Source of the DNA: Deltaproteobacteria bacterium
GTDB taxonomy: Bacteria > Myxococcota_A > Polyangia > HGW-17
DNA length: 64,000 bases
NCBI GenBank assembly: GCA_016937155.1
Contig: JAFGWM010000066.1
Location: 1-64,000 of the forward strand
Reading direction: 5' to 3'
Under the pieces are notes generated by a model. The model searched no databases, had not been told where the DNA came from, and saw only the letters and a list, made by a program, of their open reading frames with translations. Below, piece by piece: positions 1-64,000 of the stretch (positions are counted from its first letter, which is position 1; every line of letters starts with the position of its first letter). The position numbers were made by a program, and so were the translations under genes.

Positions 1-12
1 AACATATTCTGC

Positions 13-39
13 TTAACTTTAGTTTAATAGATCCGATTA
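13..39 (+). promoter_or_regulatory. Candidate sigma28 (FliA-type) promoter of the chemoreceptor
   Basis: TTAACTTT (13-20), an 11-base spacer and TCCGATTA (32-39) match the sigma28 consensus TAAAGTTT-N11-GCCGATAA at 12 of 16 positions with exact spacing. A start near base 46 would leave a short leader containing the AAGGAGGA ribosome-binding site at 51-58. Sigma28 control is usual for chemoreceptors, and similar sites precede cheA and the gene at 52196. Motif match by eye only. Confidence 0.45.
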
Positions 40-62
40 CGCTGATAAACAAGGAGGACAAT

Positions 63-2251
63 ATGAAAAACTTTAAAATTGGTACAAGACTTGTGATGGG
101 ATTTCTTATGGTTGCGGCTCTAGTGGCCTTTTCAGGAATCATGGGTATTAAATACACTTCTGAGATCTCATCAATTAATAAACTGATGGCAGAGGAAAGA
201 GTTCCTCAATTAAAATCCGGACAGGAATTAAATATCCTTCAGAGAGCAATGAGAGGTAATCTTCTGGAATTGACTCTTGTGAGATTCAGGATGGAAAACT
301 TCAGAAAGTATGAACTCAGATACACCGAAAGATACAGGGATCTTCAAAAAATTCTTGAGGCTTTCATTTCAGGAAATGAGGAAATTGGTCTTAAAGCAGC
401 CCGGAAAACGGAATCATTTCTGAAAGAATCAGAGAAATAATCAACATCGGATCAGAATTCAATACTGTTGCGACAGAGTTGATTAATCATAAAAGGAAAA
501 TTCTCGAGAAAGTTGCAGCTGGTTTAATTACTCCAGAAAAAGGATTAATGGATGAGGAATTGAAAAAAATCAGCAGAGATAAACTTGGTGGTGTCAGCAG
601 AAAACTTGAAAATGCTGTTATCAAAATTGGGGAAAGAGCAATTGAGCGAATGTCAGATGCAAAGAAAACAGCTGAATTCAAGAGAGATGCAGCAAAAACC
701 TTTCTATTTGGAACAACTGCTTCAGCAATTATTTTAGCACTGTTAGCCGGAATTTATATAACTCTGAGTATTATCAGGCCGATCTCCAGAATTGTTGGGG
801 CTACGAAAAAGCTGGCTGAGGGAGATTTTGATTTCAAACTTGATCTGGACAGGAAAGATGAAGCAGGCGAGCTTGCCAGGGGATTAAACACTGCTGTCAG
901 CAGTCTCAGGTTACTGCTTGATGAAATTAACAGCGCAATTGGTAAGTGTACAGACGGTGATTTATCCTATCGGGCAGATTCAAGTCATTTTAAAGGAGAA
1001 TATGAAAAACTGGTGGATGGTTTGAATGGAGTTTTAGACAGTGTAATACTTCCGCTGAAAAAAGCTGCTTCTTATGTTAATGAAATTGCGCAAGGAAATA
1101 TGCCGGAAAAAATCATTGATGATTATCATGGTGATTTCAATGAGTTAAAAGTGAATTTAAATACTTGTATTGATGCTGTTAATGGACTTATTGAGGATAT
1201 GAACTCTCTGAGTGATGCTGCACTGAATGGAAAACTTTCGGTAAGAGCAGACTCAGAAAAACACAGCGGTGATTATTCGAAAATAATTTCAGGAGTCAAC
1301 AGTACACTGGATGCTGTACTTAAACCCATAATGGAAGCGACTAAAGTTCTTGAAGAAATGGCTGATTATAATCTTACACAAAGAGTTGAAGGTAAATATA
1401 TAGGAGACCATGCCAGAATTAAAACAGCATTGAATCTTACTGCAGACAGTCTGGAAAATGCTCTGATTGCAGTAAAATCCAGTGTAGAGGAGATTACCAG
1501 CGCCAGTGATCAGATAGCATCGAGTGCACAGAGCGTTGCAGAGGGCGCCAGTGAGCAGGCAAGTTCACTTGAGGAAACATCATCATCCCTTGAAGAAATG
1601 AGTCATATGACAAAGGAAAACGCCAGGAACTCTCAACTGGCGGATGAAATTTCCAGACGGGCTGTAGAAACTGTAAATACAGCAAGTGATGAAATGATAA
1701 AATTGAATAGAGCAATGGCTGAAATAAAGAAAAGTACTACGGGAACAAGGGAAATTATTAAAGATATAAACGAAATCGCATTCCAGACAAATCTCCTTGC
1801 TTTGAATGCTGCCGTTGAGGCCGCCAGAGCAGGTGATGCAGGAAGGGGATTTGCTGTTGTAGCTGAGGAAGTCAGAAATCTGGCTTTGAGAAGTGCTCAG
1901 GCAGCCAAGAAAACTGAATCATTGATCAAAGAAAGTGTCAGTGCCAGTGAGGAGGGAAGTACTATCAGTACCGGAGTGAAAAGTAACCTTGATGTAATCG
2001 TTTCTATAATTCAGGAAATTAATAACGTTGTTCACCAGATTGATAAGGCTTCAAAAGAACAGGATATCGGAATATCCCAGATTACAGATGCTGTAACTCA
2101 GATGAACAATGTGACACAACTCAATGCTGCAAATGCTGAAGAGAGTTCAGGTGCATCAGAAGAACTGGCATCACAGGCGGCACTTTTAGCGGGTATGGTT
2201 GATAAATTCAATGTGCGGGAAAACAATTATGAAAAAGTGGCTGGCCTGTAA
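63..2251 (+). pseudogene. Methyl-accepting chemotaxis protein split by a single-base frameshift
   Basis: The receptor starts at ATG 63 after a strong Shine-Dalgarno. The first frame gives a signal-anchor helix (about residues 8-30) and most of a four-helix-bundle sensor, then stops at 440. The frame one base back is open from 395, and its residues there (S-E-R-I-R-E-I-I-N) continue the same sensor helix directly into the downstream open frame. The span 63-2251 is 2,189 bases, one short of 730 codons, so loss of one base between about 395 and 437 explains everything; the A-run at 405-408 is an obvious place. Either the gene is broken, or the base is a sequencing or assembly error. Repaired, it would be a normal receptor of about 729 residues. 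Confidence 0.85.
479..2251 (+). CDS. Chemoreceptor C-terminal part: TM2, poly-HAMP chain, signalling hairpin
   Basis: This is the downstream piece of the frameshifted receptor; its first codon, TTG 479, is only the first possible start after the break and has no ribosome-binding site. It carries the end of the sensor domain, a second membrane helix (about residues 72-98), a canonical HAMP, about four further HAMP-like units in a row, and a complete cytoplasmic hairpin. The hairpin tip shows [20 protein letters not shown] and [13 protein letters not shown], which bind CheA and CheW. Gln/Glu-rich adaptation segments flank it ([17 protein letters not shown]). The C-terminus lacks the NWxxF CheR tether. 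Poly-HAMP chains relay signals in some soluble and membrane receptors. The che operon at 39.7-47.2 kb is its likely partner. Confidence 0.88.
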
Positions 2252-2261
2252 ATATAGAAAA

Positions 2262-3479
2262 TTATTTTATTGATTTAAGTTGATTCATAAACCTCGATTT
2301 GAAATTTTCAATTTCTTTTTTGTTGAATGAAAACTGGACATATTGTGGCCTTCCTCCTCCCTTACCTCCAATTTCAGAAATTACCGGGGCTACTAATTTA
2401 TTAAGTTCAGTTTTAATTCCATGCCCTCCTACCAGATATGCTGTGACATTTTCCTGATCAATGGAAAGCAGAAGAAGTATGACATCCGGTGTGGAGAAAC
2501 TTCGGATGACTTCTTTTGCAATAATGATTCTTTCACCAGAAAGTGTAATTGTTGCCAGACGGCCGGCACCGAAAATGAAGGCCTGTTTTATAGCATCCTC
2601 CAGAAGTATTTTCCCTAATTCAGACGAGACTGTTTTCAGTTGAGCTGCTGTTTTAGTAAAGGCATTAACAAATCCATTGAATCGCTCCATCAGTTCATCA
2701 CTGCCTGTGGAAAAGTGCATGGAGATATTTCTCACAAGGTTGTGTTTTTGTGAATAATCTTCAATCGCACTTAACCCGCTCATAAAATATATTCTGGTTA
2801 AATTACCCTTAATTTTTTCATGTTTTATTATTTTAATCAACATGACCTGAGCAGTGGAACTCAGGTGTGGTGCTCCACAACCGGCCAGTTCCCAGTCACC
2901 AATTTTAATAAGTCTGATTTCCCCTGAAACTTTTGGCGGTCTCCTAACGGGGAGTTTTTTAAGATCTTCATCCTTAACTGTTATTGCTTCAATTTTGAGG
3001 TTTTCACTGCATTTCAGATTTACGAGTTTTTCAACTTCCACAAGGTCATCACCTTTGGGGAATCCTTCAATATCCATTGTGCAGAGTTCAGTGTTAAAGC
3101 TTACACTGACAGTTTTAAAAAGTGGGTTTATTCTTATGAATGCCTGACTCAAAAGGTGCTGTGAAGTATGCCACTGCATATATCTGAATCGTCGATCCCA
3201 GTTTATTCTGCAAAAAACACTGTCCCCTGGCCGGGGGAAAAATTTCTCGACTTTATGAAAAATTATATCCGTTGACTTGTCCCTGAAAACATCAACCACT
3301 TTATATGTGAAATTATTGTGGATCAGTTCTCCTGTATCACAATTCTGTCCTCCTCCGGTTGGATAAAAAAGTGTTTCAGAAAAAGTAACAATTGAATAAG
3401 TATCTGCAGTTTCGACGGAATCTATTTTTGTGGAAAAATCGGTATCATATTCTTTTGTCTGATAAAGTTTTATGGTCAT
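2262..3479 (-). CDS. alaX: Alanyl-tRNA editing protein (AlaX, long type with DHHA1)
   Basis: A free-standing homologue of the editing half of alanyl-tRNA synthetase, 405 residues. It should hydrolyse mischarged Ser- or Gly-tRNA(Ala) in the cytoplasm. The N-terminal segment has the FYPTGGGQ motif (about 38-45). The zinc site is visible as HTSQH (His104, His108) and CGAPH (Cys201, His205). The C-terminal part ends in a DHHA1-like glycine loop, GGKGGGRP, as in long AlaX proteins and AlaRS. There is no aminoacylation domain. Its start overlaps the end of the upstream Met-sulfoxide reductase by four bases (ATGA), so the two are translationally coupled. It converges on the chemoreceptor with a 10-base gap. 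Confidence 0.9.
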   Translation of the reverse strand: MTIKLYQTKEYDTDFSTKIDSVETADTYSIVTFSETLFYPTGGGQNCDTGELIHNNFTYKVVDVFRDKSTDIIFHKVEKFFPRPGDSVFCRINWDRRFRYMQWHTSQHLLSQAFIRINPLFKTVSVSFNTELCTMDIEGFPKGDDLVEVEKLVNLKCSENLKIEAITVKDEDLKKLPVRRPPKVSGEIRLIKIGDWELAGCGAPHLSSTAQVMLIKIIKHEKIKGNLTRIYFMSGLSAIEDYSQKHNLVRNISMHFSTGSDELMERFNGFVNAFTKTAAQLKTVSSELGKILLEDAIKQAFIFGAGRLATITLSGERIIIAKEVIRSFSTPDVILLLLSIDQENVTAYLVGGHGIKTELNKLVAPVISEIGGKGGGRPQYVQFSFNKKEIENFKSRFMNQLKSIK

Positions 3480-3964
3480 ACATCACCAGTTATTGCAGCA
3501 AAAACCGGACTGAATCTGTCTGAATACTCTACATGTGATGAAAAAATTTCCACAAGAACAGTAAATAGTTTTTCTTCACTGGAAAATCTTCCACATATAG
3601 GGCTGTCAATATCGAAGACACCGAATATTTTACCCTCCTTTATAAGGGGTATTACCAGCTCAGAGCGTGAATTGCAATCACATGAGATATGTCCGGGGAA
3701 TACATTTACATCAGGTACATTTATCACCATGGCTTTTGAAAATGCTTTACCACAAACACCATTGCTTATTTCTATCATTTCACATGCGGTGTTCCCCTGA
3801 AATGGCCCTAAAATAAGTTTAATTCCATCAAAAAAATAGAATCCAGCCCAGTTTATATTTTCAAATGAGTTGAAAATAAATGAAGAAAACTGGGATGCTT
3901 TTGTAATTAGCCTGGAGTCTGATTCCAATAGAGCTTCCAATTGATTTATGATAATACCGGTCAA
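3476..3964 (-). CDS. msrC: Free methionine-(R)-sulfoxide reductase (GAF-type fRMsr)
   Basis: A 162-residue single GAF-domain enzyme that reduces free L-methionine-(R)-sulfoxide in the cytoplasm with thioredoxin. The family signature is clear: NWAGFYFF (38-45), LGPFQGNTAC, GVCGKA and the SRSELVIPL strand. Cys61, Cys71 and Cys95 have the same 10- and 24-residue spacing as Cys84, Cys94 and Cys118 of the E. coli enzyme, which form the catalytic and resolving set. An extra Cys97 lies two residues after the last one. The stop overlaps the AlaX start, so a methionine-repair enzyme is co-translated with a tRNA-proofreading factor; both fit protection of translation under oxidative stress (inference). 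Confidence 0.92.
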   Translation of the reverse strand: MTGIIINQLEALLESDSRLITKASQFSSFIFNSFENINWAGFYFFDGIKLILGPFQGNTACEMIEISNGVCGKAFSKAMVINVPDVNVFPGHISCDCNSRSELVIPLIKEGKIFGVFDIDSPICGRFSSEEKLFTVLVEIFSSHVEYSDRFSPVFAAITGDV

Positions 3965-4047
3965 TGTTTACCTCATAAAAATTTAGTAAGAATACTTTTC
4001 AAACCGGAATGATATTTTCAATGACAAGAAATGTAAAAGATAAATTT

Positions 4048-5058
4048 TTACTGATCCTGTTTCCAGATATACCAGTTTTCAGAAGAAAGTGCATGATAAT
4101 GCAAATCATTTATTTCATTATTCAGCACTGCTACATTGTTACCGGAAGAAAGATTCATGAATTCACAGTCAGAAGCACTGTCACCTGCAGTAAATACAAT
4201 TGGAATACCTTCAAGATTGTTTTCTGTTAAGGCTGCTTTCAGAAAATGAATTTTACCTTTTTTGAAAGGAATAACCATCGAACCTTCAACTACGGGAAGT
4301 GGCGGTGATGTGATCGTTAAATCTGCAGCGGTTTTGTGGGGAATCCCAACAATCAGATCAGGGTGAATATCAAGAACTTCACATAAGGAGGATATGACAA
4401 TTGAGGGAGAAGCAGTTAAAATGATGATTTTAATATTGGATGATTTCAGTATTTCAAAAATTTTTTTAAATATATCTCTTTTACCAATTGAGCTCTTTTC
4501 GTTTTTAAGGGTATTTTTAAAAAAATTACTGATCGTCTGAATCAGTTCATCCTCATCCCACCCGGAAAACATATATGACAAAAGTGCATATGATGGATTT
4601 AGCAGATCCACATTATATCCAGCATATGCTGAGTTGTTTTTTTCATTGGTAAAATCATAATATACTCTTTTTAAAATTGAATTAAATCGTTCACAGGAAT
4701 GCTTTTCCATACACTCACTGAGGCTTGAATCAAGCTGGAATTTCGTATCTTCAGTCAGAAACGGAATTTTTTGATACCACTTTTTATCAGGAATATCGAT
4801 ATCTCCCGAAATTAGCCAGTTGAATACAGCATCTCCAGCATCCCCGTTGATAACAGTGTTATCCCAGTCAAATACAGCTATTCCCCGGGGTTTGAATTTA
4901 TCAGTTGTAGGGAAAATAGTACTCCTCATGTGTGCCAATTTAATCAACCGGGTGTTGTTTAAATACTTAGAATTATTCATTGGTTTGTAGTGACTTCCCA
5001 GATAGAATGCTGCAAAAACATTTAATGCTAAAAAGACAATTTTTATAGTTATTCTCAT
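4048..5058 (-). CDS. Membrane-anchored HAD-superfamily phosphatase (phosphoserine phosphatase-like)
   Basis: A 336-residue protein with an N-terminal hydrophobic helix (about residues 5-21) without a lipobox, then a HAD hydrolase. Motif I is FDWDNT, with nucleophile Asp64 and acid/base Asp66. Motif II is the Thr/Ser in IIILTASPS. A lysine lies in FKKGK, and motif III/IV is GDSASD. The long helical insertion between motifs I and II is typical of the phosphoserine/phosphorylcholine phosphatase branch (type IB HAD). The substrate cannot be told from sequence. The anchor suggests action in the periplasm or at the inner membrane. A GGAGAG ribosome-binding site precedes ATG 5058. It follows the lipoprotein gene at 5139 by 80 bases. 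Confidence 0.8.
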   Translation of the reverse strand: MRITIKIVFLALNVFAAFYLGSHYKPMNNSKYLNNTRLIKLAHMRSTIFPTTDKFKPRGIAVFDWDNTVINGDAGDAVFNWLISGDIDIPDKKWYQKIPFLTEDTKFQLDSSLSECMEKHSCERFNSILKRVYYDFTNEKNNSAYAGYNVDLLNPSYALLSYMFSGWDEDELIQTISNFFKNTLKNEKSSIGKRDIFKKIFEILKSSNIKIIILTASPSIVISSLCEVLDIHPDLIVGIPHKTAADLTITSPPLPVVEGSMVIPFKKGKIHFLKAALTENNLEGIPIVFTAGDSASDCEFMNLSSGNNVAVLNNEINDLHYHALSSENWYIWKQDQ

Positions 5059-5138
5059 TATTGCTCTCCGGAGATCAATTCACATTGAAATATAGAAAGC
5101 AAAAGTTTGGATTATGTTAATTTTTTATGAGAAGTGGA

Positions 5139-7052
5139 TTATTCAACAGGATTAATTATTTTTACGTCACTGCCTCCGGGATATCCATAAGAACCCACGT
5201 TATAATATCCATAAACTGTAATTCCTACAGGATCTGAAGCTCCAAGAGTATGTACACCTTCTGACATGGGACATACATACTGGATATATTCAACACCATT
5301 CATAGTTCCGATGGGAGCTGTTTCACATCTTGTCTGGAATTCTCCAAGGGTTTCTCCATCTATCGAAAGGCCAGCAGTGGCTGGTGCAGCAGCAACCACA
5401 AAATTATCCTGGAATGTGTCAGGAACGAGGAAAATATAATCGGTACGATGCTGATCGACCGCCGGGAAAACGATGAAAGTTGGATCGCCTATTCCTCCTG
5501 GCACATGTCCCTGACTTATAAGGAACTGACCTACCATTATTGCTCCACCCTGAGATGTGATGGTGAATCCGTCGTAAGCATAAATTGTTTCAGATTCTCC
5601 TGCATTTAAGGTGAATTGATTAAAGGGTGCGCTTAGGGATGTTGTAACTACAGTATTAGCTTCTGTTGCCATTATTTTATATACATCAGGCTCCTTGTAA
5701 CCATCTCTGGTGCTTCTGACAGGACTTCTGGAAATTACGTAATTCCATCCAAGGCTTGTAATCGGGAACATCTGCTGCTCAAGGTGATCAGTACAACAGC
5801 TGTCATCTTCAAAATCCGGCGCAGGGGGAGTTTCACCTCCAATACCCGCACGCTCAAGGCTTGAGTAAACAGCCACAGGTTTTGTGCTAACTATTTTCGT
5901 TCCGGTAAAATCACCATCCTGATCAAGGTGACTGAAGCATTCCATGGTGGAACCGAAAAACTGAAGTGATTCCAGATTAACAACGTCCATTTTTCCTATC
6001 GTGAAGGTTAGTGTCCCTCCGGCAGGGGTTTCTGGAATTGCAAAACCGCTGTCACCACCTGATGCCATAACGGGATGTGTCAGTTCCACGGTTACTTCCG
6101 TGTTTTCTTCTGTCCCCACAATGGTTATACTGGTGTGATCCGGAATGGATTCCATTGGAAAATTTTCGTCTCCACAGGGGTTTGCAGTTGGATAGCCCAT
6201 AACGTAGTAGTGCTTGCCAAGAGCCTGGGTGGGTATAAGCAGTGAAGCATCATTTGAAAACTGCTGAATTACCGGATTGAACTGGTAGGCTACAACAGGA
6301 GCATTTGATATAAGTCTGTAAGCATGCGGACTGACAAAAGTTCCACTTCCTGAGTATTTTTCATAAGTTCCATTTTGTCCCATACATCCATCAACTTCAC
6401 GTTGTGGAAGATCTATCTGAACAAGACCATTTGCCGGGATTTCAACCGGATTTCCAACACCATTTGTCGGCGTTACAGGAACCTCGGTAATTTCTTCCCC
6501 AACATTTGCAATGTTTTTATAAATTTCAACACGCACAGGGTAATCATTTGTGTTGGCTATTGCTACCGCATATTGTTGAGCAGCAGCGTCATTACTGGTC
6601 CCCATTGCATCATAAGCTTCATTGTCCAGATCCACAGCCCAGAACTCACATCCTACATTACTTTCAGTAAGAAGACTAGGGTGACATTTTGTTACACAGT
6701 CTCCCCCTATGCAGTAGGTCTGTGGATCACATTCATGATCTGCCACAAGTTGATTGTTTTCATCACAACCCATTACTGTGTTTTCACTGCAGTAAAAATC
6801 ACCCTGAGTACATGCGATACAACCGGTTTCATAGGAGCAGGCCACATCACAGATTTCTGATTCCCACTGACCTAAGGAATTGCACTGATATGCCGTGAGA
6901 CCATCGCAATCCCTTTCCCCCGGGGTACAATCGCCATTGGTATTGTTGTTAGTGTTTGTGTTATTGAAGGGATTACTTGAAGAAGAATCATCACATGATA
7001 AAAGTGTAAAAATTCCCATTATTACAAAAGCTACAATCTTAAATTTTTTCAT
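5139..7052 (-). CDS. Surface lipoprotein with Cys-rich modules and IgGFc-binding-like domain
   Basis: A 637-residue secreted protein. Residues 1-20 are a lipoprotein signal peptide with lipobox LLSC (Cys20). A Ser/Asn/Thr-rich linker follows (NNTNTNNNTN), then a Cys-rich region of about 80 residues with paired CxPGxxxC-type modules, and a long beta-rich C-terminal part. That part contains hallmarks of the IgGFc-binding-like family (VVAYQFNP, SLLIPTQALGKHYYV, PVAVYSS), common in predatory and other environmental deltaproteobacteria. The family name comes from eukaryotic mucin-like proteins and says little about ligand; adhesion or surface binding is inference. A GGGGAGG ribosome-binding site supports ATG 7052. 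It is transcribed divergently from the RHH gene. Confidence 0.78.
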   Translation of the reverse strand: MKKFKIVAFVIMGIFTLLSCDDSSSSNPFNNTNTNNNTNGDCTPGERDCDGLTAYQCNSLGQWESEICDVACSYETGCIACTQGDFYCSENTVMGCDENNQLVADHECDPQTYCIGGDCVTKCHPSLLTESNVGCEFWAVDLDNEAYDAMGTSNDAAAQQYAVAIANTNDYPVRVEIYKNIANVGEEITEVPVTPTNGVGNPVEIPANGLVQIDLPQREVDGCMGQNGTYEKYSGSGTFVSPHAYRLISNAPVVAYQFNPVIQQFSNDASLLIPTQALGKHYYVMGYPTANPCGDENFPMESIPDHTSITIVGTEENTEVTVELTHPVMASGGDSGFAIPETPAGGTLTFTIGKMDVVNLESLQFFGSTMECFSHLDQDGDFTGTKIVSTKPVAVYSSLERAGIGGETPPAPDFEDDSCCTDHLEQQMFPITSLGWNYVISRSPVRSTRDGYKEPDVYKIMATEANTVVTTSLSAPFNQFTLNAGESETIYAYDGFTITSQGGAIMVGQFLISQGHVPGGIGDPTFIVFPAVDQHRTDYIFLVPDTFQDNFVVAAAPATAGLSIDGETLGEFQTRCETAPIGTMNGVEYIQYVCPMSEGVHTLGASDPVGITVYGYYNVGSYGYPGGSDVKIINPVE

Positions 7053-7098
7053 TTACTGCCTCCCCGAAATGTTTATAAAGGATCTTATCCTAAGATTC

Positions 7099-7215
7099 AT
7101 GTATGTCAAACCCATAAAATTTAACATGGGTGAAATTCGACCGATGAATGAATCTGATAAATTTTTGAGCAAGGATTTAAAAGAAAGTAAAAAACTTCCA
7201 CTTGGAGAAAACTGA
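7099..7215 (+). CDS. Possible 38-residue leader ORF before the RHH gene
   Basis: A short open frame starting MYVKPIKF and ending LPLGEN, with its TGA stop directly abutting the ATG of the ribbon-helix-helix gene. The charged composition and the immediate junction suggest translational coupling, but no good Shine-Dalgarno precedes 7099 and later ATGs (7126, 7144) are equally possible. I recognise no family. It may be a real micro-protein, or only the untranslated leader of the next gene. Confidence 0.3.
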   Translation: MYVKPIKFNMGEIRPMNESDKFLSKDLKESKKLPLGEN

Positions 7216-7410
7216 ATGATTGAAGAACAGATAAACTTTGATATAGCTCTTTCAACCCACAAAAGATTAAAGTTGATTTCCATAGTTGAAAAGAAGCCTA
7301 TGACAGAAATACTCGACGAACTTGTTAAGCAAAAATATGGAGAACACAGGAAAGAAATTGAGGAACTTATAAAAAGTACATCCAATCCCACAAGAATAAA
7401 GGAAGACTAG
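7216..7410 (+). CDS. Small ribbon-helix-helix DNA-binding protein
   Basis: 64 residues. The pattern NFDIALSTHKRLKLISIVEK followed by PMTEILDELVKQKY is the beta-strand, helix, turn, helix arrangement of MetJ/Arc (CopG-like) repressors, closest in feel to ParG- or omega-type proteins. The charged tail after about residue 45 is probably flexible. Such proteins bind DNA as dimers and often repress their own promoter. It is the only plus-strand gene between two minus-strand lipoprotein genes, and the 46-base gap to the 5139-7052 gene makes that promoter a natural target (inference). No toxin-like partner is visible next to it. Confidence 0.72.
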   Translation: MIEEQINFDIALSTHKRLKLISIVEKKPMTEILDELVKQKYGEHRKEIEELIKSTSNPTRIKED

Positions 7411-7413
7411 ACA

Positions 7414-9156
7414 TTATTCGTTACATCTGGAATCAAGGGGTAAAAGTTCATCACCCCGTCCTCCCTCATAAGCAGGTTTGGATTCGTCATAAAGCTCATA
7501 ATTTTCAAGAATATCATAAAGTGCCTGATGAAAAGCGGTATAATCAAATTCCGTATAGTCACCGGAAAAAGTACCGTTTACGCAAATGTACTTTTCAGTA
7601 TTGCAGAAGTTTAAATTTTCACAGTCTGCATCTCTTGATGTAACAGTTTTGAGATTTGCATCTCCGTACATTCCCACACCGTTTATCAGAACAAGACGAA
7701 CATCCGAAGAATCCGAGTCAATAACAGCCAGATAGGGATCATCTCCGGAACGTCCGAAAACGGTGATATCAGCTTTCATGCCCACTTCAATACTGCCGAT
7801 GCTTTCATGGAGTCCAACAACAAAAGCACCATCAGATGTTGACATACGCCAGATTTTTTCAGGGGTTAATTCAGTAATTTCATTTTCCACCCCGTAGGAA
7901 TAAGCGTATTTCATTTCTGCGAGCATATCATCCTCTCCACTGACAGTCCAATCGGGGCCGATACCGACAACAAGTCCGGCATTGATGAATTTCTGGATGG
8001 GAGCAGTTACGCCATATAAAACAAGATTTGAGGATGGTGACCATACAATTTTTGCATTCATATCAACACAGTCCTGAATCTGGCGGTCGAAAAGGGGGAT
8101 GGAATGGATAAGTATTGTTGTTCCCCAACTGAGAAGATTTACACCCTGATGACGATTGTCCCTTGGATCAAGTCCGGCATAACTGTCAAACTCATCAGTG
8201 ATATAATTATCCTCATATCCTTCAGCCATATGAACGTGATATCTTGTTATGGGAGGATCATCAGTGAAATTTTCAACAAGGGAGCTTGCATCTGAATCAG
8301 TGATATCTCTGACGCTCCCAATAGTCCCTCCCATGTGATCATATCCGAGATCATGGTATCTGTTTGCATTTCTTACACCGCCGTTAATACAGCTTCCTGC
8401 AGCACTGGGCTGTCCCTGCATGGTGGTTGTTCCATGAATGAGTGATCTCAGTTCACCCCAGATTGACGCAGGGCAGAAGTGATCATTGGAAGAGCGATGT
8501 TTTGTATATGGAAGTATGTGTTCTTCATACTGTGGGTTTTCCGCCCATTCATATCTGTTTTTAAAAAGCTGGGGCGGATCAGGAATCCATTCAGGGAGGA
8601 AATTATATGATAAATGATTATGGGCGTCCACAAGCCCCGGACTTATGATTCCGTTGGTATTTATTATTGTTACGGAATCGGCTCCTGTTACACCACTGCA
8701 GTCTTCTGCAGCACAGGCTATTACATCATTGATGACAAGAACTTCTCCCTGCTGAATAATTCCTTCAGGAGTTAAAACGGTGCCCTTCAGCAGATAGCCT
8801 CCAGTTCCTTCAGAAACTACGGTTGCTTCGGGGGTTTTAACACTTGTACCACTTTGAGTTGTACACAATTCAACATTGTAACCACTACAGTCATCAGCAC
8901 AGCTAAGTACCCCTCCGGTATATCCCTGATTTATATTAATGCAGGTCTTCCCATCAAGGTTGGTGCTGTCACAGGATTCATCAGTTTCAATGATCCCGTT
9001 GCCACAAACAGGTTGAACATTTGTATTGTTGTTGGTGGTTGTGTTATTCGTTATATTAGTATTGTTGGTTGTGCTGGTATTATTGTTGTTATTACTGTTT
9101 TCAGGATCCCGGCAGGACACAATTACCAGCAGTGACAAGAGTAAATATTTTTTCAT
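7414..9156 (-). CDS. Lipoprotein amidohydrolase with Myxococcus-type Cys-rich module
   Basis: 580 residues. A signal peptide ends in lipobox VIVSC (Cys15), followed by an Asn/Thr-rich linker, one Cys-rich repeat (CGNGIIETDESCD and following cysteines) and a metal-dependent amidohydrolase barrel of the TRZ/ATZ-guanine deaminase type. Expected metal ligands are visible: HxH in VDAHNHL, His and Glu in YHVHMAEG, His in ILIHSIP and Asp in GIGPDWTVSG. The C-terminal strand (GMKADITVF) is the usual composite beta-sandwich end. Members deaminate or hydrolyse purines, triazines, pterins and similar rings, normally in the cytoplasm. Display on the cell surface is odd and suggests extracellular nucleobase or toxin scavenging (inference). 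The ribosome-binding site is AAGGGGTG. Confidence 0.82.
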   Translation of the reverse strand: MKKYLLLSLLVIVSCRDPENSNNNNNTSTTNNTNITNNTTTNNNTNVQPVCGNGIIETDESCDSTNLDGKTCININQGYTGGVLSCADDCSGYNVELCTTQSGTSVKTPEATVVSEGTGGYLLKGTVLTPEGIIQQGEVLVINDVIACAAEDCSGVTGADSVTIINTNGIISPGLVDAHNHLSYNFLPEWIPDPPQLFKNRYEWAENPQYEEHILPYTKHRSSNDHFCPASIWGELRSLIHGTTTMQGQPSAAGSCINGGVRNANRYHDLGYDHMGGTIGSVRDITDSDASSLVENFTDDPPITRYHVHMAEGYEDNYITDEFDSYAGLDPRDNRHQGVNLLSWGTTILIHSIPLFDRQIQDCVDMNAKIVWSPSSNLVLYGVTAPIQKFINAGLVVGIGPDWTVSGEDDMLAEMKYAYSYGVENEITELTPEKIWRMSTSDGAFVVGLHESIGSIEVGMKADITVFGRSGDDPYLAVIDSDSSDVRLVLINGVGMYGDANLKTVTSRDADCENLNFCNTEKYICVNGTFSGDYTEFDYTAFHQALYDILENYELYDESKPAYEGGRGDELLPLDSRCNE

Positions 9157-9277
9157 TAAACACCCCTTTTCATAGAAGATTATCCCTTAGATGGAACTGA
9201 AGTCAAAGTATTTTATTATTTATCAGATGGAAACAAAAGAAGGAGTGGCAGGAACTAAGAGAAGTATTTCCATAAAA

Positions 9278-9844
9278 TTAAAGATACTTGAGGTAGTTGA
9301 TATTTGCACCACACTGAGGGCATGCCCATGGTGGTGGATAATACCCGTAAATAACAAACGTATATTTACATCTGATGCAGAATACCCAGTGCAAGTCAGT
9401 AGGATGAGGCCAGTCATATCTGACAACAGGATCATCAGGTGAATTCAGGAGTGAAGAAAAACCTGAATTCAGTCCCTTGAAAATATCAACGGCGAATTCA
9501 TCCTTTTCAGTGAGTGCCACCTGTTCATATTTAGCACAGTCATCAGAAATTATCTGCAGTTGTTCGGTGATGAAATTTTTTGAGTCTGTAAAACCCATGA
9601 TATCCTTATAAGATACATTTACCTCAACTGTGGTTTTAGCAGGAAGCAATTTTGATAGTGAAATTGAAATCGAGTTGAGTGAGACTTTCAGATTGTTCAG
9701 ATACTTGATAACTTCTTCTTCTCCATCCTTTGCACCCCAGAATTTTGACAATTCCAGTGTGTTATCAAGAAACTGCTTGAGATTGTTGGTAGAAGCGATC
9801 AACTTACAGAGACACTTGATACTTTCTGTTCCAGTAAACGGCAT
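9278..9844 (-). CDS. Hypothetical protein with C-terminal zinc ribbon
   Basis: 188 residues with no signal peptide. The N-terminal 150 residues look helical and hold no motif I recognise. The last 35 residues carry two CxxC knuckles (Cys156/Cys159 and Cys175/Cys178) separated by an aromatic loop with PPPWACPQCG, the layout of a rubredoxin-like zinc ribbon. A strong GAGGAG site lies just before ATG 9844. It sits alone between two lipoprotein genes, with gaps of 121 and 80 bases, so it may be its own transcript. The function is unknown; the ribbon could bind protein or nucleic acid. Confidence 0.7.
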   Translation of the reverse strand: MPFTGTESIKCLCKLIASTNNLKQFLDNTLELSKFWGAKDGEEEVIKYLNNLKVSLNSISISLSKLLPAKTTVEVNVSYKDIMGFTDSKNFITEQLQIISDDCAKYEQVALTEKDEFAVDIFKGLNSGFSSLLNSPDDPVVRYDWPHPTDLHWVFCIRCKYTFVIYGYYPPPWACPQCGANINYLKYL

Positions 9845-9924
9845 TTTCTCCTCACTTTCATGTTGATAGGTTTTTCAGGGCAGAATAAATATATTACGCT
9901 ATTAGTACTTTTTCAAGGATAAAA

Positions 9925-12753
9925 TTAATTTATTAAACAGTTTGTTTTAAAAACAGTACTGTAATTATCATTTTCTGAGGAATAAACAATAATGTAATAT
10001 ATAACGGAGTGTTCAACATCAATAGAAATTTGAGTACTTTTTTCTACAAAATTCTGAAATTCATGGCATGTAAGATCTGAAACATCATGTTCCTTCCTGA
10101 GTACTGCAATTCCACCATTTATTTCATCTGTAGAGTCTATATTGATTGTAAGTGTGCCATTGATTGGTGATAAGAACCGGTAAACGCTGTAACCAGCTAT
10201 ATTCGCAATTCCGCAGATTTCAAGTTTTGAAATATCGTTGTCAGATAATGAAATTATTCTGTCGTCACCACAATGAGTCAATCCGTAAAGACCCAGTTTT
10301 GATGAAACAAGTTTTTCTCTATTATTGGTGGTGGCAACTATTGTTGTTGAACTTTCATTACTGAAATGCAGACAGTTTTCAGAAGAACAACTGTATAACA
10401 TTCCTGTAATGCCAGGAAATAACTGTTTATTCCAGCCTGTTGATGTCTGTTTTAGTAGATAATATTCGTATTCAAAAAATGCAAGAATATAATCTGAATC
10501 TATAAACTCAAGTTTTGAAAAAGCATCTGAATCCGGAATTCGAACTTTGGTGCAGCTTCCTTCGTAACACCTTAAAACTACTGAATTGTTTGTGTTTCCT
10601 GCTTTTCCCCAGGCCAGTACATACTGTTTAGCTGAAACTGTACCGGATGCACTGAAATTAATCAGTACCGGATTGGTGCATGATATATTGTTACAGCTCC
10701 TGAATCTGTTATCCTCGGTGGTGTAATAGATAAATCCTGAATGATCCAGATTAATTGAATCAATTTTTGATGAAGTTGAGATTTGTTTTTCAACCCAGAT
10801 TTCAGAATCCTTATAAAAAATTTTTCCGGAATCACTGCCTACCCATAGCGTGCCCTCGGAGGAAACAGCCATAGCTGTAATTTTTGAATCGGAAAGCTGG
10901 TCAATAGTCCAGAATTCCCAGTGATCGTCATACCAGGATGCACCCTGACCGTTGTTTCCACCAACATGAAGTATATTTGTACCGTTAATATTATCAAGAA
11001 CAGAAGAAACTCTTATGTCAGGCAGGGGTGCTGGTAAGTCATTCACTGACTTGCCATCTGTGATCCGCCATTCAGGCATAAATAAATAAAGACTATTTCC
11101 AAGATATTTTACTTCTGGAAGATGGTGAAAATTCTCAAGTATATTACTGGTGGAATATTTTTGAGTTGTGAAAGAGTAAGCGTCCTTGGTGACAGTCAGT
11201 TCAGTGAAGTTCATGAATGAAAATGAATCGTCTAAAAGATCTTCATCATAATATATGTTATGTTCTGGAAAATCAATGTTTACCAGTTTCCTGTCAATAA
11301 TTGCAATTAGTCTGTCATCAAAGAATTTAATATCGTCGATAAACAATTCTGTTTCAAAAAGTAAAGCACTGACACCATACTCCAGTCTGAAAATGCCGTA
11401 ATTATCAGTATCGGTTTTCTGGATATAATAATACTGATCACCTTTAATAATAACCTTTTTAACCGGATTCTCGTTTAAAGTGTCATAAACATCAAACACG
11501 TTGTTTTGAAATTCGATTATAAAGCCATTATTTGTCCCTGAAACAAATCCGCTTCCATCTTCATTGCATTGGATATCATTGACAGTGAATGAACCCAGAT
11601 CAGGCAATCCACTGAGATAATTTATTCCCATGGAGTTGCGACGATAAAAATATTCACCGTAGTTGATGAAAAGTTCGGTGGAATTGGAACAAATCGGCAT
11701 AGGAAGAATTGATTCAAACCCTGTTGCATTTCCCAGTGAATAGAGTTTGTTCCCATCGTATTTATAGAGGTCCCCGTTCAGAGTGGAAATGAAAACATTT
11801 TCATGATTCTGAGCAGCAAGTGAATAGAAAGAAAGATTTTCAGTACATACCAGTGTTTCAAGTTGGAAGTTATTATAAAAATAGAGACAGTTTTCTGTGA
11901 GAATATACTTGAAATTTCCTGTCTGAGCACTTGCGTAAATCACTTCGGGAAGTGAATTTACGGGCCATTTGTTGTGGCAGTTTTCTATCCTCTGTTGACA
12001 AAATTCTGTACAGGTGGTGAATCCAGATTCAAATCCGAAATCATCACAGGATTTAGCAGGAAGTGAATTTCCGTCACAGCTTTCATCAAGCGTAATGGAA
12101 GAATCCCCGCAATACCCCATGCAGTATTTTGTATCAAACTCAAGACAGTTTTCGCCGCAGCGTAATTCTCCCTCATAAAAACCAAAGAATTGGCAGGAAT
12201 AAAGTCCCATATCCTCTGTGTCACATAATTCAGGTCCATTTGTCTGACCATCACCACAATACTGAGTGCAGGAATTATCCTCATTAAATTCAGGGCAGTA
12301 TTTTTCTACCTTACATTCTGAACTGCATCCGTCATTTTCATTTGTGTTGCCATCATCACACTGTTCCAACCCTTCAATCTTTTTATCTCCACATACACTG
12401 CAATAAATGGTGCAACTCTCAGGATCACAAACTCTGGATGAATCAGCACACTTACATTCCTCAGGATTTTCTATGCAGTCTGATGATGGGGAAAATATGT
12501 AGCCATCACATTCTTCATCCGGATCCAGCTGGTTGTTGCCACAGTATCCGGCGGACTTACTGTAGCAGCGGAAGACCCCGTCAGTACCACGATTCTGGCA
12601 AATCCAACCGGACGGACAGCTTCCAGGAAGATCCTTATCACAACTGTAATATCCGTCTTTAATTTCCGGTGAACATGCCCAGAATGAAGATAATAAAAAA
12701 GACAGAATCAGGAGATTTCTTCCTAATAACCCATGCTCTCTGCTAGAATTCAT
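9925..12753 (-). CDS. Large lipoprotein: Cys-rich repeats, propeller-like body, PPC-like C-terminus
   Basis: I place the start at ATG 12753 (Met15 of the longest frame), because the signal peptide begins there: lipobox SSFWAC, Cys27. The 942-residue product then has about four Myxococcus Cys-rich repeats (CGNNQLDPDEECDG, CGDKKIEGLEQCDDGN, CGDGQTNGPELCD, CGDSSITLDESCDG). About 550 residues of short beta-repeats follow, resembling a two-component-regulator-like propeller (LWVGSDSGKIFY). The last 80 residues resemble a bacterial pre-peptidase C-terminal jelly roll (GTLTINIDS, IYYIIVYS). Together these suggest a secreted surface protein that binds something outside the cell. The start overlaps the methyltransferase gene by 11 bases. 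Confidence 0.75.
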   Translation of the reverse strand: MNSSREHGLLGRNLLILSFLLSSFWACSPEIKDGYYSCDKDLPGSCPSGWICQNRGTDGVFRCYSKSAGYCGNNQLDPDEECDGYIFSPSSDCIENPEECKCADSSRVCDPESCTIYCSVCGDKKIEGLEQCDDGNTNENDGCSSECKVEKYCPEFNEDNSCTQYCGDGQTNGPELCDTEDMGLYSCQFFGFYEGELRCGENCLEFDTKYCMGYCGDSSITLDESCDGNSLPAKSCDDFGFESGFTTCTEFCQQRIENCHNKWPVNSLPEVIYASAQTGNFKYILTENCLYFYNNFQLETLVCTENLSFYSLAAQNHENVFISTLNGDLYKYDGNKLYSLGNATGFESILPMPICSNSTELFINYGEYFYRRNSMGINYLSGLPDLGSFTVNDIQCNEDGSGFVSGTNNGFIIEFQNNVFDVYDTLNENPVKKVIIKGDQYYYIQKTDTDNYGIFRLEYGVSALLFETELFIDDIKFFDDRLIAIIDRKLVNIDFPEHNIYYDEDLLDDSFSFMNFTELTVTKDAYSFTTQKYSTSNILENFHHLPEVKYLGNSLYLFMPEWRITDGKSVNDLPAPLPDIRVSSVLDNINGTNILHVGGNNGQGASWYDDHWEFWTIDQLSDSKITAMAVSSEGTLWVGSDSGKIFYKDSEIWVEKQISTSSKIDSINLDHSGFIYYTTEDNRFRSCNNISCTNPVLINFSASGTVSAKQYVLAWGKAGNTNNSVVLRCYEGSCTKVRIPDSDAFSKLEFIDSDYILAFFEYEYYLLKQTSTGWNKQLFPGITGMLYSCSSENCLHFSNESSTTIVATTNNREKLVSSKLGLYGLTHCGDDRIISLSDNDISKLEICGIANIAGYSVYRFLSPINGTLTINIDSTDEINGGIAVLRKEHDVSDLTCHEFQNFVEKSTQISIDVEHSVIYYIIVYSSENDNYSTVFKTNCLIN

Positions 12754-13684
12754 TTTCTGCTTTTCCCAAAACGTCCATAGCAGTTTTAATATCATATTTT
12801 AATTCAATTTCAGTATAAAAACGTTTCAGATGATGTTTATAACCAGGATTAGGAAGAATAAAGTTTTTAAGGTGAGTTAACAGATAATCGACACGTTCCC
12901 TGTGGGTTCTTAAATCATCAGGAATTCTGAACAATCTTGAATCAATACTGTCGAACAGCTCAAATGGTTCACCCAGTCTTTGTATAATCAAATCCACAAA
13001 GTCGGGATTAATTTCAATACCTTTACAATTTCTGCCAAGTATCTGGCAGACTCTTGAACATGTTCCTGTGCCGGAGAAAAGGTCAAGTACTGTATCTCCA
13101 GGATCTGTTGATGCCAGAACCATTCGCTCAATTACTCCTTCCGGTTTCTGAGTCGGATGTTTTCTGCGACCGGATTTGCAGTAGTGAACATGTGAAAATT
13201 CCCACACATCTCCAGGATTGGCCCCTGACATATTATTTCTTTTTCTGTAATATTTTTGGGGAACTCTGATAGAGTTCAGATTAAATTTATAGTTTCTGGT
13301 TTTGGAAAACATTAAAATATCTTCGTGTCTCGGAGAGAATCCTCTGGTTTTCCCGGTACCCTGAGTATAATGCCATGTAATCCAGTTGACAAAGTTCATA
13401 TTCAGTTTTTCAAGAATACTCCAGGTTGTTGAAATATTTCTGAAGCCCATGAAAATATAAATAGTACCTGTTTCAGAAAGTACCCTGTGAGCCTGTTTTA
13501 TCCATTTCTCTGAAAACTCTACCCACTGTCCGGAAGTAAATGAATCAGATCTGTTTCCATAATCCTTATCAAGGTTGTATGGTGGATCCGCCACAATCAG
13601 ATCAACTGAATTATCGTCAAGACCCGGAAGTATATCGAGAACGTCGCCTGCAATAATTTCCGGTGTTATCATCTGAAATTTCAT
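12743..13684 (-). CDS. Orphan DNA methyltransferase (beta class, DPPY)
   Basis: The start is ATG 13684, not the longer frame from 13711, because AAAGGAGT lies 6-14 bases before it. The 313-residue product has catalytic motif IV DPPY (33-36) near the N-terminus and the AdoMet motif DLFSGTGT (about 201-208) near the C-terminus, preceded by HPTQKPEGVIERM. This order defines the beta class of amino-methyltransferases, which make N6-methyladenine or N4-methylcytosine. GFSPRHEDILMFSK lies in the presumed target-recognition region. No restriction endonuclease or specificity subunit is adjacent, so it is either an orphan regulatory methylase or a relic. The recognition site cannot be read from sequence. 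Confidence 0.88.
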   Translation of the reverse strand: MKFQMITPEIIAGDVLDILPGLDDNSVDLIVADPPYNLDKDYGNRSDSFTSGQWVEFSEKWIKQAHRVLSETGTIYIFMGFRNISTTWSILEKLNMNFVNWITWHYTQGTGKTRGFSPRHEDILMFSKTRNYKFNLNSIRVPQKYYRKRNNMSGANPGDVWEFSHVHYCKSGRRKHPTQKPEGVIERMVLASTDPGDTVLDLFSGTGTCSRVCQILGRNCKGIEINPDFVDLIIQRLGEPFELFDSIDSRLFRIPDDLRTHRERVDYLLTHLKNFILPNPGYKHHLKRFYTEIELKYDIKTAMDVLGKAENEF

Positions 13685-13736
13685 ATCTGAACTCCTTTGA
13701 GTAAGTGGCAATGATGTAAATTGCAGATTTGAATCC

Positions 13737-13745
13737 TGATATAAT
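13737..13745 (+). promoter_or_regulatory. Extended -10 promoter candidate for ridA
   Basis: TGATATAAT is a perfect extended -10 element (TGnTATAAT). Transcription would start near 13752 and give a leader of about 85 bases before ridA, containing the hairpin at 13787-13809. No convincing -35 is present, which extended -10 promoters tolerate. The region also serves the divergent methyltransferase gene. Confidence 0.4.
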
Positions 13746-13786
13746 ATTCATTGATCAAGATTCAATATCAATGTATTTTTCCATTT

Positions 13787-13809
13787 CAGATAACCAGTCG
13801 CTTTATCTG
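13787..13809 (+). repeat. Leader inverted repeat upstream of ridA
   Basis: CAGATAA (13787-13793) and TTATCTG (13803-13809) form a perfect seven-base-pair stem with a nine-base loop. The overlapping pair ACCAG/CTGGT offers an alternative fold. It ends 15 bases before the CGGAGG ribosome-binding site, so it could be an operator or modulate translation. No downstream T-run, so not a terminator. Confidence 0.35.
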
Positions 13810-13836
13810 GTAGTTAAAATAAACCGGAGGTTAGTT

Positions 13837-14214
13837 ATGAAAACCATAGAAACGAATTCAGCTCCAGCTGCAATAGGTCCTTATTCACAGGGCAAAATCA
13901 CAGGAAATCTTGTGTTCTGCTCGGGACAGTTACCTGTAAACCCAGCTACAGGTAAAGTGGAGGGTGATAATATTACCATTCAGACAAGACAGGCAATTTT
14001 AAATATGAAGGCTGTACTTGAAGCCGGTGGTTCATCCCTTGAAAAAGTTGTAAAATGTACTGTATATCTAAATGATATTAAAGATTTTTCTGGAATGAAT
14101 GCTGTTTATGCTGAGTATTTTTCCACAAAACCCGCCAGAGCAGCTTTTCAGGTCGCCGCTCTTCCTCTTGGAGCACTGGTGGAAATTGAAGCAGTTGCCG
14201 AAATTAATGAATGA
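13837..14214 (+). CDS. ridA: RidA family enamine/imine deaminase
   Basis: ATG 13837 follows CGGAGG at 13825-13830 and gives the standard 125-residue length. RidA (YjgF/YER057c/UK114) trimers hydrolyse reactive 2-aminoacrylate and related enamines released by PLP enzymes, protecting those enzymes in the cytoplasm. Signature stretches are GPYSQGK, FCSGQLPVNP, CTVYLND and the C-terminal PARAAFQVAALP-EIEAVA. Arg101, which binds the substrate carboxylate, and Glu117 are in place (E. coli Arg105 and Glu120). It is monocistronic by layout, with a divergent methyltransferase upstream and a hairpin downstream. Confidence 0.94.
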   Translation: MKTIETNSAPAAIGPYSQGKITGNLVFCSGQLPVNPATGKVEGDNITIQTRQAILNMKAVLEAGGSSLEKVVKCTVYLNDIKDFSGMNAVYAEYFSTKPARAAFQVAALPLGALVEIEAVAEINE

Positions 14215-14260
14215 TTTATAGCCTGTGAAACTATATCTGATAATTGAAATGCTAACAGGA

Positions 14261-14282
14261 TCAACTTTCAGTGGAAAGTTGA
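14261..14282 (+). terminator. Nine-base-pair hairpin after ridA
   Basis: TCAACTTTC and GAAAGTTGA pair perfectly around the loop AGTG. It lies 46 bases after the ridA stop and 18 bases before the next start. No T-run follows, so it may be a weak terminator, a processing site or an operator for the lipoprotein-DHH pair. Confidence 0.4.
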
Positions 14283-14300
14283 GTTGAACTTGGATATATT

Positions 14301-15002
14301 ATGAACATGGTTCGATATATTTTGATACTGCTTTTTCTTTTGTCTTCCTGCGATAAGGTTCGTGAAATGATTAACCAGGAGAGTGAGGGTAGACAAAAGG
14401 GCAGTATGGTGAAAAATGCTTTCAGGGATTTTTTTACATTTGCCGTTGATGTTCCACAGGATGTGGAGGCTTCCGAAAATTCGGGGTATAACGATGTCTG
14501 GAAAATAGCAGATAAAAGTACCAAACACAGAGGTCGAGTCCTTGTATGGGTTGATGCTGATCTGGAAATACCGGAAAAACTAATAAGACGTAAAGGTTTT
14601 GAACTTGCAAATTATATTCTTGTGGATACCAAGGCAGACTGTGTGAAAATACAGTTCTGGACAAGAGGTTTTCGTAAAACCGGTGGTGTCTTTGCTGAGA
14701 TTTTTCTCTCCAATGACGGCAGTACATGGGAGGGCAGCAGAAAAGGTCGGGATAAATACTTTTCATATCTTCCTTCAGGGAGAAAATGGAAATCTTTATC
14801 AAAGCAGCAACTGGCGGCTCTGAGGAAATATACTTCCAGTCTGGTTAAAGCAAGGAAATCAGGTAAGAAGGATTCCGCTGCTGTTGCACTTCGGGATGCA
14901 GCTGGTGCTACTGGAATTTCACCTGTTGAAATTAAAAAGTTACTGAAAAAAGTTGAAAGAATGTTTTATCATCCCAAAGAGGAAACGAGAGGCAGACGAT
15001 AA
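14301..15002 (+). CDS. Lipoprotein of unknown function paired with a DHH phosphoesterase
   Basis: 233 residues with a short lipoprotein signal peptide (LLFLLSSC, Cys17). The mature part is basic, has no domain I recognise and ends in a Lys/Arg-rich helical tail (EIKKLLKKVERM). A middle beta-rich stretch (GRVLVWVDADLEIP, VKIQFWTRGF, AEIFLSNDG) suggests a small sandwich fold. A later in-frame ATG at 14307 is equally possible as a start. The TAA stop overlaps the ATG of the DHH gene by one base (TAATG), so the two are translationally coupled, which is strange for a periplasmic lipoprotein and a presumably cytoplasmic enzyme. Confidence 0.65.
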   Translation: MNMVRYILILLFLLSSCDKVREMINQESEGRQKGSMVKNAFRDFFTFAVDVPQDVEASENSGYNDVWKIADKSTKHRGRVLVWVDADLEIPEKLIRRKGFELANYILVDTKADCVKIQFWTRGFRKTGGVFAEIFLSNDGSTWEGSRKGRDKYFSYLPSGRKWKSLSKQQLAALRKYTSSLVKARKSGKKDSAAVALRDAAGATGISPVEIKKLLKKVERMFYHPKEETRGRR

Positions 15003-16036
15003 TGAAAAAAATAATCGTGTTTTTTCACGGAAAATGTTTTGACGGTGCAGTCAGTGCTGCTTTATTTAAAAATTTCTATATGCAGTGTATAGATTCTTTT
15101 GCTGAGTTTGAATTTGTTCCTCTTTTTCACCGAAAGAATTTTTCTTACACGGCTGATATGTTTGAGGGTGATGAACACGTGGTTCTTGATTTCAGGTATC
15201 CGCCTACAGGTAAAGTGCAATGGTGGTTTGACCATCATCAGACTACTTTCATGATACCAAAGGATAGAAAACATTTTGAAAGCAGAAATCGGAAAGAGCA
15301 TTTTTTCTGGAATCCTAAAGCTCCATCCAATGCGGGGTTTATGGCAGACACTCTCATGCGATTTTATAATTTTAAAATGGATTCATCATGGACTGAAATT
15401 CTGGAGTGGGCTGATACAATAGACAGTGCAGCTTTTGAGTCACCTGAAATTCCCGTTGAGCTTTTTGACAATCCAGTTGCTTTTGCTGTTCTTTTGGAAG
15501 GTGCGGATGAGGGTACTCTTAATAAATTCATTAATGATTTATATGAATTTGGAAATTTTGATGAGATGGCCAAAACCAGTTTTTGGAGTAATAAGTTAAA
15601 TTCCATCAGGCAAAAGAACTGGGATAATGTGGAAGATATAAGAAGGGTCCTTGATATAAAAGAAAATGTTTCTTTTGTGAATCTCTTTGAGCGGGTTCAA
15701 TCTGGATACAACAAGTTTATAGCTTATTATCTTGAACCCGAATCTGAATATACAGTTGCTCTTATCAGGCATCACGAGCATCTCAAAATAAGTGTAGGTG
15801 GAAATCCATTTTTACCCGAGGAGAAAAAGGGTAATTTTGATATAGGGAAGTTATGTGAAAAATATGGTGGTGGTGGTCATCACAATGTTGGAGGGATAGC
15901 TTTTGCCATTGATGATGAAGAAACTGCCAGGGGTGTTTCAAATGAAATTCTTTTTATACTGAGAAATTTTGAAAGGGATGTTCACTCTCTTAAGGCCAGA
16001 GAGCGTATTGAAGAGATTCCGGAATTTTTAGATTGA
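15002..16036 (+). CDS. DHH-family phosphoesterase (DHH-DHHA1)
   Basis: 344 residues. The DHH catalytic domain is marked by FFHGKCFDGAVSAA (His9, Asp14), a second Asp in VVLDFRYP and the eponymous WFDHHQ (Asp77, His78, His79), which bind two metal ions. The C-terminal DHHA1 substrate-binding domain shows the YGGGGHHNVGG loop (about 295-305). The architecture is that of nano-RNase/pAp phosphatase and cyclic-dinucleotide phosphodiesterases. There is no PAS, GGDEF or membrane segment, so the substrate could be short RNA, pAp or a linear dinucleotide. The closest relatives are probably uncharacterised DHH proteins rather than RecJ, which is longer. Confidence 0.82.
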   Translation: MKKIIVFFHGKCFDGAVSAALFKNFYMQCIDSFAEFEFVPLFHRKNFSYTADMFEGDEHVVLDFRYPPTGKVQWWFDHHQTTFMIPKDRKHFESRNRKEHFFWNPKAPSNAGFMADTLMRFYNFKMDSSWTEILEWADTIDSAAFESPEIPVELFDNPVAFAVLLEGADEGTLNKFINDLYEFGNFDEMAKTSFWSNKLNSIRQKNWDNVEDIRRVLDIKENVSFVNLFERVQSGYNKFIAYYLEPESEYTVALIRHHEHLKISVGGNPFLPEEKKGNFDIGKLCEKYGGGGHHNVGGIAFAIDDEETARGVSNEILFILRNFERDVHSLKARERIEEIPEFLD

Positions 16037-16100
16037 GTAATGTCTTTCCCGTAGTATCCTGAATAAGTGTGAGTGGTTATCTGCCGCAGGGGAGAATAAA

Positions 16101-17705
16101 ATGCTGGATTTGATACAGGTCAAATGTGATTCGTGTGGAACGATAAACGAAGTGATTCCTGGGAGTAGTATTATCGAATGTGATTCGTGTGGTTCACTTT
16201 TAAGAGTACCTGAAATGGGGAAATCCAAGGATGATGATTCTTTTGAATTCGGTATGAATTTTCAATCCTCATCGGGTACTTCTGCCGGACTGGGATTTAC
16301 GTCATCGTCTGACAATGAAGCCGGACTGGGATTTACGTCATCGTCTGACAATGAAGCTGGACTGGGATTTACGTCATCGTCTGACAATGAAGCTGGACTG
16401 GGATTTGCATCATCGTCGGACAATGAAACTGGACTGGGATTTACGTCATCATCAGACAATGAAACTGGACTGGGATTTGCGTCCTCGTCTGACAGTGGTG
16501 CAGAGCAGGTTTTTTCGTCAACTCAGGGGCAGGATAATAATGATACTGACTTTTCTTCCTCCAATATTGAGGCGGATGAGCATGATGTTTCTTCCAGGCA
16601 GGATGTCTGGCAGCCTCAGTCCGAAGAATATATTTCTTCAATAGACCAGTATATAACAGCAGATGAACTTGTTGAAGAAGAAGGAGATGATAATTACTCC
16701 AGGCCACAATATTCGGGAAACAGCCATCACTTGAATAGTCTTGAGATAGAAAAAGTTACTGAACCGGGGTTTATAGGTGCACCGCCTAAGGCTTCAAGTG
16801 GTCTGGGACCATTACCACCAGCACCAGCTGTTACTCAATCCCGTGTGCCGGAGAAAAAAACGGCAAATTCTCAGTTGATTCTAGTGACGATGATGATTTT
16901 TATTGGAATTATATTTTCGGTTTTTATAAAAAATAATAAAAAAAGAAGTGCTTCCCGCCGGCACAGTAAACACAGGATTGAAAAAAATAGTTACAGGAAA
17001 AAACAAAGACTTCAATATCCTAAAACTACCAGCAGGAATAAAGCAGTCGTTCCCAAAGATGTACCAAATGTAAACAGCTCTTTAAAAACAAGCTGGCTTC
17101 AATACCGGAAATCTGAAGGTATACTTCTGCATCCTGATATGGTGAATGCTCTTGATAAGTTTGTAGCAACCGTAAAACCTCCGGTTATCCACGATGGTAG
17201 GGGAGTAAATATTTTTATATTTCATCCATATACTCATATTGGTGTTGCCAGATTAAGACAGTTATCGAAATATCGTTCAAAAATAATTTCAAAATATCCA
17301 GGGAAGATCAGATGGATTGAGGTTCCCCATAGTGGTGAAAACAAAGCTGATTATCTGGTGGTGAATGCTCTATACAGTGTGTGGAAGATTGGCGGAGCCA
17401 GTTTTTATGAATCTTTCAAATTGGGACTTTTGAACACGATTGAATGGCGTCTGAAAGGGCGTGAAATAAAAACTATTATGGAAATTGCGAAGAATTCAAA
17501 TATAGACGATAAAGTTTTATCAAAAATGATTAAATCCAGAAGTGAGCTATGGAGAATTAAGTCTGCAAACCAGTATGTAAAGAATCTCAAAGCCAGTCAA
17601 AAGGATTTCTCTCTGGTGGTGGGAAATTTCATTTATCCCAGCAAAGCAATTTATAGAATTGATTTTATTGTAGATGGCCAGATATTATGGGGTAACTCAA
17701 AATAA
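16101..17705 (+). CDS. Zinc ribbon, 12-residue repeats, TM and cysteine-less DsbA-like domain
   Basis: 534 residues in four parts. (1) An N-terminal zinc ribbon (Cys9, Cys12, Cys27, Cys30) of the MJ0042 type seen in myxobacterial membrane proteins. (2) Six 12-residue repeats of the form GLGFTSSSDNEA in an acidic, disordered cytoplasmic region. (3) One membrane helix (about 256-275) followed by a basic stretch. (4) A C-terminal domain (about 360-530) with the strand-helix pattern of DsbA/thioredoxin proteins (VNIFIFHPYTHIG), but with His and Thr where CPYC would be, so it cannot do thiol chemistry. It may bind peptide or a partner in the periplasm (inference). The last nine bases overlap the convergent lipoprotein gene. 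Confidence 0.72.
   Translation: MLDLIQVKCDSCGTINEVIPGSSIIECDSCGSLLRVPEMGKSKDDDSFEFGMNFQSSSGTSAGLGFTSSSDNEAGLGFTSSSDNEAGLGFTSSSDNEAGLGFASSSDNETGLGFTSSSDNETGLGFASSSDSGAEQVFSSTQGQDNNDTDFSSSNIEADEHDVSSRQDVWQPQSEEYISSIDQYITADELVEEEGDDNYSRPQYSGNSHHLNSLEIEKVTEPGFIGAPPKASSGLGPLPPAPAVTQSRVPEKKTANSQLILVTMMIFIGIIFSVFIKNNKKRSASRRHSKHRIEKNSYRKKQRLQYPKTTSRNKAVVPKDVPNVNSSLKTSWLQYRKSEGILLHPDMVNALDKFVATVKPPVIHDGRGVNIFIFHPYTHIGVARLRQLSKYRSKIISKYPGKIRWIEVPHSGENKADYLVVNALYSVWKIGGASFYESFKLGLLNTIEWRLKGREIKTIMEIAKNSNIDDKVLSKMIKSRSELWRIKSANQYVKNLKASQKDFSLVVGNFIYPSKAIYRIDFIVDGQILWGNSK
16284..16499 (+). repeat. Six tandem 36-bp repeats (minisatellite) in the coding frame
   Basis: Units start at 16284, 16320, 16356, 16392, 16428 and 16464, each exactly 36 bases and in frame. 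The first three differ by one base; later copies drift (ACG to GCA or GCG, GAA to ACT). Near-identity shows recent expansion by slippage or unequal crossover, so copy number probably varies between strains. The opposite strand is open through the array, but that is a by-product of the repeat. Confidence 0.95.
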
Positions 17706-18710
17706 TAAAACAGCTTTTGGTGTTTTTATTCTCATTTTCTTTTCAGGATAGTAAATACTGTTGCCAATCAGAAATACATCACTTGAGTTATGTGCTTGAA
17801 TAAGAGTTTCTCCTGTGGCTTCCCATGTGGGGTCTTTTTTATCGATTGCATTAAGGCTTTTTCTTACAAGATATAATTTTCTGTAGATATAATCTCCGCT
17901 GCCGGTAATTTCTGAAACAAGAATAAAATTACCTGATTTGGAAATTGCATCAGTTGAAAAATTACATTCACTTTTCATGGGTAACTTATAAATTTTTCCT
18001 GATACTGATAATTTGCATGTTTTAGAATCCATTTTTATTTCAGGATGCTTCGGTCTTGCAGGAAATAAAATTTTACAGGGATGTTTTTCCGGAGCAGGTA
18101 CGCAAAACTTTTCTGGATTGTAAACGGTTTTTACTACGGGATTTCCACTAAACGGAATGAATACGACGGATTCTATATTCATCATGTTGACGTTATGATC
18201 CTTAAAGGAAATACAGAAACCATCCTTTTTTTCAGAAATTCCAAAATCTTCAGTTGCCTGTACATTATCAGAGGTCAGTTTCAGACATTTGGGATTTCCA
18301 GCAGGCAGAGAAGCAGCAACTGATATTTTCCCGCTATTAGTATCAATCAGGTAGATGTTATTTTTTATAAGAGAATACAACTTCCCATTGTGATAAGCCA
18401 GATGACTTTTAGTTAGATCCATTTTTAAAGATATTCTACGGGTTTCCTTACCTTCTGAGGAATAGAATATCATTTTATCCTTTGACAGAGATACCGCGAC
18501 TTCTGATTCTGAATTCATTTTTACTTTATGTTTAATATTTACATCATTATTCTTCGGTTTATTAACGTTTTTTTTCTCAAGGATCGAATTTATAATTTTT
18601 CCACCGTTCTTTTTTATTTTGCTGTTATCTGGTTTTTCATCCTTCGTGGGATTGGTTTTTCCACAGGATATCATGGATAACAGAATTGATAACACAAATA
18701 TTCTATGCAT
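17697..18710 (-). CDS. Lipoprotein of unknown function, probable beta-propeller
   Basis: 337 residues, signal peptide with lipobox SMISC (Cys16), then a Lys/Asn-rich linker (about 20-65). The remaining 270 residues have repeated strand pairs (EVAVSLSKDKMIFYS, LAYHNGKLYSLIKNNIYLID, FILVSEI) that look like a WD40/PQQ-style propeller of five or more blades, but no family motif is clear. A possible role is a surface or periplasmic scaffold. The AAGGGGA ribosome-binding site supports ATG 18710. Its 3' end overlaps the convergent zinc-ribbon gene by nine bases, leaving no room for a terminator between them. Confidence 0.68.
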   Translation of the reverse strand: MHRIFVLSILLSMISCGKTNPTKDEKPDNSKIKKNGGKIINSILEKKNVNKPKNNDVNIKHKVKMNSESEVAVSLSKDKMIFYSSEGKETRRISLKMDLTKSHLAYHNGKLYSLIKNNIYLIDTNSGKISVAASLPAGNPKCLKLTSDNVQATEDFGISEKKDGFCISFKDHNVNMMNIESVVFIPFSGNPVVKTVYNPEKFCVPAPEKHPCKILFPARPKHPEIKMDSKTCKLSVSGKIYKLPMKSECNFSTDAISKSGNFILVSEITGSGDYIYRKLYLVRKSLNAIDKKDPTWEATGETLIQAHNSSDVFLIGNSIYYPEKKMRIKTPKAVLLF

Positions 18711-18736
18711 TTTGATTTCCCCTTTGAGTTCGAAAT

Positions 18737-19117
18737 TCAGTTTTGATAGAATTCCAGTTTAGTATTTTTTTCAAGGCCGTATTCGCGTGCAACACCTTTA
18801 TGCAGTTCCAGTACGCCATGAGCTGCAACATGGAGTCGTGAAAGTCTCCATGGTTTTAGATCATGGTAGATTTCCAGAATTACACCATTAGAATCAAGAA
18901 AAACTGCATCAATGGAAAATTTCATAAAAAACATGTGAATGGAGGTACATGGTGTGATATAAAGTCCCTCGTCTTTATCAATACTTTTTGTAAACATAAG
19001 ACCCTTGAGACGGCTTCTGAAGGAAGATGCAAGTTTGACATTACTGCAGATCCGGTTATTCTCAGTTGTAGTTACTGTATAAAACTTTCCGTTGTTTCTG
19101 CTTTTTTCTGGTATCAC
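18737..19117 (-). CDS. DUF192 family protein
   Basis: 126 residues starting at GTG 19117, five bases after GGAGGG. The family core is plain: SRLKGLMF, EGLYITPCTSIHMFFMKFSIDAVFLD and VLEL-G. DUF192 proteins are small all-beta domains found in most bacterial groups and in archaea, often exported; this copy has no obvious signal peptide. Function is unknown; links to secretion or stress have been suggested only from context. It is divergent from the J-domain gene, with 46-58 bases between starts holding both promoters. Confidence 0.88.
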   Translation of the reverse strand: MIPEKSRNNGKFYTVTTTENNRICSNVKLASSFRSRLKGLMFTKSIDKDEGLYITPCTSIHMFFMKFSIDAVFLDSNGVILEIYHDLKPWRLSRLHVAAHGVLELHKGVAREYGLEKNTKLEFYQN

Positions 19118-19175
19118 TTTTCCCTCCGATTCTGGAACTATAGCAGAAAAATGGATTTTATAAATGGGGAAGGCA

Positions 19176-20486
19176 ATGCCAGAGTATTCATTTGATTCTT
19201 TACCACCAGGGAAGACTCTGATTCAACTTCTTGAAAAGAAATTTACAGGGTTACTTCAGTACAGGTACAATTCAACAGAGAATACCATCTATTTTAAAAA
19301 TGGGTTACCTGTTGATACAGGGTCTGAAGCCGGAAATTTAACAAGTATTTTTCCTATTTTTACTGATGACGTAAAGATGTTTTCTCTTACTCCATGCGAT
19401 GTTGAAGGAAATTCTGTCCATAATCCTTTTGATATAATTCATGATGGCATAATTAATGAATATTCAAAAGAACGGTTGTTGAAGGAAAGTCAGGAACTTA
19501 TTAAACCCTTTATGGCAATAAATGAGGGATATCAGTCTTTTCTGAATCATATTAGTTTTGATGAAAATGATACTAAATTAATCAGGGCACTTGAAGAGGG
19601 CGGAACTGCACGTTCATTAACTTCATGCTGCAATCTCAGTCTGGAAGACGTTTTGAGACGGCTATATTTTCTTGCAACTCTAAAACTGCTGCATCAGGCA
19701 AGAAATCCTGAAGAGGAGTTTGCAGGGATGACCGATGATCTGAGAGCCTTTGTAATGGGGTTCAAAACAGAACTCAAAAGGATGTTAAAGGAAAACTTTT
19801 TTGAAAGGCTGAACCTTGATAAATCTGCATCTCCACTGGAAATAACAGATGCATTTAAGGACCGGGCCAGGAAATACCATCCGGATGCTTTTGTTAGAAT
19901 GGGTCTGAATAATTACAGGGATGAGGCGGATAATTATTTTGGTATGCTCACAGAAACATACAATCTTCTTTCTGATGATTCTCAGAGAAAAGCGTATATT
20001 GAGCAGATATCAGTAGATCCTGCTGAAATGGAGCAGGTCAAGAAAGTGCTCAATGCCGAAGTTAGTTATCAGAAGGCAATGATACACTTCAGACGCAAAG
20101 AGTTTGCTGAAGCCGTGGAAAATATATATACAGCGGTAAATGATTCTCCTGATGATGGTCATTATCTTGGAATGTGGGCATGGATAAGATACTCAGACCC
20201 CGCTGCTCCAAGGGAGGAAATAAAGGATTCTGTAAAAGAAGCACTTTTAAAAGCTGTTCAATTAGCTCCTCGAGAGCCAAATCTTTTTTATTATCTGGGC
20301 AAAGTTCTTCTGGACTGTAACCAGATTGGAAGTGCCCGTCAGTATCTATCAAAAGCCTGTGAGTTGAATCCTGATCATTTGGAAGCCTCAAGGGAATTAA
20401 GGCTCCTTGAAAAGAGGAAATTACGTGAAGAGCAGGGAATAATCGCTAAAACCGGTACTTTTCTTAATATTTTCAAGAAGAAATAA
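19176..20486 (+). CDS. J-domain/TPR protein with DUF4388-like N-terminus
   Basis: I prefer ATG 19176, with GGGGAAGG before it, over the in-frame ATG 19164; 436 residues. The N-terminal 60 residues resemble DUF4388/PATAN sensor regions (GKTLIQLLEKKFTGLLQ, NTIYFKNGLPVD). A J domain follows at about 205-270, with YHPDAF containing the HPD tripeptide that stimulates Hsp70/DnaK ATPase. TPR repeats fill about 290-420. No Gly/Phe or zinc domains are present, so it is a class C J protein. Such proteins recruit DnaK to particular complexes, in myxobacteria often polarity or motility systems; the client here is unknown. Confidence 0.8.
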   Translation: MPEYSFDSLPPGKTLIQLLEKKFTGLLQYRYNSTENTIYFKNGLPVDTGSEAGNLTSIFPIFTDDVKMFSLTPCDVEGNSVHNPFDIIHDGIINEYSKERLLKESQELIKPFMAINEGYQSFLNHISFDENDTKLIRALEEGGTARSLTSCCNLSLEDVLRRLYFLATLKLLHQARNPEEEFAGMTDDLRAFVMGFKTELKRMLKENFFERLNLDKSASPLEITDAFKDRARKYHPDAFVRMGLNNYRDEADNYFGMLTETYNLLSDDSQRKAYIEQISVDPAEMEQVKKVLNAEVSYQKAMIHFRRKEFAEAVENIYTAVNDSPDDGHYLGMWAWIRYSDPAAPREEIKDSVKEALLKAVQLAPREPNLFYYLGKVLLDCNQIGSARQYLSKACELNPDHLEASRELRLLEKRKLREEQGIIAKTGTFLNIFKKK

Positions 20487-20570
20487 AGAATTCACACATT
20501 TAAATATATCTAAATTTGGCCTGTCTGGGTTTTTCTGATAAATTTGGAGAAACTCTAAACAGGTTATGAT

Positions 20571-21440
20571 ATGTTTGACTATTCAGATAAAAGAAATAAG
20601 GAAGTGGTTTTACCTGATGATGAAACTTCAGTAGATGAACTGGAATTTCTGGTTTTTGATACAGAGACTTGTGGCCTCTGGAAGGGTTCAAGAATTGTTG
20701 AACTTGGAATGTGTCTGGTTACTTCAGATACAATTGGTGAAGTGGATGTTATCAGAGTTAATCCCGGAGTGAAAATTCCCGATGATGCAACGAAAATCCA
20801 TGGTATCACTGATAGCGATGTAAAGAATTCTCCTCTGATTGGAGAAGTTCTGAAAAAGTTCTTCGGTGAAAGCCAAAACAGAATCCTTGTGGCCCATAAT
20901 GCGCCTTATGATGAAGGTATTTTATCCACTGAAGCTGCCAGAAACGCTATGTATGCGCCACGGTTTCCGGTGATAGATACATTGAAAATGTCCAGAGTTC
21001 TTTTAGAACAACTGGAAAGTTATACCCTTGGTCATTTAAGTGAGGTTTTTGGGTTTCCCCACACAAAAGCGCACACTGCTGGCAGCGATGTCATAGCAAC
21101 TTCTCATCTTCTGCATTTACTTCTGAAACACTTGAAAAAAATTGACGAGGGAAAATTTAAGTATTTACGTAATTATGGCGGTATGACTACAATTGGGAAT
21201 TCAGCCGGATTTATAGATAAATTCCCTGATAAGTTTTCATTTCTACGAATAGGAATTGTTACAAAGGCTGATGTTGAGATCATGTATTCAAGTGCGAAAA
21301 CTACCATACGGTTTCCTGTTACTCTTCAAAGTGGTTACAATCTGGAAAATCATGATTATATAGAGGGACGGGATCACCGGAATAATGAAATTAAGGTTTT
21401 CAGGCTGGATAGAATAGAAAATATCTATCCTATGTTTTAG
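20571..21440 (+). CDS. DEDDh 3'-5' exonuclease with C-terminal WYL-like domain
   Basis: 289 residues. The first 200 form a DnaQ/RNase T-type exonuclease: ExoI FDTET (Asp30, Glu32), ExoII HNAPYDEG and ExoIII HTAGSD with His five residues before Asp, the DEDDh signature. KIHGITDSDV is the usual DnaQ segment. The last 75 residues (VEIMYSSAKTTIRFP, HDYIEGRDHRN, KVFRLDRIENI) fit a WYL-like domain, a ligand- or nucleic-acid-sensing SH3-like fold better known from transcription regulators. There is no polymerase or helicase domain. The WYL assignment is by pattern and should be tested. The role may be repair or regulated DNA/RNA trimming. Confidence 0.82.
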   Translation: MFDYSDKRNKEVVLPDDETSVDELEFLVFDTETCGLWKGSRIVELGMCLVTSDTIGEVDVIRVNPGVKIPDDATKIHGITDSDVKNSPLIGEVLKKFFGESQNRILVAHNAPYDEGILSTEAARNAMYAPRFPVIDTLKMSRVLLEQLESYTLGHLSEVFGFPHTKAHTAGSDVIATSHLLHLLLKHLKKIDEGKFKYLRNYGGMTTIGNSAGFIDKFPDKFSFLRIGIVTKADVEIMYSSAKTTIRFPVTLQSGYNLENHDYIEGRDHRNNEIKVFRLDRIENIYPMF

Positions 21441-21975
21441 AAAATAGTCCCCCAAAACAGATAAAAAAACGTAATGTGGAAAAAAATACGCAAAAAAGTG
21501 CGAGGCAGGACAAAAATGTCATGGTATACCGGAGTATTTTTGCTTTAAGTAGTGTATGAAAATAATAAATGTATTGAAATTACAGCCAAAAATAAAAAAA
21601 AGCAGAAACCGGCATTGTTTGTGCAATATAAAAGGGTGAAGGCCTTATTACTTAGCTTAGCTTATTTCTGCTTTTTACTACTTTTGAGTTTTTAAGGAAC
21701 GGTGCTTAGCTTAGATTAAATCTTAACTCTTAAAACTAGCCTAGCACTTCTTTTTATCCTTTCAATCATGTTTTTGTAGATTTCGGAAAAAAATTTTTCA
21801 ATCTGTATTTGTTGGATGTTGGGCAGCGTGTGACAGGAATGTCATATGGTTACACTATAAAAAAATAAATATAGAAAACAACAGGGAAATTAAAAAATTA
21901 TTTTTTAAGTAACTTGGGTTTTTGAGAGCCAGAGAGGATGTGTCAAGGATCACCTGAGGAAAGCAAAAAGATGAA
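21441..21975. other. 535-base non-coding region with several inverted repeats
   Basis: No plausible gene is present. The stretch lies between the ends of a plus-strand and a minus-strand gene, so no promoter is needed here, yet it is dense in structure. It holds two palindromic GACA-N4-TGTC sites (21509-21520; 21832-21843), a 12-bp perfect inverted repeat spanning 21597-21676, a possible pseudoknot at 21687-21747, direct repeats of CTTAGCTTAG (21651-21660; 21705-21714) and an A/T hairpin at 21785-21799. Composition is very AT-rich. It may encode a structured RNA. Confidence 0.6.
21597..21747 (+). ncRNA. Candidate structured RNA of unknown family
   Basis: AAAAAGCAGAAA (21597-21608) pairs perfectly with TTTCTGCTTTTT (21665-21676), closing a 56-base interior. 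Just after it, AGTTTTTAAG (21687-21696) can pair with CTTAAAACT (21729-21737), while GTGCT (21702-21706) pairs with AGCAC (21743-21747) and continues imperfectly inward; these two stems interlock as an H-type pseudoknot. No known family (6S, tmRNA, RNase P, SRP, common riboswitches) matches. The strand is unproven, since stems read both ways. Part of the signal could be bidirectional termination for the two converging genes. Confidence 0.35.
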
Positions 21976-23580
21976 CTAATTTCCGCATTTTCCCTGAACT
22001 TTTGCATCAGAAGACAGTTTTTTCCCGCAGCCTTTGAGTTTGGGATTGTTTTTACAGAATCCTGTTCTTATGTGTTCCGGCGATGTGCCCTGAAATTTGT
22101 ATCGATTGTTGGAAAGCCAGGTTGGACTTCCACCAATTTCCAGTTCTTCAGCCTTTTTTATATTTTCAGAAAGTAGATTTTTTCCTTCATCACCATCAAA
22201 ACACTTCTTTATAACTTTAGGATCAATACCGTTTACTGCACAAAGTTCCCACTTGGAGTTTCTGTAGTCTTTACTTCTACAGATAAGATAATCCATATAT
22301 TTCATATCCTTTGAATAATATTTCATAGCACAGAGCTGTCGGATATTTTCATCAACTTCACTTTGTCCATGAAGACTGTCAAAACTTCCATCTGGCCTTT
22401 TGGATGCAATATAATTGATATTGAATTTGATTTCGTCTTTAAAGTTTTTCAGAACTTCTCCCATACTCACAACAGCTGCAGCACCATAGGGACACTGACT
22501 CATTATGAAGACATCCAGCGTTCCTGCGGTTTCTTTGCGGCAAACAATGGACTTGGAACAGGCATCATCATCGCAGTCTTTTTTACCGTTGTTATCATCA
22601 TCAACTCCATTGTCACAGATTTCAGCTTTGGGATCAAATATAGGCTGAATTCCAGCAAAGTTGAAATAATTTCCAACCGGTTTCAAAGCTTTTTCAAAAA
22701 GTTTGAAAGTTAATATATCTTTCTTCACATTCTGTCCGAAGAGGAGCATCGGTAGTTTTTTTGCCCCTGTATCAGCAAAAAGCTTCTTCCCTTCAGGGGA
22801 TGAATAATCCACAGTTTTCAGACTGGGCTGATTAAGATCACGCTTTATAAAATCAAGAATCCGTTCATACTGTTTGCATTTATCACATCGTTTATCTGTG
22901 AAAAATATTACCTCGACACCTTTGTAGGGGGTGCAGTGCTCTGATTTCTTTTTCATGTTTTTACATAATTCTTCTCTTATTGCCCAGGGTGACATGCCAG
23001 CTTTGAATAATTTATCATTGATGTAAAGGGTTGGGGAACCTTCTACTTTCATGTCCTGTGATTTTTTAAAAGAAGCTTTTAGAAGATCCTTGCCCTCTTT
23101 TCCGTTCTTACACGCAGTAAGTTTTTCAATGTTAATACCAGCTTCTTTTCCACACTGCTGCCAGTTTGTATTTACATTTTTTGCATCCCTGTTCTGGCAT
23201 GCAAGGAATTCCATCATCTTTTCAGGGTTGATTTTCTGAGCACATAACTGGGCGATATCTCCATCTACCTCGCTCTGGCCGTGAAGTGACTCAAAAGTTC
23301 CGTTTGCCCCGGTATTCCCGATATATTCAAATCTTAAGTCAAAGTGTTTTCCCATCATTTCATAAAGGGGAAGAACGCTCATTTCAGCCATTACTCCATA
23401 AGGGCACTGGCTCATGACATACATTGTCAGTAAAGGTTTATCAGAAGTAGATTTATTTTTTTCTTTAGAGTTTATTTCCTTTTTTGCTGGAGACTTTTTT
23501 TCGTCATTTTTTTTGTTTCCACAACCTGAAAACGATGTAAATGATACTAATAACAATGAAATAATTAGACTTTTTCTCAT
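21976..23580 (-). CDS. Lipoprotein with two GILT/DsbA-like domains flanking a CxxC thioredoxin-like domain
   Basis: Start at ATG 23580 (AAAGGA nine bases before), 534 residues. Lipobox FSGC (Cys20) and a Lys/Ser linker lead to three thioredoxin-fold units. Units 1 and 3 are related and share MSQCPYG, SLHGQSEVD and GSPT; they resemble GILT-type reductases, but the second active-site cysteine is glycine (CPYG). The middle unit (VEVIFFTDKRCDKC) keeps a full CxxC. Between units 2 and 3 an acidic calcium-type loop (DNGVDDDNNG, DCDDDAC) appears. Conserved extra cysteines suggest disulfides. It may be an envelope thiol reductase or isomerase, with single-cysteine domains acting on mixed disulfides (inference). 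Confidence 0.75.
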   Translation of the reverse strand: MRKSLIISLLLVSFTSFSGCGNKKNDEKKSPAKKEINSKEKNKSTSDKPLLTMYVMSQCPYGVMAEMSVLPLYEMMGKHFDLRFEYIGNTGANGTFESLHGQSEVDGDIAQLCAQKINPEKMMEFLACQNRDAKNVNTNWQQCGKEAGINIEKLTACKNGKEGKDLLKASFKKSQDMKVEGSPTLYINDKLFKAGMSPWAIREELCKNMKKKSEHCTPYKGVEVIFFTDKRCDKCKQYERILDFIKRDLNQPSLKTVDYSSPEGKKLFADTGAKKLPMLLFGQNVKKDILTFKLFEKALKPVGNYFNFAGIQPIFDPKAEICDNGVDDDNNGKKDCDDDACSKSIVCRKETAGTLDVFIMSQCPYGAAAVVSMGEVLKNFKDEIKFNINYIASKRPDGSFDSLHGQSEVDENIRQLCAMKYYSKDMKYMDYLICRSKDYRNSKWELCAVNGIDPKVIKKCFDGDEGKNLLSENIKKAEELEIGGSPTWLSNNRYKFQGTSPEHIRTGFCKNNPKLKGCGKKLSSDAKVQGKCGN

Positions 23581-23674
23581 GACCAATTCCTTTCGGTGCA
23601 CAATTAAGCACTAATTATGTGGAATAATCAACAAAAAGCAGTACTTCCAATTAAAATTGAAGTATTTTTAGAAA

Positions 23675-24454
23675 ATGATCTTGCAATATCTGTTTAAAAT
23701 AAATGTTTTTATATTTCTGTTTTCATCAGGTTGTTCATATGATGGAACTCCAGATTATATTAAACCTGAAATTCAGACTTACAGATTGAGGTCAAGGGGA
23801 GATGAACGCAGAAAACCTATAAAGAAGGTGAAAAAAAATCAGATACGTGTCATATGTTCCAGTCCTGTTATTTTAAATCGAAAAATTATCTGGAATAAAC
23901 TGAGAGAGAAATTGTCCCTTGAATATATGTTTTTGCATCATGGTATGAAAAGTACAAAAGCAATAATAGCCCCGCGGATGATTGTTGTTCACCATACAGG
24001 ATCAAATACTTTTAAAAGTGCCTGGTGGAGTATGGAAAAACCACAGATAAAAGGCAGACCTTATATTTCAAAAAGTAGTTCACTAAATGTCAGTGCACAT
24101 TTTTTAGTTGATACTGACGGGAAAATATACAGATTGCTTTCTGACAAGAAGTTCGCAAGACATGTGATTGGTTTAAACTATATGGCAATCGGCATTGAAA
24201 ATGTAGGAGGTACTGTCAGAACTCCACTGACTGAAAATCAACTTAATTCAAATGTAAAACTTATCGAATATTTATTGTGTAAATACCCTGAAATAAAATT
24301 TTTAATTGGTCATCATGAATATTACAGATTCAGAAAATCATCCTACTGGAAGGAGAAAAATAAGAGGTATTACACATTCAAATCAGATCCCGGAATTAAA
24401 TTTATGAAAAGAGTAAGAAAGAAGTTGAAAAGAAAAATAAAGTCCAAACCATAA
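23675..24454 (+). CDS. Lipoprotein N-acetylmuramoyl-L-alanine amidase (Amidase_2/PGRP)
   Basis: 259 residues; lipobox FSSGC (Cys20). The catalytic domain spans about 105-250: VVHHTGSN with the first zinc ligand, NVSAHFLVDTDGKIYRL, HVIGLNYMAIGIENVGG and the C-terminal SDPG aspartate with a nearby lysine. This is the zinc amidase fold of AmiD and peptidoglycan-recognition proteins, which cleave the bond between MurNAc and the stem peptide. Outer-membrane anchoring as in AmiD points to cell-wall recycling or scavenging rather than septum splitting. It is divergent from the DsbA-like lipoprotein gene and converges on the small gene at 24459 with a four-base gap. Confidence 0.87.
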   Translation: MILQYLFKINVFIFLFSSGCSYDGTPDYIKPEIQTYRLRSRGDERRKPIKKVKKNQIRVICSSPVILNRKIIWNKLREKLSLEYMFLHHGMKSTKAIIAPRMIVVHHTGSNTFKSAWWSMEKPQIKGRPYISKSSSLNVSAHFLVDTDGKIYRLLSDKKFARHVIGLNYMAIGIENVGGTVRTPLTENQLNSNVKLIEYLLCKYPEIKFLIGHHEYYRFRKSSYWKEKNKRYYTFKSDPGIKFMKRVRKKLKRKIKSKP

Positions 24455-24458
24455 AAAC

Positions 24459-24695
24459 TTATGCTGCAGTGGTACGATTGATGAGGGATAGAAATTTACT
24501 GTGGTCAAGACTTCCTCCCTCTAAATGAACAAGATATTTTTCATAGAGGCTGTTAAGTGTTACCACATTTCCCCTGTATCTGAATTCGAGACGGTCATCT
24601 ATCAGACTGGCACTAAAATCAGGATTTGTACTTATGGCTTTTTCCAGATGATCAACAAATTCATTAGGTAAAAAATCTAACTTTCCCGATAGCAT
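24459..24695 (-). CDS. Small hypothetical protein
   Basis: ATG 24695 follows GGAGG by five bases; the longer frame from 24707 would start on TTG and is unlikely. The 78-residue product (MLSGKLDFLPNEFV to NRTTAA) is soluble, with two helical segments around a short beta-hairpin (RLEFRYRGNVVTL). I recognise no family. The 201 bases upstream to thiol peroxidase contain an inverted repeat at 24803-24817. Confidence 0.62.
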   Translation of the reverse strand: MLSGKLDFLPNEFVDHLEKAISTNPDFSASLIDDRLEFRYRGNVVTLNSLYEKYLVHLEGGSLDHSKFLSLINRTTAA

Positions 24696-24802
24696 GTGCA
24701 CCTCCAAACAAAATAAGAAACCATAACCGACAGTCTGTTATCATATCAGATGACAGCATAATCATGTATTTTTCCATGACAAGTGAGTGAACCTCTATAT
24801 AC

Positions 24803-24817
24803 CGGAAAAAATTTCCG
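24803..24817. repeat. Perfect inverted repeat CGGAAA-AAA-TTTCCG
   Basis: Six-base-pair arms around three bases, 108 bases upstream of the small gene at 24695 and 80 bases past the tpx stop. No T-run follows on either strand, so an operator is more likely than a terminator. Confidence 0.4.
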
Positions 24818-24896
24818 TGTCAATGAATTCCTTAAAAACAATTAAAAAAGGTTATATGTGATCAATAGTTGAAGTGGTTGCGAGGAATAAATAAAG

Positions 24897-25397
24897 TTAT
24901 TCAAGAGCCTTCAATGCTGATGAGTAGTCAGGCTCCTGGGATATCTCGCTTACCTGTTGTGAATATATAACTTTATTCCCCTCATCAAGTACAATAACAA
25001 CTCTTGAAGCAAGTCCGGCAAGTGGCCCATTAACGATTTTCAGGTTATAGTCTTCTTCAAAGCTGCTTCTGAATGTACTCAGTGTTTTTGCATTGACGAT
25101 TCCTTCGGCTCCGCAGAATCTTTGCTGGGCAAAAGGCAGATCTCTTGAAATATTTAAAACAACAGTATTATCCAGAGACGCTGCTGCTTCGTTAAATCTT
25201 CTCACGCTCATAGCACATGTTGGAGTATCAAGACTGGGAAAAATATTAAGGACTTTACGTTTTGATCCCAGTGTTGAAAGTGTTATTTCAGCTAGATCTG
25301 AACTGTCAACCAGATTAAATGAGGGGGCAGTCTCACCATTGGATGGAATAGTCCCAGAAGTTTTAAATTCATTACCGTGTAGTGTTATTAATGACAT
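24897..25397 (-). CDS. tpx: Thiol peroxidase (Tpx-type peroxiredoxin)
   Basis: The start is ATG 25397 (AAGGAG eight bases before); the open frame to 25439 is extra. The 166-residue length and residue numbering match E. coli Tpx exactly: peroxidatic Cys61 in FPSLDTPTC and resolving Cys95 in QRFCGAEGI. The Arg of the active site is in ASRVVIVLDE. It reduces hydrogen peroxide and alkyl hydroperoxides, probably in the cytoplasm because no signal peptide is seen, using thioredoxin. The gene lies 92 bases downstream of the toroid-protein gene on the same strand and may have its own promoter in that AT-rich gap. Confidence 0.95.
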   Translation of the reverse strand: MSLITLHGNEFKTSGTIPSNGETAPSFNLVDSSDLAEITLSTLGSKRKVLNIFPSLDTPTCAMSVRRFNEAAASLDNTVVLNISRDLPFAQQRFCGAEGIVNAKTLSTFRSSFEEDYNLKIVNGPLAGLASRVVIVLDEGNKVIYSQQVSEISQEPDYSSALKALE

Positions 25398-25489
25398 TAT
25401 GGTACTCCTTTTCTGTAATAGCAGAATTCGTAATACCATACAATAAGTTATATTGAAATATATTTTTATAAAAAGTGTAAAATCTGCTT

Positions 25490-27160
25490 TTAACTGAGCA
25501 TTCTCTCAACTGTGAGTTCACCACGGTCCCGGAGAGTATCCAGTTCAGCTCTGGAAAGATATCTGCCGGATACATCCAGCTCCATAGGCTGGAAATATCG
25601 TGATTGAGGTACATATCGAACGGGAAGTTCTTCTCCCAGAATAATCGATTGAATTTCAGTTCCTTTTTTACAGGTTATTCTATCAATTACTTTCAGTCCT
25701 TCAGAAGTGAGTTTCAACACCCTTGTGAGTGAAACCGGAGCTGTTTTATTCCTAAGCATCAGTACTTTTCGAATAGCCCCTTTAATCTGGTTGGCACTTT
25801 TATGGTGCCAGCCCAATGCGGCCATTCCTGCACGGAAAACAGTCATCTTGACTGGATCAAAGGTCTGTGAATTCATTGTAAAGCATCTGCATTTTACAGT
25901 GGCCTCGACACCCTGAGAAGAAAAGTTTCGTTCCTCATCAATCCAGGAGGATGTGAAAAATGTTCCATTTTTTAACTGACCGCTTATTCCGGTATCACTT
26001 GTGATAATTTCACCCTCATCACCGGAAATCTTGAATAACTTGAAGTTCCCGCCTTTTGCCAGATTAGCCACAATATAATAATTTCCCCTCTTTCCACCCC
26101 AGATTCCTCCTTCAGGGAAGTTAAATGTAGAGTCTCCATTAGATTGCCATGGTAGAGGAGGTAACTTTTCAGGTCTCTGAGCAAAATCCCTTGCGCTGAA
26201 AAGAAATTCAGGAATACGATAAACAAAATATCGTTCTGCCTGTAAAGCTGGATATACACTGGCTCCTTTCAAAAAGCCCTGAAGCATATAATCAGCCTGA
26301 CTGAGTGCAATGGGATGCTCTCTTCCGAAAACTTCATAACCATGTGGATAGAAATGAAGCGTTTCTCTGCTCCCCAGTGTTCCCCCGTAATGATGATTCG
26401 GATACACAAAGTACTTCGTCATATTAAGAGCATTTATGGCCACGTCATATAAGTCCTTGTCAAACCGGCTCTGACAGGTTCTTGCTATAAATGAAACAGT
26501 GGCGCTGAGGTAGCCAGGGTCTATACCATCATACTCAAGACACCAGCCCTCAGGATTGCAGTAACCTAAGAAATCATTTTTTCTTTCTTCAAAAAGTGGT
26601 TCCAAATCTCTTGCATCTAGAAGCTCAATTGCTTCTCTCAGGGGGAGAATAGCCATAGCGTGATGGTTTGCAAGTACACCTATTTCGTCGTTCTCTCCCA
26701 GAAATTTTGCTGCTTTATACATTGATTTGCGTATCAGATCATTTTCATCTCCAGTAAGCAGATTTTCAACGGCTCTATAAGCATGAGTCATGGAGTGAAG
26801 TAGAAATCCAGTGGGACCAGCCCAGCCTCTCTCATTGGGATAAAATTCATCAAAGGAACCATCATTGTGCTGAATTTTAGGAAGGTACAGCAAACCTGCC
26901 TTAATCCAGTTTCCAATTTTCTGGTGTCCATAATATGGGCTGTTTAAGTCTTTTGTAGTGTAGGCAAGGGTTAGTCCCAAAATGCCATACTGTGCAATAG
27001 AGGAAGGGAAGTCAACTGCTCTGGCAAGCCAGTATTCTCTGTTTGCACAACCAAATGTTTTGGACAGAGGGTTGCGATCCATTGTTGAAAGAAATCTTGG
27101 TATCTGATCAAGCGCAAATTTACCATAGGTATTGGGTGAATTTAATTTATTGGGATTCAT
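25490..27160 (-). CDS. Alpha/alpha-toroid protein, lyase/heparinase-like, unknown function
   Basis: ATG 27160 lies ten bases after GGAGG inside the end of rimI (14-base overlap), which makes it the real start; 556 residues. The first 350 residues show the repeated helix pairs of an (alpha/alpha)6 barrel with family-like stretches (IQHNDGSFDEFYPNERGW, NHHAMAILPLREAIELL, NPEGWCLEYDGIDPGYLS), and the last 200 are beta-rich. This is the layout of heparinase II/III-type lyases and related polysaccharide enzymes. There is no signal peptide, so any substrate is cytoplasmic or lipid-linked. Catalytic residues cannot be assigned with confidence. Its place after engB and rimI is conserved context only if found elsewhere. 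Confidence 0.6.
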   Translation of the reverse strand: MNPNKLNSPNTYGKFALDQIPRFLSTMDRNPLSKTFGCANREYWLARAVDFPSSIAQYGILGLTLAYTTKDLNSPYYGHQKIGNWIKAGLLYLPKIQHNDGSFDEFYPNERGWAGPTGFLLHSMTHAYRAVENLLTGDENDLIRKSMYKAAKFLGENDEIGVLANHHAMAILPLREAIELLDARDLEPLFEERKNDFLGYCNPEGWCLEYDGIDPGYLSATVSFIARTCQSRFDKDLYDVAINALNMTKYFVYPNHHYGGTLGSRETLHFYPHGYEVFGREHPIALSQADYMLQGFLKGASVYPALQAERYFVYRIPEFLFSARDFAQRPEKLPPLPWQSNGDSTFNFPEGGIWGGKRGNYYIVANLAKGGNFKLFKISGDEGEIITSDTGISGQLKNGTFFTSSWIDEERNFSSQGVEATVKCRCFTMNSQTFDPVKMTVFRAGMAALGWHHKSANQIKGAIRKVLMLRNKTAPVSLTRVLKLTSEGLKVIDRITCKKGTEIQSIILGEELPVRYVPQSRYFQPMELDVSGRYLSRAELDTLRDRGELTVERMLS

Positions 27161-27626
27161 TAAAATTATCCTCCAGATAAAGTGTGTACAACAACGCATC
27201 TTCGCCTGTGTCGGAATAATATCCAGGTCTTTTCCCGACAAAAACAAAATTCATTGATTCATAAAGAGCCAGGGCAGATTTGTTTGAAGGGCGTACTTCC
27301 AGAAACACAAATTTGCAAAGGACACTTTTTGCCTGAGTAATGATGGATGAAAGCAGGTACCTTGCCAGACCCTTCTTTCTGAACTGTGGATTAACTGCAA
27401 TATTTAAAATATGAACTTCGTCATCAATAAGCCAGAAAACTGCAAAAGCAAGAATAGAATTATATTTTCTTGATTTTATTCCAACTGAAAAAGAATGGGG
27501 AATACTCAATTCACTGATGAAAGCATCCCGAGACCATGGTGTTGTAAAAGACATTCTTTCAATATCAAGTATTTCACTGATATTATGCAGATCCAATTCT
27601 ACTATTTCCACATCATCAAGATTCAT
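27147..27626 (-). CDS. rimI: Ribosomal protein bS18-alanine N-acetyltransferase
   Basis: 159-residue GNAT. The acetyl-CoA loop is NPQFRKKGLARYLL (Q/RxxGxG/A type), preceded by the strand LNIAVNP. The RimI hallmark NKSALALYESMNF and GKRPGYYSDTGEDALLY are complete; the Tyr and Glu in the latter region are catalytic in RimI. It acetylates the N-terminal alanine of bS18. It overlaps engB by 11 bases upstream and the toroid gene by 14 bases downstream, so all three are translated together. RimI next to a ribosome-assembly GTPase fits a shared ribosome role. Confidence 0.93.
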   Translation of the reverse strand: MNLDDVEIVELDLHNISEILDIERMSFTTPWSRDAFISELSIPHSFSVGIKSRKYNSILAFAVFWLIDDEVHILNIAVNPQFRKKGLARYLLSSIITQAKSVLCKFVFLEVRPSNKSALALYESMNFVFVGKRPGYYSDTGEDALLYTLYLEDNFNESQ

Positions 27627-28233
27627 TTGCCTGTAACTGCCTGATTAAATTTCGCCATATATCCTCAACACCGATTCGTTTCAGAGCACTGAACATAACA
27701 GGCTTTTTGCCTATAGCAGATTTGATGGCTTCACTACGGTTACCCCAATGTGTTTTAGGAATTTTATCAACCTTGGTAATTACAGGAATCATTGGGATAT
27801 TCATTTCTTTAAGCCAATCGATGAAAAGAATTTCCTGATCTGTAACATCCCTCCTGAAATCAAACAGTAAAAGTACTGCGCAAAGCTGCTCCCTTGTTTC
27901 AAGATACTGCGAAATAAACTCTCCCCACTCTTCTCTCATCTCCATGGGAACTTTTGCATATCCGTATCCCGGAAGATCCGCAACTATAAAATCCGGTGAT
28001 GAATCTGTTTTTACATGGAAAAAATTAATTTCCCTTGTTCTTCCAGGGGTACGACTGACTTTCACCATTTTTTTACTGTTGAACAGAATCTGAAGTAAAC
28101 TGGATTTCCCGACATTACTTCTTCCTGCAACAGCAATTTCCATAAAACTCTCATTTTGAGGTAGATTGCTGACGGTGGTGGAACCTTTTATGAAGGACAC
28201 ATCACCTATTTGTGGAACAACAAATTTACTCAT
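27616..28233 (-). CDS. engB: Ribosome biogenesis GTPase EngB (YihA/YsxC)
   Basis: 205 residues. G1 is GRSNVGKSS, G2 lies around RTPGRTREINFF, G3 is DLPGYGYAK, G4 is TKVDK and G5 is in MFSALKRIG. The N-terminal FIKGSTTVSNLP and the YGYAKV segment are diagnostic. EngB is needed for late assembly of the 50S subunit. The start codon overlaps the stop of the giant TPR gene (ATGA), and the weak ribosome-binding site implies re-initiation by ribosomes finishing the TPR protein. Expression of this usually essential GTPase would then depend on translation of an 11-kb gene, unless an internal promoter exists. Confidence 0.95.
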   Translation of the reverse strand: MSKFVVPQIGDVSFIKGSTTVSNLPQNESFMEIAVAGRSNVGKSSLLQILFNSKKMVKVSRTPGRTREINFFHVKTDSSPDFIVADLPGYGYAKVPMEMREEWGEFISQYLETREQLCAVLLLFDFRRDVTDQEILFIDWLKEMNIPMIPVITKVDKIPKTHWGNRSEAIKSAIGKKPVMFSALKRIGVEDIWRNLIRQLQANES

Positions 28234-31200
28234 TGAATTTCATTCAGAAATGCTTTGATAGCTTCGTTAGTGGGATCTTCACTTAATCCTCTTTGGGCAC
28301 TGGCTTTTGCCTTGGGAGTATTACCCATTGAAAGATCTATTTTTGCAATTTCCAGGAAAATTTCGGCCTTGGTTATAAAACCGTCTATTTTCTGGAAAAG
28401 CAGTGCTCTATAGAGTTTCTGTGCCTGATCATTATTGCCCATTTTGAGATTACAATTCGCCATAGCAATAAGATTGGGTATATAAGTTGGATCAAGTCGC
28501 TGAGATTTCGTATAGAAATCTACAGCATTTGCAAAATCGCTTTGGCTCTCCCTGATCCCACCAAGTCTTTGATATATAGTAGCGAGCTCTTTTTTAGCAC
28601 TTCGATCCTTGGATAGCTCTTCACTCAGGGCATTGTAAATTTCTTCAGATTTTTCAAAATTACCTGATGAAAAATATACATCTCCAAGTTTCTTTTTCAC
28701 TTCTATATTACCTGAATCCAGGGAGCTGGCCTCTTCAAGATATGGGAAGGCAGCTTCCGGTGCACCGGATGCCACAAAAATATCTGACATCTCAAGAAGT
28801 GCTTCGAGACGATCTTCTACGTCTGTAATAAAAGGAAGCCTTGTCTGGAAAAGTTTCAGTTTCATGTGGGAGTCATTTTTAAGATCGCTGTATTCTTTCA
28901 GGTGTGTGAAAGCCTCTACATGACGCGGGTGATATCCAAGGGCTTCTTCCCATCTCATCACTGCAGTCTCTTCGTCTCCCAGTTTAGAAGCAACATTACC
29001 TCTTCTGCAGGCAAGTTCCGCACCTTCGACGCCAGTTGGTTCTAAAAGAGCAGCCTTTTCAAGGTATTGCTGACAACTTTCCCAGTCACTACGGTTCTCG
29101 TAGAGTCGGGCAAGACCAGTGAGAGCAGTGACATTAGAAGGCTGTTGTTCAAGTATCTGCTCAAGGATTTTCAGTGCTTCATCAGGATTCTCAAGGTTTT
29201 CTTCCCAGATCCTCGCTATTTTATCAAGATGTATAATCTCCTGAACACTGTCCCCAACAGAGTTGAAATGTGAAGCTCTCTTTTTAAACAGTTCAATCAT
29301 ATCATAAAATCTTTCGGATGATTTCAGTATAGAACTAAGTTTATCAAAGATTTTCTCCATTGAAGGATCAATATCCATTATTTGCTGATAATAGTCTGCT
29401 GCATCTTCAGGTTCATTAAGGTTATTCAGACTAAGATTTGCCAGTGCAGTCAAAGCCTCAATTTTACCAGCATCTGTTTCAGCCATGGAAAGTCTTGTGA
29501 AATACATATCCTTAACTGCATCCCAATCTTCTCTGCCTTTGAATATTTTAAGCATTTCCTTGAATGCTTCTTCATCAGAAGGACTTGCCTCAAATGCGTC
29601 TCTCCATGCCTCTTCAGCCTCATCAGGTTTATCAAGTTTCTCATCATAAATACGCGCAATTTTTTTCCTGACAGCCTGACGTTCCTCCACAGTCTGAAGG
29701 TAATTGATGCGGATATTGAGTATATCAACCAGATCGTTATAATACTCCATCTTCTCATAAATTCGAATTAACTGAAGTTGTGTCTCTCCATCAGACTCAT
29801 CATTCTCCAGGAGTTCCTTCCATGCCTGAAGGGCTTTGGGTAGATTATTCATGCCATTTTCATAAATGTCAGCAATTTCAACCAGAAGAGGTTTCTTCAC
29901 TGAGGGATCAAACTCTATTTCAGAACGTTTTTCTAAAATTTTGACAAGTTCCTCTGTGTTATCTGATACACGATACATTTCCTCAAGTGATTTTAATGCA
30001 GTGTTATTTTCTGGCTCACGTTTTAGAATCTGCTGATACATCTCCTGAGCATATTCGGAATTACCATTTCTCAGCATCAGTTCGGCAGTTTTTTGTGCTG
30101 CTGTAACCGCTGTCATATCATCGATATCGTTATCAAGAGCTAATTTAACTGCGTTATAGACTATTTCGGTTGAGCCTGCCATTTCAGCTGAACTGATAAA
30201 TTCTTCAAGATACAATAGTTCCTCGGGACTATAGGAGAATGCTTTTCCCCAGTAGGATATGGTACTCTCAAAATTCCCAAGGGTGCTTGAAAGTCTTGCG
30301 GCTTTTTCCATAAGAGCTGATTTATCCATTGAATCTTCAGAAAGAGATGTCCGTGCTTCGTAAACCTTAATGAGGTTTTGTTGTTGTCCAAGTGATTCCC
30401 ACACAGGTTCAAGTACATCAAGTACTTCAACGAGATATTCCTTTTCTCCACTCATCATCTTTTCGAGAGCAGCGATACTGTCCGGATGTCCAGGGGAAGA
30501 GTCAAGAGCTGCACGGAAAGAATCAATTGCTCCATGATGGTCTGAAAGCTGGTTTAGTTTCAAGTCACCAAGTCTATAATTGAAAACTGCTTTTTCATCG
30601 GGTTCAAATGCACTATTTGCTTCCATATCGAGGAGTTCAGACAGCTTTTCCCATTTTTGTGTAGAAACAAGAAGTCTGTCGAGTTCCCTGAGGATTTTCA
30701 AATCAGGCGGAATGGATTCAACAAGTTTTTCCAGAACACTTACAGCTCCTTCCAGATCTTCCATATTTAACTCATGAATTCTGCTGTCAGTGAGCATAAG
30801 TCTGGTTTTCAGTTCTTCATCGTATACATCTTCAGTGATATTCTCATAAATTTCGGTGAGATCATTCCATTGCTCGGTTTCAGTTGCAATTCTCTGCAAC
30901 TGAAGTTCCGAATTCTGATCACCAGGTTGAAGTTTGAAAAGCTTACCCCAGAATTTGAAGGCTTCCTTGGGATTGCCGGATTTCTCATAAAGCTTGGCAA
31001 GATTTTCAAGGTATCCTGAGAGCTCTGTCTGCTCAAGATCGCGATCAATCAGAGTGCTGTATAGTTTTATGAGAGCCTCATCATTATCCTGTGAGACATA
31101 AAGTGGTTCAAGGATAGAGGCTACATTAGAAGTATACTCATCCTCCTCAAGTATTTTCTCGAGTGCATCAAGTGCAGGCTGATAGTTGGGACTGAAATCA

Positions 31201-34200
31201 AGAATAAAACGATATTTTTCAAGAGCCCCTGTAACATCACTCAATTCATCATGCAGGACCTGAGCTGTGGTGAAAATAAGTTTATTTCGTTCAGTATCTT
31301 CAGTTTCAAGACTAATCATCCGGTCAAGACAATCGATTAGGTCTGCCCAGTTTTCTTCTTTTCTATAAAGTCTGGAAAGATCATTGAGTGCTTTTTTGGA
31401 ATCAGGAACCTCTTCAATGATTAATTTAAGGGCATTGGTAGCTTCGTAAAGATCTTCAAGTTTCTCTTCATAAATACCAGAAAGTTTAAATGCCTTTTCT
31501 ATTCGTTCATCAGGACTGACATCCATCAGATTAGAGATAATATCAGGAAGTTCATCCCACATTTCTGATTGTTCATAAAGTTTTTCCAGAGCACGAAGGG
31601 CTTCTTCATCCATTGGAATGAAATCAAGAAGTTTACGCCAGGTTTCAATTGCCTTCTGATTTTCCTCCAGAATATCCATTCTGAGGTTAGCAAGTTTTCT
31701 GAGGGTTTCTCCTGCTGACTCCGGATCACTGAGAATCTCAGATTTTTTATCCAGAACTTCTGCGAGTTCCTCCCAGTTTTCTGATTCACTTAACAAAATA
31801 GAAAGTTCAGTCAATGCTTCAGGATGATCATCACGTATTTCAAGTACACTTCGATATGAAGCAATTGCGTTTTCAGTTTCCTCAAGTGTTTCATTCTGGA
31901 TTCTGGCAATACGCATGAGAACATTCACCTGAAGTTCTGTATCATAGCTATCCTTAATTCCAGACTGAAGGACTTCAATAAGTTCAGCCCAGTTGCCAGA
32001 GCGAAGAGCTAACCCATATATGTTTTCCAGTGTCTGTGCATCACTGGTTTCCAGTTGCCAGGCCTTAGCAAGAGCCTTAAATGATTTATTGAGATCATTA
32101 GCTCTTTCATCATATATGAGCGAGCATTCTTTCAAATAAGAAATTCTCTGAAAATCATCATCTGAAAGTTCAATCTGGACTTCATATACTTTGACAAGCT
32201 GCTGCCATTGATCAAGTTGCTGATATATGGGAAGAAGTATGATGGCGACCCTGAGCTTAACATCCTCATTTGCTATAAGTTTTTCGAGATAGGTGAGGGC
32301 ACGTTCGTTTAAGGGGTCTGCTCTGAGAATATTTTCCAGACAATCAACTGAACTCTGGGGATCCCCAAGTTTCTCAAAATAGAGTTCACTGAGTCTCAGA
32401 TTGATTGAAATAATATCATCCGCATCTGTTCTTGTATCAACCTGATATGTGAGGTGTTCAACAAGATCCTCCCATTTTTCCAGTTTTGTGAAAAGTCTGG
32501 TGAGTGAATCAACAGCTCGCTGATCCTGAGGATCTCCCTCAATAATTTCACGGAAAACTTCGATGGCTTCATCATTTTTCTCAAGACGATCTTCAAGTAC
32601 ACCACAAATCTTGTAAAGATAGGGGTTTTTCTTTGTGGGATCGAAATAGGAGTCAGCCACTTCTCGGTAAACTTCCAAGAGTACATCCCATTTTTCATTT
32701 TCAAGCAACAGAAGTTCAAGTTCCGTGAAAATATCATCCCTGGAACGGTCCGCGTTCAGGATACGTTTGTAACACTCAATGGAACTGTCTACTCTTGAAA
32801 GTTTTCGTGCATAGATTCTGGCCAGTTCTTCTGATATTTTGAGAATGTGTTCACTGTCCCCGTATGATTCTTCAAGTACTTTAGCAAGTACAACTGAAAT
32901 CTCTTCCCATTTTTCCAGAAGTTCAGCTAAATTGAGTAATCTGTCCAGAACACTGCTGTTTTCCGGTTTTTCCTGAAGCAGATATCCATACCAGACAAAA
33001 GCCTGCTCAAGATCCTCAAGAACAGACTCATATAAATCAGCTATGCGCTTGGTCAGGGATGATTTTATTTCTGGATCCGACTCCAGATTTCTTTGGAGAC
33101 TAAATACATTTATCAGTTTAGTCCACACCTGTCTTGCTGCATAAATCGGAACCAGTACTTCTGCAGCCTGCAGAGCGTAATATTCCTCATCAAGGAATTT
33201 CTCAAGACGGGTAATGGTTTCTTCTGATGATGGATTTCCACCAAGTGATGCTTTAAAGGATTCGATAGCTCTGTCGCTGTCTTCCAGAAAATCCATAAAG
33301 ATTTCACCCATGTTAAATCTGATTTCAACAGCTTCTTCGATATCCTCCACAAACCGGATTCGCTGTTCATAAAGCGAAATGAGTTCCTCCCATTTCTCGA
33401 GATCGAAATAAAGACCCTCAAGTGAACGGAAAATTCCCGAATCATCAGGTCTGAAAAGTAAAATATCATTGAAATGTTCTACTGCCTGCTCAGGATCTTC
33501 GAGTTTTTTATGAGACAGTTCAGCCGCTTTCACAAGAACTTCAAATTTTGTATCTTCTGCTATACCAACCAGTTCACTTCTTCTGATGTATATATCATGA
33601 AGAGCCTGCCAGTCTGAAGTATCTTCATAAACTCTTTCCAGAGCATCCATGGCGTGGAGATTTTCAGGAGACTGTTCAAGAACCTTTTCGTAATACTGTC
33701 TTGAAACTTTTAGATCATTAAGTGCATCGCGGGCAACATCAGCTATTGTCAGATAAACATTCTCCTGAATTTTCATATCCATGATGTCATCGCCGATTGA
33801 ACGGTACAACTCCACCAGATCTGTCCATCTTCCTTCAATGGAAGCCAGTCTTTGCAATTGAGAAAGAATTTCCGGGAGATCAGGATCCGAAAGTGCTTCC
33901 TTACATGCCTGTCCATAAAAGCCGAACGCTGCAACTACTTCACCCAGTTGATTCTCTTTGATACGAGCTATTTTGAGGAAAAGGTCTATTTTTTCCCTGG
34001 GATCCATACTGTATCCAGCCTTTAGAACATAAAGGCCCGTCAGTTTTTCAAAATTGTCTTCGAGGTCATAAATTGTTTCAAGGATTCCTGCGGCGCTGAG
34101 AGCAAGATACTCATCCCCCTGAAGCATACTTTCAAGAGCAAGTTTTGCCTTGTCGTGGCCTGGATCCTCTTCAAGGACATCACGGTATTTCTCTATTGCT

Positions 34201-37200
34201 CTTTCCGATTCCTCAAGATGAATCTGGAGGATATACCCCAGTCGGTATTTAAGACTTCGGGCCATGTCGGGATCGGTTGTCAGATTAAGTTCTCTCTCAA
34301 CCAGATCATAAACATCTGCCCATCTTTCAAGACTCTCATAAAGTCTGGCGAGATTTCTGAGGGCTTCACCATCTTCAGGATTTTCCAGAAGGATAGAGTT
34401 CCATGCTTCAGCAGCACCCTCGGTTTCATTGAGGCTCTCTTCCCTGAGAATAGCAATTCTACTGTAGCAGCTGTGTCTTATTTCACTGTCTGTAGTAAAA
34501 TCCACCTTCTTTGAAAGTACATCAACAAGTTCAGCCCATTTTCCAATACGGCTGTATATGAATTCGAGTCTTTCCAGTGCATCCTTATCATCCGGGAATT
34601 CTTCAAGAAGTCTATTGTACGCCCTGGCAGCATCTTCAGGAGCGTCAAGCATATCTTCCTGAAGAGCAGCAATTCTTCTGTAAATATTCTTACGCTCGTT
34701 CTCCTCTGTAACCCACGAAAGCTGTCTGTTATTGAGATCTATAATCTCAATCCATTCAGACTGCATTGAGTACAAATCTATGAGGGCAAGAGCGGCTTTT
34801 GCCTGATACTCGGTATCGCCTTCTGCATCAAGTAGTTTACGATACCATAAAATGGCGTTTTCAATATCTGATAACTGGCGTTCATATATTCTGGCAATGC
34901 GTTCTGTATAGAAAAGAATCAGCCCTTCTTCATCTTTGGATGAACTTATTGCATCTTTCCATACTTCAACTAGCTCGCCATAAGAATTGATTGCTATCGC
35001 TAACTGCTCAATAGAGGCTCTTACCTCCTCATTATCAGGTTCTCTTTTCAGAGCCCTTCTAAGGGCACTGAAGGCTTTTTCAGGGTCTCCAAGTTGAATT
35101 GTGAGAACATCTGCCTGACGGGCCAAAATCTCAACAGCATCATGATCTTCAGTGGCAAATTCAAGTTGAATTTCATACATATGAACAAGACTTTCATAAT
35201 CGCTGTCCTGCTCATATAATTCACTAAGGATAACTGAGCTTTCCTGTCGGGTTTCAGGAATATCAAGCATTTCAAGCAGCAGTTTTCTGGTATTCTCATG
35301 ATCTTTTCTGATATTTAGTATATCCCTGACTATTTCTACAGCTTCCATATTTCTGTTAAGCTTATGGAGAAGGATATCGGCCCTTGAATAAAGATATCTT
35401 ATCTGCTGTTCAGGAGTTTCCTGATACGCAAAATCTTCTTCGTAAATTCTCGCAAGGCTTTCCCAATCATCCGATAATTCATATAGTCTCACGAGACTCT
35501 CAAAAGCCTCGGGAGAACCCCCTTCAAGTTCGCGAAGAGTTGAATAGGATTTTATAGCTGCAGGAATATCAGTCAGCATGTTCTCATTCAGATGTGAAAG
35601 CTTAAGTACCAGCTCTTTCTTTAGTTCAATATCATCCTGAGCATCAATTGTTGAACTGTATAATTTTCTGAGTTCTTCCCACCTGTCAGAGGAACTGTAA
35701 AGTCTCTCCAAAGCAAGAAATGCTCCTTCATGAAGAGGATTTTCTTCAAGAACTATCAAATAGTACTTTTCAGCTTCTGTTCTATCATCTCTGTCTTCTT
35801 CTTCAAGGAGAGCAATTTCCCATGCAAGTTCAAGTCTTAAATTCTCGATCTCAGAGACAATAAATTCAAGATAGAGGTCTTTCAGATCCTCAAGTCTGTC
35901 ATCCAGTCTGGAAAGACTTCTGAGCTCCTGTCTGGTATCTTCAGATAATGGATCCAGCTTGAATAAGGTACATGCAATTTCAAACCCTTTTCCTGTATCT
36001 CCAACTTTTCTGGTTACAACACTTAGCAGTTCTCTGTAGTGATCAAGCTTTTCCTGAAGTTCATCTTCAAACTCAGCTATAACTTCCAGCGCCTGAGAAT
36101 AGTCTTCCCAATTATTGTTTTCACTGAAGTGTGGAGCTAAAAGCCTAGCTGATTTCAATCTGAAGGATTTTTCTCCATCTCCCAGAAGTATTTTCATCAG
36201 GCCCTGAACTGTTTCTCCATGTGCAGGTGATGTATTCTCCATTATAAGAGCAAACTGCTCCATGGCTTCATCTTTTTCATTCAGATGTTCGAACTTCAGA
36301 GTCCCAACTCTGTATCTAAGATCAGTCTGATCAGGAGAGTCATCATTAGTAAGGGTTAACCTTGTGTCCAGTATTGCAGAAAGCTCGTCCCACTTTTCTG
36401 TTTCAAGATACAGTCTGTCGAGGGCTGAAAGAGCCTTAAGATTCATTTCATCATCTGAGAGAATCTCTTTGTAAAGAACAATTGCATCATTTTTTCTATC
36501 CAACTGGGTCTCATATATTTCAGCCATTTTGTGTCGGGCACTTGTGAGATACCCGGAGTCAGATAATATTTCCAGTTGAAGTTTGAGTATATCTATAAGG
36601 GCATTCCAGTCTTCCCTGAACTCATAAATAGTACCAAGTCCTGAAAGTGCCACAGGGCTTTTAGGATCAAGATCCAGAACTTTTTTCCATGTAGTCTCTC
36701 CCGTTTCGAACTCAGTTAATTCCTCAACTTGGATACGAGCCAGTCTGGATAATATATCAATTTGATTTTCTCCGGATAATTCCTCTGAAGATTCAGCGAA
36801 AACATCGGAAGCTTCTCTCCATAATCCTGCTTCCCCGGCAAAAGTCTCTATCTGAGATGCCAGAGCTTTATCATTCGGTTTAATTCGGAATGCCCTGCAT
36901 GAGATATCGAAGGCTTTTTCGGGTGAACTCAGATTCTGAGTATAAAGGCCGATTAATTTGTCCATCCATTGAAGTTTTTCATCAATGTCATCTACATTTT
37001 CAGCCAGAATTTCATACATGCTAGCAGCAAGAGGCCATTTGCCGGCGTTTTCGTATATTGGGAGAAGTTGCTGTGCAGCTTCCCTGTTGGCTGGATCAGT
37101 TTCAAGTATTTTTTCAAATGGTTTTACTGCTCTATCTGGCTTCTCCAACTGATTGATGTATATACTGGATACTTTAAATAGAAGAGAAATTTTTTCTTCA

Positions 37201-39386
37201 GTATCATCTGTGGAATCGGCACAGCCTGAAAGAGTTTCAATATATCCGGTCCAGTTTTCTTTCTGAGAGAACAGATGTTCCAGTTTTTCCCAGTTTTTGT
37301 TTGCAGCGTACAGCTCTTTCAGTATTTTAATTGCTTTTGGATGGTTGGGGTTGAAATCGTTTACTGTCTGCCAGATTTCCATGGCCAGACTTCCGAGATT
37401 TCCAATTTTGTCTGTGATAAGAGCTCCTGCTTTTTCAAGCAGAGGAAGTGCTTCATCATCAGTTGAAAGACTTATTTTTCTACGAAGCATTTCAACCAGA
37501 GCACCATAACGTTTTTCCCTCTCGTAAAGGAAAATAAGGTTCTCCATTGCATCAATATCATGAGGATCTTCTTCGAGTACCAGGTTCCAGGATTCAATTG
37601 CGAGTTTAAGATTTCCAAGGGGTTGTTGAGCAAATTTTGCAACTTCAACCAAAAGAGGCATTTTCTCTGAATCGGAAACCATGTTCAGTTCCATCATCTT
37701 AAGATCGAAAAGACCCTTCCAGTTCCTTCTTTTTTCATAAATATCCTTAAGCTGCTCAATAACCTCACGATCGGTAGGATCAATAGCAAGAACATTTTCC
37801 AGAGGTTCTGCCGCTTTATTTGGATTTGAAAGGCGATCGTTCCACAGGGTGGCAATTTTTTTCAAAAACTTGATTTTTGCATGATCATTCTCTTCAGAAT
37901 CAAGTTTTTGCTGGTATATGCTTACAACCTCTTTCCATCGATTCATTGCTTCATATTTTTCAACGAGATTATCGAGTGCTCTTGAGTTTTCCGGGTCAAG
38001 CTTAAGAATCTGGTTGTAAACGCTTACAACCATAGCATCAACTTTCATTTTATCTTCGATAAGCTCAGCCATTTTAAAAAGCACAGTAATTTTGCCTGCA
38101 TCATCATCCTTGCTCAGGCGGTGTTCCTCATCCTTGTAAAGTTCAAGCAAAAGGTTCCATTTCTCAGTTGATTCATAGAGTTCCTTAAGAGCTTCAATGG
38201 CTTCAGTTGAATCGGGATTGGATTTGTAAATTTTCTTCCAGACTTCAATGGCTTTCTCCGGGTTGGATTCTCTGGCAACCTCAGAAATTTTTCTAGCCAG
38301 TTCAAAAGTCCTGTTTTCATCATTTTTAACTGTTCTCATTGCTTTCTGCAGCATAGCAATATGTCTGAGAACATCACCTTTTGAAGTGTAAAACTCTCCA
38401 TAGAAATTAAGAACCAGAGGTGAGTCGGGTTCTGCCATCATAACACGCTGGAAATACTGCTCGGCACTGTCAAGATCTCCAACTTTTTTCCACCAGAGCA
38501 TTCCCAGTTGGATGTAATTTCCGATATCCTGAGAACGTGAGTTTTTAATTTCAAACTCATAAAATGCAATGAGATCCTCCCATTTTTCCTGAACAGTAAA
38601 TGCTTCAACAAGAAGACTCTTTGCAGCTTCATCACCAGGTACTACCTCAAGTGCAGTCAAAAGGAATCCTTCAGATTTTTCAGGGGTGTCTGTCTTTTCA
38701 ATGTACAGTTTACTCAGTTCAAGAAGATATGTTAATTTTTCCTGAGGCTCTTCAATTGAATTTAGTTTGCCTTCGAGCAGGGAGATCAGATCCTCATATT
38801 TGCCGGAAATTCTGTAGTAATGTTCCAGATGAACAGTTATATCCGGATTCTCCGGGTCCGCATCGTGAGCTTTTATTAAAAGCTCCTCCACCATGGACGG
38901 GTCTTCACTGTATTTCGCTGCAACTTCAGCAGCTCTGTAATACATATGCCCTATTAATTCCGGCTCTGTACTTCCATCAGCTTCACTGAGATACTTTTCC
39001 AGCAGTTTTTCCCAGTTCTCTGATTCAAGTTCCAGACTTTGAGCCCGATCAACAGATTCCTCATCTGATGGTTCAAGGGAAGCCAGTTTCTGATAGGTTT
39101 CGAGTGCAGCGTTCCCCATCCATAATTGGGAATCCAGTAATTCTGCCATCGTTCTTAACAGTTGCACATTTTCAGGATCATTTTCGATTCCGATTCTCAG
39201 CAAATCATACCCGAGCATATACAGTCTGACTGCAACAGCTTTCTGGTAATATTTCAAAATGAAATCGGTTTTTTCATTTCCTGAAGACTCAGTTTCACGG
39301 AAACTGCTGGAAAACTCTTCCAGTAAATCTGAATCAGAAGGGGACCTTAATAAACTAGCGGCTAACGTCTTGATTTCCTTTATCAT
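28230..39386 (-). CDS. Giant TPR-repeat protein (about 3,718 residues)
   Basis: The start ATG 39386 follows GAGAGAGG; the longer frame begins on TTG 39407. The product is cytoplasmic, very acidic, with no signal peptide, TM or catalytic domain. It is almost wholly made of degenerate helix-hairpin repeats: about forty copies of a unit near 70-75 residues with W-x-x-L-x-x-x-Y (WEDLIAFYE, WKEVVSIYQ, WEELISLYE, WEDLVEHLT) followed by DP-(E/D) turns and LE-x-LY. That is a TPR/HAT superhelix. The last 400 residues drift to conventional TPRs. Such proteins scaffold large assemblies. Myxococcota genomes encode long TPR proteins, but a single 11-kb gene is unusual. The stop overlaps engB (ATGA). Confidence 0.9.
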   Translation of the reverse strand: MIKEIKTLAASLLRSPSDSDLLEEFSSSFRETESSGNEKTDFILKYYQKAVAVRLYMLGYDLLRIGIENDPENVQLLRTMAELLDSQLWMGNAALETYQKLASLEPSDEESVDRAQSLELESENWEKLLEKYLSEADGSTEPELIGHMYYRAAEVAAKYSEDPSMVEELLIKAHDADPENPDITVHLEHYYRISGKYEDLISLLEGKLNSIEEPQEKLTYLLELSKLYIEKTDTPEKSEGFLLTALEVVPGDEAAKSLLVEAFTVQEKWEDLIAFYEFEIKNSRSQDIGNYIQLGMLWWKKVGDLDSAEQYFQRVMMAEPDSPLVLNFYGEFYTSKGDVLRHIAMLQKAMRTVKNDENRTFELARKISEVARESNPEKAIEVWKKIYKSNPDSTEAIEALKELYESTEKWNLLLELYKDEEHRLSKDDDAGKITVLFKMAELIEDKMKVDAMVVSVYNQILKLDPENSRALDNLVEKYEAMNRWKEVVSIYQQKLDSEENDHAKIKFLKKIATLWNDRLSNPNKAAEPLENVLAIDPTDREVIEQLKDIYEKRRNWKGLFDLKMMELNMVSDSEKMPLLVEVAKFAQQPLGNLKLAIESWNLVLEEDPHDIDAMENLIFLYEREKRYGALVEMLRRKISLSTDDEALPLLEKAGALITDKIGNLGSLAMEIWQTVNDFNPNHPKAIKILKELYAANKNWEKLEHLFSQKENWTGYIETLSGCADSTDDTEEKISLLFKVSSIYINQLEKPDRAVKPFEKILETDPANREAAQQLLPIYENAGKWPLAASMYEILAENVDDIDEKLQWMDKLIGLYTQNLSSPEKAFDISCRAFRIKPNDKALASQIETFAGEAGLWREASDVFAESSEELSGENQIDILSRLARIQVEELTEFETGETTWKKVLDLDPKSPVALSGLGTIYEFREDWNALIDILKLQLEILSDSGYLTSARHKMAEIYETQLDRKNDAIVLYKEILSDDEMNLKALSALDRLYLETEKWDELSAILDTRLTLTNDDSPDQTDLRYRVGTLKFEHLNEKDEAMEQFALIMENTSPAHGETVQGLMKILLGDGEKSFRLKSARLLAPHFSENNNWEDYSQALEVIAEFEDELQEKLDHYRELLSVVTRKVGDTGKGFEIACTLFKLDPLSEDTRQELRSLSRLDDRLEDLKDLYLEFIVSEIENLRLELAWEIALLEEEDRDDRTEAEKYYLIVLEENPLHEGAFLALERLYSSSDRWEELRKLYSSTIDAQDDIELKKELVLKLSHLNENMLTDIPAAIKSYSTLRELEGGSPEAFESLVRLYELSDDWESLARIYEEDFAYQETPEQQIRYLYSRADILLHKLNRNMEAVEIVRDILNIRKDHENTRKLLLEMLDIPETRQESSVILSELYEQDSDYESLVHMYEIQLEFATEDHDAVEILARQADVLTIQLGDPEKAFSALRRALKREPDNEEVRASIEQLAIAINSYGELVEVWKDAISSSKDEEGLILFYTERIARIYERQLSDIENAILWYRKLLDAEGDTEYQAKAALALIDLYSMQSEWIEIIDLNNRQLSWVTEENERKNIYRRIAALQEDMLDAPEDAARAYNRLLEEFPDDKDALERLEFIYSRIGKWAELVDVLSKKVDFTTDSEIRHSCYSRIAILREESLNETEGAAEAWNSILLENPEDGEALRNLARLYESLERWADVYDLVERELNLTTDPDMARSLKYRLGYILQIHLEESERAIEKYRDVLEEDPGHDKAKLALESMLQGDEYLALSAAGILETIYDLEDNFEKLTGLYVLKAGYSMDPREKIDLFLKIARIKENQLGEVVAAFGFYGQACKEALSDPDLPEILSQLQRLASIEGRWTDLVELYRSIGDDIMDMKIQENVYLTIADVARDALNDLKVSRQYYEKVLEQSPENLHAMDALERVYEDTSDWQALHDIYIRRSELVGIAEDTKFEVLVKAAELSHKKLEDPEQAVEHFNDILLFRPDDSGIFRSLEGLYFDLEKWEELISLYEQRIRFVEDIEEAVEIRFNMGEIFMDFLEDSDRAIESFKASLGGNPSSEETITRLEKFLDEEYYALQAAEVLVPIYAARQVWTKLINVFSLQRNLESDPEIKSSLTKRIADLYESVLEDLEQAFVWYGYLLQEKPENSSVLDRLLNLAELLEKWEEISVVLAKVLEESYGDSEHILKISEELARIYARKLSRVDSSIECYKRILNADRSRDDIFTELELLLLENEKWDVLLEVYREVADSYFDPTKKNPYLYKICGVLEDRLEKNDEAIEVFREIIEGDPQDQRAVDSLTRLFTKLEKWEDLVEHLTYQVDTRTDADDIISINLRLSELYFEKLGDPQSSVDCLENILRADPLNERALTYLEKLIANEDVKLRVAIILLPIYQQLDQWQQLVKVYEVQIELSDDDFQRISYLKECSLIYDERANDLNKSFKALAKAWQLETSDAQTLENIYGLALRSGNWAELIEVLQSGIKDSYDTELQVNVLMRIARIQNETLEETENAIASYRSVLEIRDDHPEALTELSILLSESENWEELAEVLDKKSEILSDPESAGETLRKLANLRMDILEENQKAIETWRKLLDFIPMDEEALRALEKLYEQSEMWDELPDIISNLMDVSPDERIEKAFKLSGIYEEKLEDLYEATNALKLIIEEVPDSKKALNDLSRLYRKEENWADLIDCLDRMISLETEDTERNKLIFTTAQVLHDELSDVTGALEKYRFILDFSPNYQPALDALEKILEEDEYTSNVASILEPLYVSQDNDEALIKLYSTLIDRDLEQTELSGYLENLAKLYEKSGNPKEAFKFWGKLFKLQPGDQNSELQLQRIATETEQWNDLTEIYENITEDVYDEELKTRLMLTDSRIHELNMEDLEGAVSVLEKLVESIPPDLKILRELDRLLVSTQKWEKLSELLDMEANSAFEPDEKAVFNYRLGDLKLNQLSDHHGAIDSFRAALDSSPGHPDSIAALEKMMSGEKEYLVEVLDVLEPVWESLGQQQNLIKVYEARTSLSEDSMDKSALMEKAARLSSTLGNFESTISYWGKAFSYSPEELLYLEEFISSAEMAGSTEIVYNAVKLALDNDIDDMTAVTAAQKTAELMLRNGNSEYAQEMYQQILKREPENNTALKSLEEMYRVSDNTEELVKILEKRSEIEFDPSVKKPLLVEIADIYENGMNNLPKALQAWKELLENDESDGETQLQLIRIYEKMEYYNDLVDILNIRINYLQTVEERQAVRKKIARIYDEKLDKPDEAEEAWRDAFEASPSDEEAFKEMLKIFKGREDWDAVKDMYFTRLSMAETDAGKIEALTALANLSLNNLNEPEDAADYYQQIMDIDPSMEKIFDKLSSILKSSERFYDMIELFKKRASHFNSVGDSVQEIIHLDKIARIWEENLENPDEALKILEQILEQQPSNVTALTGLARLYENRSDWESCQQYLEKAALLEPTGVEGAELACRRGNVASKLGDEETAVMRWEEALGYHPRHVEAFTHLKEYSDLKNDSHMKLKLFQTRLPFITDVEDRLEALLEMSDIFVASGAPEAAFPYLEEASSLDSGNIEVKKKLGDVYFSSGNFEKSEEIYNALSEELSKDRSAKKELATIYQRLGGIRESQSDFANAVDFYTKSQRLDPTYIPNLIAMANCNLKMGNNDQAQKLYRALLFQKIDGFITKAEIFLEIAKIDLSMGNTPKAKASAQRGLSEDPTNEAIKAFLNEIQ

Positions 39387-39705
39387 GACCTCTCTCTTGC
39401 CAATCAATGTTGAAGGTTTCTAAAGTCTACAATACTAAACATGGCAGTTATCGTAACCCTTAAACAAATTTGAATCAATCTCAAATAGAAATTGTTTTTT
39501 CAGTTTTTTGTAAACATTCATTTTTAGACGCGTAACATATTGTAGAAAAACAGATTTATCCTGTACCAGCAGGAAAGTTAAACATCATGTTAGGGTGCTG
39601 GAAGGGAGAGTTATTACAGTGCTATAGAATTTTCCCTGTAAAATATTATACACATATTTGCAAAGAAGGCTTCTGATGACCAAGACAGTGGACTTGAAAT
39701 CAACA
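39387..39705 (-). other. 319-base gap between cheB and the TPR operon
   Basis: Both neighbours run leftward, so this holds the che terminator and the promoter of the TPR-engB-rimI operon. On the minus strand a TATAAT lies at 39645-39650. The inverted pair CCAGCA (39566-39571) and TGCTGG (39596-39601) frames a 24-base loop with an internal AACAT/ATGTT, and would sit in the leader of the giant gene. No T-rich terminator stands out. No ORF is supported. Confidence 0.4.
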
Positions 39706-40731
39706 TCAAAACAGACTGATTAACCTTGATGGTATTTTGTCCAGGTGAACAATGTGTTCTGCTGCACCAAGTTCTATAGCAGCCCGTGGCATGCCGTAAA
39801 CCACACAACTTTCCTCATTCTGGGCAATGGTATGTGATCCGGCTGACTTCATGTCAAGAAGGCCATTGGCTCCATCAGAACCCATGCCTGTAAGAATGAG
39901 ACCAACAGCATTTTTTCCAGCCGTTCGTGAAACAGACTTGAACATAATGTCCACACTTGGTCTGTGATTGTTGACTCGTGGACCAGACATACACTCAACA
40001 TAATATCGTGCACCTGAACGTTTAAGTACCAAGTGTCTATCACCCGGAGCGATCAAAACCTGCCCTGGAACCACACTGTCGCCGGTTTCAGCCTCTTTGA
40101 TATTCATTTCACATACTTCATCCAGGCGATTGGCAAAGGCTTTTGTAAAACCGGGAGGCATATGCTGGGTGATAATGGTTCCGGGAATATTATGTGGCAG
40201 CTGACGAAGAATTTTATCCAGCGCTGTGGTTCCTCCTGTGGATGAGCCAATTGCAAGAATTTTATTTGTTGTTTTTGCAAGTGCATTCACTTTGGTGATA
40301 ACAGCCTCACTGGAATTTAGATGCTTTTTTACATTGACCCCGGCAGCTGCGACTATTGTTTTACTCAGGATCTCACTCAGTTCACCTACACTGTAGGCTT
40401 CTCCTGGTTTTGCAAGTACTTCCACTGCACCAAAATGAAGTGCCTGAACCGCAATTTCGGAACCCTTCTGAGTGAGGCTTGACACAATTATGACCGGAAT
40501 CGGGAAATGCTTCATAAGTTTTCTAAGGAATGTGATTCCATCCATTCTTGGCATTTCAATATCCAGTGTAATTACATCAGGCTTTAACTGTACGATGAGC
40601 TCTCTTGCCTTATAGGGATCCGGGGCTGTTCCCACAACCCGAATTCCATCCCGGCCATTAAGCTCCTTTGCAAGAATACTTCTGACAAGGGCACTGTCAT
40701 CGACAATCAGTACATTTACCGTATCTGTCAT
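39706..40731 (-). CDS. cheB: Chemotaxis protein-glutamate methylesterase CheB
   Basis: 341 residues, receiver plus methylesterase. The receiver has Asp11, Asp12 and phosphorylated Asp57 (TLDIEMPRMDG). The catalytic triad is Ser164 (GSSTGG), His190 (TQHMPPGF) and Asp286 (GMGSDGANG), the same numbers as in Salmonella/E. coli CheB. It demethylates and deamidates receptors when phosphorylated by CheA, opposing CheR. It is the last gene of the che operon, overlapping cheX by four bases (ATGA). Confidence 0.97.
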   Translation of the reverse strand: MTDTVNVLIVDDSALVRSILAKELNGRDGIRVVGTAPDPYKARELIVQLKPDVITLDIEMPRMDGITFLRKLMKHFPIPVIIVSSLTQKGSEIAVQALHFGAVEVLAKPGEAYSVGELSEILSKTIVAAAGVNVKKHLNSSEAVITKVNALAKTTNKILAIGSSTGGTTALDKILRQLPHNIPGTIITQHMPPGFTKAFANRLDEVCEMNIKEAETGDSVVPGQVLIAPGDRHLVLKRSGARYYVECMSGPRVNNHRPSVDIMFKSVSRTAGKNAVGLILTGMGSDGANGLLDMKSAGSHTIAQNEESCVVYGMPRAAIELGAAEHIVHLDKIPSRLISLF

Positions 40732-41189
40732 TTTACCACAGCCATTAAGGAAAAAGTGTTATCAAAATCATCGAGACATAAAACTTTTGCCTGAGAATTT
40801 GAAAGAATTTTTGAAAATTCACTCTGGCTAAGTTCAATCATTGAAGGAATACCCAGATGGTAAGCCTGAGATTCCCCATAAACTTTATTAATAAATATTC
40901 CAACCACCATATTCAGCAACTCTTTGATAGCTCCGGATTTTTTTTCTTCAAGCTCTTCGTTATCGGGTTCAAGTCCCAGTAGATTTGCAGCTATTTCGAT
41001 GGAATATTCTTCAGGAACGCAAAGATAAAGCACACCACTTAATGGTCCTTTAAAGTTCATTGAAGCTATCATTGTATCCGGATCCCATGAAATTTCATCT
41101 TCACTTTTTTCCAGCAGTGCAAAGACGGCCTCTTCAAAAACCTGTGAAACTGCTTCGAAAAGTATAGTGTCATTTATTTTATTAAGCAT
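40728..41189 (-). CDS. cheX: CheX/CheC-type CheY-P phosphatase or chemotaxis protein
   Basis: 153 residues. The helix IKELLNMVVG contains the ExxN pair (Glu and Asn three apart) that enters the CheY active site in CheC, CheX and FliY phosphatases. The domain has only one such motif, as in CheX. GVLYLCVPEEYSIEIAANLLG is the other family stretch. It probably removes phosphate from the CheY encoded just upstream, since the operon has no cheZ. Starts one base after the gap from cheY and overlaps cheB. Confidence 0.8.
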   Translation of the reverse strand: MLNKINDTILFEAVSQVFEEAVFALLEKSEDEISWDPDTMIASMNFKGPLSGVLYLCVPEEYSIEIAANLLGLEPDNEELEEKKSGAIKELLNMVVGIFINKVYGESQAYHLGIPSMIELSQSEFSKILSNSQAKVLCLDDFDNTFSLMAVVK

Positions 41190-41190
41190 T

Positions 41191-41568
41191 TTATCCTCCT
41201 AGAACCTTCTGGAAAATAGTCTTAAAATGCTCTGGTCTGAATGGCTTTTTGATGTACTCTCTCACCCCCTTACTCAGTAAGTCTTCAATTTTCATGCTGC
41301 TCTGTTCTGAAGAAACCACAATAACAGGAATATCCTTAAGCAGATCCTGTGTGTTCATGTTGTCCACCAGTTCAAAACCGTTCATTACAGGCATATTCAA
41401 GTCAGTAAACACTATGTCAACCCACTCGGATAACAGTAGATTCAATGCTTCACTACCATTTGGTGCTTCAAAATATTTCTCAACTTCCACACCACTTATG
41501 TTGATTGCCTTTTTGATAATATTTCTGATGATTTCAGAATCATCCACAATGAGAACTCGATATGCCAT
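41191..41568 (-). CDS. cheY: Single-domain response regulator CheY
   Basis: 125 residues. Asp9, Asp10 and phosphoacceptor Asp56 (FTDLNMPVMNG), switch Ser86/Ser87 in VVSSE and Lys108 in YIKKPF form a complete receiver. The Ser-Glu after the T/S position and length fit CheY. CheA in the same operon would phosphorylate it, and the product would bind the flagellar switch (or another motor, since no flagellar gene is present here). It overlaps the HDOD gene by one base. Confidence 0.92.
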   Translation of the reverse strand: MAYRVLIVDDSEIIRNIIKKAINISGVEVEKYFEAPNGSEALNLLLSEWVDIVFTDLNMPVMNGFELVDNMNTQDLLKDIPVIVVSSEQSSMKIEDLLSKGVREYIKKPFRPEHFKTIFQKVLGG

Positions 41569-42425
41569 TATTTACTCCGTATCTCATTAAATATTTCAGA
41601 AAGTTCAAGTATATCATCCAGACTTTCACTGGCCAGTCTTTCCAGATCATGTGTTTTCATATTGAATCTCGCCAGCGCCCAGGGACTGACACTTCTCATC
41701 AGTTCGGCCACATCAGATCCCATTCCCATGGTATGTGAGAGTGAATCAGCTATGTGAACCATCGCCACTATGTTTCTTGAAGACTCATCCACAGTATCCT
41801 CAGGATTATGGTGGTAACGATTCACTTCGGATATGTCCGAGGTCAGTTTCCATTTTTTGCAGATAAGTTCTCCAACTTCACAGTGATCTATCCCAAGCAT
41901 CTTTTGTTCAACCTCTGTTTCTGTCAGATTTGTTTCAATAAGTTGAGTCATTTGACTGGGATTTTGTTCAAGGTAAGTTGAAACAACAAGCTTTCCAAGA
42001 TCATGCAAAAGACCAGCAGTGAATATCATTTCAGCTGAGTGGTCTTTTTCCTTTGCGATATTGGTTGCAATTATTGCAACTGCAGCACAGTGTTTCCAGA
42101 AATCAGTGGAACTTATCTGATATCCTTTCAAAACAGGTGGCAGTATCTTTCCCAGTTCATTTGCAATTGCCGCTTCAAAAACCCGTTTTGCACCCAGAAG
42201 ATTTATTGCAAGCTTGATGTTGTTGATTTTCCGTGGAATTCCAAAATAACTGGAATTTGCAAGCTTTAAAAGATTTGCAACCAGAGAGGGATCGTAACTT
42301 ATGGTTTCTTCAAATTCACTTAGACTGAAGTCAGGCTTTTGAAGAATGTGAGAAAGTTTAAGGCTTGTCTGGCTGAACGCCGGTAAGGATTCAATATTTC
42401 GTGTTATATCATCTCTGGAAATCAT
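41568..42425 (-). CDS. HDOD-domain signalling protein
   Basis: 285 residues. An HDOD domain covers nearly the whole length: LPAFSQTSLKLSHIL, DPSLVANLLKLANSSYFG, IKLAINLLGAKRVFEAAIAN, AGLLHDLGKLV and GELICKKWKL. HDOD is related to HD phosphohydrolases; the HD pair (LLHDLGK) is present here, but the remaining metal ligands are not clearly kept, so catalytic activity is doubtful. HDOD proteins control chemotaxis, motility or second-messenger output in proteobacteria. Translation overlap on both sides (cheD by four bases, cheY by one) makes it a bona fide member of the che operon. Confidence 0.88.
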   Translation of the reverse strand: MISRDDITRNIESLPAFSQTSLKLSHILQKPDFSLSEFEETISYDPSLVANLLKLANSSYFGIPRKINNIKLAINLLGAKRVFEAAIANELGKILPPVLKGYQISSTDFWKHCAAVAIIATNIAKEKDHSAEMIFTAGLLHDLGKLVVSTYLEQNPSQMTQLIETNLTETEVEQKMLGIDHCEVGELICKKWKLTSDISEVNRYHHNPEDTVDESSRNIVAMVHIADSLSHTMGMGSDVAELMRSVSPWALARFNMKTHDLERLASESLDDILELSEIFNEIRSK

Positions 42426-42901
42426 AATTCAATTTCCTCTCCTCTGGATTTAACCAGGAGTTTACCTGTACTGATTTCAAGTTTTGCTGTCCTGCTTTTG
42501 GAATCTCCTACATCTTCCGCAAGAATTGAATATCCATTCTTCCAGAGCATTTTTCTCAAAATTGTGTAGTTTCTCTTCCCAATATCAAAAGTACCGTTAT
42601 CTTCATAAAGCTTTCCTCCACCTGTAACTCTGATTGTCATAGTATTCTTATTCCCCCCGGCTTTATAAAATTCCTGAAAAAGCAGTGGAATACCGGTGTC
42701 AGCAAACATCGCCGGTTTCACAGCAGCTTTTTCCGGGGATGTCTTGGAAAGTGGGAGCATGTAATGTATCATTCCTCCAACTTTAGATACTGGGTCATAT
42801 AGTATCACAGCAATACAACTTCCAAGAGCATAAGTTATTATTGTGTCTTCAGGAGATGAAGATACCTTATAATCAGCTATCTGAACGGTTATACTACTCA
42901 T
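42422..42901 (-). CDS. cheD: Chemoreceptor glutamine deamidase CheD
   Basis: ATG 42901 is preferred to GTG 42910, giving 159 residues. CheD deamidates receptor glutamines and in several species stimulates CheC/CheX. The catalytic triad is visible: Cys in YALGSCIAV, His in GGMIHYMLP and Thr in FADTGIP. VTGGGKLYE and IGKRNY are family landmarks. It overlaps the end of cheR by eight bases and the HDOD start by four. The joint presence of CheD and CheX suggests a feedback loop like that of Bacillus and Thermotoga. Confidence 0.94.
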   Translation of the reverse strand: MSSITVQIADYKVSSSPEDTIITYALGSCIAVILYDPVSKVGGMIHYMLPLSKTSPEKAAVKPAMFADTGIPLLFQEFYKAGGNKNTMTIRVTGGGKLYEDNGTFDIGKRNYTILRKMLWKNGYSILAEDVGDSKSRTAKLEISTGKLLVKSRGEEIEL

Positions 42902-43739
42902 AATGGTCACCGGCGTAAGGTTTCAGGTAAACTGAAGGTGTCAATGCAATCATTTCTGTATCAATGCTTCTTAGTGTTTCGCTGTGTCCTGTAATAAGAA
43001 GTCCACCTGGTTTTAAAAGAGATTCTATGTTGGAAATCAGATTCTGACGCACTGAGTTATCAAAATAGATCATTACATTTCTGCAAAACACCAGATCCAG
43101 TGGTCCTTTCATTGGAAAGGGAGGTCTGGACAGATTTAATCTCTTAAAAACTATTTTATTTTTAACCTGATTTTTAAATGTAAAATGCCCAGCCTCAGAA
43201 TTAATTTTCTGAGTGTACTGAATTCTGTATTCGGGAGGAATTGTTTTGAGCTTATCCAATGGATAAACTCCTGCTTTTGCAGCATCCAGAGCTTTTGTTG
43301 AAATATCTGTAGCCAGAAGTTTGAAATCAATATTTCCCTGATTTAAAAATTTCATAAGTTTGAGAATTATCGAATAGGGCTCTTCACCCGTTGCGCTTGC
43401 TGCACACCAGAATCTGAATCTGCTCTGATGTTCGTCAAGCCATTTGATAAAATATTTTTCCATTATCTCGAAATGATCATCTTCTCTGAAAAAATATGTG
43501 TAATTAGTGCTTATGGCATTTATAAAATTAACCAGTTCTTCTCCGGATGAATCAAGTTTTAGAAAATTCAGATAATCCTCAGGAGATGACAACTGCAGTT
43601 CCCTGAGACGTTTTGCTATCCTGCTGGAAACCAGAGCTTTCTTCTTATCATTCAGATGAATTCCAGCCTGAGAATATGCGATCTCTCTGAGTGCTTCAAA
43701 TGTTTTTCTGCCAAGGGCCGATTCTCTATCGGATACCAT
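42894..43739 (-). CDS. cheR: Chemotaxis protein methyltransferase CheR
   Basis: 281 residues. Helical N-terminal domain (about 1-85), then an AdoMet-dependent core with FWCAASATGEEPYSI, LATDIS, LDLVFCRNVMIYFD and GGLLITGHSE. It methylates receptor glutamates. The local receptor lacks a C-terminal NWxxF tether, which suits a CheR without the beta-subdomain for tethering, but this was not analysed in detail. The GAGGAAAT ribosome-binding site supports ATG 43739, 29 bases after cheW. Confidence 0.95.
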   Translation of the reverse strand: MVSDRESALGRKTFEALREIAYSQAGIHLNDKKKALVSSRIAKRLRELQLSSPEDYLNFLKLDSSGEELVNFINAISTNYTYFFREDDHFEIMEKYFIKWLDEHQSRFRFWCAASATGEEPYSIILKLMKFLNQGNIDFKLLATDISTKALDAAKAGVYPLDKLKTIPPEYRIQYTQKINSEAGHFTFKNQVKNKIVFKRLNLSRPPFPMKGPLDLVFCRNVMIYFDNSVRQNLISNIESLLKPGGLLITGHSETLRSIDTEMIALTPSVYLKPYAGDHYE

Positions 43740-43768
43740 GATTTCCTCAACTTCTGTGAAGTTAATTC

Positions 43769-44275
43769 CTATTTCGCAAGTACCTTGTCTATATCCAGAA
43801 GGAATATTACTTTTTTTCCGCTTTTCCCGACACCTAAAATGAAGTTGGATGTATTTGCATCATCATTCATCTGAGGAGGAGGTTCTATCTGACTACCCTC
43901 TATTGAGAGCACTTCGAGAACCTCGTCAACCAGAATACCCATGGTTGAATCAGCGCCATCCTTTATTACTTGTACCACTATGATTACTGTCTGATCAGTT
44001 CGGACAGTTTTTTCCATACCAAATTTCATACGAAGATCCACAACGGGGATAACTTTACCTCTCAGGTTGATCACCCCTTTTATATATTCTTCCGATTTTG
44101 GAACAGGTGTGATATCCAGCATACCAATTATTTCACGAACTTTCAGAATCTGGAGTCCATACTCTTCATCTGCAAGTTTAAAGGTCATGTACTTGCCTTT
44201 CAGTTTCATTGCTGTTTCTTTGAATGATTCAGTTTCGTGCGAAATATTTGCTGTATTTTCTTCAGACATCATCAT
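43769..44275 (-). CDS. cheW: Coupling protein CheW
   Basis: 168 residues: a 25-residue polar extension, then one CheW domain (MTFKLADEEYGLQILKVREII, PVPKSEEYIKGVINLRGKVIPVVDLR). The NLRGKVIPVVDLR motif is diagnostic. It links receptors to CheA in the polar array. The start overlaps the cheA stop by four bases (ATGA), after the run ATGATGATG, so the exact initiator among three Met codons is uncertain. Confidence 0.95.
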   Translation of the reverse strand: MMMSEENTANISHETESFKETAMKLKGKYMTFKLADEEYGLQILKVREIIGMLDITPVPKSEEYIKGVINLRGKVIPVVDLRMKFGMEKTVRTDQTVIIVVQVIKDGADSTMGILVDEVLEVLSIEGSQIEPPPQMNDDANTSNFILGVGKSGKKVIFLLDIDKVLAK

Positions 44276-47151
44276 ACTCCCTCCCGGATTCTTCTGCTTC
44301 CGGATCTTGACTGATTAACAATTTCTTCAATATTCAGTATCAGACCTACTTTACCATCGGATAAAATTGCTCCACCTGTAAAGAAGTCCTGTTTTTTTAC
44401 TTCATCTCCAACCGTTTTAATAACTACCTGCTGCTGCTTTAAAATATTGTCCACAAGCAGGCCAATTTTTTGCCCATATGTTTCCAGTATTATAACCAAA
44501 GCCTTTACAGGATCACTTTCAGCTCCATCTATTGAAAATATTTCAGAAAGTCTCACCAGAAGCAGCACTTCTCCTCTGACATTAATAATTTCGGCGCCGT
44601 TACCCAGTCTGGAAAGCATATTTTTTTCAGGTTTAAGTGAATTGATAATGGACAGTGTCGGTATAATGTACTGTTCATTTCCACACTCAACAAGCATTCC
44701 GTCAATGATGGCAGTGGTCATGGGAAGTACAATTTTAAATACTGTCCCTTCACCGGGTGATGTGCTGATAAGAACCTTTCCGCGCAGACTCTCAATATTT
44801 CTCTTTACTACATCCATTCCCACTCCACGGCCGGAAATTTCCGTAACCTGTTTAGCCGTTGAGAATCCTGGAGCGAAAATAAGATTGTATATATCCGATT
44901 CATTCAGACGATCTTCTGAATTTATAAGTCCCTGCCTCATTGCCTTGGATAGAATAGCCTCTTTATTCAGACCTTTTCCATCGTCACCGATTTCAATGAT
45001 TATTTTTCCACCTTCATGATAAGCACTTAATGTGATTTTTCCTGTGGGATTTTTTCCTGAGGCGATTCTGTCCTCTTTGGATTCAATTCCATGATCTACA
45101 CTGTTTCTAATCATATGAACAAGAGGATCTCCAAGATATTCAACAATATTTCTATCTATTTCCGTTGTTTCACCTTTCTGTTCAAATGCAATGCTTTTTC
45201 CACTTTTACGGCTGAGATCCCTAACCATTCTAGCCATCTTCTGGAAAACCCCCTTAACAGGAACCATTCTCATCATCATCGAGACACTCTGAAGATCTCT
45301 GGTTATTTTATTTAACTGATTTATATAATTCCTAACCTTAAGACTTGAAATTCCTATTATTTCCGGAGCATTTGTAACCATGGACTCTACAATTACAAGT
45401 TCTCCTATCATTTCAACAAGGTTATCAACTTTTTCAAGGTCAATTTTCACAGTTTCCTTGAGTTTTGTTGCCTTTTTATCCGTGGTGGCTTTTGCCTCTT
45501 CCGTTTTTGAGGAATCCACCTGGTTTTGTTCAACAGGAGATTTGTCATGAGTGTCTTCACTGGAATGTTTTTCCACAGAGGTAACCTCAGGGACTGTGGC
45601 CTTTATATCTTTTACAGTTTTTAATTCCCCGGTCACTTTTCTTTGAATTTTTAATGCTTTTGCTACTTCTTTTGGCTTTACATGCCCCTTTTCAACAAGA
45701 GCTGCACCAAGCTTCTGTCCGCTTTTTAGATCTGTCAGGGTTCCATTAACAACTGATTCACTGACAACTTTATTGTTAACAAGAATTTCGCCAATACGAT
45801 CACCTTCTTTTGCTGTCATCTCATGACAATCTGTTATACGACCGTCTATGGCAAGATTAAGTTTTACCAGATGTTCCTTGAGAGGTTTTTGGGGACTGAT
45901 TGTTTTTCCGGTTTCAATACCTATCCGGATTGATGTAATCATTTTTCTCATCAGTTCAGTACTGTCAAAGATAAGATCCAGACGACATCCTATAATTTCA
46001 ATCTCACCCTTTCTTCCCATATTAAGAAGAGTTTCAGTTGTATGAGCAAGTTTTTCGATCTCCTTAAGTTCTAAAAATCCGGCTACTCCTTTAATAGTAT
46101 GGAAAACTCTGAAGAGATCATTTATTAGAGTTTCTCCCAGACCATCACTTTCGGAGTTCATCAGAATTTCATCAACGCGAGTAAGTCCTTCTTCTCCTTC
46201 ATTGATGAACTCCCCCAGCATTTCTGTAGTTTCAGCATCCCAGTCAGGCTCAAGGGAAGCAAAGTCAGGAATTTCATACTCTCTCGAAAGTTCCGTAAAA
46301 TCTATAAACCCAGGAATGAGAACAACTTTCCCCTGATTTGATTCAGTTGAAGCTTCAGCAGATTCATCAGGTTTCACTGGTGTTGTATTGGTAAACTCGC
46401 TATCTACAGCATCACTGGGTGTCTGGGATGTATTTTCCAGGTCAGTATTGTTTTGTGGCTCATCAGCAACTTTTTCAGCCTGTGAATTTTGCGAAAAATT
46501 TTCTATCTGTTCAAGAATCGATCTGTGGGAAACACCGGGGATTTTAAAATTTTCATATGAGCTGTTTGCTTCTCTGAACCAGTCACATGCCTGAAACAGA
46601 ATTTCTATCCCGCTATCCCCCTGCTTCCACTCAATCATAATATCTTCACATTTATGGCAAAGTTCCTGAATATCCAGAAGATTTAAAACGCCGCTTTCCC
46701 CTTTCATAGTGTGAAAAAGACCTTTTAGAATTTGAAGTATACTTAAATCACCCTTTTCAAGCTGTAGCAGTAGTGATTCAATATCATCAAGAACTGTTCG
46801 TTGATTAGACAGAAAATCCTTGAATGTTGGTTCATCAACCCAGGGAGGAAGTTGAAATTCATTATTGCGAGTTTTTTGAACAGAGTTCTCAAGTTCCAGG
46901 AACTGTGAAAAAAGGTCAGATAATTTTCCGGGGAAGGTTTCATCAGGCTCGGATAAACCTATTTTTGCAATCTGTTCTATTTCCTTACATATTTTTTCTG
47001 CCCCCGGATAGGATGTTGCAAGTGCTTCAAGTGAAGGCAAGTTGGATAACAGATCTTTGTAAAAGTTGTTATCAGTCCACTCAGAGAGCATTGAAGCAGT
47101 TGCAAGTTCTTCAATTAACTTTGCTATTTCAGGTTGCATACTTGAAGTCAT
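44272..47151 (-). CDS. cheA: Chemotaxis histidine kinase CheA with two HPt domains and an MshEN-like insert
   Basis: 959 residues, against about 650 in E. coli. Two HPt domains are visible: HTMKGESG (His147) and HTIKGVAG (His351). A segment at about 447-505 (DRIGEILVNNKVV, SGQKLGAALVEKGHV) resembles the MshEN/GspE N-terminal fold, which binds c-di-GMP in some ATPases. P3 dimerisation lies near 575-640. The kinase domain has LVHMIRNSVDHGIE (N box), GDDGKGL (G1) and GRGVGMDVV (G2). A CheW-like P5 ends the protein. No P2 CheY-binding domain is recognisable. The ribosome-binding site is CGGAG, and a sigma28-like promoter sits about 50 bases upstream. Confidence 0.95.
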   Translation of the reverse strand: MTSSMQPEIAKLIEELATASMLSEWTDNNFYKDLLSNLPSLEALATSYPGAEKICKEIEQIAKIGLSEPDETFPGKLSDLFSQFLELENSVQKTRNNEFQLPPWVDEPTFKDFLSNQRTVLDDIESLLLQLEKGDLSILQILKGLFHTMKGESGVLNLLDIQELCHKCEDIMIEWKQGDSGIEILFQACDWFREANSSYENFKIPGVSHRSILEQIENFSQNSQAEKVADEPQNNTDLENTSQTPSDAVDSEFTNTTPVKPDESAEASTESNQGKVVLIPGFIDFTELSREYEIPDFASLEPDWDAETTEMLGEFINEGEEGLTRVDEILMNSESDGLGETLINDLFRVFHTIKGVAGFLELKEIEKLAHTTETLLNMGRKGEIEIIGCRLDLIFDSTELMRKMITSIRIGIETGKTISPQKPLKEHLVKLNLAIDGRITDCHEMTAKEGDRIGEILVNNKVVSESVVNGTLTDLKSGQKLGAALVEKGHVKPKEVAKALKIQRKVTGELKTVKDIKATVPEVTSVEKHSSEDTHDKSPVEQNQVDSSKTEEAKATTDKKATKLKETVKIDLEKVDNLVEMIGELVIVESMVTNAPEIIGISSLKVRNYINQLNKITRDLQSVSMMMRMVPVKGVFQKMARMVRDLSRKSGKSIAFEQKGETTEIDRNIVEYLGDPLVHMIRNSVDHGIESKEDRIASGKNPTGKITLSAYHEGGKIIIEIGDDGKGLNKEAILSKAMRQGLINSEDRLNESDIYNLIFAPGFSTAKQVTEISGRGVGMDVVKRNIESLRGKVLISTSPGEGTVFKIVLPMTTAIIDGMLVECGNEQYIIPTLSIINSLKPEKNMLSRLGNGAEIINVRGEVLLLVRLSEIFSIDGAESDPVKALVIILETYGQKIGLLVDNILKQQQVVIKTVGDEVKKQDFFTGGAILSDGKVGLILNIEEIVNQSRSGSRRIREGV

Positions 47152-47360
47152 TAGCGCTCCGATAAAAGTTACAATTATAATTTTATTAATCCAGATGGTA
47201 TATCGGTAGAAAAAATTAGAAAATTAGATTTATTAAAGGTGTTTATTATCTGAGATTTCGATGGTTTGTATCAAATATCATGGAGGGAGGTCACAAACTG
47301 AAGAAAGAACACACAACTGATTGTGGTGATTTAGTTTTCAAATTTAACTGGAATGTTGAG
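47152..47360 (-). other. Gap before cheA (promoter region, terB end)
   Basis: 209 AT-rich bases containing the sigma28-like promoter described next. No ORF and no strong hairpin terminator for the terB-like gene is seen. Confidence 0.5.
47200..47226 (-). promoter_or_regulatory. Candidate sigma28 promoter of the che operon
   Basis: On the minus strand, TAATTTTC (47226-47219), an 11-base spacer and ACCGATAT (47207-47200) match the sigma28 consensus at 11 of 16 positions, spacing exact. Start near 47193 leaves a leader of about 42 bases with the CGGAG site before cheA. The core CCGATA is intact; the -35 is weaker. Confidence 0.45.
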
Positions 47361-47726
47361 TTATCTGGATATAATATTTTCTTCTGAAAGAATATTTTCA
47401 AACTGTTCCTGATTGAAACCTAATTTCTTACTTACTTTTGTGATTAGTCTTCTTTCGGATTTAGCAAGATCACCGTCGCTGGATATTGCTCTGGCCATTT
47501 CAATAATCACGAGTTTTTTTGCTTCATCAGATTCTATGTCGGAAGCCAGTTCAGTAACATCATCATCAATGTTTCTTCTCATAACTTCTTTTTTATCATC
47601 GGGATCCAGTTGGTATTTATCCATTACTCCGTCCAGATAAGCTCTTTCCTTATCTGTTAGAAAACCATCAATTAGTATAGCCTGACAGACAACTTTACAG
47701 ATTGCTAATTTTTCTTTTTTCTCCAT
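47361..47726 (-). CDS. TerB-like (tellurite resistance/co-chaperone type) protein
   Basis: The start is ATG 47726, six bases after AAAGGAG; 121 residues. The acidic helical pattern LAICKVVCQAILIDGFLTDKE, then VIIEMARAISSDGDLAKSERRLI, is the TerB fold, with the two DGxLxxxE helix starts that bind metal. TerB domains occur widely, mostly as stress or scaffolding modules unrelated to tellurite. It lies between TamB and cheA on the same strand, with a 60-base gap from TamB's stop. Confidence 0.8.
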   Translation of the reverse strand: MEKKEKLAICKVVCQAILIDGFLTDKERAYLDGVMDKYQLDPDDKKEVMRRNIDDDVTELASDIESDEAKKLVIIEMARAISSDGDLAKSERRLITKVSKKLGFNQEQFENILSEENIISR

Positions 47727-47786
47727 CTGAAACTCCTTTTGTACCATGACAATACACAAGTAATTCTAAAGATCAATAGAAGTGCG

Positions 47787-50700
47787 TCAGTAACCAAGAA
47801 TATCCCTTATTCCACCTCTGAATCTGATTTTATATTTTAATTCTATCCGGGCCTTGAGGGGTTCTTCATATTCATATGTGTTTATATCAGGTATATATCT
47901 TCGAACCTTTGAATCAAGGGACACCCTATCATGTAGTTTTACCTCGAAAGTACCCTCCTGACGGTTTTTCCCGAGAAACCCTACTTCCACCTCACTTTTA
48001 AGTGATATTCGTTTAAGAAACTTTTTAGTAAGTTTTACCTGGAAACTGTCACTGCCCAGTTCAAACCGGACAGCATCAAGCTTTGTAACCATTTTTATCG
48101 GATTTTCAACCAGAGTTGAAAGGAAATCACCTGTAATCTGTTTTATCGGTTGATCATACATTTCCACTGGATTGTAATTTACTGAAGCCGTTCCAGTCCC
48201 GGATTTGGGATCGCCATGGTACTGTTTTCTTAGTTCCTGAGTTGTCTTACCTGATGCGAGAAGCATTAGTATCTGTCCCTGATCCATATCCGGTATACTG
48301 GTGAGGTTGAAAAAAATTCTGTCCAGAGGACCGTTCATATTGAGTTTAATCATTATTTCATCGCCAAAATTGTCCTCTATCGATGTTGTGCCTGATAATT
48401 TAAGAAAAGGGTTTCGGGTTTTGTCAAAATCAACACTTCCCGTCTCCACTTCATAAACACCTCTCAGAAAAGGTATTTTAAATGTCCCGCTGTTAATGGA
48501 GACTCTTCCCTTCAGTTTAGGAGTTTTCAGTGTACCTTCGAGAGCAAGTGCACCATCCAGTTGGAGATTTGCTATATTATTGGCAACTGAAAAATCTCCG
48601 GAGTTGTGAAGACTCAGATTTAGTCTGATGTCTCCTGTCCATGGGATGGTATTCCATATATTTCTGGAGGATTCAGAATACCTTTTGGCAGTGATGATGT
48701 GTTTAACTATATCAAAGTTCTGACGATATTTCCCGTTGACAATGTCAACTCTGCCGGAAATTTCCATATTGTCAGGCACTCCTTTAATAAATATGGATGG
48801 ATTTGCCTCCACATGAAATACTTCCCTTTTGGAAAATGGAATATTACTTCCTTTAACAGAGAGTTCCACACTCAGGGAGGGAAGTAGTCCAACTGTCCCG
48901 TTTGCAGTCAGTTCTCCACCATCGTAGGAACCGCCAAGATCCATAAATGTCATTAAGCCTGAGTTGATTTGAATACTTCCCTTCTTTAAAATGAAGGATG
49001 AATTGAATCCTCTGACTTTTATCTCCAGATTCTCAGGCTTTAAGGACCCTGAAATATCAGGTTTATCCATCAGTCCTGAAATGTTCATCGAAATTCTGGC
49101 GAATCCGCTGCTTTCACTTATTTCCTCAGGGAAAAAGCCTGAAAGCAAACTTCCATCAAGTCTTCCATGGATGGTTGAGTTGAAATTAATTATTCTGTAT
49201 TTTTTGAGAAAAGCCTTTCCCTCCGCAAAAAGTGTACCTCCACGCTGATCCCTTACACCTGTTTTTAAAGTCAAAAGGGAAGGAGATAAGGATATTACAG
49301 TATTTTTGAGTGAGATTTTCTGTCCGTCCTTATTAGTAGTCATCCACCCCACAGGTAAATTGGCGGAAAAAAATACAACTGGATTGGACCATTTTCCTTT
49401 GAGAGTACCTGAAAATTTGCCTGTTCCATGGAGATTTTTTATTGCATCGGGTAGCCAAGGGTTGAAAAGAGAGATGTCCATCGTTCCCTTTAAAAATACG
49501 TCGAGTTTTTTCTCTGAAAAAATTCCGGCGAGTTCAAAAAGATTTTCAGCTATTTGAAATTTCCCTGACTCGATATGCATTAGTCCTTTTTTTAACGTTA
49601 CAACAATGTTGCCATGATTCCTTATTGTTACATTTGACTCCATAAACCGTGATTTTTTTAATCTTAGCAGAAATCCGGACAGTACTGCACGAAGATCCAG
49701 TCTGTCTTTGCTATAAGAAAATGAAACCTTTCCTCTTGTGTTTATGGATAGCAATTTCTGCAGTTTTTTATTGAGGTGGGATTCCATTCCCATACCATAA
49801 ATTGTAACTTGTCCACTTAAATATCCGGATGACAAGGTCCCCTTAATGTAAAGTTTGTTTCCTATTTTTCCATTGAAGTCTGAACCCGTAGTTGTTTCAT
49901 TCAAATTTATATTGATGTCACCGACATTTCCATAGAAAGGAAGGGTGAGACCCCTTATTGTAAAAGAACCTTTTATTTTTTTGATATTTTTAAGGAAATC
50001 ACTCAATGAAGTGAACTTTCCAGTTTTTAAAAAAGCATAAAGGTTGGAGGTAATAAGTCCACTGATTTTATAATTTTTGTAAGTGTGCACAAAATTATAA
50101 TTATTTAAAATAATTTTTAATTTAAAGAGTTTATCAGATTGTTTCCACCTGCCTTGGAGACTGTGGCTTTTTCCTTTTATATCAGCATTGATTTTAGTTA
50201 TTCCAGCCAGATTTCCGCTGGCAGTCACTTTTGAGTTTCCAAGGGTGATTGTATCAGAGTGGGCATTGTCTGAGCTTATTGTCAAATCCCAGAGTCCATT
50301 CCTAATAAAAAAATTGAGATTGCCTGTAGCTCTGATCCATTTATGCCTTAGTTGGATATGTTCTCCGTTTCCGTTTGCCTGATAGTTTCCGGATAAAACA
50401 TTCTGTTGATAGTTAATTGTCAGTATGCCCATTGGGGATTGAAGTTTTCCGTTAATTTTTATTTTGTTATCCTTATAAATAACATGCCCTATGAATGTTC
50501 CGTTCATGCCGCTATAAGTCAGATTATTGATTCTAAGATCTCCTGAATACACAGGTTTTTGCCATGTTCCAGAGACGTTTCCTTTCGTCACTGCACTGGA
50601 AAAAATGATGCTGTTTGAAAACAGGTTTTTTTTCAGTTCAATTCTGAGTTTAATTTCTGGACCATTTTTGGAAATTTTTCCATCTGCAGATAGTTTTGTA

Positions 50701-51872
50701 TTGTCACTTTCTGCGGTGATTTTCACTGGAACAATATTAAATCTGTCAAGCAGTGTTTTTGTTGAAGAAATACTGATGCTGATATCCTCTGAAGAAACTG
50801 GAAAATTCAGCCTTGAGGTAACGTTTAATGTGAATTGTATGAACCTTCTTGGTAATCCAATAATCCTAAAATTACCTTTGGAGGATTCAGCAAACCTGAA
50901 TTTTTGAGTTTTAAAGGAACCATCCATTTTTAATAGTGGAAATGTATTTCCTGAAATACTAACGGAAATATTTCTGTCAGTATAGGCTGCCTGAACTGGA
51001 AACCCCTTTTTTATTTTCCCTGAGACAGAAAAAACACCTGGTATATCATTAACTTTAATTCCTTTTGAGGAATATTCAATATCATCTTTCTTCCAGATGG
51101 TGATTTCAGGAATCTCCCTGATAAAGTTACTGAATTGAGTGGGGAGAATTGCCCTTATATTTGTGATTGTACCTCTGATTGAATTGAGAGCACCATTGTC
51201 AAAATCAGCGTTACACTTAAGGTTTGATTTTCCAATGGATGAAATAACTTCTCCTTTTATCTTTTTTCCGGAAAATGAAACAGAGATCTCATGTGGTCCA
51301 ATTTCTTTCAGATTGAAATATTTTCCAATTGGAGGAAGTACTGGAAATGTATGTTTTTCTAAAATAATTCTATAATTTGAGACTGATGGCTCCACATTTC
51401 CAGTGAGTTTCCATTGGATCTTTAATGGGGAAGAATACTTTGTTGATGGGTAATGAAATATTCCTTTTACATTCAGATTCCCGACAGATATCTGATCCCT
51501 GTTTTTATCATTTCTTTGAATTGCAGATAAAAAATTTGAAGGGATATAACTCCCCGGTACCAGTTTACTGAATATCTCCAGATTACCAATTGAAAAATAT
51601 TTGAACTCGGGTGTTCCGAAAATAAAATTCAGATAGTTGGTTTTAAATTTTATATTATGTCCTCTTGCTGTTAAAAAACCCTGCTTATCGGTAAGTTGAA
51701 ATTCTTTACACTTTTCGTTGAAAAGATTCAGATCCTTTATTTTAAGAGTATGATCGTGTGAGCTGTTGTAGGATTTTTCAACTCTCCAGGTAATAACCGG
51801 AGTTGCTGCAAAAAAAAGTGCAGTAACCATCAAAACAGTAGTTATTCCTGTGATTATTAGAATCTTTTTCAT
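47787..51872 (-). CDS. tamB: TamB/AsmA-like envelope protein
   Basis: 1,361 residues. One N-terminal membrane helix (about 5-25), then over 1,000 residues of alternating beta strands typical of the AsmA/TamB bridge (a long hydrophobic groove), and a C-terminal DUF490/TamB domain (GQILMLLASGKTT, LDAVRFELGSDSFQVKLTKK, KSEVEVGFLGKNRQEG). TamB-like proteins span the periplasm and move phospholipids or help outer-membrane protein assembly. No TamA/BamA gene is next to it. No strong ribosome-binding site precedes ATG 51872, which is divergent from the zinc-ribbon gene across 323 bases. Confidence 0.85.
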   Translation of the reverse strand: MKKILIITGITTVLMVTALFFAATPVITWRVEKSYNSSHDHTLKIKDLNLFNEKCKEFQLTDKQGFLTARGHNIKFKTNYLNFIFGTPEFKYFSIGNLEIFSKLVPGSYIPSNFLSAIQRNDKNRDQISVGNLNVKGIFHYPSTKYSSPLKIQWKLTGNVEPSVSNYRIILEKHTFPVLPPIGKYFNLKEIGPHEISVSFSGKKIKGEVISSIGKSNLKCNADFDNGALNSIRGTITNIRAILPTQFSNFIREIPEITIWKKDDIEYSSKGIKVNDIPGVFSVSGKIKKGFPVQAAYTDRNISVSISGNTFPLLKMDGSFKTQKFRFAESSKGNFRIIGLPRRFIQFTLNVTSRLNFPVSSEDISISISSTKTLLDRFNIVPVKITAESDNTKLSADGKISKNGPEIKLRIELKKNLFSNSIIFSSAVTKGNVSGTWQKPVYSGDLRINNLTYSGMNGTFIGHVIYKDNKIKINGKLQSPMGILTINYQQNVLSGNYQANGNGEHIQLRHKWIRATGNLNFFIRNGLWDLTISSDNAHSDTITLGNSKVTASGNLAGITKINADIKGKSHSLQGRWKQSDKLFKLKIILNNYNFVHTYKNYKISGLITSNLYAFLKTGKFTSLSDFLKNIKKIKGSFTIRGLTLPFYGNVGDININLNETTTGSDFNGKIGNKLYIKGTLSSGYLSGQVTIYGMGMESHLNKKLQKLLSINTRGKVSFSYSKDRLDLRAVLSGFLLRLKKSRFMESNVTIRNHGNIVVTLKKGLMHIESGKFQIAENLFELAGIFSEKKLDVFLKGTMDISLFNPWLPDAIKNLHGTGKFSGTLKGKWSNPVVFFSANLPVGWMTTNKDGQKISLKNTVISLSPSLLTLKTGVRDQRGGTLFAEGKAFLKKYRIINFNSTIHGRLDGSLLSGFFPEEISESSGFARISMNISGLMDKPDISGSLKPENLEIKVRGFNSSFILKKGSIQINSGLMTFMDLGGSYDGGELTANGTVGLLPSLSVELSVKGSNIPFSKREVFHVEANPSIFIKGVPDNMEISGRVDIVNGKYRQNFDIVKHIITAKRYSESSRNIWNTIPWTGDIRLNLSLHNSGDFSVANNIANLQLDGALALEGTLKTPKLKGRVSINSGTFKIPFLRGVYEVETGSVDFDKTRNPFLKLSGTTSIEDNFGDEIMIKLNMNGPLDRIFFNLTSIPDMDQGQILMLLASGKTTQELRKQYHGDPKSGTGTASVNYNPVEMYDQPIKQITGDFLSTLVENPIKMVTKLDAVRFELGSDSFQVKLTKKFLKRISLKSEVEVGFLGKNRQEGTFEVKLHDRVSLDSKVRRYIPDINTYEYEEPLKARIELKYKIRFRGGIRDILGY

Positions 51873-51974
51873 TATAGTTTTAGAGCAACTGACGATAATA
51901 ACAGTTCACTGCATGTATTGCTCTGCTCTTAAGTACATAGCAGAAAAAACAGTGATATACGAGTAAACACTTGT

Positions 51975-52001
51975 TCACGTTTTATAGGGATTTGCCGATA
52001 A
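51975..52001 (+). promoter_or_regulatory. Strong sigma28-type promoter
   Basis: TCACGTTT (51975-51982), exactly 11 bases, then GCCGATAA (51994-52001): 14 of 16 consensus positions, with a perfect -10. Transcription would begin near 52008 and read through a leader of about 188 bases into the gene at 52196. This is the best promoter match in the window and links the downstream genes to the motility regulon. Confidence 0.65.
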
Positions 52002-52138
52002 GGAACTGTTGATGACAGCAACCATCAGCACTAGACAGAGCCATGGCAGGAAAACGATAATAAATGTTTAAGATGTCCACTTGATTTTTATCAAAAAAAA
52101 GATAACTATCGTGGTTATTCGTAATTCAGACTTAATTA

Positions 52139-52154
52139 CCAGTTGAAAAACTGG
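52139..52154 (+). repeat. Hairpin with GAAA tetraloop in the 52196 leader
   Basis: CCAGTT-GAAA-AACTGG forms a perfect six-pair stem with a GNRA loop, 41 bases before the start codon. GNRA loops often make tertiary contacts in structured leaders. I could not match it to a riboswitch class. Confidence 0.4.
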
Positions 52155-52195
52155 GCGGTCGGGGTCGTTTTGTGCGATCTTTTCAGGAGTGAAAT

Positions 52196-53269
52196 ATGAG
52201 TCAGATAAAATGCCCTTATTGTAGCCATTCCAATACAGGTCAGATACCTTTTTGCACTGAATGCGGCAAGGTTTTACCCGTTGGTGACGAGATGGAGGTT
52301 ATGGCTGAAACAATAGGTGCCAGTTTTGCGTTCAAGTGGGTTCTAGTTGGAGCTGGAATAATTTTTATTCTGTCAACTCTGTCCATATTCCTTTTTAAAT
52401 ATTCCGGAATGGATCTCTCCTTCATGAGAGCTCCAGAATCGTCCAGATTGGATGAACCTGGAATTATCGGTCTTACCCCTGAATGGGTTCTATCCCCCAG
52501 TGATGAACCTATGTCTCTTTCCATCAGAACTATGGGAAACGAGGAATTTATAGGTGCTGCAGCAACTGCGGTAAAGATATGTGGGAAAACAGTACCTGTA
52601 ATACATAATGAAACTATGGTCAGAAGGCCTGTTTCAAGTAAGGTTCTTGGCATTGACTTTATAAGATACAAGGTGCTTCCTGAAGAAACAGTATCATTCA
52701 AACCACCGGTTTGTGAAAAGGAAGGTTTCTATACAGTAGAAGTTAAATTTGAGAATGGTAAAGTTCTCGATAAAGATCGTGGAGTATTTTATTCAAGTAT
52801 ATCGAGCCCTTGGTATCTTTTTTATACAGAAACAGGATTGGATGTGCTTGGTAAATATCTGAAATCAGATATCAAAAAGCCGATAGATCTTGTTGATGAG
52901 TTCAAAGATAAAATGAAACTTCCCATTGAAGATCTGATAAAAAGACTTAATTCCATTACAAAAGAAGAGAAAAGAATGCAGATGCTCAGTTTTCCGTTCT
53001 GGGGTTTGTTTATTCTTGAAATGCTGGCGTTTTTTGTTGGTGGTCTGATTTCAAGCCGGCTGAGTCCTGGCATTACAATAAAGGAATCTTTGGCTGCAGG
53101 TGTATTTGTTATGATCTTCCTTGTTCTCAGGAACGTATTTTTCTTTGGAAGCAATGGAAGTTATATGGTTTTTCTTCTTCTCATAATGTTCCCTCTTTAT
53201 ACTGCAATAGCAACTCTTGGTGGCTATCTTGGGGAAATGTGGCAGGGAGTTTTACCAAGTAAAAAGTAG
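52196..53269 (+). CDS. Zinc-ribbon membrane protein of unknown function
   Basis: 357 residues. An N-terminal zinc ribbon (Cys5, Cys8, Cys19, Cys22) faces the cytoplasm, followed by a membrane helix (about 47-67), a periplasmic region of about 190 residues (partly immunoglobulin-like by strand pattern, with VKICGKTVPV and VCEKEGFYTVEVKF) and three membrane helices (about 262-345). The AGGAGTG ribosome-binding site is good. Paired zinc-ribbon/TM proteins are abundant in Myxococcota but uncharacterised. The sigma28-type promoter upstream suggests a motility or chemotaxis-related job (inference). Confidence 0.7.
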   Translation: MSQIKCPYCSHSNTGQIPFCTECGKVLPVGDEMEVMAETIGASFAFKWVLVGAGIIFILSTLSIFLFKYSGMDLSFMRAPESSRLDEPGIIGLTPEWVLSPSDEPMSLSIRTMGNEEFIGAAATAVKICGKTVPVIHNETMVRRPVSSKVLGIDFIRYKVLPEETVSFKPPVCEKEGFYTVEVKFENGKVLDKDRGVFYSSISSPWYLFYTETGLDVLGKYLKSDIKKPIDLVDEFKDKMKLPIEDLIKRLNSITKEEKRMQMLSFPFWGLFILEMLAFFVGGLISSRLSPGITIKESLAAGVFVMIFLVLRNVFFFGSNGSYMVFLLLIMFPLYTAIATLGGYLGEMWQGVLPSKK

Positions 53270-53464
53270 TTTTCACAATTTTTCCTGAATTTTCATCTGT
53301 GTTTTTAGATAAAAAATAAAATAAAGGGAATTTTTAGCCATAAATCCTCATAGAATCTTTGATTGATATGAACTTATCTGGTATTATCACTTGGATTCAA
53401 GGGACCCGATTAGAGGGTTATCTTTGCTAATAGTTTTTCATATTGTTTATTAAACGGAGATGTA

Positions 53465-55330
53465 ATGCCTACACCCATTAAACTCACTATTAAGTTTAAA
53501 GCGGATACACTTGGTGAATTTGTAGAAAAATACGGTACTTATGTTAGTCAGGGTGGTATTTTTGTCAGAACCCGGAAACCACTGGCTGTGGGGACTCTGC
53601 TTGATTTTGAATTTAAACTTCAAAATGGTGATGCCCTCCTTAAAGGTATGGGTACGGTTGTCTGGACCAGAGAGCATGATCCCGGGCGAAAAACTGCTCC
53701 AGCGGGCATGGGGTTAAGATACGATTCTCTTGACTCTGAAAGTCAGGGAATTCTTGAAAAAATACTTAGTATTAAAAGTGAAAATGCCAGCGATACAGAC
53801 AGTGTGATTGAAGAGAGTAAGGAAGTAGAGACAAGTCCAGGTAATCAGGAAGAAAAGACTCGTGTTGCCAGCGTAGATGTTCTGAAAAAGTTAAGAGGTA
53901 CTGATAGCTCAACTGAATCAGACTCTTCCGATGAAAAAGGACCAGCATCCGATATTTTCGATGATATGGATGATCTTCCTTCCAGTGATGGGAAGCAGGA
54001 AAAAGCAGAAACTGCGAAAGAATCAATACCGGATGAACCTGAAGATTCCGCAGAAAAACCTGCAAAGGATAGCCCTGTTCAGACAAGCTGGGATGATGAT
54101 GCTACACCGATTCCCAGTAAAATTCACCCTCTCATTTCTACTGATGATTCAATCCCACCGGAGGAAAAGGACGAAACTGAAGAAACTGAAGAACATAAGC
54201 AGGAAGAACAAAAAAATATCAGTGATATGGAAACTTCTCAACTTCCAGCAGATGATGATATTCCGGATCTTGACGAGGACGTGTCAAGTGCGTTTGATTC
54301 TTTGTCGGCACAGAGTGAAAATGAGAAAACTGCTGTTCCTGAAATTCCAGTTGACGTAAAGAAGGTATTTGATATTGAGGACGATAATAAGAAAATAATA
54401 ACTGAAGAGGTAGTTGAGGAAAAGAGTAGTGGTTCACTTACCATAATGCTGTTCTTTATTCTGGTTGTACTTGCTGCTTTTGCCCTCTATTATTTCCGGT
54501 TTATGCATAAAGATACTAATGAAAGCCAGACAAAAGTCAGTTCTGAAAAAAATCTAAAAAAGACTTCTGCTGACAGTATGAAGGTCAGCAGTATGAATTC
54601 TGAAATGAAGGTTGATACTGTAAATGGTTCCATGAAACCACCTCTGGATATGAAAAGTGGTGATGCCACCAGAGTGGAAGTGGTTGATATGAAAAGTAGT
54701 GATGCCACCAGAGTGGATGTGGTTGATATGAAAAGTGGTGATGCCACCAAAGTAGATGTGGTTGATATGAAATCTGGTGATGCCACAGAAATCAGGAAGA
54801 TTGGTATCGCAAAAGACGTCATGAAACCGGATACTGTTATGCCACCCAAGGAGGCAACTCCCGCAAATTGTGGTCCAAATCAGCACGAAGCACAGGTAAC
54901 AACAGTTCCTGAAGGTGCTGATGTTATGTTGAATCTTGAAAAAACAGGAAAGAAAACCCCTGTGAATATTTGTCTTGATAAAGGTAAAAGTTACAGTTTC
55001 AAAATAGAACTTGATGGTTATCTTGCTGTAAATTCATATCATCCGAGAGTTAAAGGTCCATTGAAAATTCATAAGCAGTTATCTCAGGTTCCAAGACAAC
55101 TGGTGATTCAATCCAGACCCAAGGGCGCTATGGTCTATATTGACGGGAAAAGAATGGGGCCAAGTACAATTGCCCAGAAATATCCTGTTCCTCAGGAACT
55201 ATGGAAAATAGAAATCAGAATGCGTGGATATGAGCCCTATAAAACTGTTGTAAAAAAAGATGATCCCAAGTGGATTAAAAAAGGTTATGCATATATTTTC
55301 AGTGTGTTTGCGATTCTCAAGGCTCAGTAA
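53465..55330 (+). CDS. PilZ-TM-PEGA protein
   Basis: 621 residues. The N-terminal 100 form a myxobacterial-type PilZ domain (TIGR02266-like): VSQGGIFVRTRKPL, GTVVWTRE, GMGLRYDSL. The RxxxR motif needed for c-di-GMP is not seen, so nucleotide binding is doubtful. An acidic, Ser-rich linker (about 110-320) leads to one membrane helix (about 325-345), a 13-residue repeat stretch (about 394-440, MKSGDATRVEVVD) and C-terminal PEGA-type beta domains (VTTVPEGADVMLN, VIQSRPKGAMVYIDGKRMG). PEGA domains are surface or periplasmic. It may pass a cytoplasmic signal to the envelope. It converges with pyk. Confidence 0.78.
   Translation: MPTPIKLTIKFKADTLGEFVEKYGTYVSQGGIFVRTRKPLAVGTLLDFEFKLQNGDALLKGMGTVVWTREHDPGRKTAPAGMGLRYDSLDSESQGILEKILSIKSENASDTDSVIEESKEVETSPGNQEEKTRVASVDVLKKLRGTDSSTESDSSDEKGPASDIFDDMDDLPSSDGKQEKAETAKESIPDEPEDSAEKPAKDSPVQTSWDDDATPIPSKIHPLISTDDSIPPEEKDETEETEEHKQEEQKNISDMETSQLPADDDIPDLDEDVSSAFDSLSAQSENEKTAVPEIPVDVKKVFDIEDDNKKIITEEVVEEKSSGSLTIMLFFILVVLAAFALYYFRFMHKDTNESQTKVSSEKNLKKTSADSMKVSSMNSEMKVDTVNGSMKPPLDMKSGDATRVEVVDMKSSDATRVDVVDMKSGDATKVDVVDMKSGDATEIRKIGIAKDVMKPDTVMPPKEATPANCGPNQHEAQVTTVPEGADVMLNLEKTGKKTPVNICLDKGKSYSFKIELDGYLAVNSYHPRVKGPLKIHKQLSQVPRQLVIQSRPKGAMVYIDGKRMGPSTIAQKYPVPQELWKIEIRMRGYEPYKTVVKKDDPKWIKKGYAYIFSVFAILKAQ
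54647..54790 (+). repeat. 39-bp tandem repeat, three full copies and a partial
   Basis: Units start at 54647, 54686 and 54725, each 39 bases and in frame, with a diverged partial from 54764. Each encodes a 13-residue unit centred on MKSGDATRV. Only a few positions differ between copies, so expansion is recent. The array lies just outside the membrane helix and acts as a spacer before the PEGA domains. Confidence 0.93.
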
Positions 55331-55374
55331 GTTCCCCACCAAGTATTATAATGTAAAATGTATTTAAATTACTA

Positions 55375-56769
55375 TCAGGTAACTGTGTGAAGTTTCAGCG
55401 TATTGGTTCTTCCGGGTTCATTTCCTTCATAACCGAAAGTAATTGCAATTGTGTCTCCTGAGGATACAAATCCTTTGTCAATAAGGAGTTTGTTCATCGA
55501 ATCAAGCATTTTACTGAGATTGGAGTTGTCTTCAAAATAAAGTGGAATAACACCCCAACTGATTGCAAGATGAGAGAGAATTTCAAGTCTTGATGTCAGT
55601 GCGACAACTGGAATATTATTCCGAAATCTTGAAATGAGTCTTGCTGTCTCTCCGGTCTGGCTGAATACGGCAATGAGTTTAATATTCATATGTTTGGCGA
55701 TATTGACAGCACTTGTCACGATTGCATCAGAGGCACTTGTGTAGGTATCGTTTTTTATTGATGCAATTTTGAAGTACGGATTATCCTCAACTTCACATAT
55801 TGTTTTACTCAGCATGGATACTGCTTCCACAGGATAGCTGCCACTTGCAGATTCAGCACTGAGCATAACAGCACTTGTTCCATCAAGAACAGCATTTGCC
55901 ACATCACTCACTTCCGCTCTCGTCGGCACAGAACTATGGATCATACTTTCAAACATCTGTGTTGCTGTAATCACAGGCTTTGCTTTCATTCTTGCTTTTT
56001 CAATGATCAGTTTCTGAATCACAGGTACATGTTCAGCACCAATTTCAACTCCAAGATCTCCTCGCGCAACCATTACACCGTCAGCTTCCTCGATGATTGC
56101 ATCAAGGTCTTCTACGGCCTGAGGTCTTTCAATTTTGGCAATGAGAGGAATGTGTTGTACATAACGCCTTGCATTGATTATATCGCCAACGTTTTGCACG
56201 AAGGACATGGCAAAAAAATCAAGGCCAAGATCAAGTCCAAAATAGATATCATCAATATCCTTTTCTGTAATTGTAGGAAGGTTAAGAAGTGTTCCTGGTA
56301 GATTTATTCCTTTTCTTGAAGTGAGAAGGCCACCCGTTAGAACACTGCATACTGCTCTTTCCAGATTAATATCAATTACTTTAAGACTGAAAGCACCATC
56401 ATTTAAAAGAACAATAGCATCTTTTTGGAGGTCATTAAAAAGAACTGCCTGATTGACTGGAATATCACCTGATTTTCCCTCAGGAAACAGTGTTACTTCA
56501 TGATCCTTTTTTAGGAGAAACCCATCACCTAGTTCTCCAACTCTAATTTTTGGACCACAAAGATCCCCAAGAACAGCTACACTGACACTTCTAAGTGCCG
56601 CCTGTTTTTTCACTTCATAAAACAGGTGTTCATGACTGTCATGAGTTCCATGACTGAAATTAATGCGTGCCACACTCATTCCAGAATCAATAAGTTTTCC
56701 TATCACATCAGGAGATGAACTGGCTGGACCCAGAGTTGCGACAATTTTTGTTTTTCCTTTAATTGCCAT
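55375..56769 (-). CDS. pyk: Pyruvate kinase
   Basis: 464 residues. KIVATLGPAS, SVARINFSHG, KIRVGEL, the catalytic lysine in IAKIERPQA, the metal site VARGDLGVEI and ITATQMFESM are all intact. It transfers phosphate from PEP to ADP. The K+-dependence residue and effector class were not assessed. The short C-terminal domain (AVFSQTGETARLISRFR) is regular. Preceded by GGGGGA at ATG 56769. It is the last gene of the minus-strand cluster, 33 bases after the FHA gene, so it may share that transcript. Confidence 0.97.
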   Translation of the reverse strand: MAIKGKTKIVATLGPASSSPDVIGKLIDSGMSVARINFSHGTHDSHEHLFYEVKKQAALRSVSVAVLGDLCGPKIRVGELGDGFLLKKDHEVTLFPEGKSGDIPVNQAVLFNDLQKDAIVLLNDGAFSLKVIDINLERAVCSVLTGGLLTSRKGINLPGTLLNLPTITEKDIDDIYFGLDLGLDFFAMSFVQNVGDIINARRYVQHIPLIAKIERPQAVEDLDAIIEEADGVMVARGDLGVEIGAEHVPVIQKLIIEKARMKAKPVITATQMFESMIHSSVPTRAEVSDVANAVLDGTSAVMLSAESASGSYPVEAVSMLSKTICEVEDNPYFKIASIKNDTYTSASDAIVTSAVNIAKHMNIKLIAVFSQTGETARLISRFRNNIPVVALTSRLEILSHLAISWGVIPLYFEDNSNLSKMLDSMNKLLIDKGFVSSGDTIAITFGYEGNEPGRTNTLKLHTVT

Positions 56770-56802
56770 TTTATTCCCCCATTTAGAAATACTAGAAAAA
56801 TA

Positions 56803-58548
56803 TCAGAGGTTTATTCCGTTTTTCTTGCAGAGTTTGAAAAGAAGTTTTTTCATTCCACCACTTGATCTGCCGTAGGCCCATTTTGACCAGCCTCTGCGCT
56901 TGTTTTTACACCCACAAAGTCCGACATATTTAACTGCAAGAGCACTTGGCTTTATCCTGTAAGCTTTTCGTGCCTTGGACACAACGGTGGGACAGTTTGA
57001 AGGATACGCTGCTTTTGCACTAGCCATCAGGCTTTCGTAGCTTTCGGCAGGTTTTGTGGTTTTCTCAACCTTCATTGAATTATTGGAAGAATTATCTGAT
57101 TTATCAGACGAGTTGTTTTTATCATCTTTAGCAACCGTAGTGGTTTTCATACTAATCTTGATGTCAGTTGAACCGGATTTACTGCATTTTGTACTATAAC
57201 TGCTCAAAGTTGATAGCTCAGCCTCGGTATATTCCATACTTTTCGCTTTCAAAAGAATTTTTTCAATAGAGCCACAAGCTTTATTTTTCAAAGCTTCTTT
57301 GGAACTGATAAGAGCCTGAGATAAAAACTCTGTTTTTGCTTTGGAAATCAGTTGAGCAGCAGATGATGAATAAACTGATTTTGGCGTAACCTTTTTTGCT
57401 TCAGTGTACACGCTGTCCCATGCTTTAATTTTTTGAAAACTGCGTGCAGTTTCAAGAGCCTTTTCATTTTTTGATTCTTCACCGATACTGGTGCGAATTT
57501 TCTTCAACTTTATTCTGTCATCATCTGAAATGCCTTCCCTTTTAAGGGCACTATCAACCTCGTTCAGAGCTGCAGCCCATTTCTTGTCCTTTGTATATTT
57601 ATCCAGATTCTTTTTCACATCGTTGTACACACTGACGGTGGATGAATTCTGCTGGGTATCAGATGAATCTTTTTTGGATGAACCAAGAAATTTTGAGCCA
57701 ACTACCACAAAAACAATACCAAATACAAGGACAAGCACCACAGCAATGATAATACTGTTATTTCTGCCTGATTTTTGGGAAACCGCAACTTCAGGAGTGA
57801 ATACATAATCTTCACCAGGTGCGACGAATCGGAATCGGACATGACCGAGATCTATAGTATCCCCTTTTCTAAGGGACATTTTGTCATACTGCTCACCGTT
57901 AATTCTCACTCCGTTGGCACTCTGCATATCAGTGATTGAATAATTGGAACCATCAAACTCAATCTGGGCATGATTTCTGGAAATGCTTTTATGATCGAGG
58001 GGTATATCGTTTTCAGGTGTTCTACCGATTACACTTGTTTTTCTGGTGATTTTGAATGAAGTTCCGGCAAAATTGCTGGTAATAACAACGAGTCCTGCTT
58101 GCTGATCTGCAGGAATCAGATCCGTGTCAGTTTCTTCAATCTCGGCAGGTTCAGTCTTCACGTCGGAAGATGGTACAGACAAGCCTTCAAAATCATTGAA
58201 ATCAACTTTTTCAACCGGAACGGTAGCCATTTCTTCAAAAGGATCGGTTTCAGCCTGTGCTTCGACTTTCAGCATAAGCATATAGTCGCCAATGTTTATA
58301 CGATCACCTTCGTTAACTAAACAGGGTTCGGAAATTTTCTTTCCGTTGTATTTCACACCATTATAACTTCCAAGATCCTCAAGATAAATCTGACCCTCTT
58401 TTTTAAATAATTTGGCATGACGCCTGCTGACATTTCTCTCTGTGAGACGAATCGTATTTCCTTCTTTTCTTCCGATAGTTATCTCGTCTCTGAGCAGCCT
58501 GACAACTTTGACCTGTTTATCGTCGTCTTCTATAATTAATTTCAGCAT
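56803..58548 (-). CDS. Double-FHA membrane protein
   Basis: 581 residues. Two FHA domains: about 15-90 (IGRKEGNTIRL, VSRRHAKL, GSYNGVKYNG) and about 160-235 (IGRTPENDIPL, ISRNHAQI, SANGVRING). Both keep the Gly-Arg, Ser-x-x-His and Asn-Gly residues that bind phosphothreonine. A membrane helix (about 265-288) and a largely helical, Lys/Ser-rich C-terminal region with no recognised domain follow. The FHA side is cytoplasmic, so it likely reads Ser/Thr-kinase signals and reports to the periplasm. No kinase gene is in the window. The start lacks a strong ribosome-binding site. Confidence 0.88.
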   Translation of the reverse strand: MLKLIIEDDDKQVKVVRLLRDEITIGRKEGNTIRLTERNVSRRHAKLFKKEGQIYLEDLGSYNGVKYNGKKISEPCLVNEGDRINIGDYMLMLKVEAQAETDPFEEMATVPVEKVDFNDFEGLSVPSSDVKTEPAEIEETDTDLIPADQQAGLVVITSNFAGTSFKITRKTSVIGRTPENDIPLDHKSISRNHAQIEFDGSNYSITDMQSANGVRINGEQYDKMSLRKGDTIDLGHVRFRFVAPGEDYVFTPEVAVSQKSGRNNSIIIAVVLVLVFGIVFVVVGSKFLGSSKKDSSDTQQNSSTVSVYNDVKKNLDKYTKDKKWAAALNEVDSALKREGISDDDRIKLKKIRTSIGEESKNEKALETARSFQKIKAWDSVYTEAKKVTPKSVYSSSAAQLISKAKTEFLSQALISSKEALKNKACGSIEKILLKAKSMEYTEAELSTLSSYSTKCSKSGSTDIKISMKTTTVAKDDKNNSSDKSDNSSNNSMKVEKTTKPAESYESLMASAKAAYPSNCPTVVSKARKAYRIKPSALAVKYVGLCGCKNKRRGWSKWAYGRSSGGMKKLLFKLCKKNGINL

Positions 58549-58612
58549 TAGTGTAACTGGCCTCTTTCATATAAAAACACGTTCTACAGATTATTTACTA
58601 TGGAGTTAAACG

Positions 58613-59977
58613 TCAAGGAATTTCCTGTTTTTTTTCAAAAGACGGTTCCAGTTCCGATGGTAGTATAATTCCACCTGAAATACAGGCAGCTTTAATCAGA
58701 CATGAATACACAAGTGCAACTGAGGGATCATAATTATTTAAAGCATGTAGGTGCTTTTTTATAGTACTAAAATCTTTTCGGATTAATGGTCCACTGATTA
58801 CAGATTCAGCAGAATTGAACAAATTTACGAAGTACTCCTTGTCATCAATTTGAGACAGGCTGCACATCAGGTCTGTTAAAATATCAATCGAAACCCCAGA
58901 TAGTTGGGATAAAATATCCATTGATTTTCTGAATACCGGTTTGGAGAGATTAGCCACTGCATTGCATGCACTATGATAGAGACTATAGTCAGGTTCACTT
59001 TCCAGAAAAACTATTGAGAATCCTGAGTGTTTAAGAAAATTAATCTCTGTTTCTGAAGCAAAATGGGAATGAAATACCCACTTGACTTTTGAAAGATCCG
59101 TATCATGGGAATGAACAGGAGCTGCAGGATGAAAAAGGCACCCTCTTGCATCCCGAGAAGTTTTTTCATACCATGGGACTGCACCGGAAACTGATAAAAC
59201 AAGGGCATGAGTATCCTCAATAGCAACTGTAATATTGTCAGGTGTACAGAGAAAAATGTAATCCACGTTTTTAATGTCCACGTTCATGATGCTATTTGAC
59301 TGTTGAATGTAATCTTCTGAACTGTGATGAGGAGTCAGAATCCAGTCAACTCTGATGTGAGAACCTTCAAGAAAGTGGCAGATTGATTCTCCAACTCTGC
59401 CAAAACCAATGATCCCTGCTGTTTTTTCAGACTGAATTTTATAAAGCGAATGTTTAAGAATGAGGCTTTTAACATCAGGGGCAATGAAATCTCCGGGGCT
59501 TTGTCCTCTGGAAATCATCCGGCGAATATAGCTGGAGCTTATTTGGGGTAGAGATATACCATCTTCACTACTGCTGATTAATCCTCTTTTTATTTCACGA
59601 ATCTGCCACCTGGATTTTAAGTCTGAATATCTGTACCAGTTTTCAAATGAATATGAATTATCACTTCCTATATAGAGAACAATATTATAATCAGGATAGA
59701 TGCTTTGAATTTTATCCAAAGTGTCATATGTGTATCCACTTAATTCAGTTGAATTTTCTATATCAGAAATTTCAACATTTCGAAAAAAAGAAAATGCTTT
59801 TCGGCACATTTCCATTCGAATTGAAAAATCAGTCATTTGCTTATGATAAGGATGGTTGGCTGATGGTACAACCAGCAGTTTATCTATTCCGTCTGTGAGG
59901 GCTACAGAAATAATGAAGGAATGGGCAATATGTGGTGGGTCAAAGGCGCCTCCAAAGACTCCAATAGTTTTTTTCAT
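58613..59977 (-). CDS. nadD: NadD-DUF2520 fusion: nicotinate-nucleotide adenylyltransferase plus Rossmann/DUF2520
   Basis: 454 residues, over twice the usual NadD length (about 200). Residues 1-180 are a complete NadD: GGAFDPPHIAH (9-19), VPSANHPYHK and ISSSYIRRMI near 146-155. It makes deamido-NAD from nicotinate mononucleotide and ATP. Residues 187-440 are a Rossmann domain with GFGRVGESI, then the DUF2520 pattern (VLSVSGAVPWYE, LFHPAAP, DYSLYHSACNAVANL, GPLIRKDFSTIKKHL). DUF2520 proteins are uncharacterised dehydrogenase-like enzymes, in some genomes next to pantothenate genes. Joining them may couple NAD synthesis to an NAD(P)-dependent step. The start overlaps the permease stop by four bases. 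Confidence 0.88.
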   Translation of the reverse strand: MKKTIGVFGGAFDPPHIAHSFIISVALTDGIDKLLVVPSANHPYHKQMTDFSIRMEMCRKAFSFFRNVEISDIENSTELSGYTYDTLDKIQSIYPDYNIVLYIGSDNSYSFENWYRYSDLKSRWQIREIKRGLISSSEDGISLPQISSSYIRRMISRGQSPGDFIAPDVKSLILKHSLYKIQSEKTAGIIGFGRVGESICHFLEGSHIRVDWILTPHHSSEDYIQQSNSIMNVDIKNVDYIFLCTPDNITVAIEDTHALVLSVSGAVPWYEKTSRDARGCLFHPAAPVHSHDTDLSKVKWVFHSHFASETEINFLKHSGFSIVFLESEPDYSLYHSACNAVANLSKPVFRKSMDILSQLSGVSIDILTDLMCSLSQIDDKEYFVNLFNSAESVISGPLIRKDFSTIKKHLHALNNYDPSVALVYSCLIKAACISGGIILPSELEPSFEKKQEIP

Positions 59978-61503
59978 GTTTTTCTCCTGGCCAGTCCTCC
60001 TGCAGGATCACTTTTTGCCGCTTTAAGAGCTGGAAAAAGAGTGGCTGCAATGCACAAAACAAAAGTAGTCAGAGAGATCATAACAAAACTTTCAATACTG
60101 ATATTCACAGGAAGTTTGCTTATAATATATACTTCCGGGTCAAGAGGAAAAGAATACTCTTTAAGAAGAAAACTGATAAGTGTTCCAAGGGTCTGCCCTG
60201 CAATAAGGCCAATGATTCCAATTATCATACCACTGGTCACAAAAATCATTGCAATGCTGGAGTCTGAAGCCCCAATGGCTTTCAGAATAGCAATTTCTTT
60301 TCTCTTATCAAGAACGAGCATATAAAGAGCACTGAGAACTCCGAAGGAAGAAACAGTGATGAGAAAAAACAATAAGACCCAGATAACAGTTCTGTGGAAC
60401 TGAAGATTCTGAAAGACCTGTGGATTAAGCTCACTCCAGGTTACAACCCTTAGACTTACACCATTTTGCTGTAATGCAGACTTTAGTCTGGCACTGACAG
60501 CATCCGCCTGATCCATATTTTTGAGTCTCATTTCTATTCCAAAAACTGTAGGTTTATCGTTCTCACCAGTGGGATTAAAAAACCTGGTAACATGAATATG
60601 AGTATAGGCCAGTTTCTGATCATATTCTTCAAACCCCGCAAAGAATATTCCGGTTACACAAAATTCAAAGTTCTTAACCGGGACAGTTTTTGTTGAAGAA
60701 CCAAGAGTTCCGGAAAAACCAAGGAAAGGGCTTACTAAAGTTACTGCATCTCCTATTTTAATATTCAATCGATCCGCAAGGGCTTTACCCAGAATTATGG
60801 ATGGCCACGGAGCCTTCTGGGATCTGCATAGTTCATTCCCAAGGGGTTTGGTCCCGTTTTGTTGAATACTGTCAAGGGTATCCTCAGAATCATCAAAATC
60901 GCTGGGTTCATCAGTATCGGGAGAGTAGTCCTTGTTAAGGTTCAGTGATTCTATGGAACCTGATTTCAGATGTTTTGGCAAATCCAGTACTTTTTTTGAA
61001 ATATCAGGTGATATTCCTTTTATCAGTACTCCACTGTGCTTTCCATCTTTCATGATCAGCATTTCATTCAGGTTAAAGGGAGCTGCTTCAATTACATCCG
61101 GATCTTTCCTGGATATTTCCAGGGGAAGCTCAAAGTTCGAAAATGGACTGGAATGAGGCATAAGCAAAATATGTCCATTTACCCCAAGAATTTTTTCCTT
61201 GAACTCCCGTTGAAATCCGGATGATACAGACCAGACGATACTTATCACTGCGGTGCCCAAGAGAACACTCGTAATTGATATTGTGGTGAAAACATTAAAA
61301 AATATCAGTAATCCTGTGGTTAAAAAAGTAAGTAACCCGACACTGGTGAGAATAATCGCAGGAAACTGTAGAAACTTAATATCAAATATAAAAACACTGA
61401 TCCCAAGAAGAACAAGGGTTATGCTGAATAAAAAAATCTTAAGTATACTTTTACTTTTTCCTGGGGAATACAGATATTTCCAGCTGGTGAAAATCTCGAA
61501 CAT
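59974..61503 (-). CDS. LolC/LolE-like lipoprotein-release permease
   Basis: 509 residues, about 100 longer than LolC/LolE. The extra is an N-terminal pair of membrane helices (about 22-60) before the usual first helix. A periplasmic MacB-type domain (about 95-350, with EAAPFNLNEMLIMKDGKHSG) follows, and then three FtsX-type helices with the DKRKEIAILKAIGASDSSI motif, which couples to the ATPase. Lol permeases extract lipoproteins for export to the outer membrane. No LolD ATPase is nearby. The start overlaps the stop of the signal peptidase-like gene (TAATG), and its own stop overlaps nadD (ATGA). Confidence 0.85.
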   Translation of the reverse strand: MFEIFTSWKYLYSPGKSKSILKIFLFSITLVLLGISVFIFDIKFLQFPAIILTSVGLLTFLTTGLLIFFNVFTTISITSVLLGTAVISIVWSVSSGFQREFKEKILGVNGHILLMPHSSPFSNFELPLEISRKDPDVIEAAPFNLNEMLIMKDGKHSGVLIKGISPDISKKVLDLPKHLKSGSIESLNLNKDYSPDTDEPSDFDDSEDTLDSIQQNGTKPLGNELCRSQKAPWPSIILGKALADRLNIKIGDAVTLVSPFLGFSGTLGSSTKTVPVKNFEFCVTGIFFAGFEEYDQKLAYTHIHVTRFFNPTGENDKPTVFGIEMRLKNMDQADAVSARLKSALQQNGVSLRVVTWSELNPQVFQNLQFHRTVIWVLLFFLITVSSFGVLSALYMLVLDKRKEIAILKAIGASDSSIAMIFVTSGMIIGIIGLIAGQTLGTLISFLLKEYSFPLDPEVYIISKLPVNISIESFVMISLTTFVLCIAATLFPALKAAKSDPAGGLARRKT

Positions 61504-62609
61504 TATTTAGTCTTTCCGGATAAATCGCTTCCAATTCTGTGCCATCTGATACCTTCATTTTTCCATGATGACCAGAGAATGCTGATAGGGCTGCCAAGGA
61601 TATCTGAAATATCATTCAATTTCCAGCCATCCTTCATATAGTTCTTTAAGGTGTACTCTGTCCTGATATCAGGAATCAGAAGATATTTGGTTCCCGTATC
61701 TAGGGTAATTTTTTCTATGCTTCCGAGTCTGGAGTTACCGCTTTTATAGGCGGTGCGGTATCTCAATTCAGGAGATATTGTCTCTTCAACATAATAGCAT
61801 CTGGTATATTTCCCATCGGAGTCAAAAAAAACACAGGGTTCATTTGAACGTATCATACTTATTTTTATGTTTTTATTTCCAGTTTGGATGGCGAATTCCA
61901 TTTCGCCTCTTGCATTAAACTGAATTGTAACTTTTTCATCCGGAAGAGCAATGACCCGTGAGAACACTTTTTTATTACCATCTCTGAATGCCACTATATC
62001 TCCTCTTTTAATTTTATTTCTGGAAAACAGTGTGGAAATTCCAAATCTGCTTCTGTTAAGAACGACTATGGTGTCACCAGGTTCTATATTGCTGATTACA
62101 GATGGAATCTGGGCTCTTATGAATGAAAATTTGTATGCAAAAATTCCAAATGTAAATAATGAAGTTGTAGTGAAAATGAGGAACCATTTTCTAACAAGGG
62201 GTTTTCTTGCTTTTTTACCCCCCAAAAACCAGCTGTCAATAATGCAGATAAGTTTAACGGGGATGCCCAGCAAAAACAGAGGAGAATTAAATGAAGGTAT
62301 CAGTCCCAGTCCGATAATTGGTGCACTGACGATAAGTGGGCCTGTAAAAAGTCCGGTTACGGCAGCTAAATAAAAAAATCCCGGGGATTCGAGAATGATT
62401 GTGGCAACCATTGCGGCCACAGGCCCGAAAAGAAAGACGGCCCCCTTAACTCTGTGATGTCCTTGCCACTGTCCCCATCCACTGAAAAGAAACGATAATA
62501 ATGCCAGAATAAAGCGATGCTTCATATTTCCTCGATGATTAACCTGTTTTTCTACAGGCTTTCGAGATTCTTCCTCATTTCTTTCAATCCCTGTCAATGA
62601 GTTACTCAT
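61503..62609 (-). CDS. Degenerate signal peptidase I-like membrane protein
   Basis: 368 residues. After a cytoplasmic stretch of about 28 residues, four or five membrane helices (about 30-160) include GQWQGHHRVKGAVFLF, a TM2/DUF5683-like start. The C-terminal 200 residues follow the S26 signal peptidase fold: IEPGDTIVVLNRSRFG, RGDIVAFRDGN, VFSRVIALPDEKV and a late SPISILWSSW. But box B has no S-M-x-P-T core, and the general-base lysine of box D (IKRVIALPGD type) is Ser217. The GDNR box is also eroded (LIPDIRTEYT). It is probably not a peptidase, or uses other residues. It may bind signal sequences or regulate the permease encoded next. Confidence 0.72.
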   Translation of the reverse strand: MSNSLTGIERNEEESRKPVEKQVNHRGNMKHRFILALLSFLFSGWGQWQGHHRVKGAVFLFGPVAAMVATIILESPGFFYLAAVTGLFTGPLIVSAPIIGLGLIPSFNSPLFLLGIPVKLICIIDSWFLGGKKARKPLVRKWFLIFTTTSLFTFGIFAYKFSFIRAQIPSVISNIEPGDTIVVLNRSRFGISTLFSRNKIKRGDIVAFRDGNKKVFSRVIALPDEKVTIQFNARGEMEFAIQTGNKNIKISMIRSNEPCVFFDSDGKYTRCYYVEETISPELRYRTAYKSGNSRLGSIEKITLDTGTKYLLIPDIRTEYTLKNYMKDGWKLNDISDILGSPISILWSSWKNEGIRWHRIGSDLSGKTK

Positions 62610-62656
62610 TCACGCAACACCCCCGGAATATCATGCTGCAGTATATTGATATTTAT

Positions 62657-63271
62657 TTATTTGGAAAGAAGGTTTTCCCTGAGATAGGCTATTCCAGCTT
62701 CAGTCATGCGATATTCTTTCGCATTGCGTTTCCCGTTTTTCCGTAGTCTGGAAGAAATAAGTTTGTTTTCCAGCCCTTTATTGTGAAGAGCCTTTCTGAC
62801 ATTCCCAGGAAGAACTGAAAACTGATAAACCTCACAGTGATCACTGATCTCTCTTGGTGAAAGCCATTCCTGCTCAGACCGGGCCATAGCATAAAGAATT
62901 TTCAGCATCTGATCTCTTGAAAATGCATTTTTCAGTTTTGAGTATGGAATTTTTTCAAGTGATGGAATCAGATCGAATGAATCTTCTTCAGGTGGAGCAT
63001 TCAATGGGATTTCTTCATCATCAACAGATTCTTCCTCTTCAGGTGGCTCAAGTTTAACTTCAGAAGTATCAGGCTTTTGAATTGAAATTTCTGTTTCGCG
63101 AACTTCCACAGTTTCTTCCGGTACAAGGGAAGAAACACGATCCCATAATACCGGACCCCACTGTTCAAGAAGTCTGGTGGTTCGGGAGAAAACCTCCTCA
63201 GTCAGTTTTGAGCCAATATCGAGCCCTGTTTCCAGAATTCTATCTTTCAGATCCAGTAACTTTTTAATCAT
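62657..63271 (-). CDS. Winged-helix-like protein of unknown function
   Basis: 204 residues. An N-terminal amphipathic segment (about 1-45), an acidic linker rich in Glu and Pro (about 55-105) and a C-terminal domain of about 90 residues with the winged-helix pattern (MLKILYAMARSEQEWLSPREI, LPGNVRKALHNKGLEN, EYRMTEAGIAYLRENL). The wing and recognition helix suggest DNA binding, but the acidic linker also allows a protein adaptor. AAAGGA precedes ATG 63271. It follows the DUF4350-type gene on the same strand with a 57-base gap. Confidence 0.68.
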   Translation of the reverse strand: MIKKLLDLKDRILETGLDIGSKLTEEVFSRTTRLLEQWGPVLWDRVSSLVPEETVEVRETEISIQKPDTSEVKLEPPEEEESVDDEEIPLNAPPEEDSFDLIPSLEKIPYSKLKNAFSRDQMLKILYAMARSEQEWLSPREISDHCEVYQFSVLPGNVRKALHNKGLENKLISSRLRKNGKRNAKEYRMTEAGIAYLRENLLSK

Positions 63272-63328
63272 GTGCAGTTCCTTTTGTTTCAGGTTCGAAT
63301 TGTTATAATACAGTTTTTAGCCAAATGA

Positions 63329-64000
63329 TCAATAGTCCTCAGTATAATTTAGTGAATTTAGAATGATTATCAATTCTTCAGCTGTTGCGATAAGATCCAC
63401 AATTATATTGGGATCCAATTTGTTAAGGAAAGGAGAGTCAGCATTAAGAGTAGTACCAAGGTAGGGCAAAAGTGGTACTAAAAGTTTGCGGGTGCCGCTG
63501 CTTAAATGGTTGATATCACCATTTAGAATATTTTTCATTGAAGGATCAGATGTAATTTTTTCCCTTAGAATTTCAGTTACAGCAAGAAACCTGTATTTCA
63601 GTTTCAGGTACCTGTTTGTGGAACTATGGGAAGGTGGCAGTGGTGTTGAGAGAGTTTTCTGTGTACCAAAAAGAACAGTTATATAAATAAATGGTGTAAG
63701 GAAAAGGAGAAGAAGTAATCTTAATCCGATCTGATTCTCACTCAACTGTTCATACATCTGAATAAGGAAGTCTCTAATAATTTTGCTCAGCGATTCTGAA
63801 TATTTTTTATCCGGAGAGACTCCTTTAGGCCAGCCTGATTCGGTAAAATCAGTAAGAAATAAAATATTTCGATTTGATTTCCTGAGATAGATTGCAAGAT
63901 TATCAGCAAATATTCCATTATCTCCTCTTTCAAGCATGTCATTTATCAGAATACTTGGATCACTCAAAAGAAGAAGTTCGCCTTTACCTATTGTGACTTG
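63329..64000 (-). CDS. DUF4350-type membrane protein, truncated at the window edge
   Basis: The frame stays open to the last base, so the start lies outside. The visible residues begin QVTIGKGELLLLSDPSILIN, followed by DNGIFADNLAIYL; this GxGxLLLLSDP...DN pattern is the C-terminal part of DUF4350. A membrane helix (LLLLLFLTPFIYITVLFG) and a helical tail follow. TTG 63967, the first possible start inside the window, is inside the domain and not real. DUF4350 genes usually sit with MoxR ATPase, DUF58 and DUF4129 genes, so such a cluster probably continues past 64000. Confidence 0.75.
   Translation of the reverse strand, partial: QVTIGKGELLLLSDPSILINDMLERGDNGIFADNLAIYLRKSNRNILFLTDFTESGWPKGVSPDKKYSESLSKIIRDFLIQMYEQLSENQIGLRLLLLLFLTPFIYITVLFGTQKTLSTPLPPSHSSTNRYLKLKYRFLAVTEILREKITSDPSMKNILNGDINHLSSGTRKLLVPLLPYLGTTLNADSPFLNKLDPNIIVDLIATAEELIIILNSLNYTEDY

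Follow-up and report, generated by a model that had tools for sequence, protein, structure and literature searches.

A single open reading frame in the DNA analysed here (the whole stretch of 64,000 nucleotides from contig JAFGWM010000066.1, hereafter the window) joins NadD, an enzyme of NAD synthesis, to a member of DUF2520, a family that Pfam still lists as being of unknown function. The locus raises the question of which reaction the second half might catalyse and what could have brought the two together in one polypeptide.

Organization of the fused gene

The fused gene occupies positions 58613..59977 of the reverse strand and, according to the list of open reading frames and the sequence itself, encodes 454 aa in a single frame running from an ATG start to a TGA stop, an arrangement that recurs in relatives. 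Its ATG overlaps the stop codon (ATGA) of the gene directly upstream, which codes for an FtsX/MacB-type permease (59974..61503, reverse strand; identified with Pfam and blastp of the neighbours), and an AGGAG resembling a ribosome-binding site lies ahead of it at 59984..59988 of the same strand. By blastp of the neighbours, a permease of this type also directly precedes the fused gene in four related genomes (G001, G004, G006 and G007) and the NadD piece in a fifth (G002).

Residues 1–180 (59438..59977, reverse strand) constitute the nicotinate-nucleotide adenylyltransferase half, as indicated by Pfam, NCBIfam, profile and Foldseek analyses. The CTP_transf_like domain matches residues 7–153 (E 4e-12; 46.8 bits versus a gathering cut-off of 21), and a profile built from relatives aligns a complete NadD with residues 5–179 (E 1e-51). 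Both NadD motifs, GG.FDP.H..H and SS..IR, are present in the sequence: the nucleotidyltransferase signature reads GGAFDPPHIAH (residues 9–19; 59921..59953, reverse strand) and the second motif ISSSYIRR. The NCBIfam model TIGR00482 (NadD) aligns end to end (E 1.5e-29) and falls 9 bits short of its curated cut-off (103.4 vs 112.45 bits), which makes the name NadD less certain and leaves fold and motifs unaffected.

The second half, residues 184–434 (58676..59428, reverse strand), is of the PanG type, that is, a Rossmann domain followed by DUF2520, again according to Pfam, profile and Foldseek. The DUF2520 match spans residues 328–427 (E 8e-8; 32.5 bits, above the gathering cut-off) and hence lies within residues 187–440, where an earlier note on this DNA had placed the domain; the relatives-built profile recovers the entire Rossmann plus DUF2520 protein at residues 188–432 (E 2e-20). 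Pfam detects no ApbA_C domain (PF08546) in the fused protein. The AlphaFold model of the whole chain has a mean pLDDT of 89.9, with low-confidence stretches that are short. Its N-terminal half matches NadD crystal structures in Foldseek, and the C-terminal half modelled alone has 3d1l as its top match and 2i76 within the top four, both of which are DUF2520 proteins by sequence profile. The open reading frame, the Pfam and profile matches and Foldseek together bear out the description of the locus in the earlier note, which saw a complete NadD joined to a complete DUF2520 protein and proposed a Pfam scan (both domains score above their gathering cut-offs) and a structure prediction (both halves find their expected counterparts).

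Elsewhere in the window, a 3725-aa protein consisting largely of TPR repeats is encoded at 28230–39407 (reverse strand), and a PilZ and PEGA protein at 53465–55330 (forward strand) contains an in-frame 39-base tandem repeat of DMKSGDATRVDVV units at 54647–54786. Another tandem repeat, of 36 bases in 5.8 copies (16287–16494, forward strand), falls within a 534-aa ORF without a Pfam match, and a 637-aa protein (5139–7052, reverse strand) shows a strong match to the IgGFc_binding domain (E 7e-57).

DUF2520 and ketopantoate reduction

In 2013, Miller and colleagues reportedly described a ketopantoate reductase of Francisella under the name PanG. The earlier note held that DUF2520 has no assigned reaction, a view that is outdated: PanG is a genetically proven ketopantoate reductase, and one study ties a DUF2520 protein to it (PMC4572677). 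In that study, on a Corynebacterium lacking panE, the homologues of the DUF2520 protein are named as EF1861 and FTT1388 (PanG). PanG is described as able to replace PanE in three further papers (PMC4494066, PMC5449765, PMC4207893), and genes from Enterococcus faecalis are reported to complement a mutant of Francisella novicida (PMC13055272). Membership of PanG in DUF2520 is suggested by this secondary source (PMC4572677) together with gene order, including that of an Enterococcus operon.

Gene context was surveyed with the profile built from relatives; scanning the named genomes with the window protein alone had given no matches. Among 80 DUF2520 loci found across phyla, panB and/or panC lay near the gene in 31, nadD in 19 and neither in 30; none of the 80 had both pan genes and nadD within the fetched flanks. 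Outside the host phylum, DUF2520 genes often come first in panB-panC(-panD) operons, and panB/panC is often directly downstream of DUF2520, as in Thermoanaerobacterium, Alicyclobacillus, Dehalococcoidia and Bryobacterales; Enterococcus faecium plasmids carry an operon of the order DUF2520-panB-panC-panD. The functional link to cofactor synthesis that the earlier note had read from the fusion is upheld, and ketopantoate, which it had named as a substrate to try, is a fitting choice. The DUF2520 gene is present on many Enterococcus plasmids (locus L170 and 106 plasmid records), and in the one plasmid that was read insertion sequences flank the four-gene operon.

A gap in the pantothenate pathway of the host

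The host genome is 95% complete and contains panB and panC side by side, as well as panD and nadB. No match to ApbA_C (PF08546)/PanE was found in it, nor a true IlvC: its KARI_N matches are partial and reach at most 35 bits, whereas genomes that clearly possess IlvC score above 200 bits. Since panB and panC are present while panE and ilvC are absent, the host needs a ketopantoate reductase. Its only DUF2520 domain is the C-terminal half of the fused protein, which lies away from panB-panC. Likewise, the N-terminal half is its only NadD candidate, the sole other CTP_transf_like match being a 179-aa frame elsewhere that is probably CoaD.

Genomes at least 85% complete and possessing panB were then compared for strong PanE matches (E below 1e-30). 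None of the 69 genomes with DUF2520 has such a match, compared with 6 of the 12 that lack DUF2520 (Fisher p 3e-6), a difference to be read with the qualification that the cut-off was chosen after the data were seen and that related genomes are not independent. The exclusion holds for strong PanE matches only, and none is seen between DUF2520 and any ApbA_C match (p 0.36). A strong PanE match or a KARI match is found in 10 of the 12 genomes lacking DUF2520, and 19 genomes have no candidate reductase other than the DUF2520 protein. Across the class, PanE/ApbA appears to replace DUF2520 or to be replaced by it. In four genomes without DUF2520 (G008, G010, G011 and G033) a strong PanE is encoded close to panB on one contig; the first three (loci L018, L019, L031, L085 and L086), which have a plain NadD, are members of the host's order, in two families other than its own. 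Within this one order, two unrelated enzyme families have thus taken each other's place at the ketopantoate reductase step. Two nearly complete genomes (G039 and G044) have panB and panC and show no DUF2520, strong PanE or true IlvC, so yet another ketopantoate reductase may exist; a weak ApbA_C match is present in G044.

The pan operon context, the PanG literature, the gap in the host pathway and the exclusion of strong PanE are what the PanG-type reading of the C-terminal half rests on, and they also argue against the best of its competitors, according to which this half acts on a different keto acid or on an imine as an NADP-dependent reductase, its link with nadD reflecting an undescribed step near NAD synthesis or repair. 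That idea draws on the adjacency of DUF2520 to nadD, a widespread arrangement that sets the phylum apart from other phyla with their pan operons, on the divergence of the host C-terminal half and on a fold common to pyrroline-5-carboxylate reductases, imine reductases and prephenate dehydrogenases; we consider it unlikely. An aspartate dehydrogenase, specifically, is not needed where NadB is present, and such a role for DUF2520 was rejected because NadB is found in the host and in 10 relatives. With NadB in place, the C-terminal half is not required for the aspartate oxidase step in NAD synthesis. The hint of an NAD(P)-related role taken up in the earlier note most likely points to NADPH as a co-substrate rather than to a part in NAD synthesis.

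Conservation of the C-terminal half

Ten residues are invariant in the family (G, G, D, HP, H, L, GP and R), and in our alignments all ten are kept in the window protein. The kept sites comprise those of the dinucleotide-binding loop GFGRVG (residues 191–196; 59390..59407, reverse strand), in which G191 and G193 are invariant, the HP pair, the histidine of the YH..N helix and the GP..R motif. The helix reads YHSACNAVAN (residues 334–343; 58949..58978, reverse strand), with H335 invariant and N343 near-invariant, and is probably the substrate site; the GP..R motif is contained in SGPLIRKD (residues 395–402; 58772..58795, reverse strand), where G396, P397 and R400 are invariant. Two near-invariant residues are absent from the window protein, the histidine of LH.SGA being replaced by S and the glycine of RGD by K. 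The host C-terminal half is divergent: identity between the window fusion and the same-genus copy is 31% in this half and 46% in the N-terminal half.

This faster divergence and the loss of near-invariant residues would suit a C-terminal half that is catalytically dead and regulates NadD as a structural or NAD(P)-sensing domain. The retention of all ten invariant residues makes such a role very improbable, as do the dN/dS values of three pairs of other fused genes, which are as low for the C-terminal halves (0.19–0.30) as for the N-terminal ones (0.21–0.34), so that in these other fusions purifying selection is equally strong on both. A dead domain would, moreover, leave the genome without a known ketopantoate reductase although panB, panC and panD are retained. 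The kept residues, together with dN/dS in other fusions, favour an active enzyme, short of proof for the window protein itself.

Distribution and origin of the fusion

One-frame fusions number 25, the window protein included, and occur in three groups of Myxococcota-related families. The genus has one other genome (G001), which shows the same fused frame, as do two genomes of the family (G004 and G006) and one from a second family of the order (G009); in G007 the gene is fused as far as the contig end, and in G002 each half sits at the end of a different contig, which is what a contig break within the gene would produce. The domains share one frame in 13 of 13 genomes tested from family f10, which belongs to the same class, and in six from two families elsewhere in the phylum (f39 and f50). 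Although the genome is a draft of 85 contigs and many relatives encode the halves separately, the possibility that two genes were joined erroneously during sequencing or assembly is ruled out for practical purposes by the independent recurrence of the fusion in G001, G004, G006 and G009, in G007 up to the contig end, in all 13 genomes of f10 and in the six of the third group. One fused NadD-DUF2520 protein, of 581 aa (G205, locus L176, 1484–3226), has a long, very divergent C-terminal half that keeps YH and ALTGPIARDD.

In a tree of the joined domains, 24 fused proteins fall into three groups and the best topology needs three changes; a single origin of the fusion is not rejected (AU p 0.17, or 0.59 with two groups). 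In most other genomes of the class the unfused nadD and DUF2520 genes adjoin in the same order and on the same strand. The distance from the NadD stop to the start of the DUF2520 domain has a median of 12 bases (66 loci, about nine of which duplicate a place already counted), so the two genes abut or nearly overlap. The pair extends beyond the class to other genomes of the phylum; in G167 the two genes are far apart. Named records with the pair are either Myxococcota (Polyangium, Kofleriaceae, Myxococcales) or metagenome-assembled genomes labelled Deltaproteobacteria or Proteobacteria, and it is from these relatives that the analysis derived the phylum of the host. Because the tight gene pair is widespread in the phylum, a close nadD-DUF2520 operon is the likely source of the fusion and the likely ancestral state. 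A break in the frame between the two halves, which the earlier note would have counted against the fusion if seen in related genomes, does literally exist in more distant relatives in the form of separate adjacent genes; it does not speak against the fusion and probably reflects that ancestral operon.

Comparison with known proteins and proposed function

The C-terminal half resembles the PanG-type reductases (FTT1388 of Francisella, EF1861 of Enterococcus and the DUF2520 structures 2i76 and 3d1l) in combining a Rossmann domain with DUF2520, shares with this family the motifs GxGxxG, HP, YH...N and GP..R, and like them occurs where PanE and IlvC are absent. Known PanG-type proteins are free-standing, however, and often encoded with panB, panC or panD, whereas here the PanG-type protein is joined to NadD, away from panB-panC. 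PanE/ApbA (PF02558, PF08546) catalyses the very reaction proposed for the C-terminal half and belongs to a different family, its ApbA_C domain having no counterpart here. The N-terminal half agrees with NadD (TIGR00482, PF01467) in being a full-length nucleotidyltransferase with GGAFDPPHIAH and a matching structure; unlike NadD, the fused protein carries a 270-residue C-terminal oxidoreductase and scores under the NCBIfam cut-off. Nicotinate/nicotinamide mononucleotide adenylyltransferases with a second domain are also known as NadD-HD (PRK07152), NMNAT-Nudix and NadR, and to our knowledge none of their partner domains is a pantothenate enzyme.

We therefore propose, with a probability of roughly 0.8, that the fused gene encodes a bifunctional nicotinate mononucleotide adenylyltransferase/ketopantoate reductase derived from a nadD-DUF2520 gene pair. 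The NadD half would convert nicotinate mononucleotide and ATP into nicotinate adenine dinucleotide, from which NAD is made. The PanG-type half would use NADPH to reduce 2-dehydropantoate, the product of PanB, to pantoate, the substrate of PanC, from which pantothenate and then coenzyme A would be made. Both activities and the choice of cofactor are predicted here. The fusion would have arisen from the tightly packed pair widespread in the phylum, and its benefit, as a guess, more likely lies in co-expression of two low-demand cofactor enzymes at a fixed ratio than in substrate channelling. NadE and NAD kinase stand between the product of NadD and NADP, which must then be reduced; direct channelling is unlikely because NadD does not make NADPH directly. 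A more speculative extension, improbable in our estimate, is that each of the two halves senses the ligands of the other (NAD(P)H and CoA), so that NAD and CoA synthesis would be balanced within one protein, a coupling that would be undescribed and may have evolved more than once.

Both halves belong to known enzyme families, and their fusion appears to be undescribed. The part of the literature that was searched contains no description of a NadD-ketopantoate reductase fusion, and the earlier note likewise knew of none. The finding points out the enzyme that likely fills the missing ketopantoate reductase step in a large group of bacteria, most of them uncultured, and adds comparative evidence that DUF2520 in general is a ketopantoate reductase family. 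It also shows that NAD and coenzyme A synthesis are physically linked in many genomes; should the two halves influence each other, this link would represent a new control point between two universal cofactors.

What the first reader, a model, noticed from the sequence alone, without database searches (positions are those of the whole stretch)
61503..62609. Signal peptidase I-like protein without the Ser/Lys dyad, coupled to a Lol-type permease
The S26 fold is recognisable, but box B lacks S-M-x-P-T and the general-base Lys is Ser. It carries extra N-terminal helices and is translationally coupled (TAATG) to a LolC/E-like permease, itself coupled to nadD. A non-catalytic signal-sequence reader feeding a lipoprotein or membrane permease would be new.
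Basis: partly seen in the sequence, partly recalled or inferred. Interest (0 to 1): 0.55.

Follow-up and report, generated by a model that had tools for sequence, protein, structure and literature searches.

The report
Catalytically dead signal peptidase-like membrane protein
An uncultured myxobacterial relative carries, beside its normal signal-peptide-cutting enzyme, a second copy that has lost a residue needed for cutting but is still kept by natural selection, so it probably binds proteins in the cell envelope instead of cutting them.

Summary
The ORF at 61503-62609 (-) is a real, conserved S26 (signal peptidase I) homologue that should not work as a Ser/Lys peptidase. The general-base Lys is Ser217 here and is missing in 9 of 9 family members; box E is degraded. 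Profile and AlphaFold comparisons support the S26 fold (Z 14.4 to E. coli LepB). The host is an uncultured myxococcotal genome that also has an intact LepB. The family was found in 7 of 8 genomes of the window's family and 2 of 2 of a sister family, forms one supported clade, and is under purifying selection where measurable. It is therefore a retained pseudopeptidase. The order 204-aa gene, pseudopeptidase, LolE-like, NadD is constant in the window's family. But the sister family has the pseudopeptidase away from LolE, and a third family has LolE without it, so an obligate Lol partnership is not supported. Extra N-terminal helices also occur on intact S26 proteins of the class. Dead S26 proteins have precedents (SipA, SpsA). 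Most likely: a membrane-anchored peptide- or protein-binding envelope factor. Ligand and function are untested.

The parts
61503..62609 (-). Dyad-less S26 (signal peptidase I-like) membrane protein, 368 aa
   Evidence: ORF; PF10502 26.9 bits; family profile vs E. coli LepB in PDB E 2.4e-11; fold Z 14.4
62223..62525 (-). N-terminal membrane domain (residues 29-129), begins with FSGWGQW, a variant of the PG-x-G-H/Q motif
   Evidence: AlphaFold helices; hydropathy; resemblance to N-termini of class S26 paralogues (hhalign probability 76%, 34 columns)
62130..62192 (-). Membrane anchor helix (residues 140-160), preceded by a Lys/Arg-rich loop
   Evidence: helix 140-160; basic residues 132-141 read from the sequence
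61536..62129 (-). S26 fold domain, predicted periplasmic (residues 161-358)
   Evidence: side of the membrane inferred
62100..62102 (-). Ser170 codon, at the nucleophile (Ser90) position
61959..61961 (-). Ser217 codon, at the general-base Lys145 position
61641..61673 (-). Degenerate box E, PDIRTEYTLKN in place of GDNRxNSxDSR
61797..61835 (-). Cys259...Cys271 pair conserved in pseudopeptidases and the LepBs compared
59974..61503 (-). LolC/E-like (FtsX) permease, overlaps the pseudopeptidase stop
   Evidence: adjacent in 7 of 7 window-family loci
58613..59977 (-). NadD fused to a DUF2520-type domain
62657..63271 (-). 204-aa protein with a weak wHTH-like C-terminus; upstream neighbour in 6 of 6 window-family loci that reach it
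   Evidence: PadR, E 0.12, below cut-off
63329..64000 (-). DUF4350 membrane protein, runs out of the window (383 aa as read on the contig)
   Evidence: found in 4 of 6 window-family loci that reach it

Best explanation
A retained pseudopeptidase. Supported by results: a second signal peptidase I paralogue with an N-terminal helical membrane domain, whose clade (window family and sister family) lacks the Lys general base throughout, has degraded boxes B and E to varying degree, and keeps the S26 fold. Inferred: the domain faces the periplasm and, as proposed for SipA, uses the S26 cleft or surface to bind an exported peptide or protein at the membrane, acting as an envelope assembly or holding factor and not cutting it. 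In the window's family it is probably co-transcribed with, but not obligately tied to, a Lol-type permease.
For: Lys absent in 9 of 9. Box-E Gly272 is Pro or Ser in 8 of 8 compared; SipA likewise lost that Gly along with Lys. Ser is Ala in three g4 species whose gene is under purifying selection: dN/dS 0.127, 0.179, 0.183 (three overlapping pairs of the same three species). No stop inside the matched stretch in 9 of 9, G007 being cut by its contig end. f1+f2 are one clade, 99/97. Asp314, Arg316 and Arg218 and the Cys pair are kept in 8 of 8. Val260 is fixed in the clade (8 of 8) and in none of the 45 other rows, and Pro341 in only one of them. Fold matches LepB Z 14.4 and SipA Z 10.1. One intact LepB in the same genome.
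Against: No ligand or phenotype known. The model is of modest quality (mean pLDDT 65.4, pTM 0.58), so the cleft shape is not established. Cleft positions are only partly conserved (Phe84 is Ile, Phe, Ala or Thr; Pro87 is lost in 8 of 8). Two members, G004 and G006, fall below Pfam's S26 cut-off (13.3 and 13.5 of 22.9 bits). The protein evolves faster than LolE (27-52% against 57-75% identity to the window's). Of five residues that set the clade apart from 10 LepBs, Leu310, Leu311 and Leu345 recur in other S26 paralogues, so they say little.
Confidence: 0.7

Rival explanations
1. Dedicated accessory subunit of the Lol system: the dead S26 domain docks on the LolE-like permease and presents or holds lipoprotein N-termini.
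For: Tight adjacency in 7 of 7 window-family loci. The Lol parts look split in this genome: a LolC/E-like gene beside a prfB-like gene, a LolD-like gene beside bamA and Skp-like genes, the LolE-like gene in the window.
Against: f2 has the pseudopeptidase away from LolE; f3 G009 has LolE at 51% identity, with the same DDSEET insertion, and no pseudopeptidase was found. The next gene is nadD, so the cluster is not purely lipoprotein-related.
Confidence: 0.17
2. Active peptidase with a non-standard base (Ser170 nucleophile).
For: Ser170 kept in 4 of 9. In those four Lys160, Lys226 and Glu352 are also fixed; whether one reaches Ser170 in space was not measured.
Against: The base position itself is Ser, Tyr, Gly, Val, Met or Arg. 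Ser is Ala or Gly in the other 5 of 9. Lys160 lies at the membrane end before the first strand and Lys226 nine residues past the base position, so neither is an obvious substitute.
Confidence: 0.05
3. Decaying pseudogene or lineage relic without function.
For: Fast divergence (27-52% identity within f1) and loss of boxes B and E.
Against: dN/dS 0.13-0.18; open frame in 9 of 9; gene order kept.
Confidence: 0.04
4. Regulatory partner of the active LepB: a dead subunit that binds LepB or shields its substrates.
For: Paralogue of an enzyme present in the same genome.
Against: On another contig than lepB; no direct evidence.
Confidence: 0.04

Closest known systems
Signal peptidase I (LepB, S26A)
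   Same: S26 fold, Gly-Asp after box B, Arg146, Asp273-x-Arg275, Cys pair of the class's LepBs, membrane anchor
   Different: No general-base Lys, degraded boxes B and E, extra N-terminal membrane domain
Streptococcus pyogenes SipA (PMC4049620)
   Same: Dead S26 fold; Lys and the Gly272 position both changed (passages); structural match Z 10.1
   Different: SipA has Asp and Gly at the dyad and works in pilus assembly; here Ser is kept in 4 of 9, more membrane helices, no pilus context seen
Staphylococcus aureus SpsA (PMC12445088)
   Same: Second S26 protein said to lack two conserved catalytic residues beside an active one (passages)
   Different: Different phylum; recalled, from no call, to be encoded next to spsB, here on another contig than lepB; no sequence compared
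Myxococcotal PG-x-G-H/Q + S26 paralogues
   Same: N-terminal membrane domain plus S26; some also degenerate
   Different: 6 of 9 motif-bearing loci have intact Ser and Lys; the window clade has a longer N-terminal region and does not group with them in the tree
Low-scoring dyad-less S26 paralogues of the same class ('dead2', 8 rows)
   Same: Lys lost in 8 of 8, Ser in 7 of 8; one clade with the window's family is not rejected (p-AU 0.504)
   Different: Separate branch in the free tree (88/81); other gene contexts

Membership tests
Signal peptidase I (S26A) | S26 fold and sequence similarity | tested here: met
   2 relatives below Pfam's cut-off
Signal peptidase I (S26A) | Ser/Lys catalytic dyad | tested here: not met
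   Lys absent in 9 of 9; Ser present in 4 of 9
Signal peptidase I (S26A) | Curated equivalog score TIGR02227 | tested here: not met
   31.5 of 47 bits; the two f2 relatives do pass it, 60.3 and 60.6 bits, although without the dyad
Signal peptidase I (S26A) | Cleaves pre-proteins | not testable with these tools
   needs an assay
SipA-type non-catalytic S26 protein | S26 fold without a working dyad | tested here: met
SipA-type non-catalytic S26 protein | Open peptide-binding cleft | tested here: inconclusive
   pLDDT 65 model; mixed conservation at cleft positions
SipA-type non-catalytic S26 protein | Role in pilus assembly | not tested
   no pilin or sortase noticed among the neighbours read by eye; no search was made
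LolC/E permease (neighbour) | FtsX and MacB_PCD domains, LolCE as best family | tested here: met
LolC/E permease (neighbour) | TIGR02212 cut-off 362.45 bits | tested here: not met
   253.3 bits; only 2 of 14 control genomes pass the cut-off
LolC/E permease (neighbour) | LolD ATPase partner | tested here: inconclusive
   LolD-like ATPase beside bamA on another contig, 277.5 of 307.75 bits

The most novel reading that the evidence does not exclude
A signal-peptidase fold re-used as a periplasmic docking subunit that holds lipoprotein or signal-peptide N-termini for a Lol-type permease, and one branch of a wider set of S26 paralogues in this bacterial class that were turned from cutting enzymes into non-cutting envelope factors.
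Probability: 0.15. Interest if true: 0.65.

Novelty: new variant of a known kind. Interest (0 to 1): 0.35.

Why it matters
Dead proteases often become binding or regulatory proteins (general knowledge); the two dead S26 precedents found here are from Gram-positive bacteria. A selected, dyad-less S26 clade in Myxococcota, with further dyad-less S26 paralogues in the same class, suggests the fold is re-used there. It also warns annotators: two relatives with neither Ser nor Lys still pass the curated signal peptidase I cut-off.

Tried and rejected
Active enzyme with another base: thought unlikely, not excluded (see rivals). Pseudogene: disfavoured by dN/dS and open frames. Chance S26 match: rejected. 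DDSEET insertion in LolE as a docking site for the pseudopeptidase: dropped, because G009, where no pseudopeptidase was found, has it too. Bypass of signal peptidase by an ABC transporter (S. aureus, PMC5013292, passages): considered as a parallel and dropped, since an intact LepB is present and no homology was tested (I searched it under the recalled name AyrABC, which had no hit). First scan of named genomes with the protein itself found no relative. Placement of the clade among active S26 groups is unresolved. My first idea that the window's clade and the 'dead2' group lost the dyad independently is not shown: the AU test does not reject one clade (p-AU 0.504) and the held tree is 0.52 log units better than the free one. 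G005 (73% complete) shows no pseudopeptidase and no close LolE match, so it is not counted as a loss.

Rows dropped or partial: the G007 protein is cut by its contig end; it is in the alignment but not in the 8-row tables nor in the tree. L129 was dropped from the tree because the script did not find its motif; LepBs L057 and L058 (G005, G006) were left out. The 'dead2' rows were picked because they scored low, so their share says nothing about frequency. One search scored at most 6 candidates per genome and its list was cut; one search drew a sample of the phylum in which only 3 members of the family were found.

Literature: searches listed no title or abstract beginning about dyad-less S26 proteins of Myxococcota; passages only were seen of PMC4049620, PMC5013292, PMC12984324 and PMC12445088. 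This is no proof of absence from print.

Full report
What is there. The ORF 61503-62609 (-) encodes 368 aa. Pfam gives Peptidase_S26 at 26.9 bits (cut-off 22.9) over residues 140-230; NCBIfam signal peptidase I gives 31.5 of 47 bits. A profile of 8 family members finds E. coli LepB in the PDB at E 2.4e-11. The AlphaFold model is modest (mean pLDDT 65.4, pTM 0.58), but its residues 159-358 match LepB at Z 14.4 (9nlo, rmsd 3.3, 184 aligned) and SipA at Z 10.1 (4n31, rmsd 2.8, 123 aligned); the best rows that are not signal peptidases have Z about 5. Two relatives, G004 and G006, fall below Pfam's cut-off (13.3 and 13.5 bits). Before the S26 domain there are several helices ending in an anchor at 140-160 that follows a Lys/Arg-rich loop, which places the domain in the periplasm (inference).

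Active site. In an alignment of 9 family members with 13 intact S26 proteins (table for 8 members), Ser170 falls on the nucleophile Ser90 and is Ser in 4 of 9, Ala in 4 of 9, Gly in 1 of 9. The Lys145 position is Ser (window), Tyr, Gly, Val, Met (three) and Arg (two): Lys is absent in 9 of 9. Gly272 is Pro or Ser in 8 of 8 compared; the SipA paper notes that a side chain there would clash with Lys145 and that SipA has Asn there (passages). Arg146, Asp273 and Arg275 are kept in 8 of 8, and so are both Cys of a pair shared with the class's LepBs. So the fold survives and the catalytic pair does not. Lys160, Lys226 and Glu352 are fixed in the four Ser-keeping members; I did not measure whether any is near Ser170.

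Host and distribution. The window's genome (4.1 Mb, 95% complete) has one other S26 match, at 146.7 bits and with intact motifs. The pseudopeptidase was found in 7 of 8 genomes of the window's family f1 (the exception, G005, is 73% complete), 2 of 2 of f2, and 0 of 3 of the order's other families f3 and f4. Among 317 genomes of the class these 9 score 239-528 bits and the next hit 94 bits. In a sample of 377 genomes of the phylum 3, all f1, scored above 500 bits; everything else at E up to 1e-20 scored at most 77.6.

Evolution. In a 53-row tree the family is one clade (99/97) with f1 and f2 as its two sides; its place among intact S26 groups is open. Because neither side has the Lys, its loss is most simply ancestral. 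dN/dS is 0.127, 0.179 and 0.183 for three overlapping pairs among three g4 species (two pairs on 199 codons), against 0.066 for LolE in one pair. Five residues set 8 of 8 members apart from 10 LepBs; against all 45 other rows, Val260 is exclusive and Pro341 nearly so (one exception), while Leu310, Leu311 and Leu345 recur elsewhere. Purifying selection without the dyad points to a role other than cutting.

Neighbourhood. In f1 the order is DUF4350, 204-aa gene, pseudopeptidase, LolE-like, NadD-DUF2520, FHA. Pseudopeptidase-LolE adjacency: 7 of 7. 204-aa gene upstream: 6 of 6 loci that reach it. NadD downstream: 6 of 6 that reach it. DUF4350: 4 of 6 that reach it, not found in G004 and G006 at E 1e-5. 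FHA: found in 4, the window, G001, G004 and G006 (for the window). Junctions are a one-base overlap in the window and 0 to about 20 bases elsewhere. In G006 the LolE reading frame is broken. In f2 G011 the genes after the pseudopeptidase are YbjN-like and a GAF histidine kinase; G008 has a similar GAF gene (by eye). No LolE was found within the f2 stretches read; the best f2 LolE matches, 33-34% identical, are on other contigs. G009 (f3) has a 51% LolE beside a dxs-like gene (by eye) and no pseudopeptidase was found there. The two genes therefore come apart in both directions. The genome's Lol parts look split: LolC/E-like beside a prfB-like gene, LolD-like beside bamA and, by eye, Skp-like genes.

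The wider set. Of 9 loci with a PG-x-G-H/Q membrane motif before S26, 6 (L135, L137, L141, L148, L151, L156) have intact Ser and Lys; L145 (Gly, Gln), L133 (Glu, Lys) and L158 (Thr, Lys) do not. The window's N-terminus resembles such N-termini in 34 columns (hhalign probability 76%). Eight low-scoring paralogues picked lack Lys in 8 of 8 and Ser in 7 of 8 and group together (88/81). The AU test does not reject that these and the window's clade are one clade (p-AU 0.504), so one old loss of the dyad is as possible as two. Loci with other changes (Glu/Lys, Thr/Lys, Gly/Lys in L100) lie elsewhere in the tree, so the dyad was probably damaged more than once in this class.

How it works. Supported by results: S26 fold, no Lys, selection, membrane anchor by prediction. 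Inferred: it binds a peptide or protein at the periplasmic face of the membrane, as proposed for SipA in pilus assembly, where the Asp at the nucleophile position and a nearby Lys were dispensable and a cleft mutant was made (passages). Whether LolE, LepB or something else is the partner is open; the gene-order evidence for LolE is specific to one family.

Verdict. A sound and mildly interesting pseudopeptidase; the specific Lol idea is possible but weak.

Noticed in passing
L115, L116, L118, L120 (f6, f21, f17, f10 genomes): S26 paralogues lacking the dyad lie in or near thiamine genes: ThiG in L115, L116 and L118, ThiE in L118, ThiS in L120. Why a dead signal peptidase should travel with thiazole synthesis is unexplained.
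   Followed up: partly
L146:1276-2700 (-): An S26 paralogue with Ser and His at the dyad positions (FVHRIIG), like the Ser/His pair recalled for the ER signal peptidase.
   Followed up: no
L050:7830-9224 (-) and L051:4082-5416 (+): f2 pseudopeptidases with Gly/Arg and Ala/Arg at the dyad positions pass the TIGR02227 signal peptidase I cut-off (60.3 and 60.6 against 47 bits), so automatic annotation is likely to call them enzymes.
   Followed up: yes
L048:9238-10715 (-): The LolE-like gene of G006 is broken between two frames (one stop inside); a real lesion or an assembly error.
   Followed up: no
window 58613-59977 (-): NadD fused to a second domain matching DUF2520 (Pfam 32.5 bits).
   Followed up: no
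G000:C41 (L175:2108-6376): LolD-like ATPase gene directly before bamA and two Skp-like genes (the latter by eye), on another contig than both LolC/E-like genes.
   Followed up: partly
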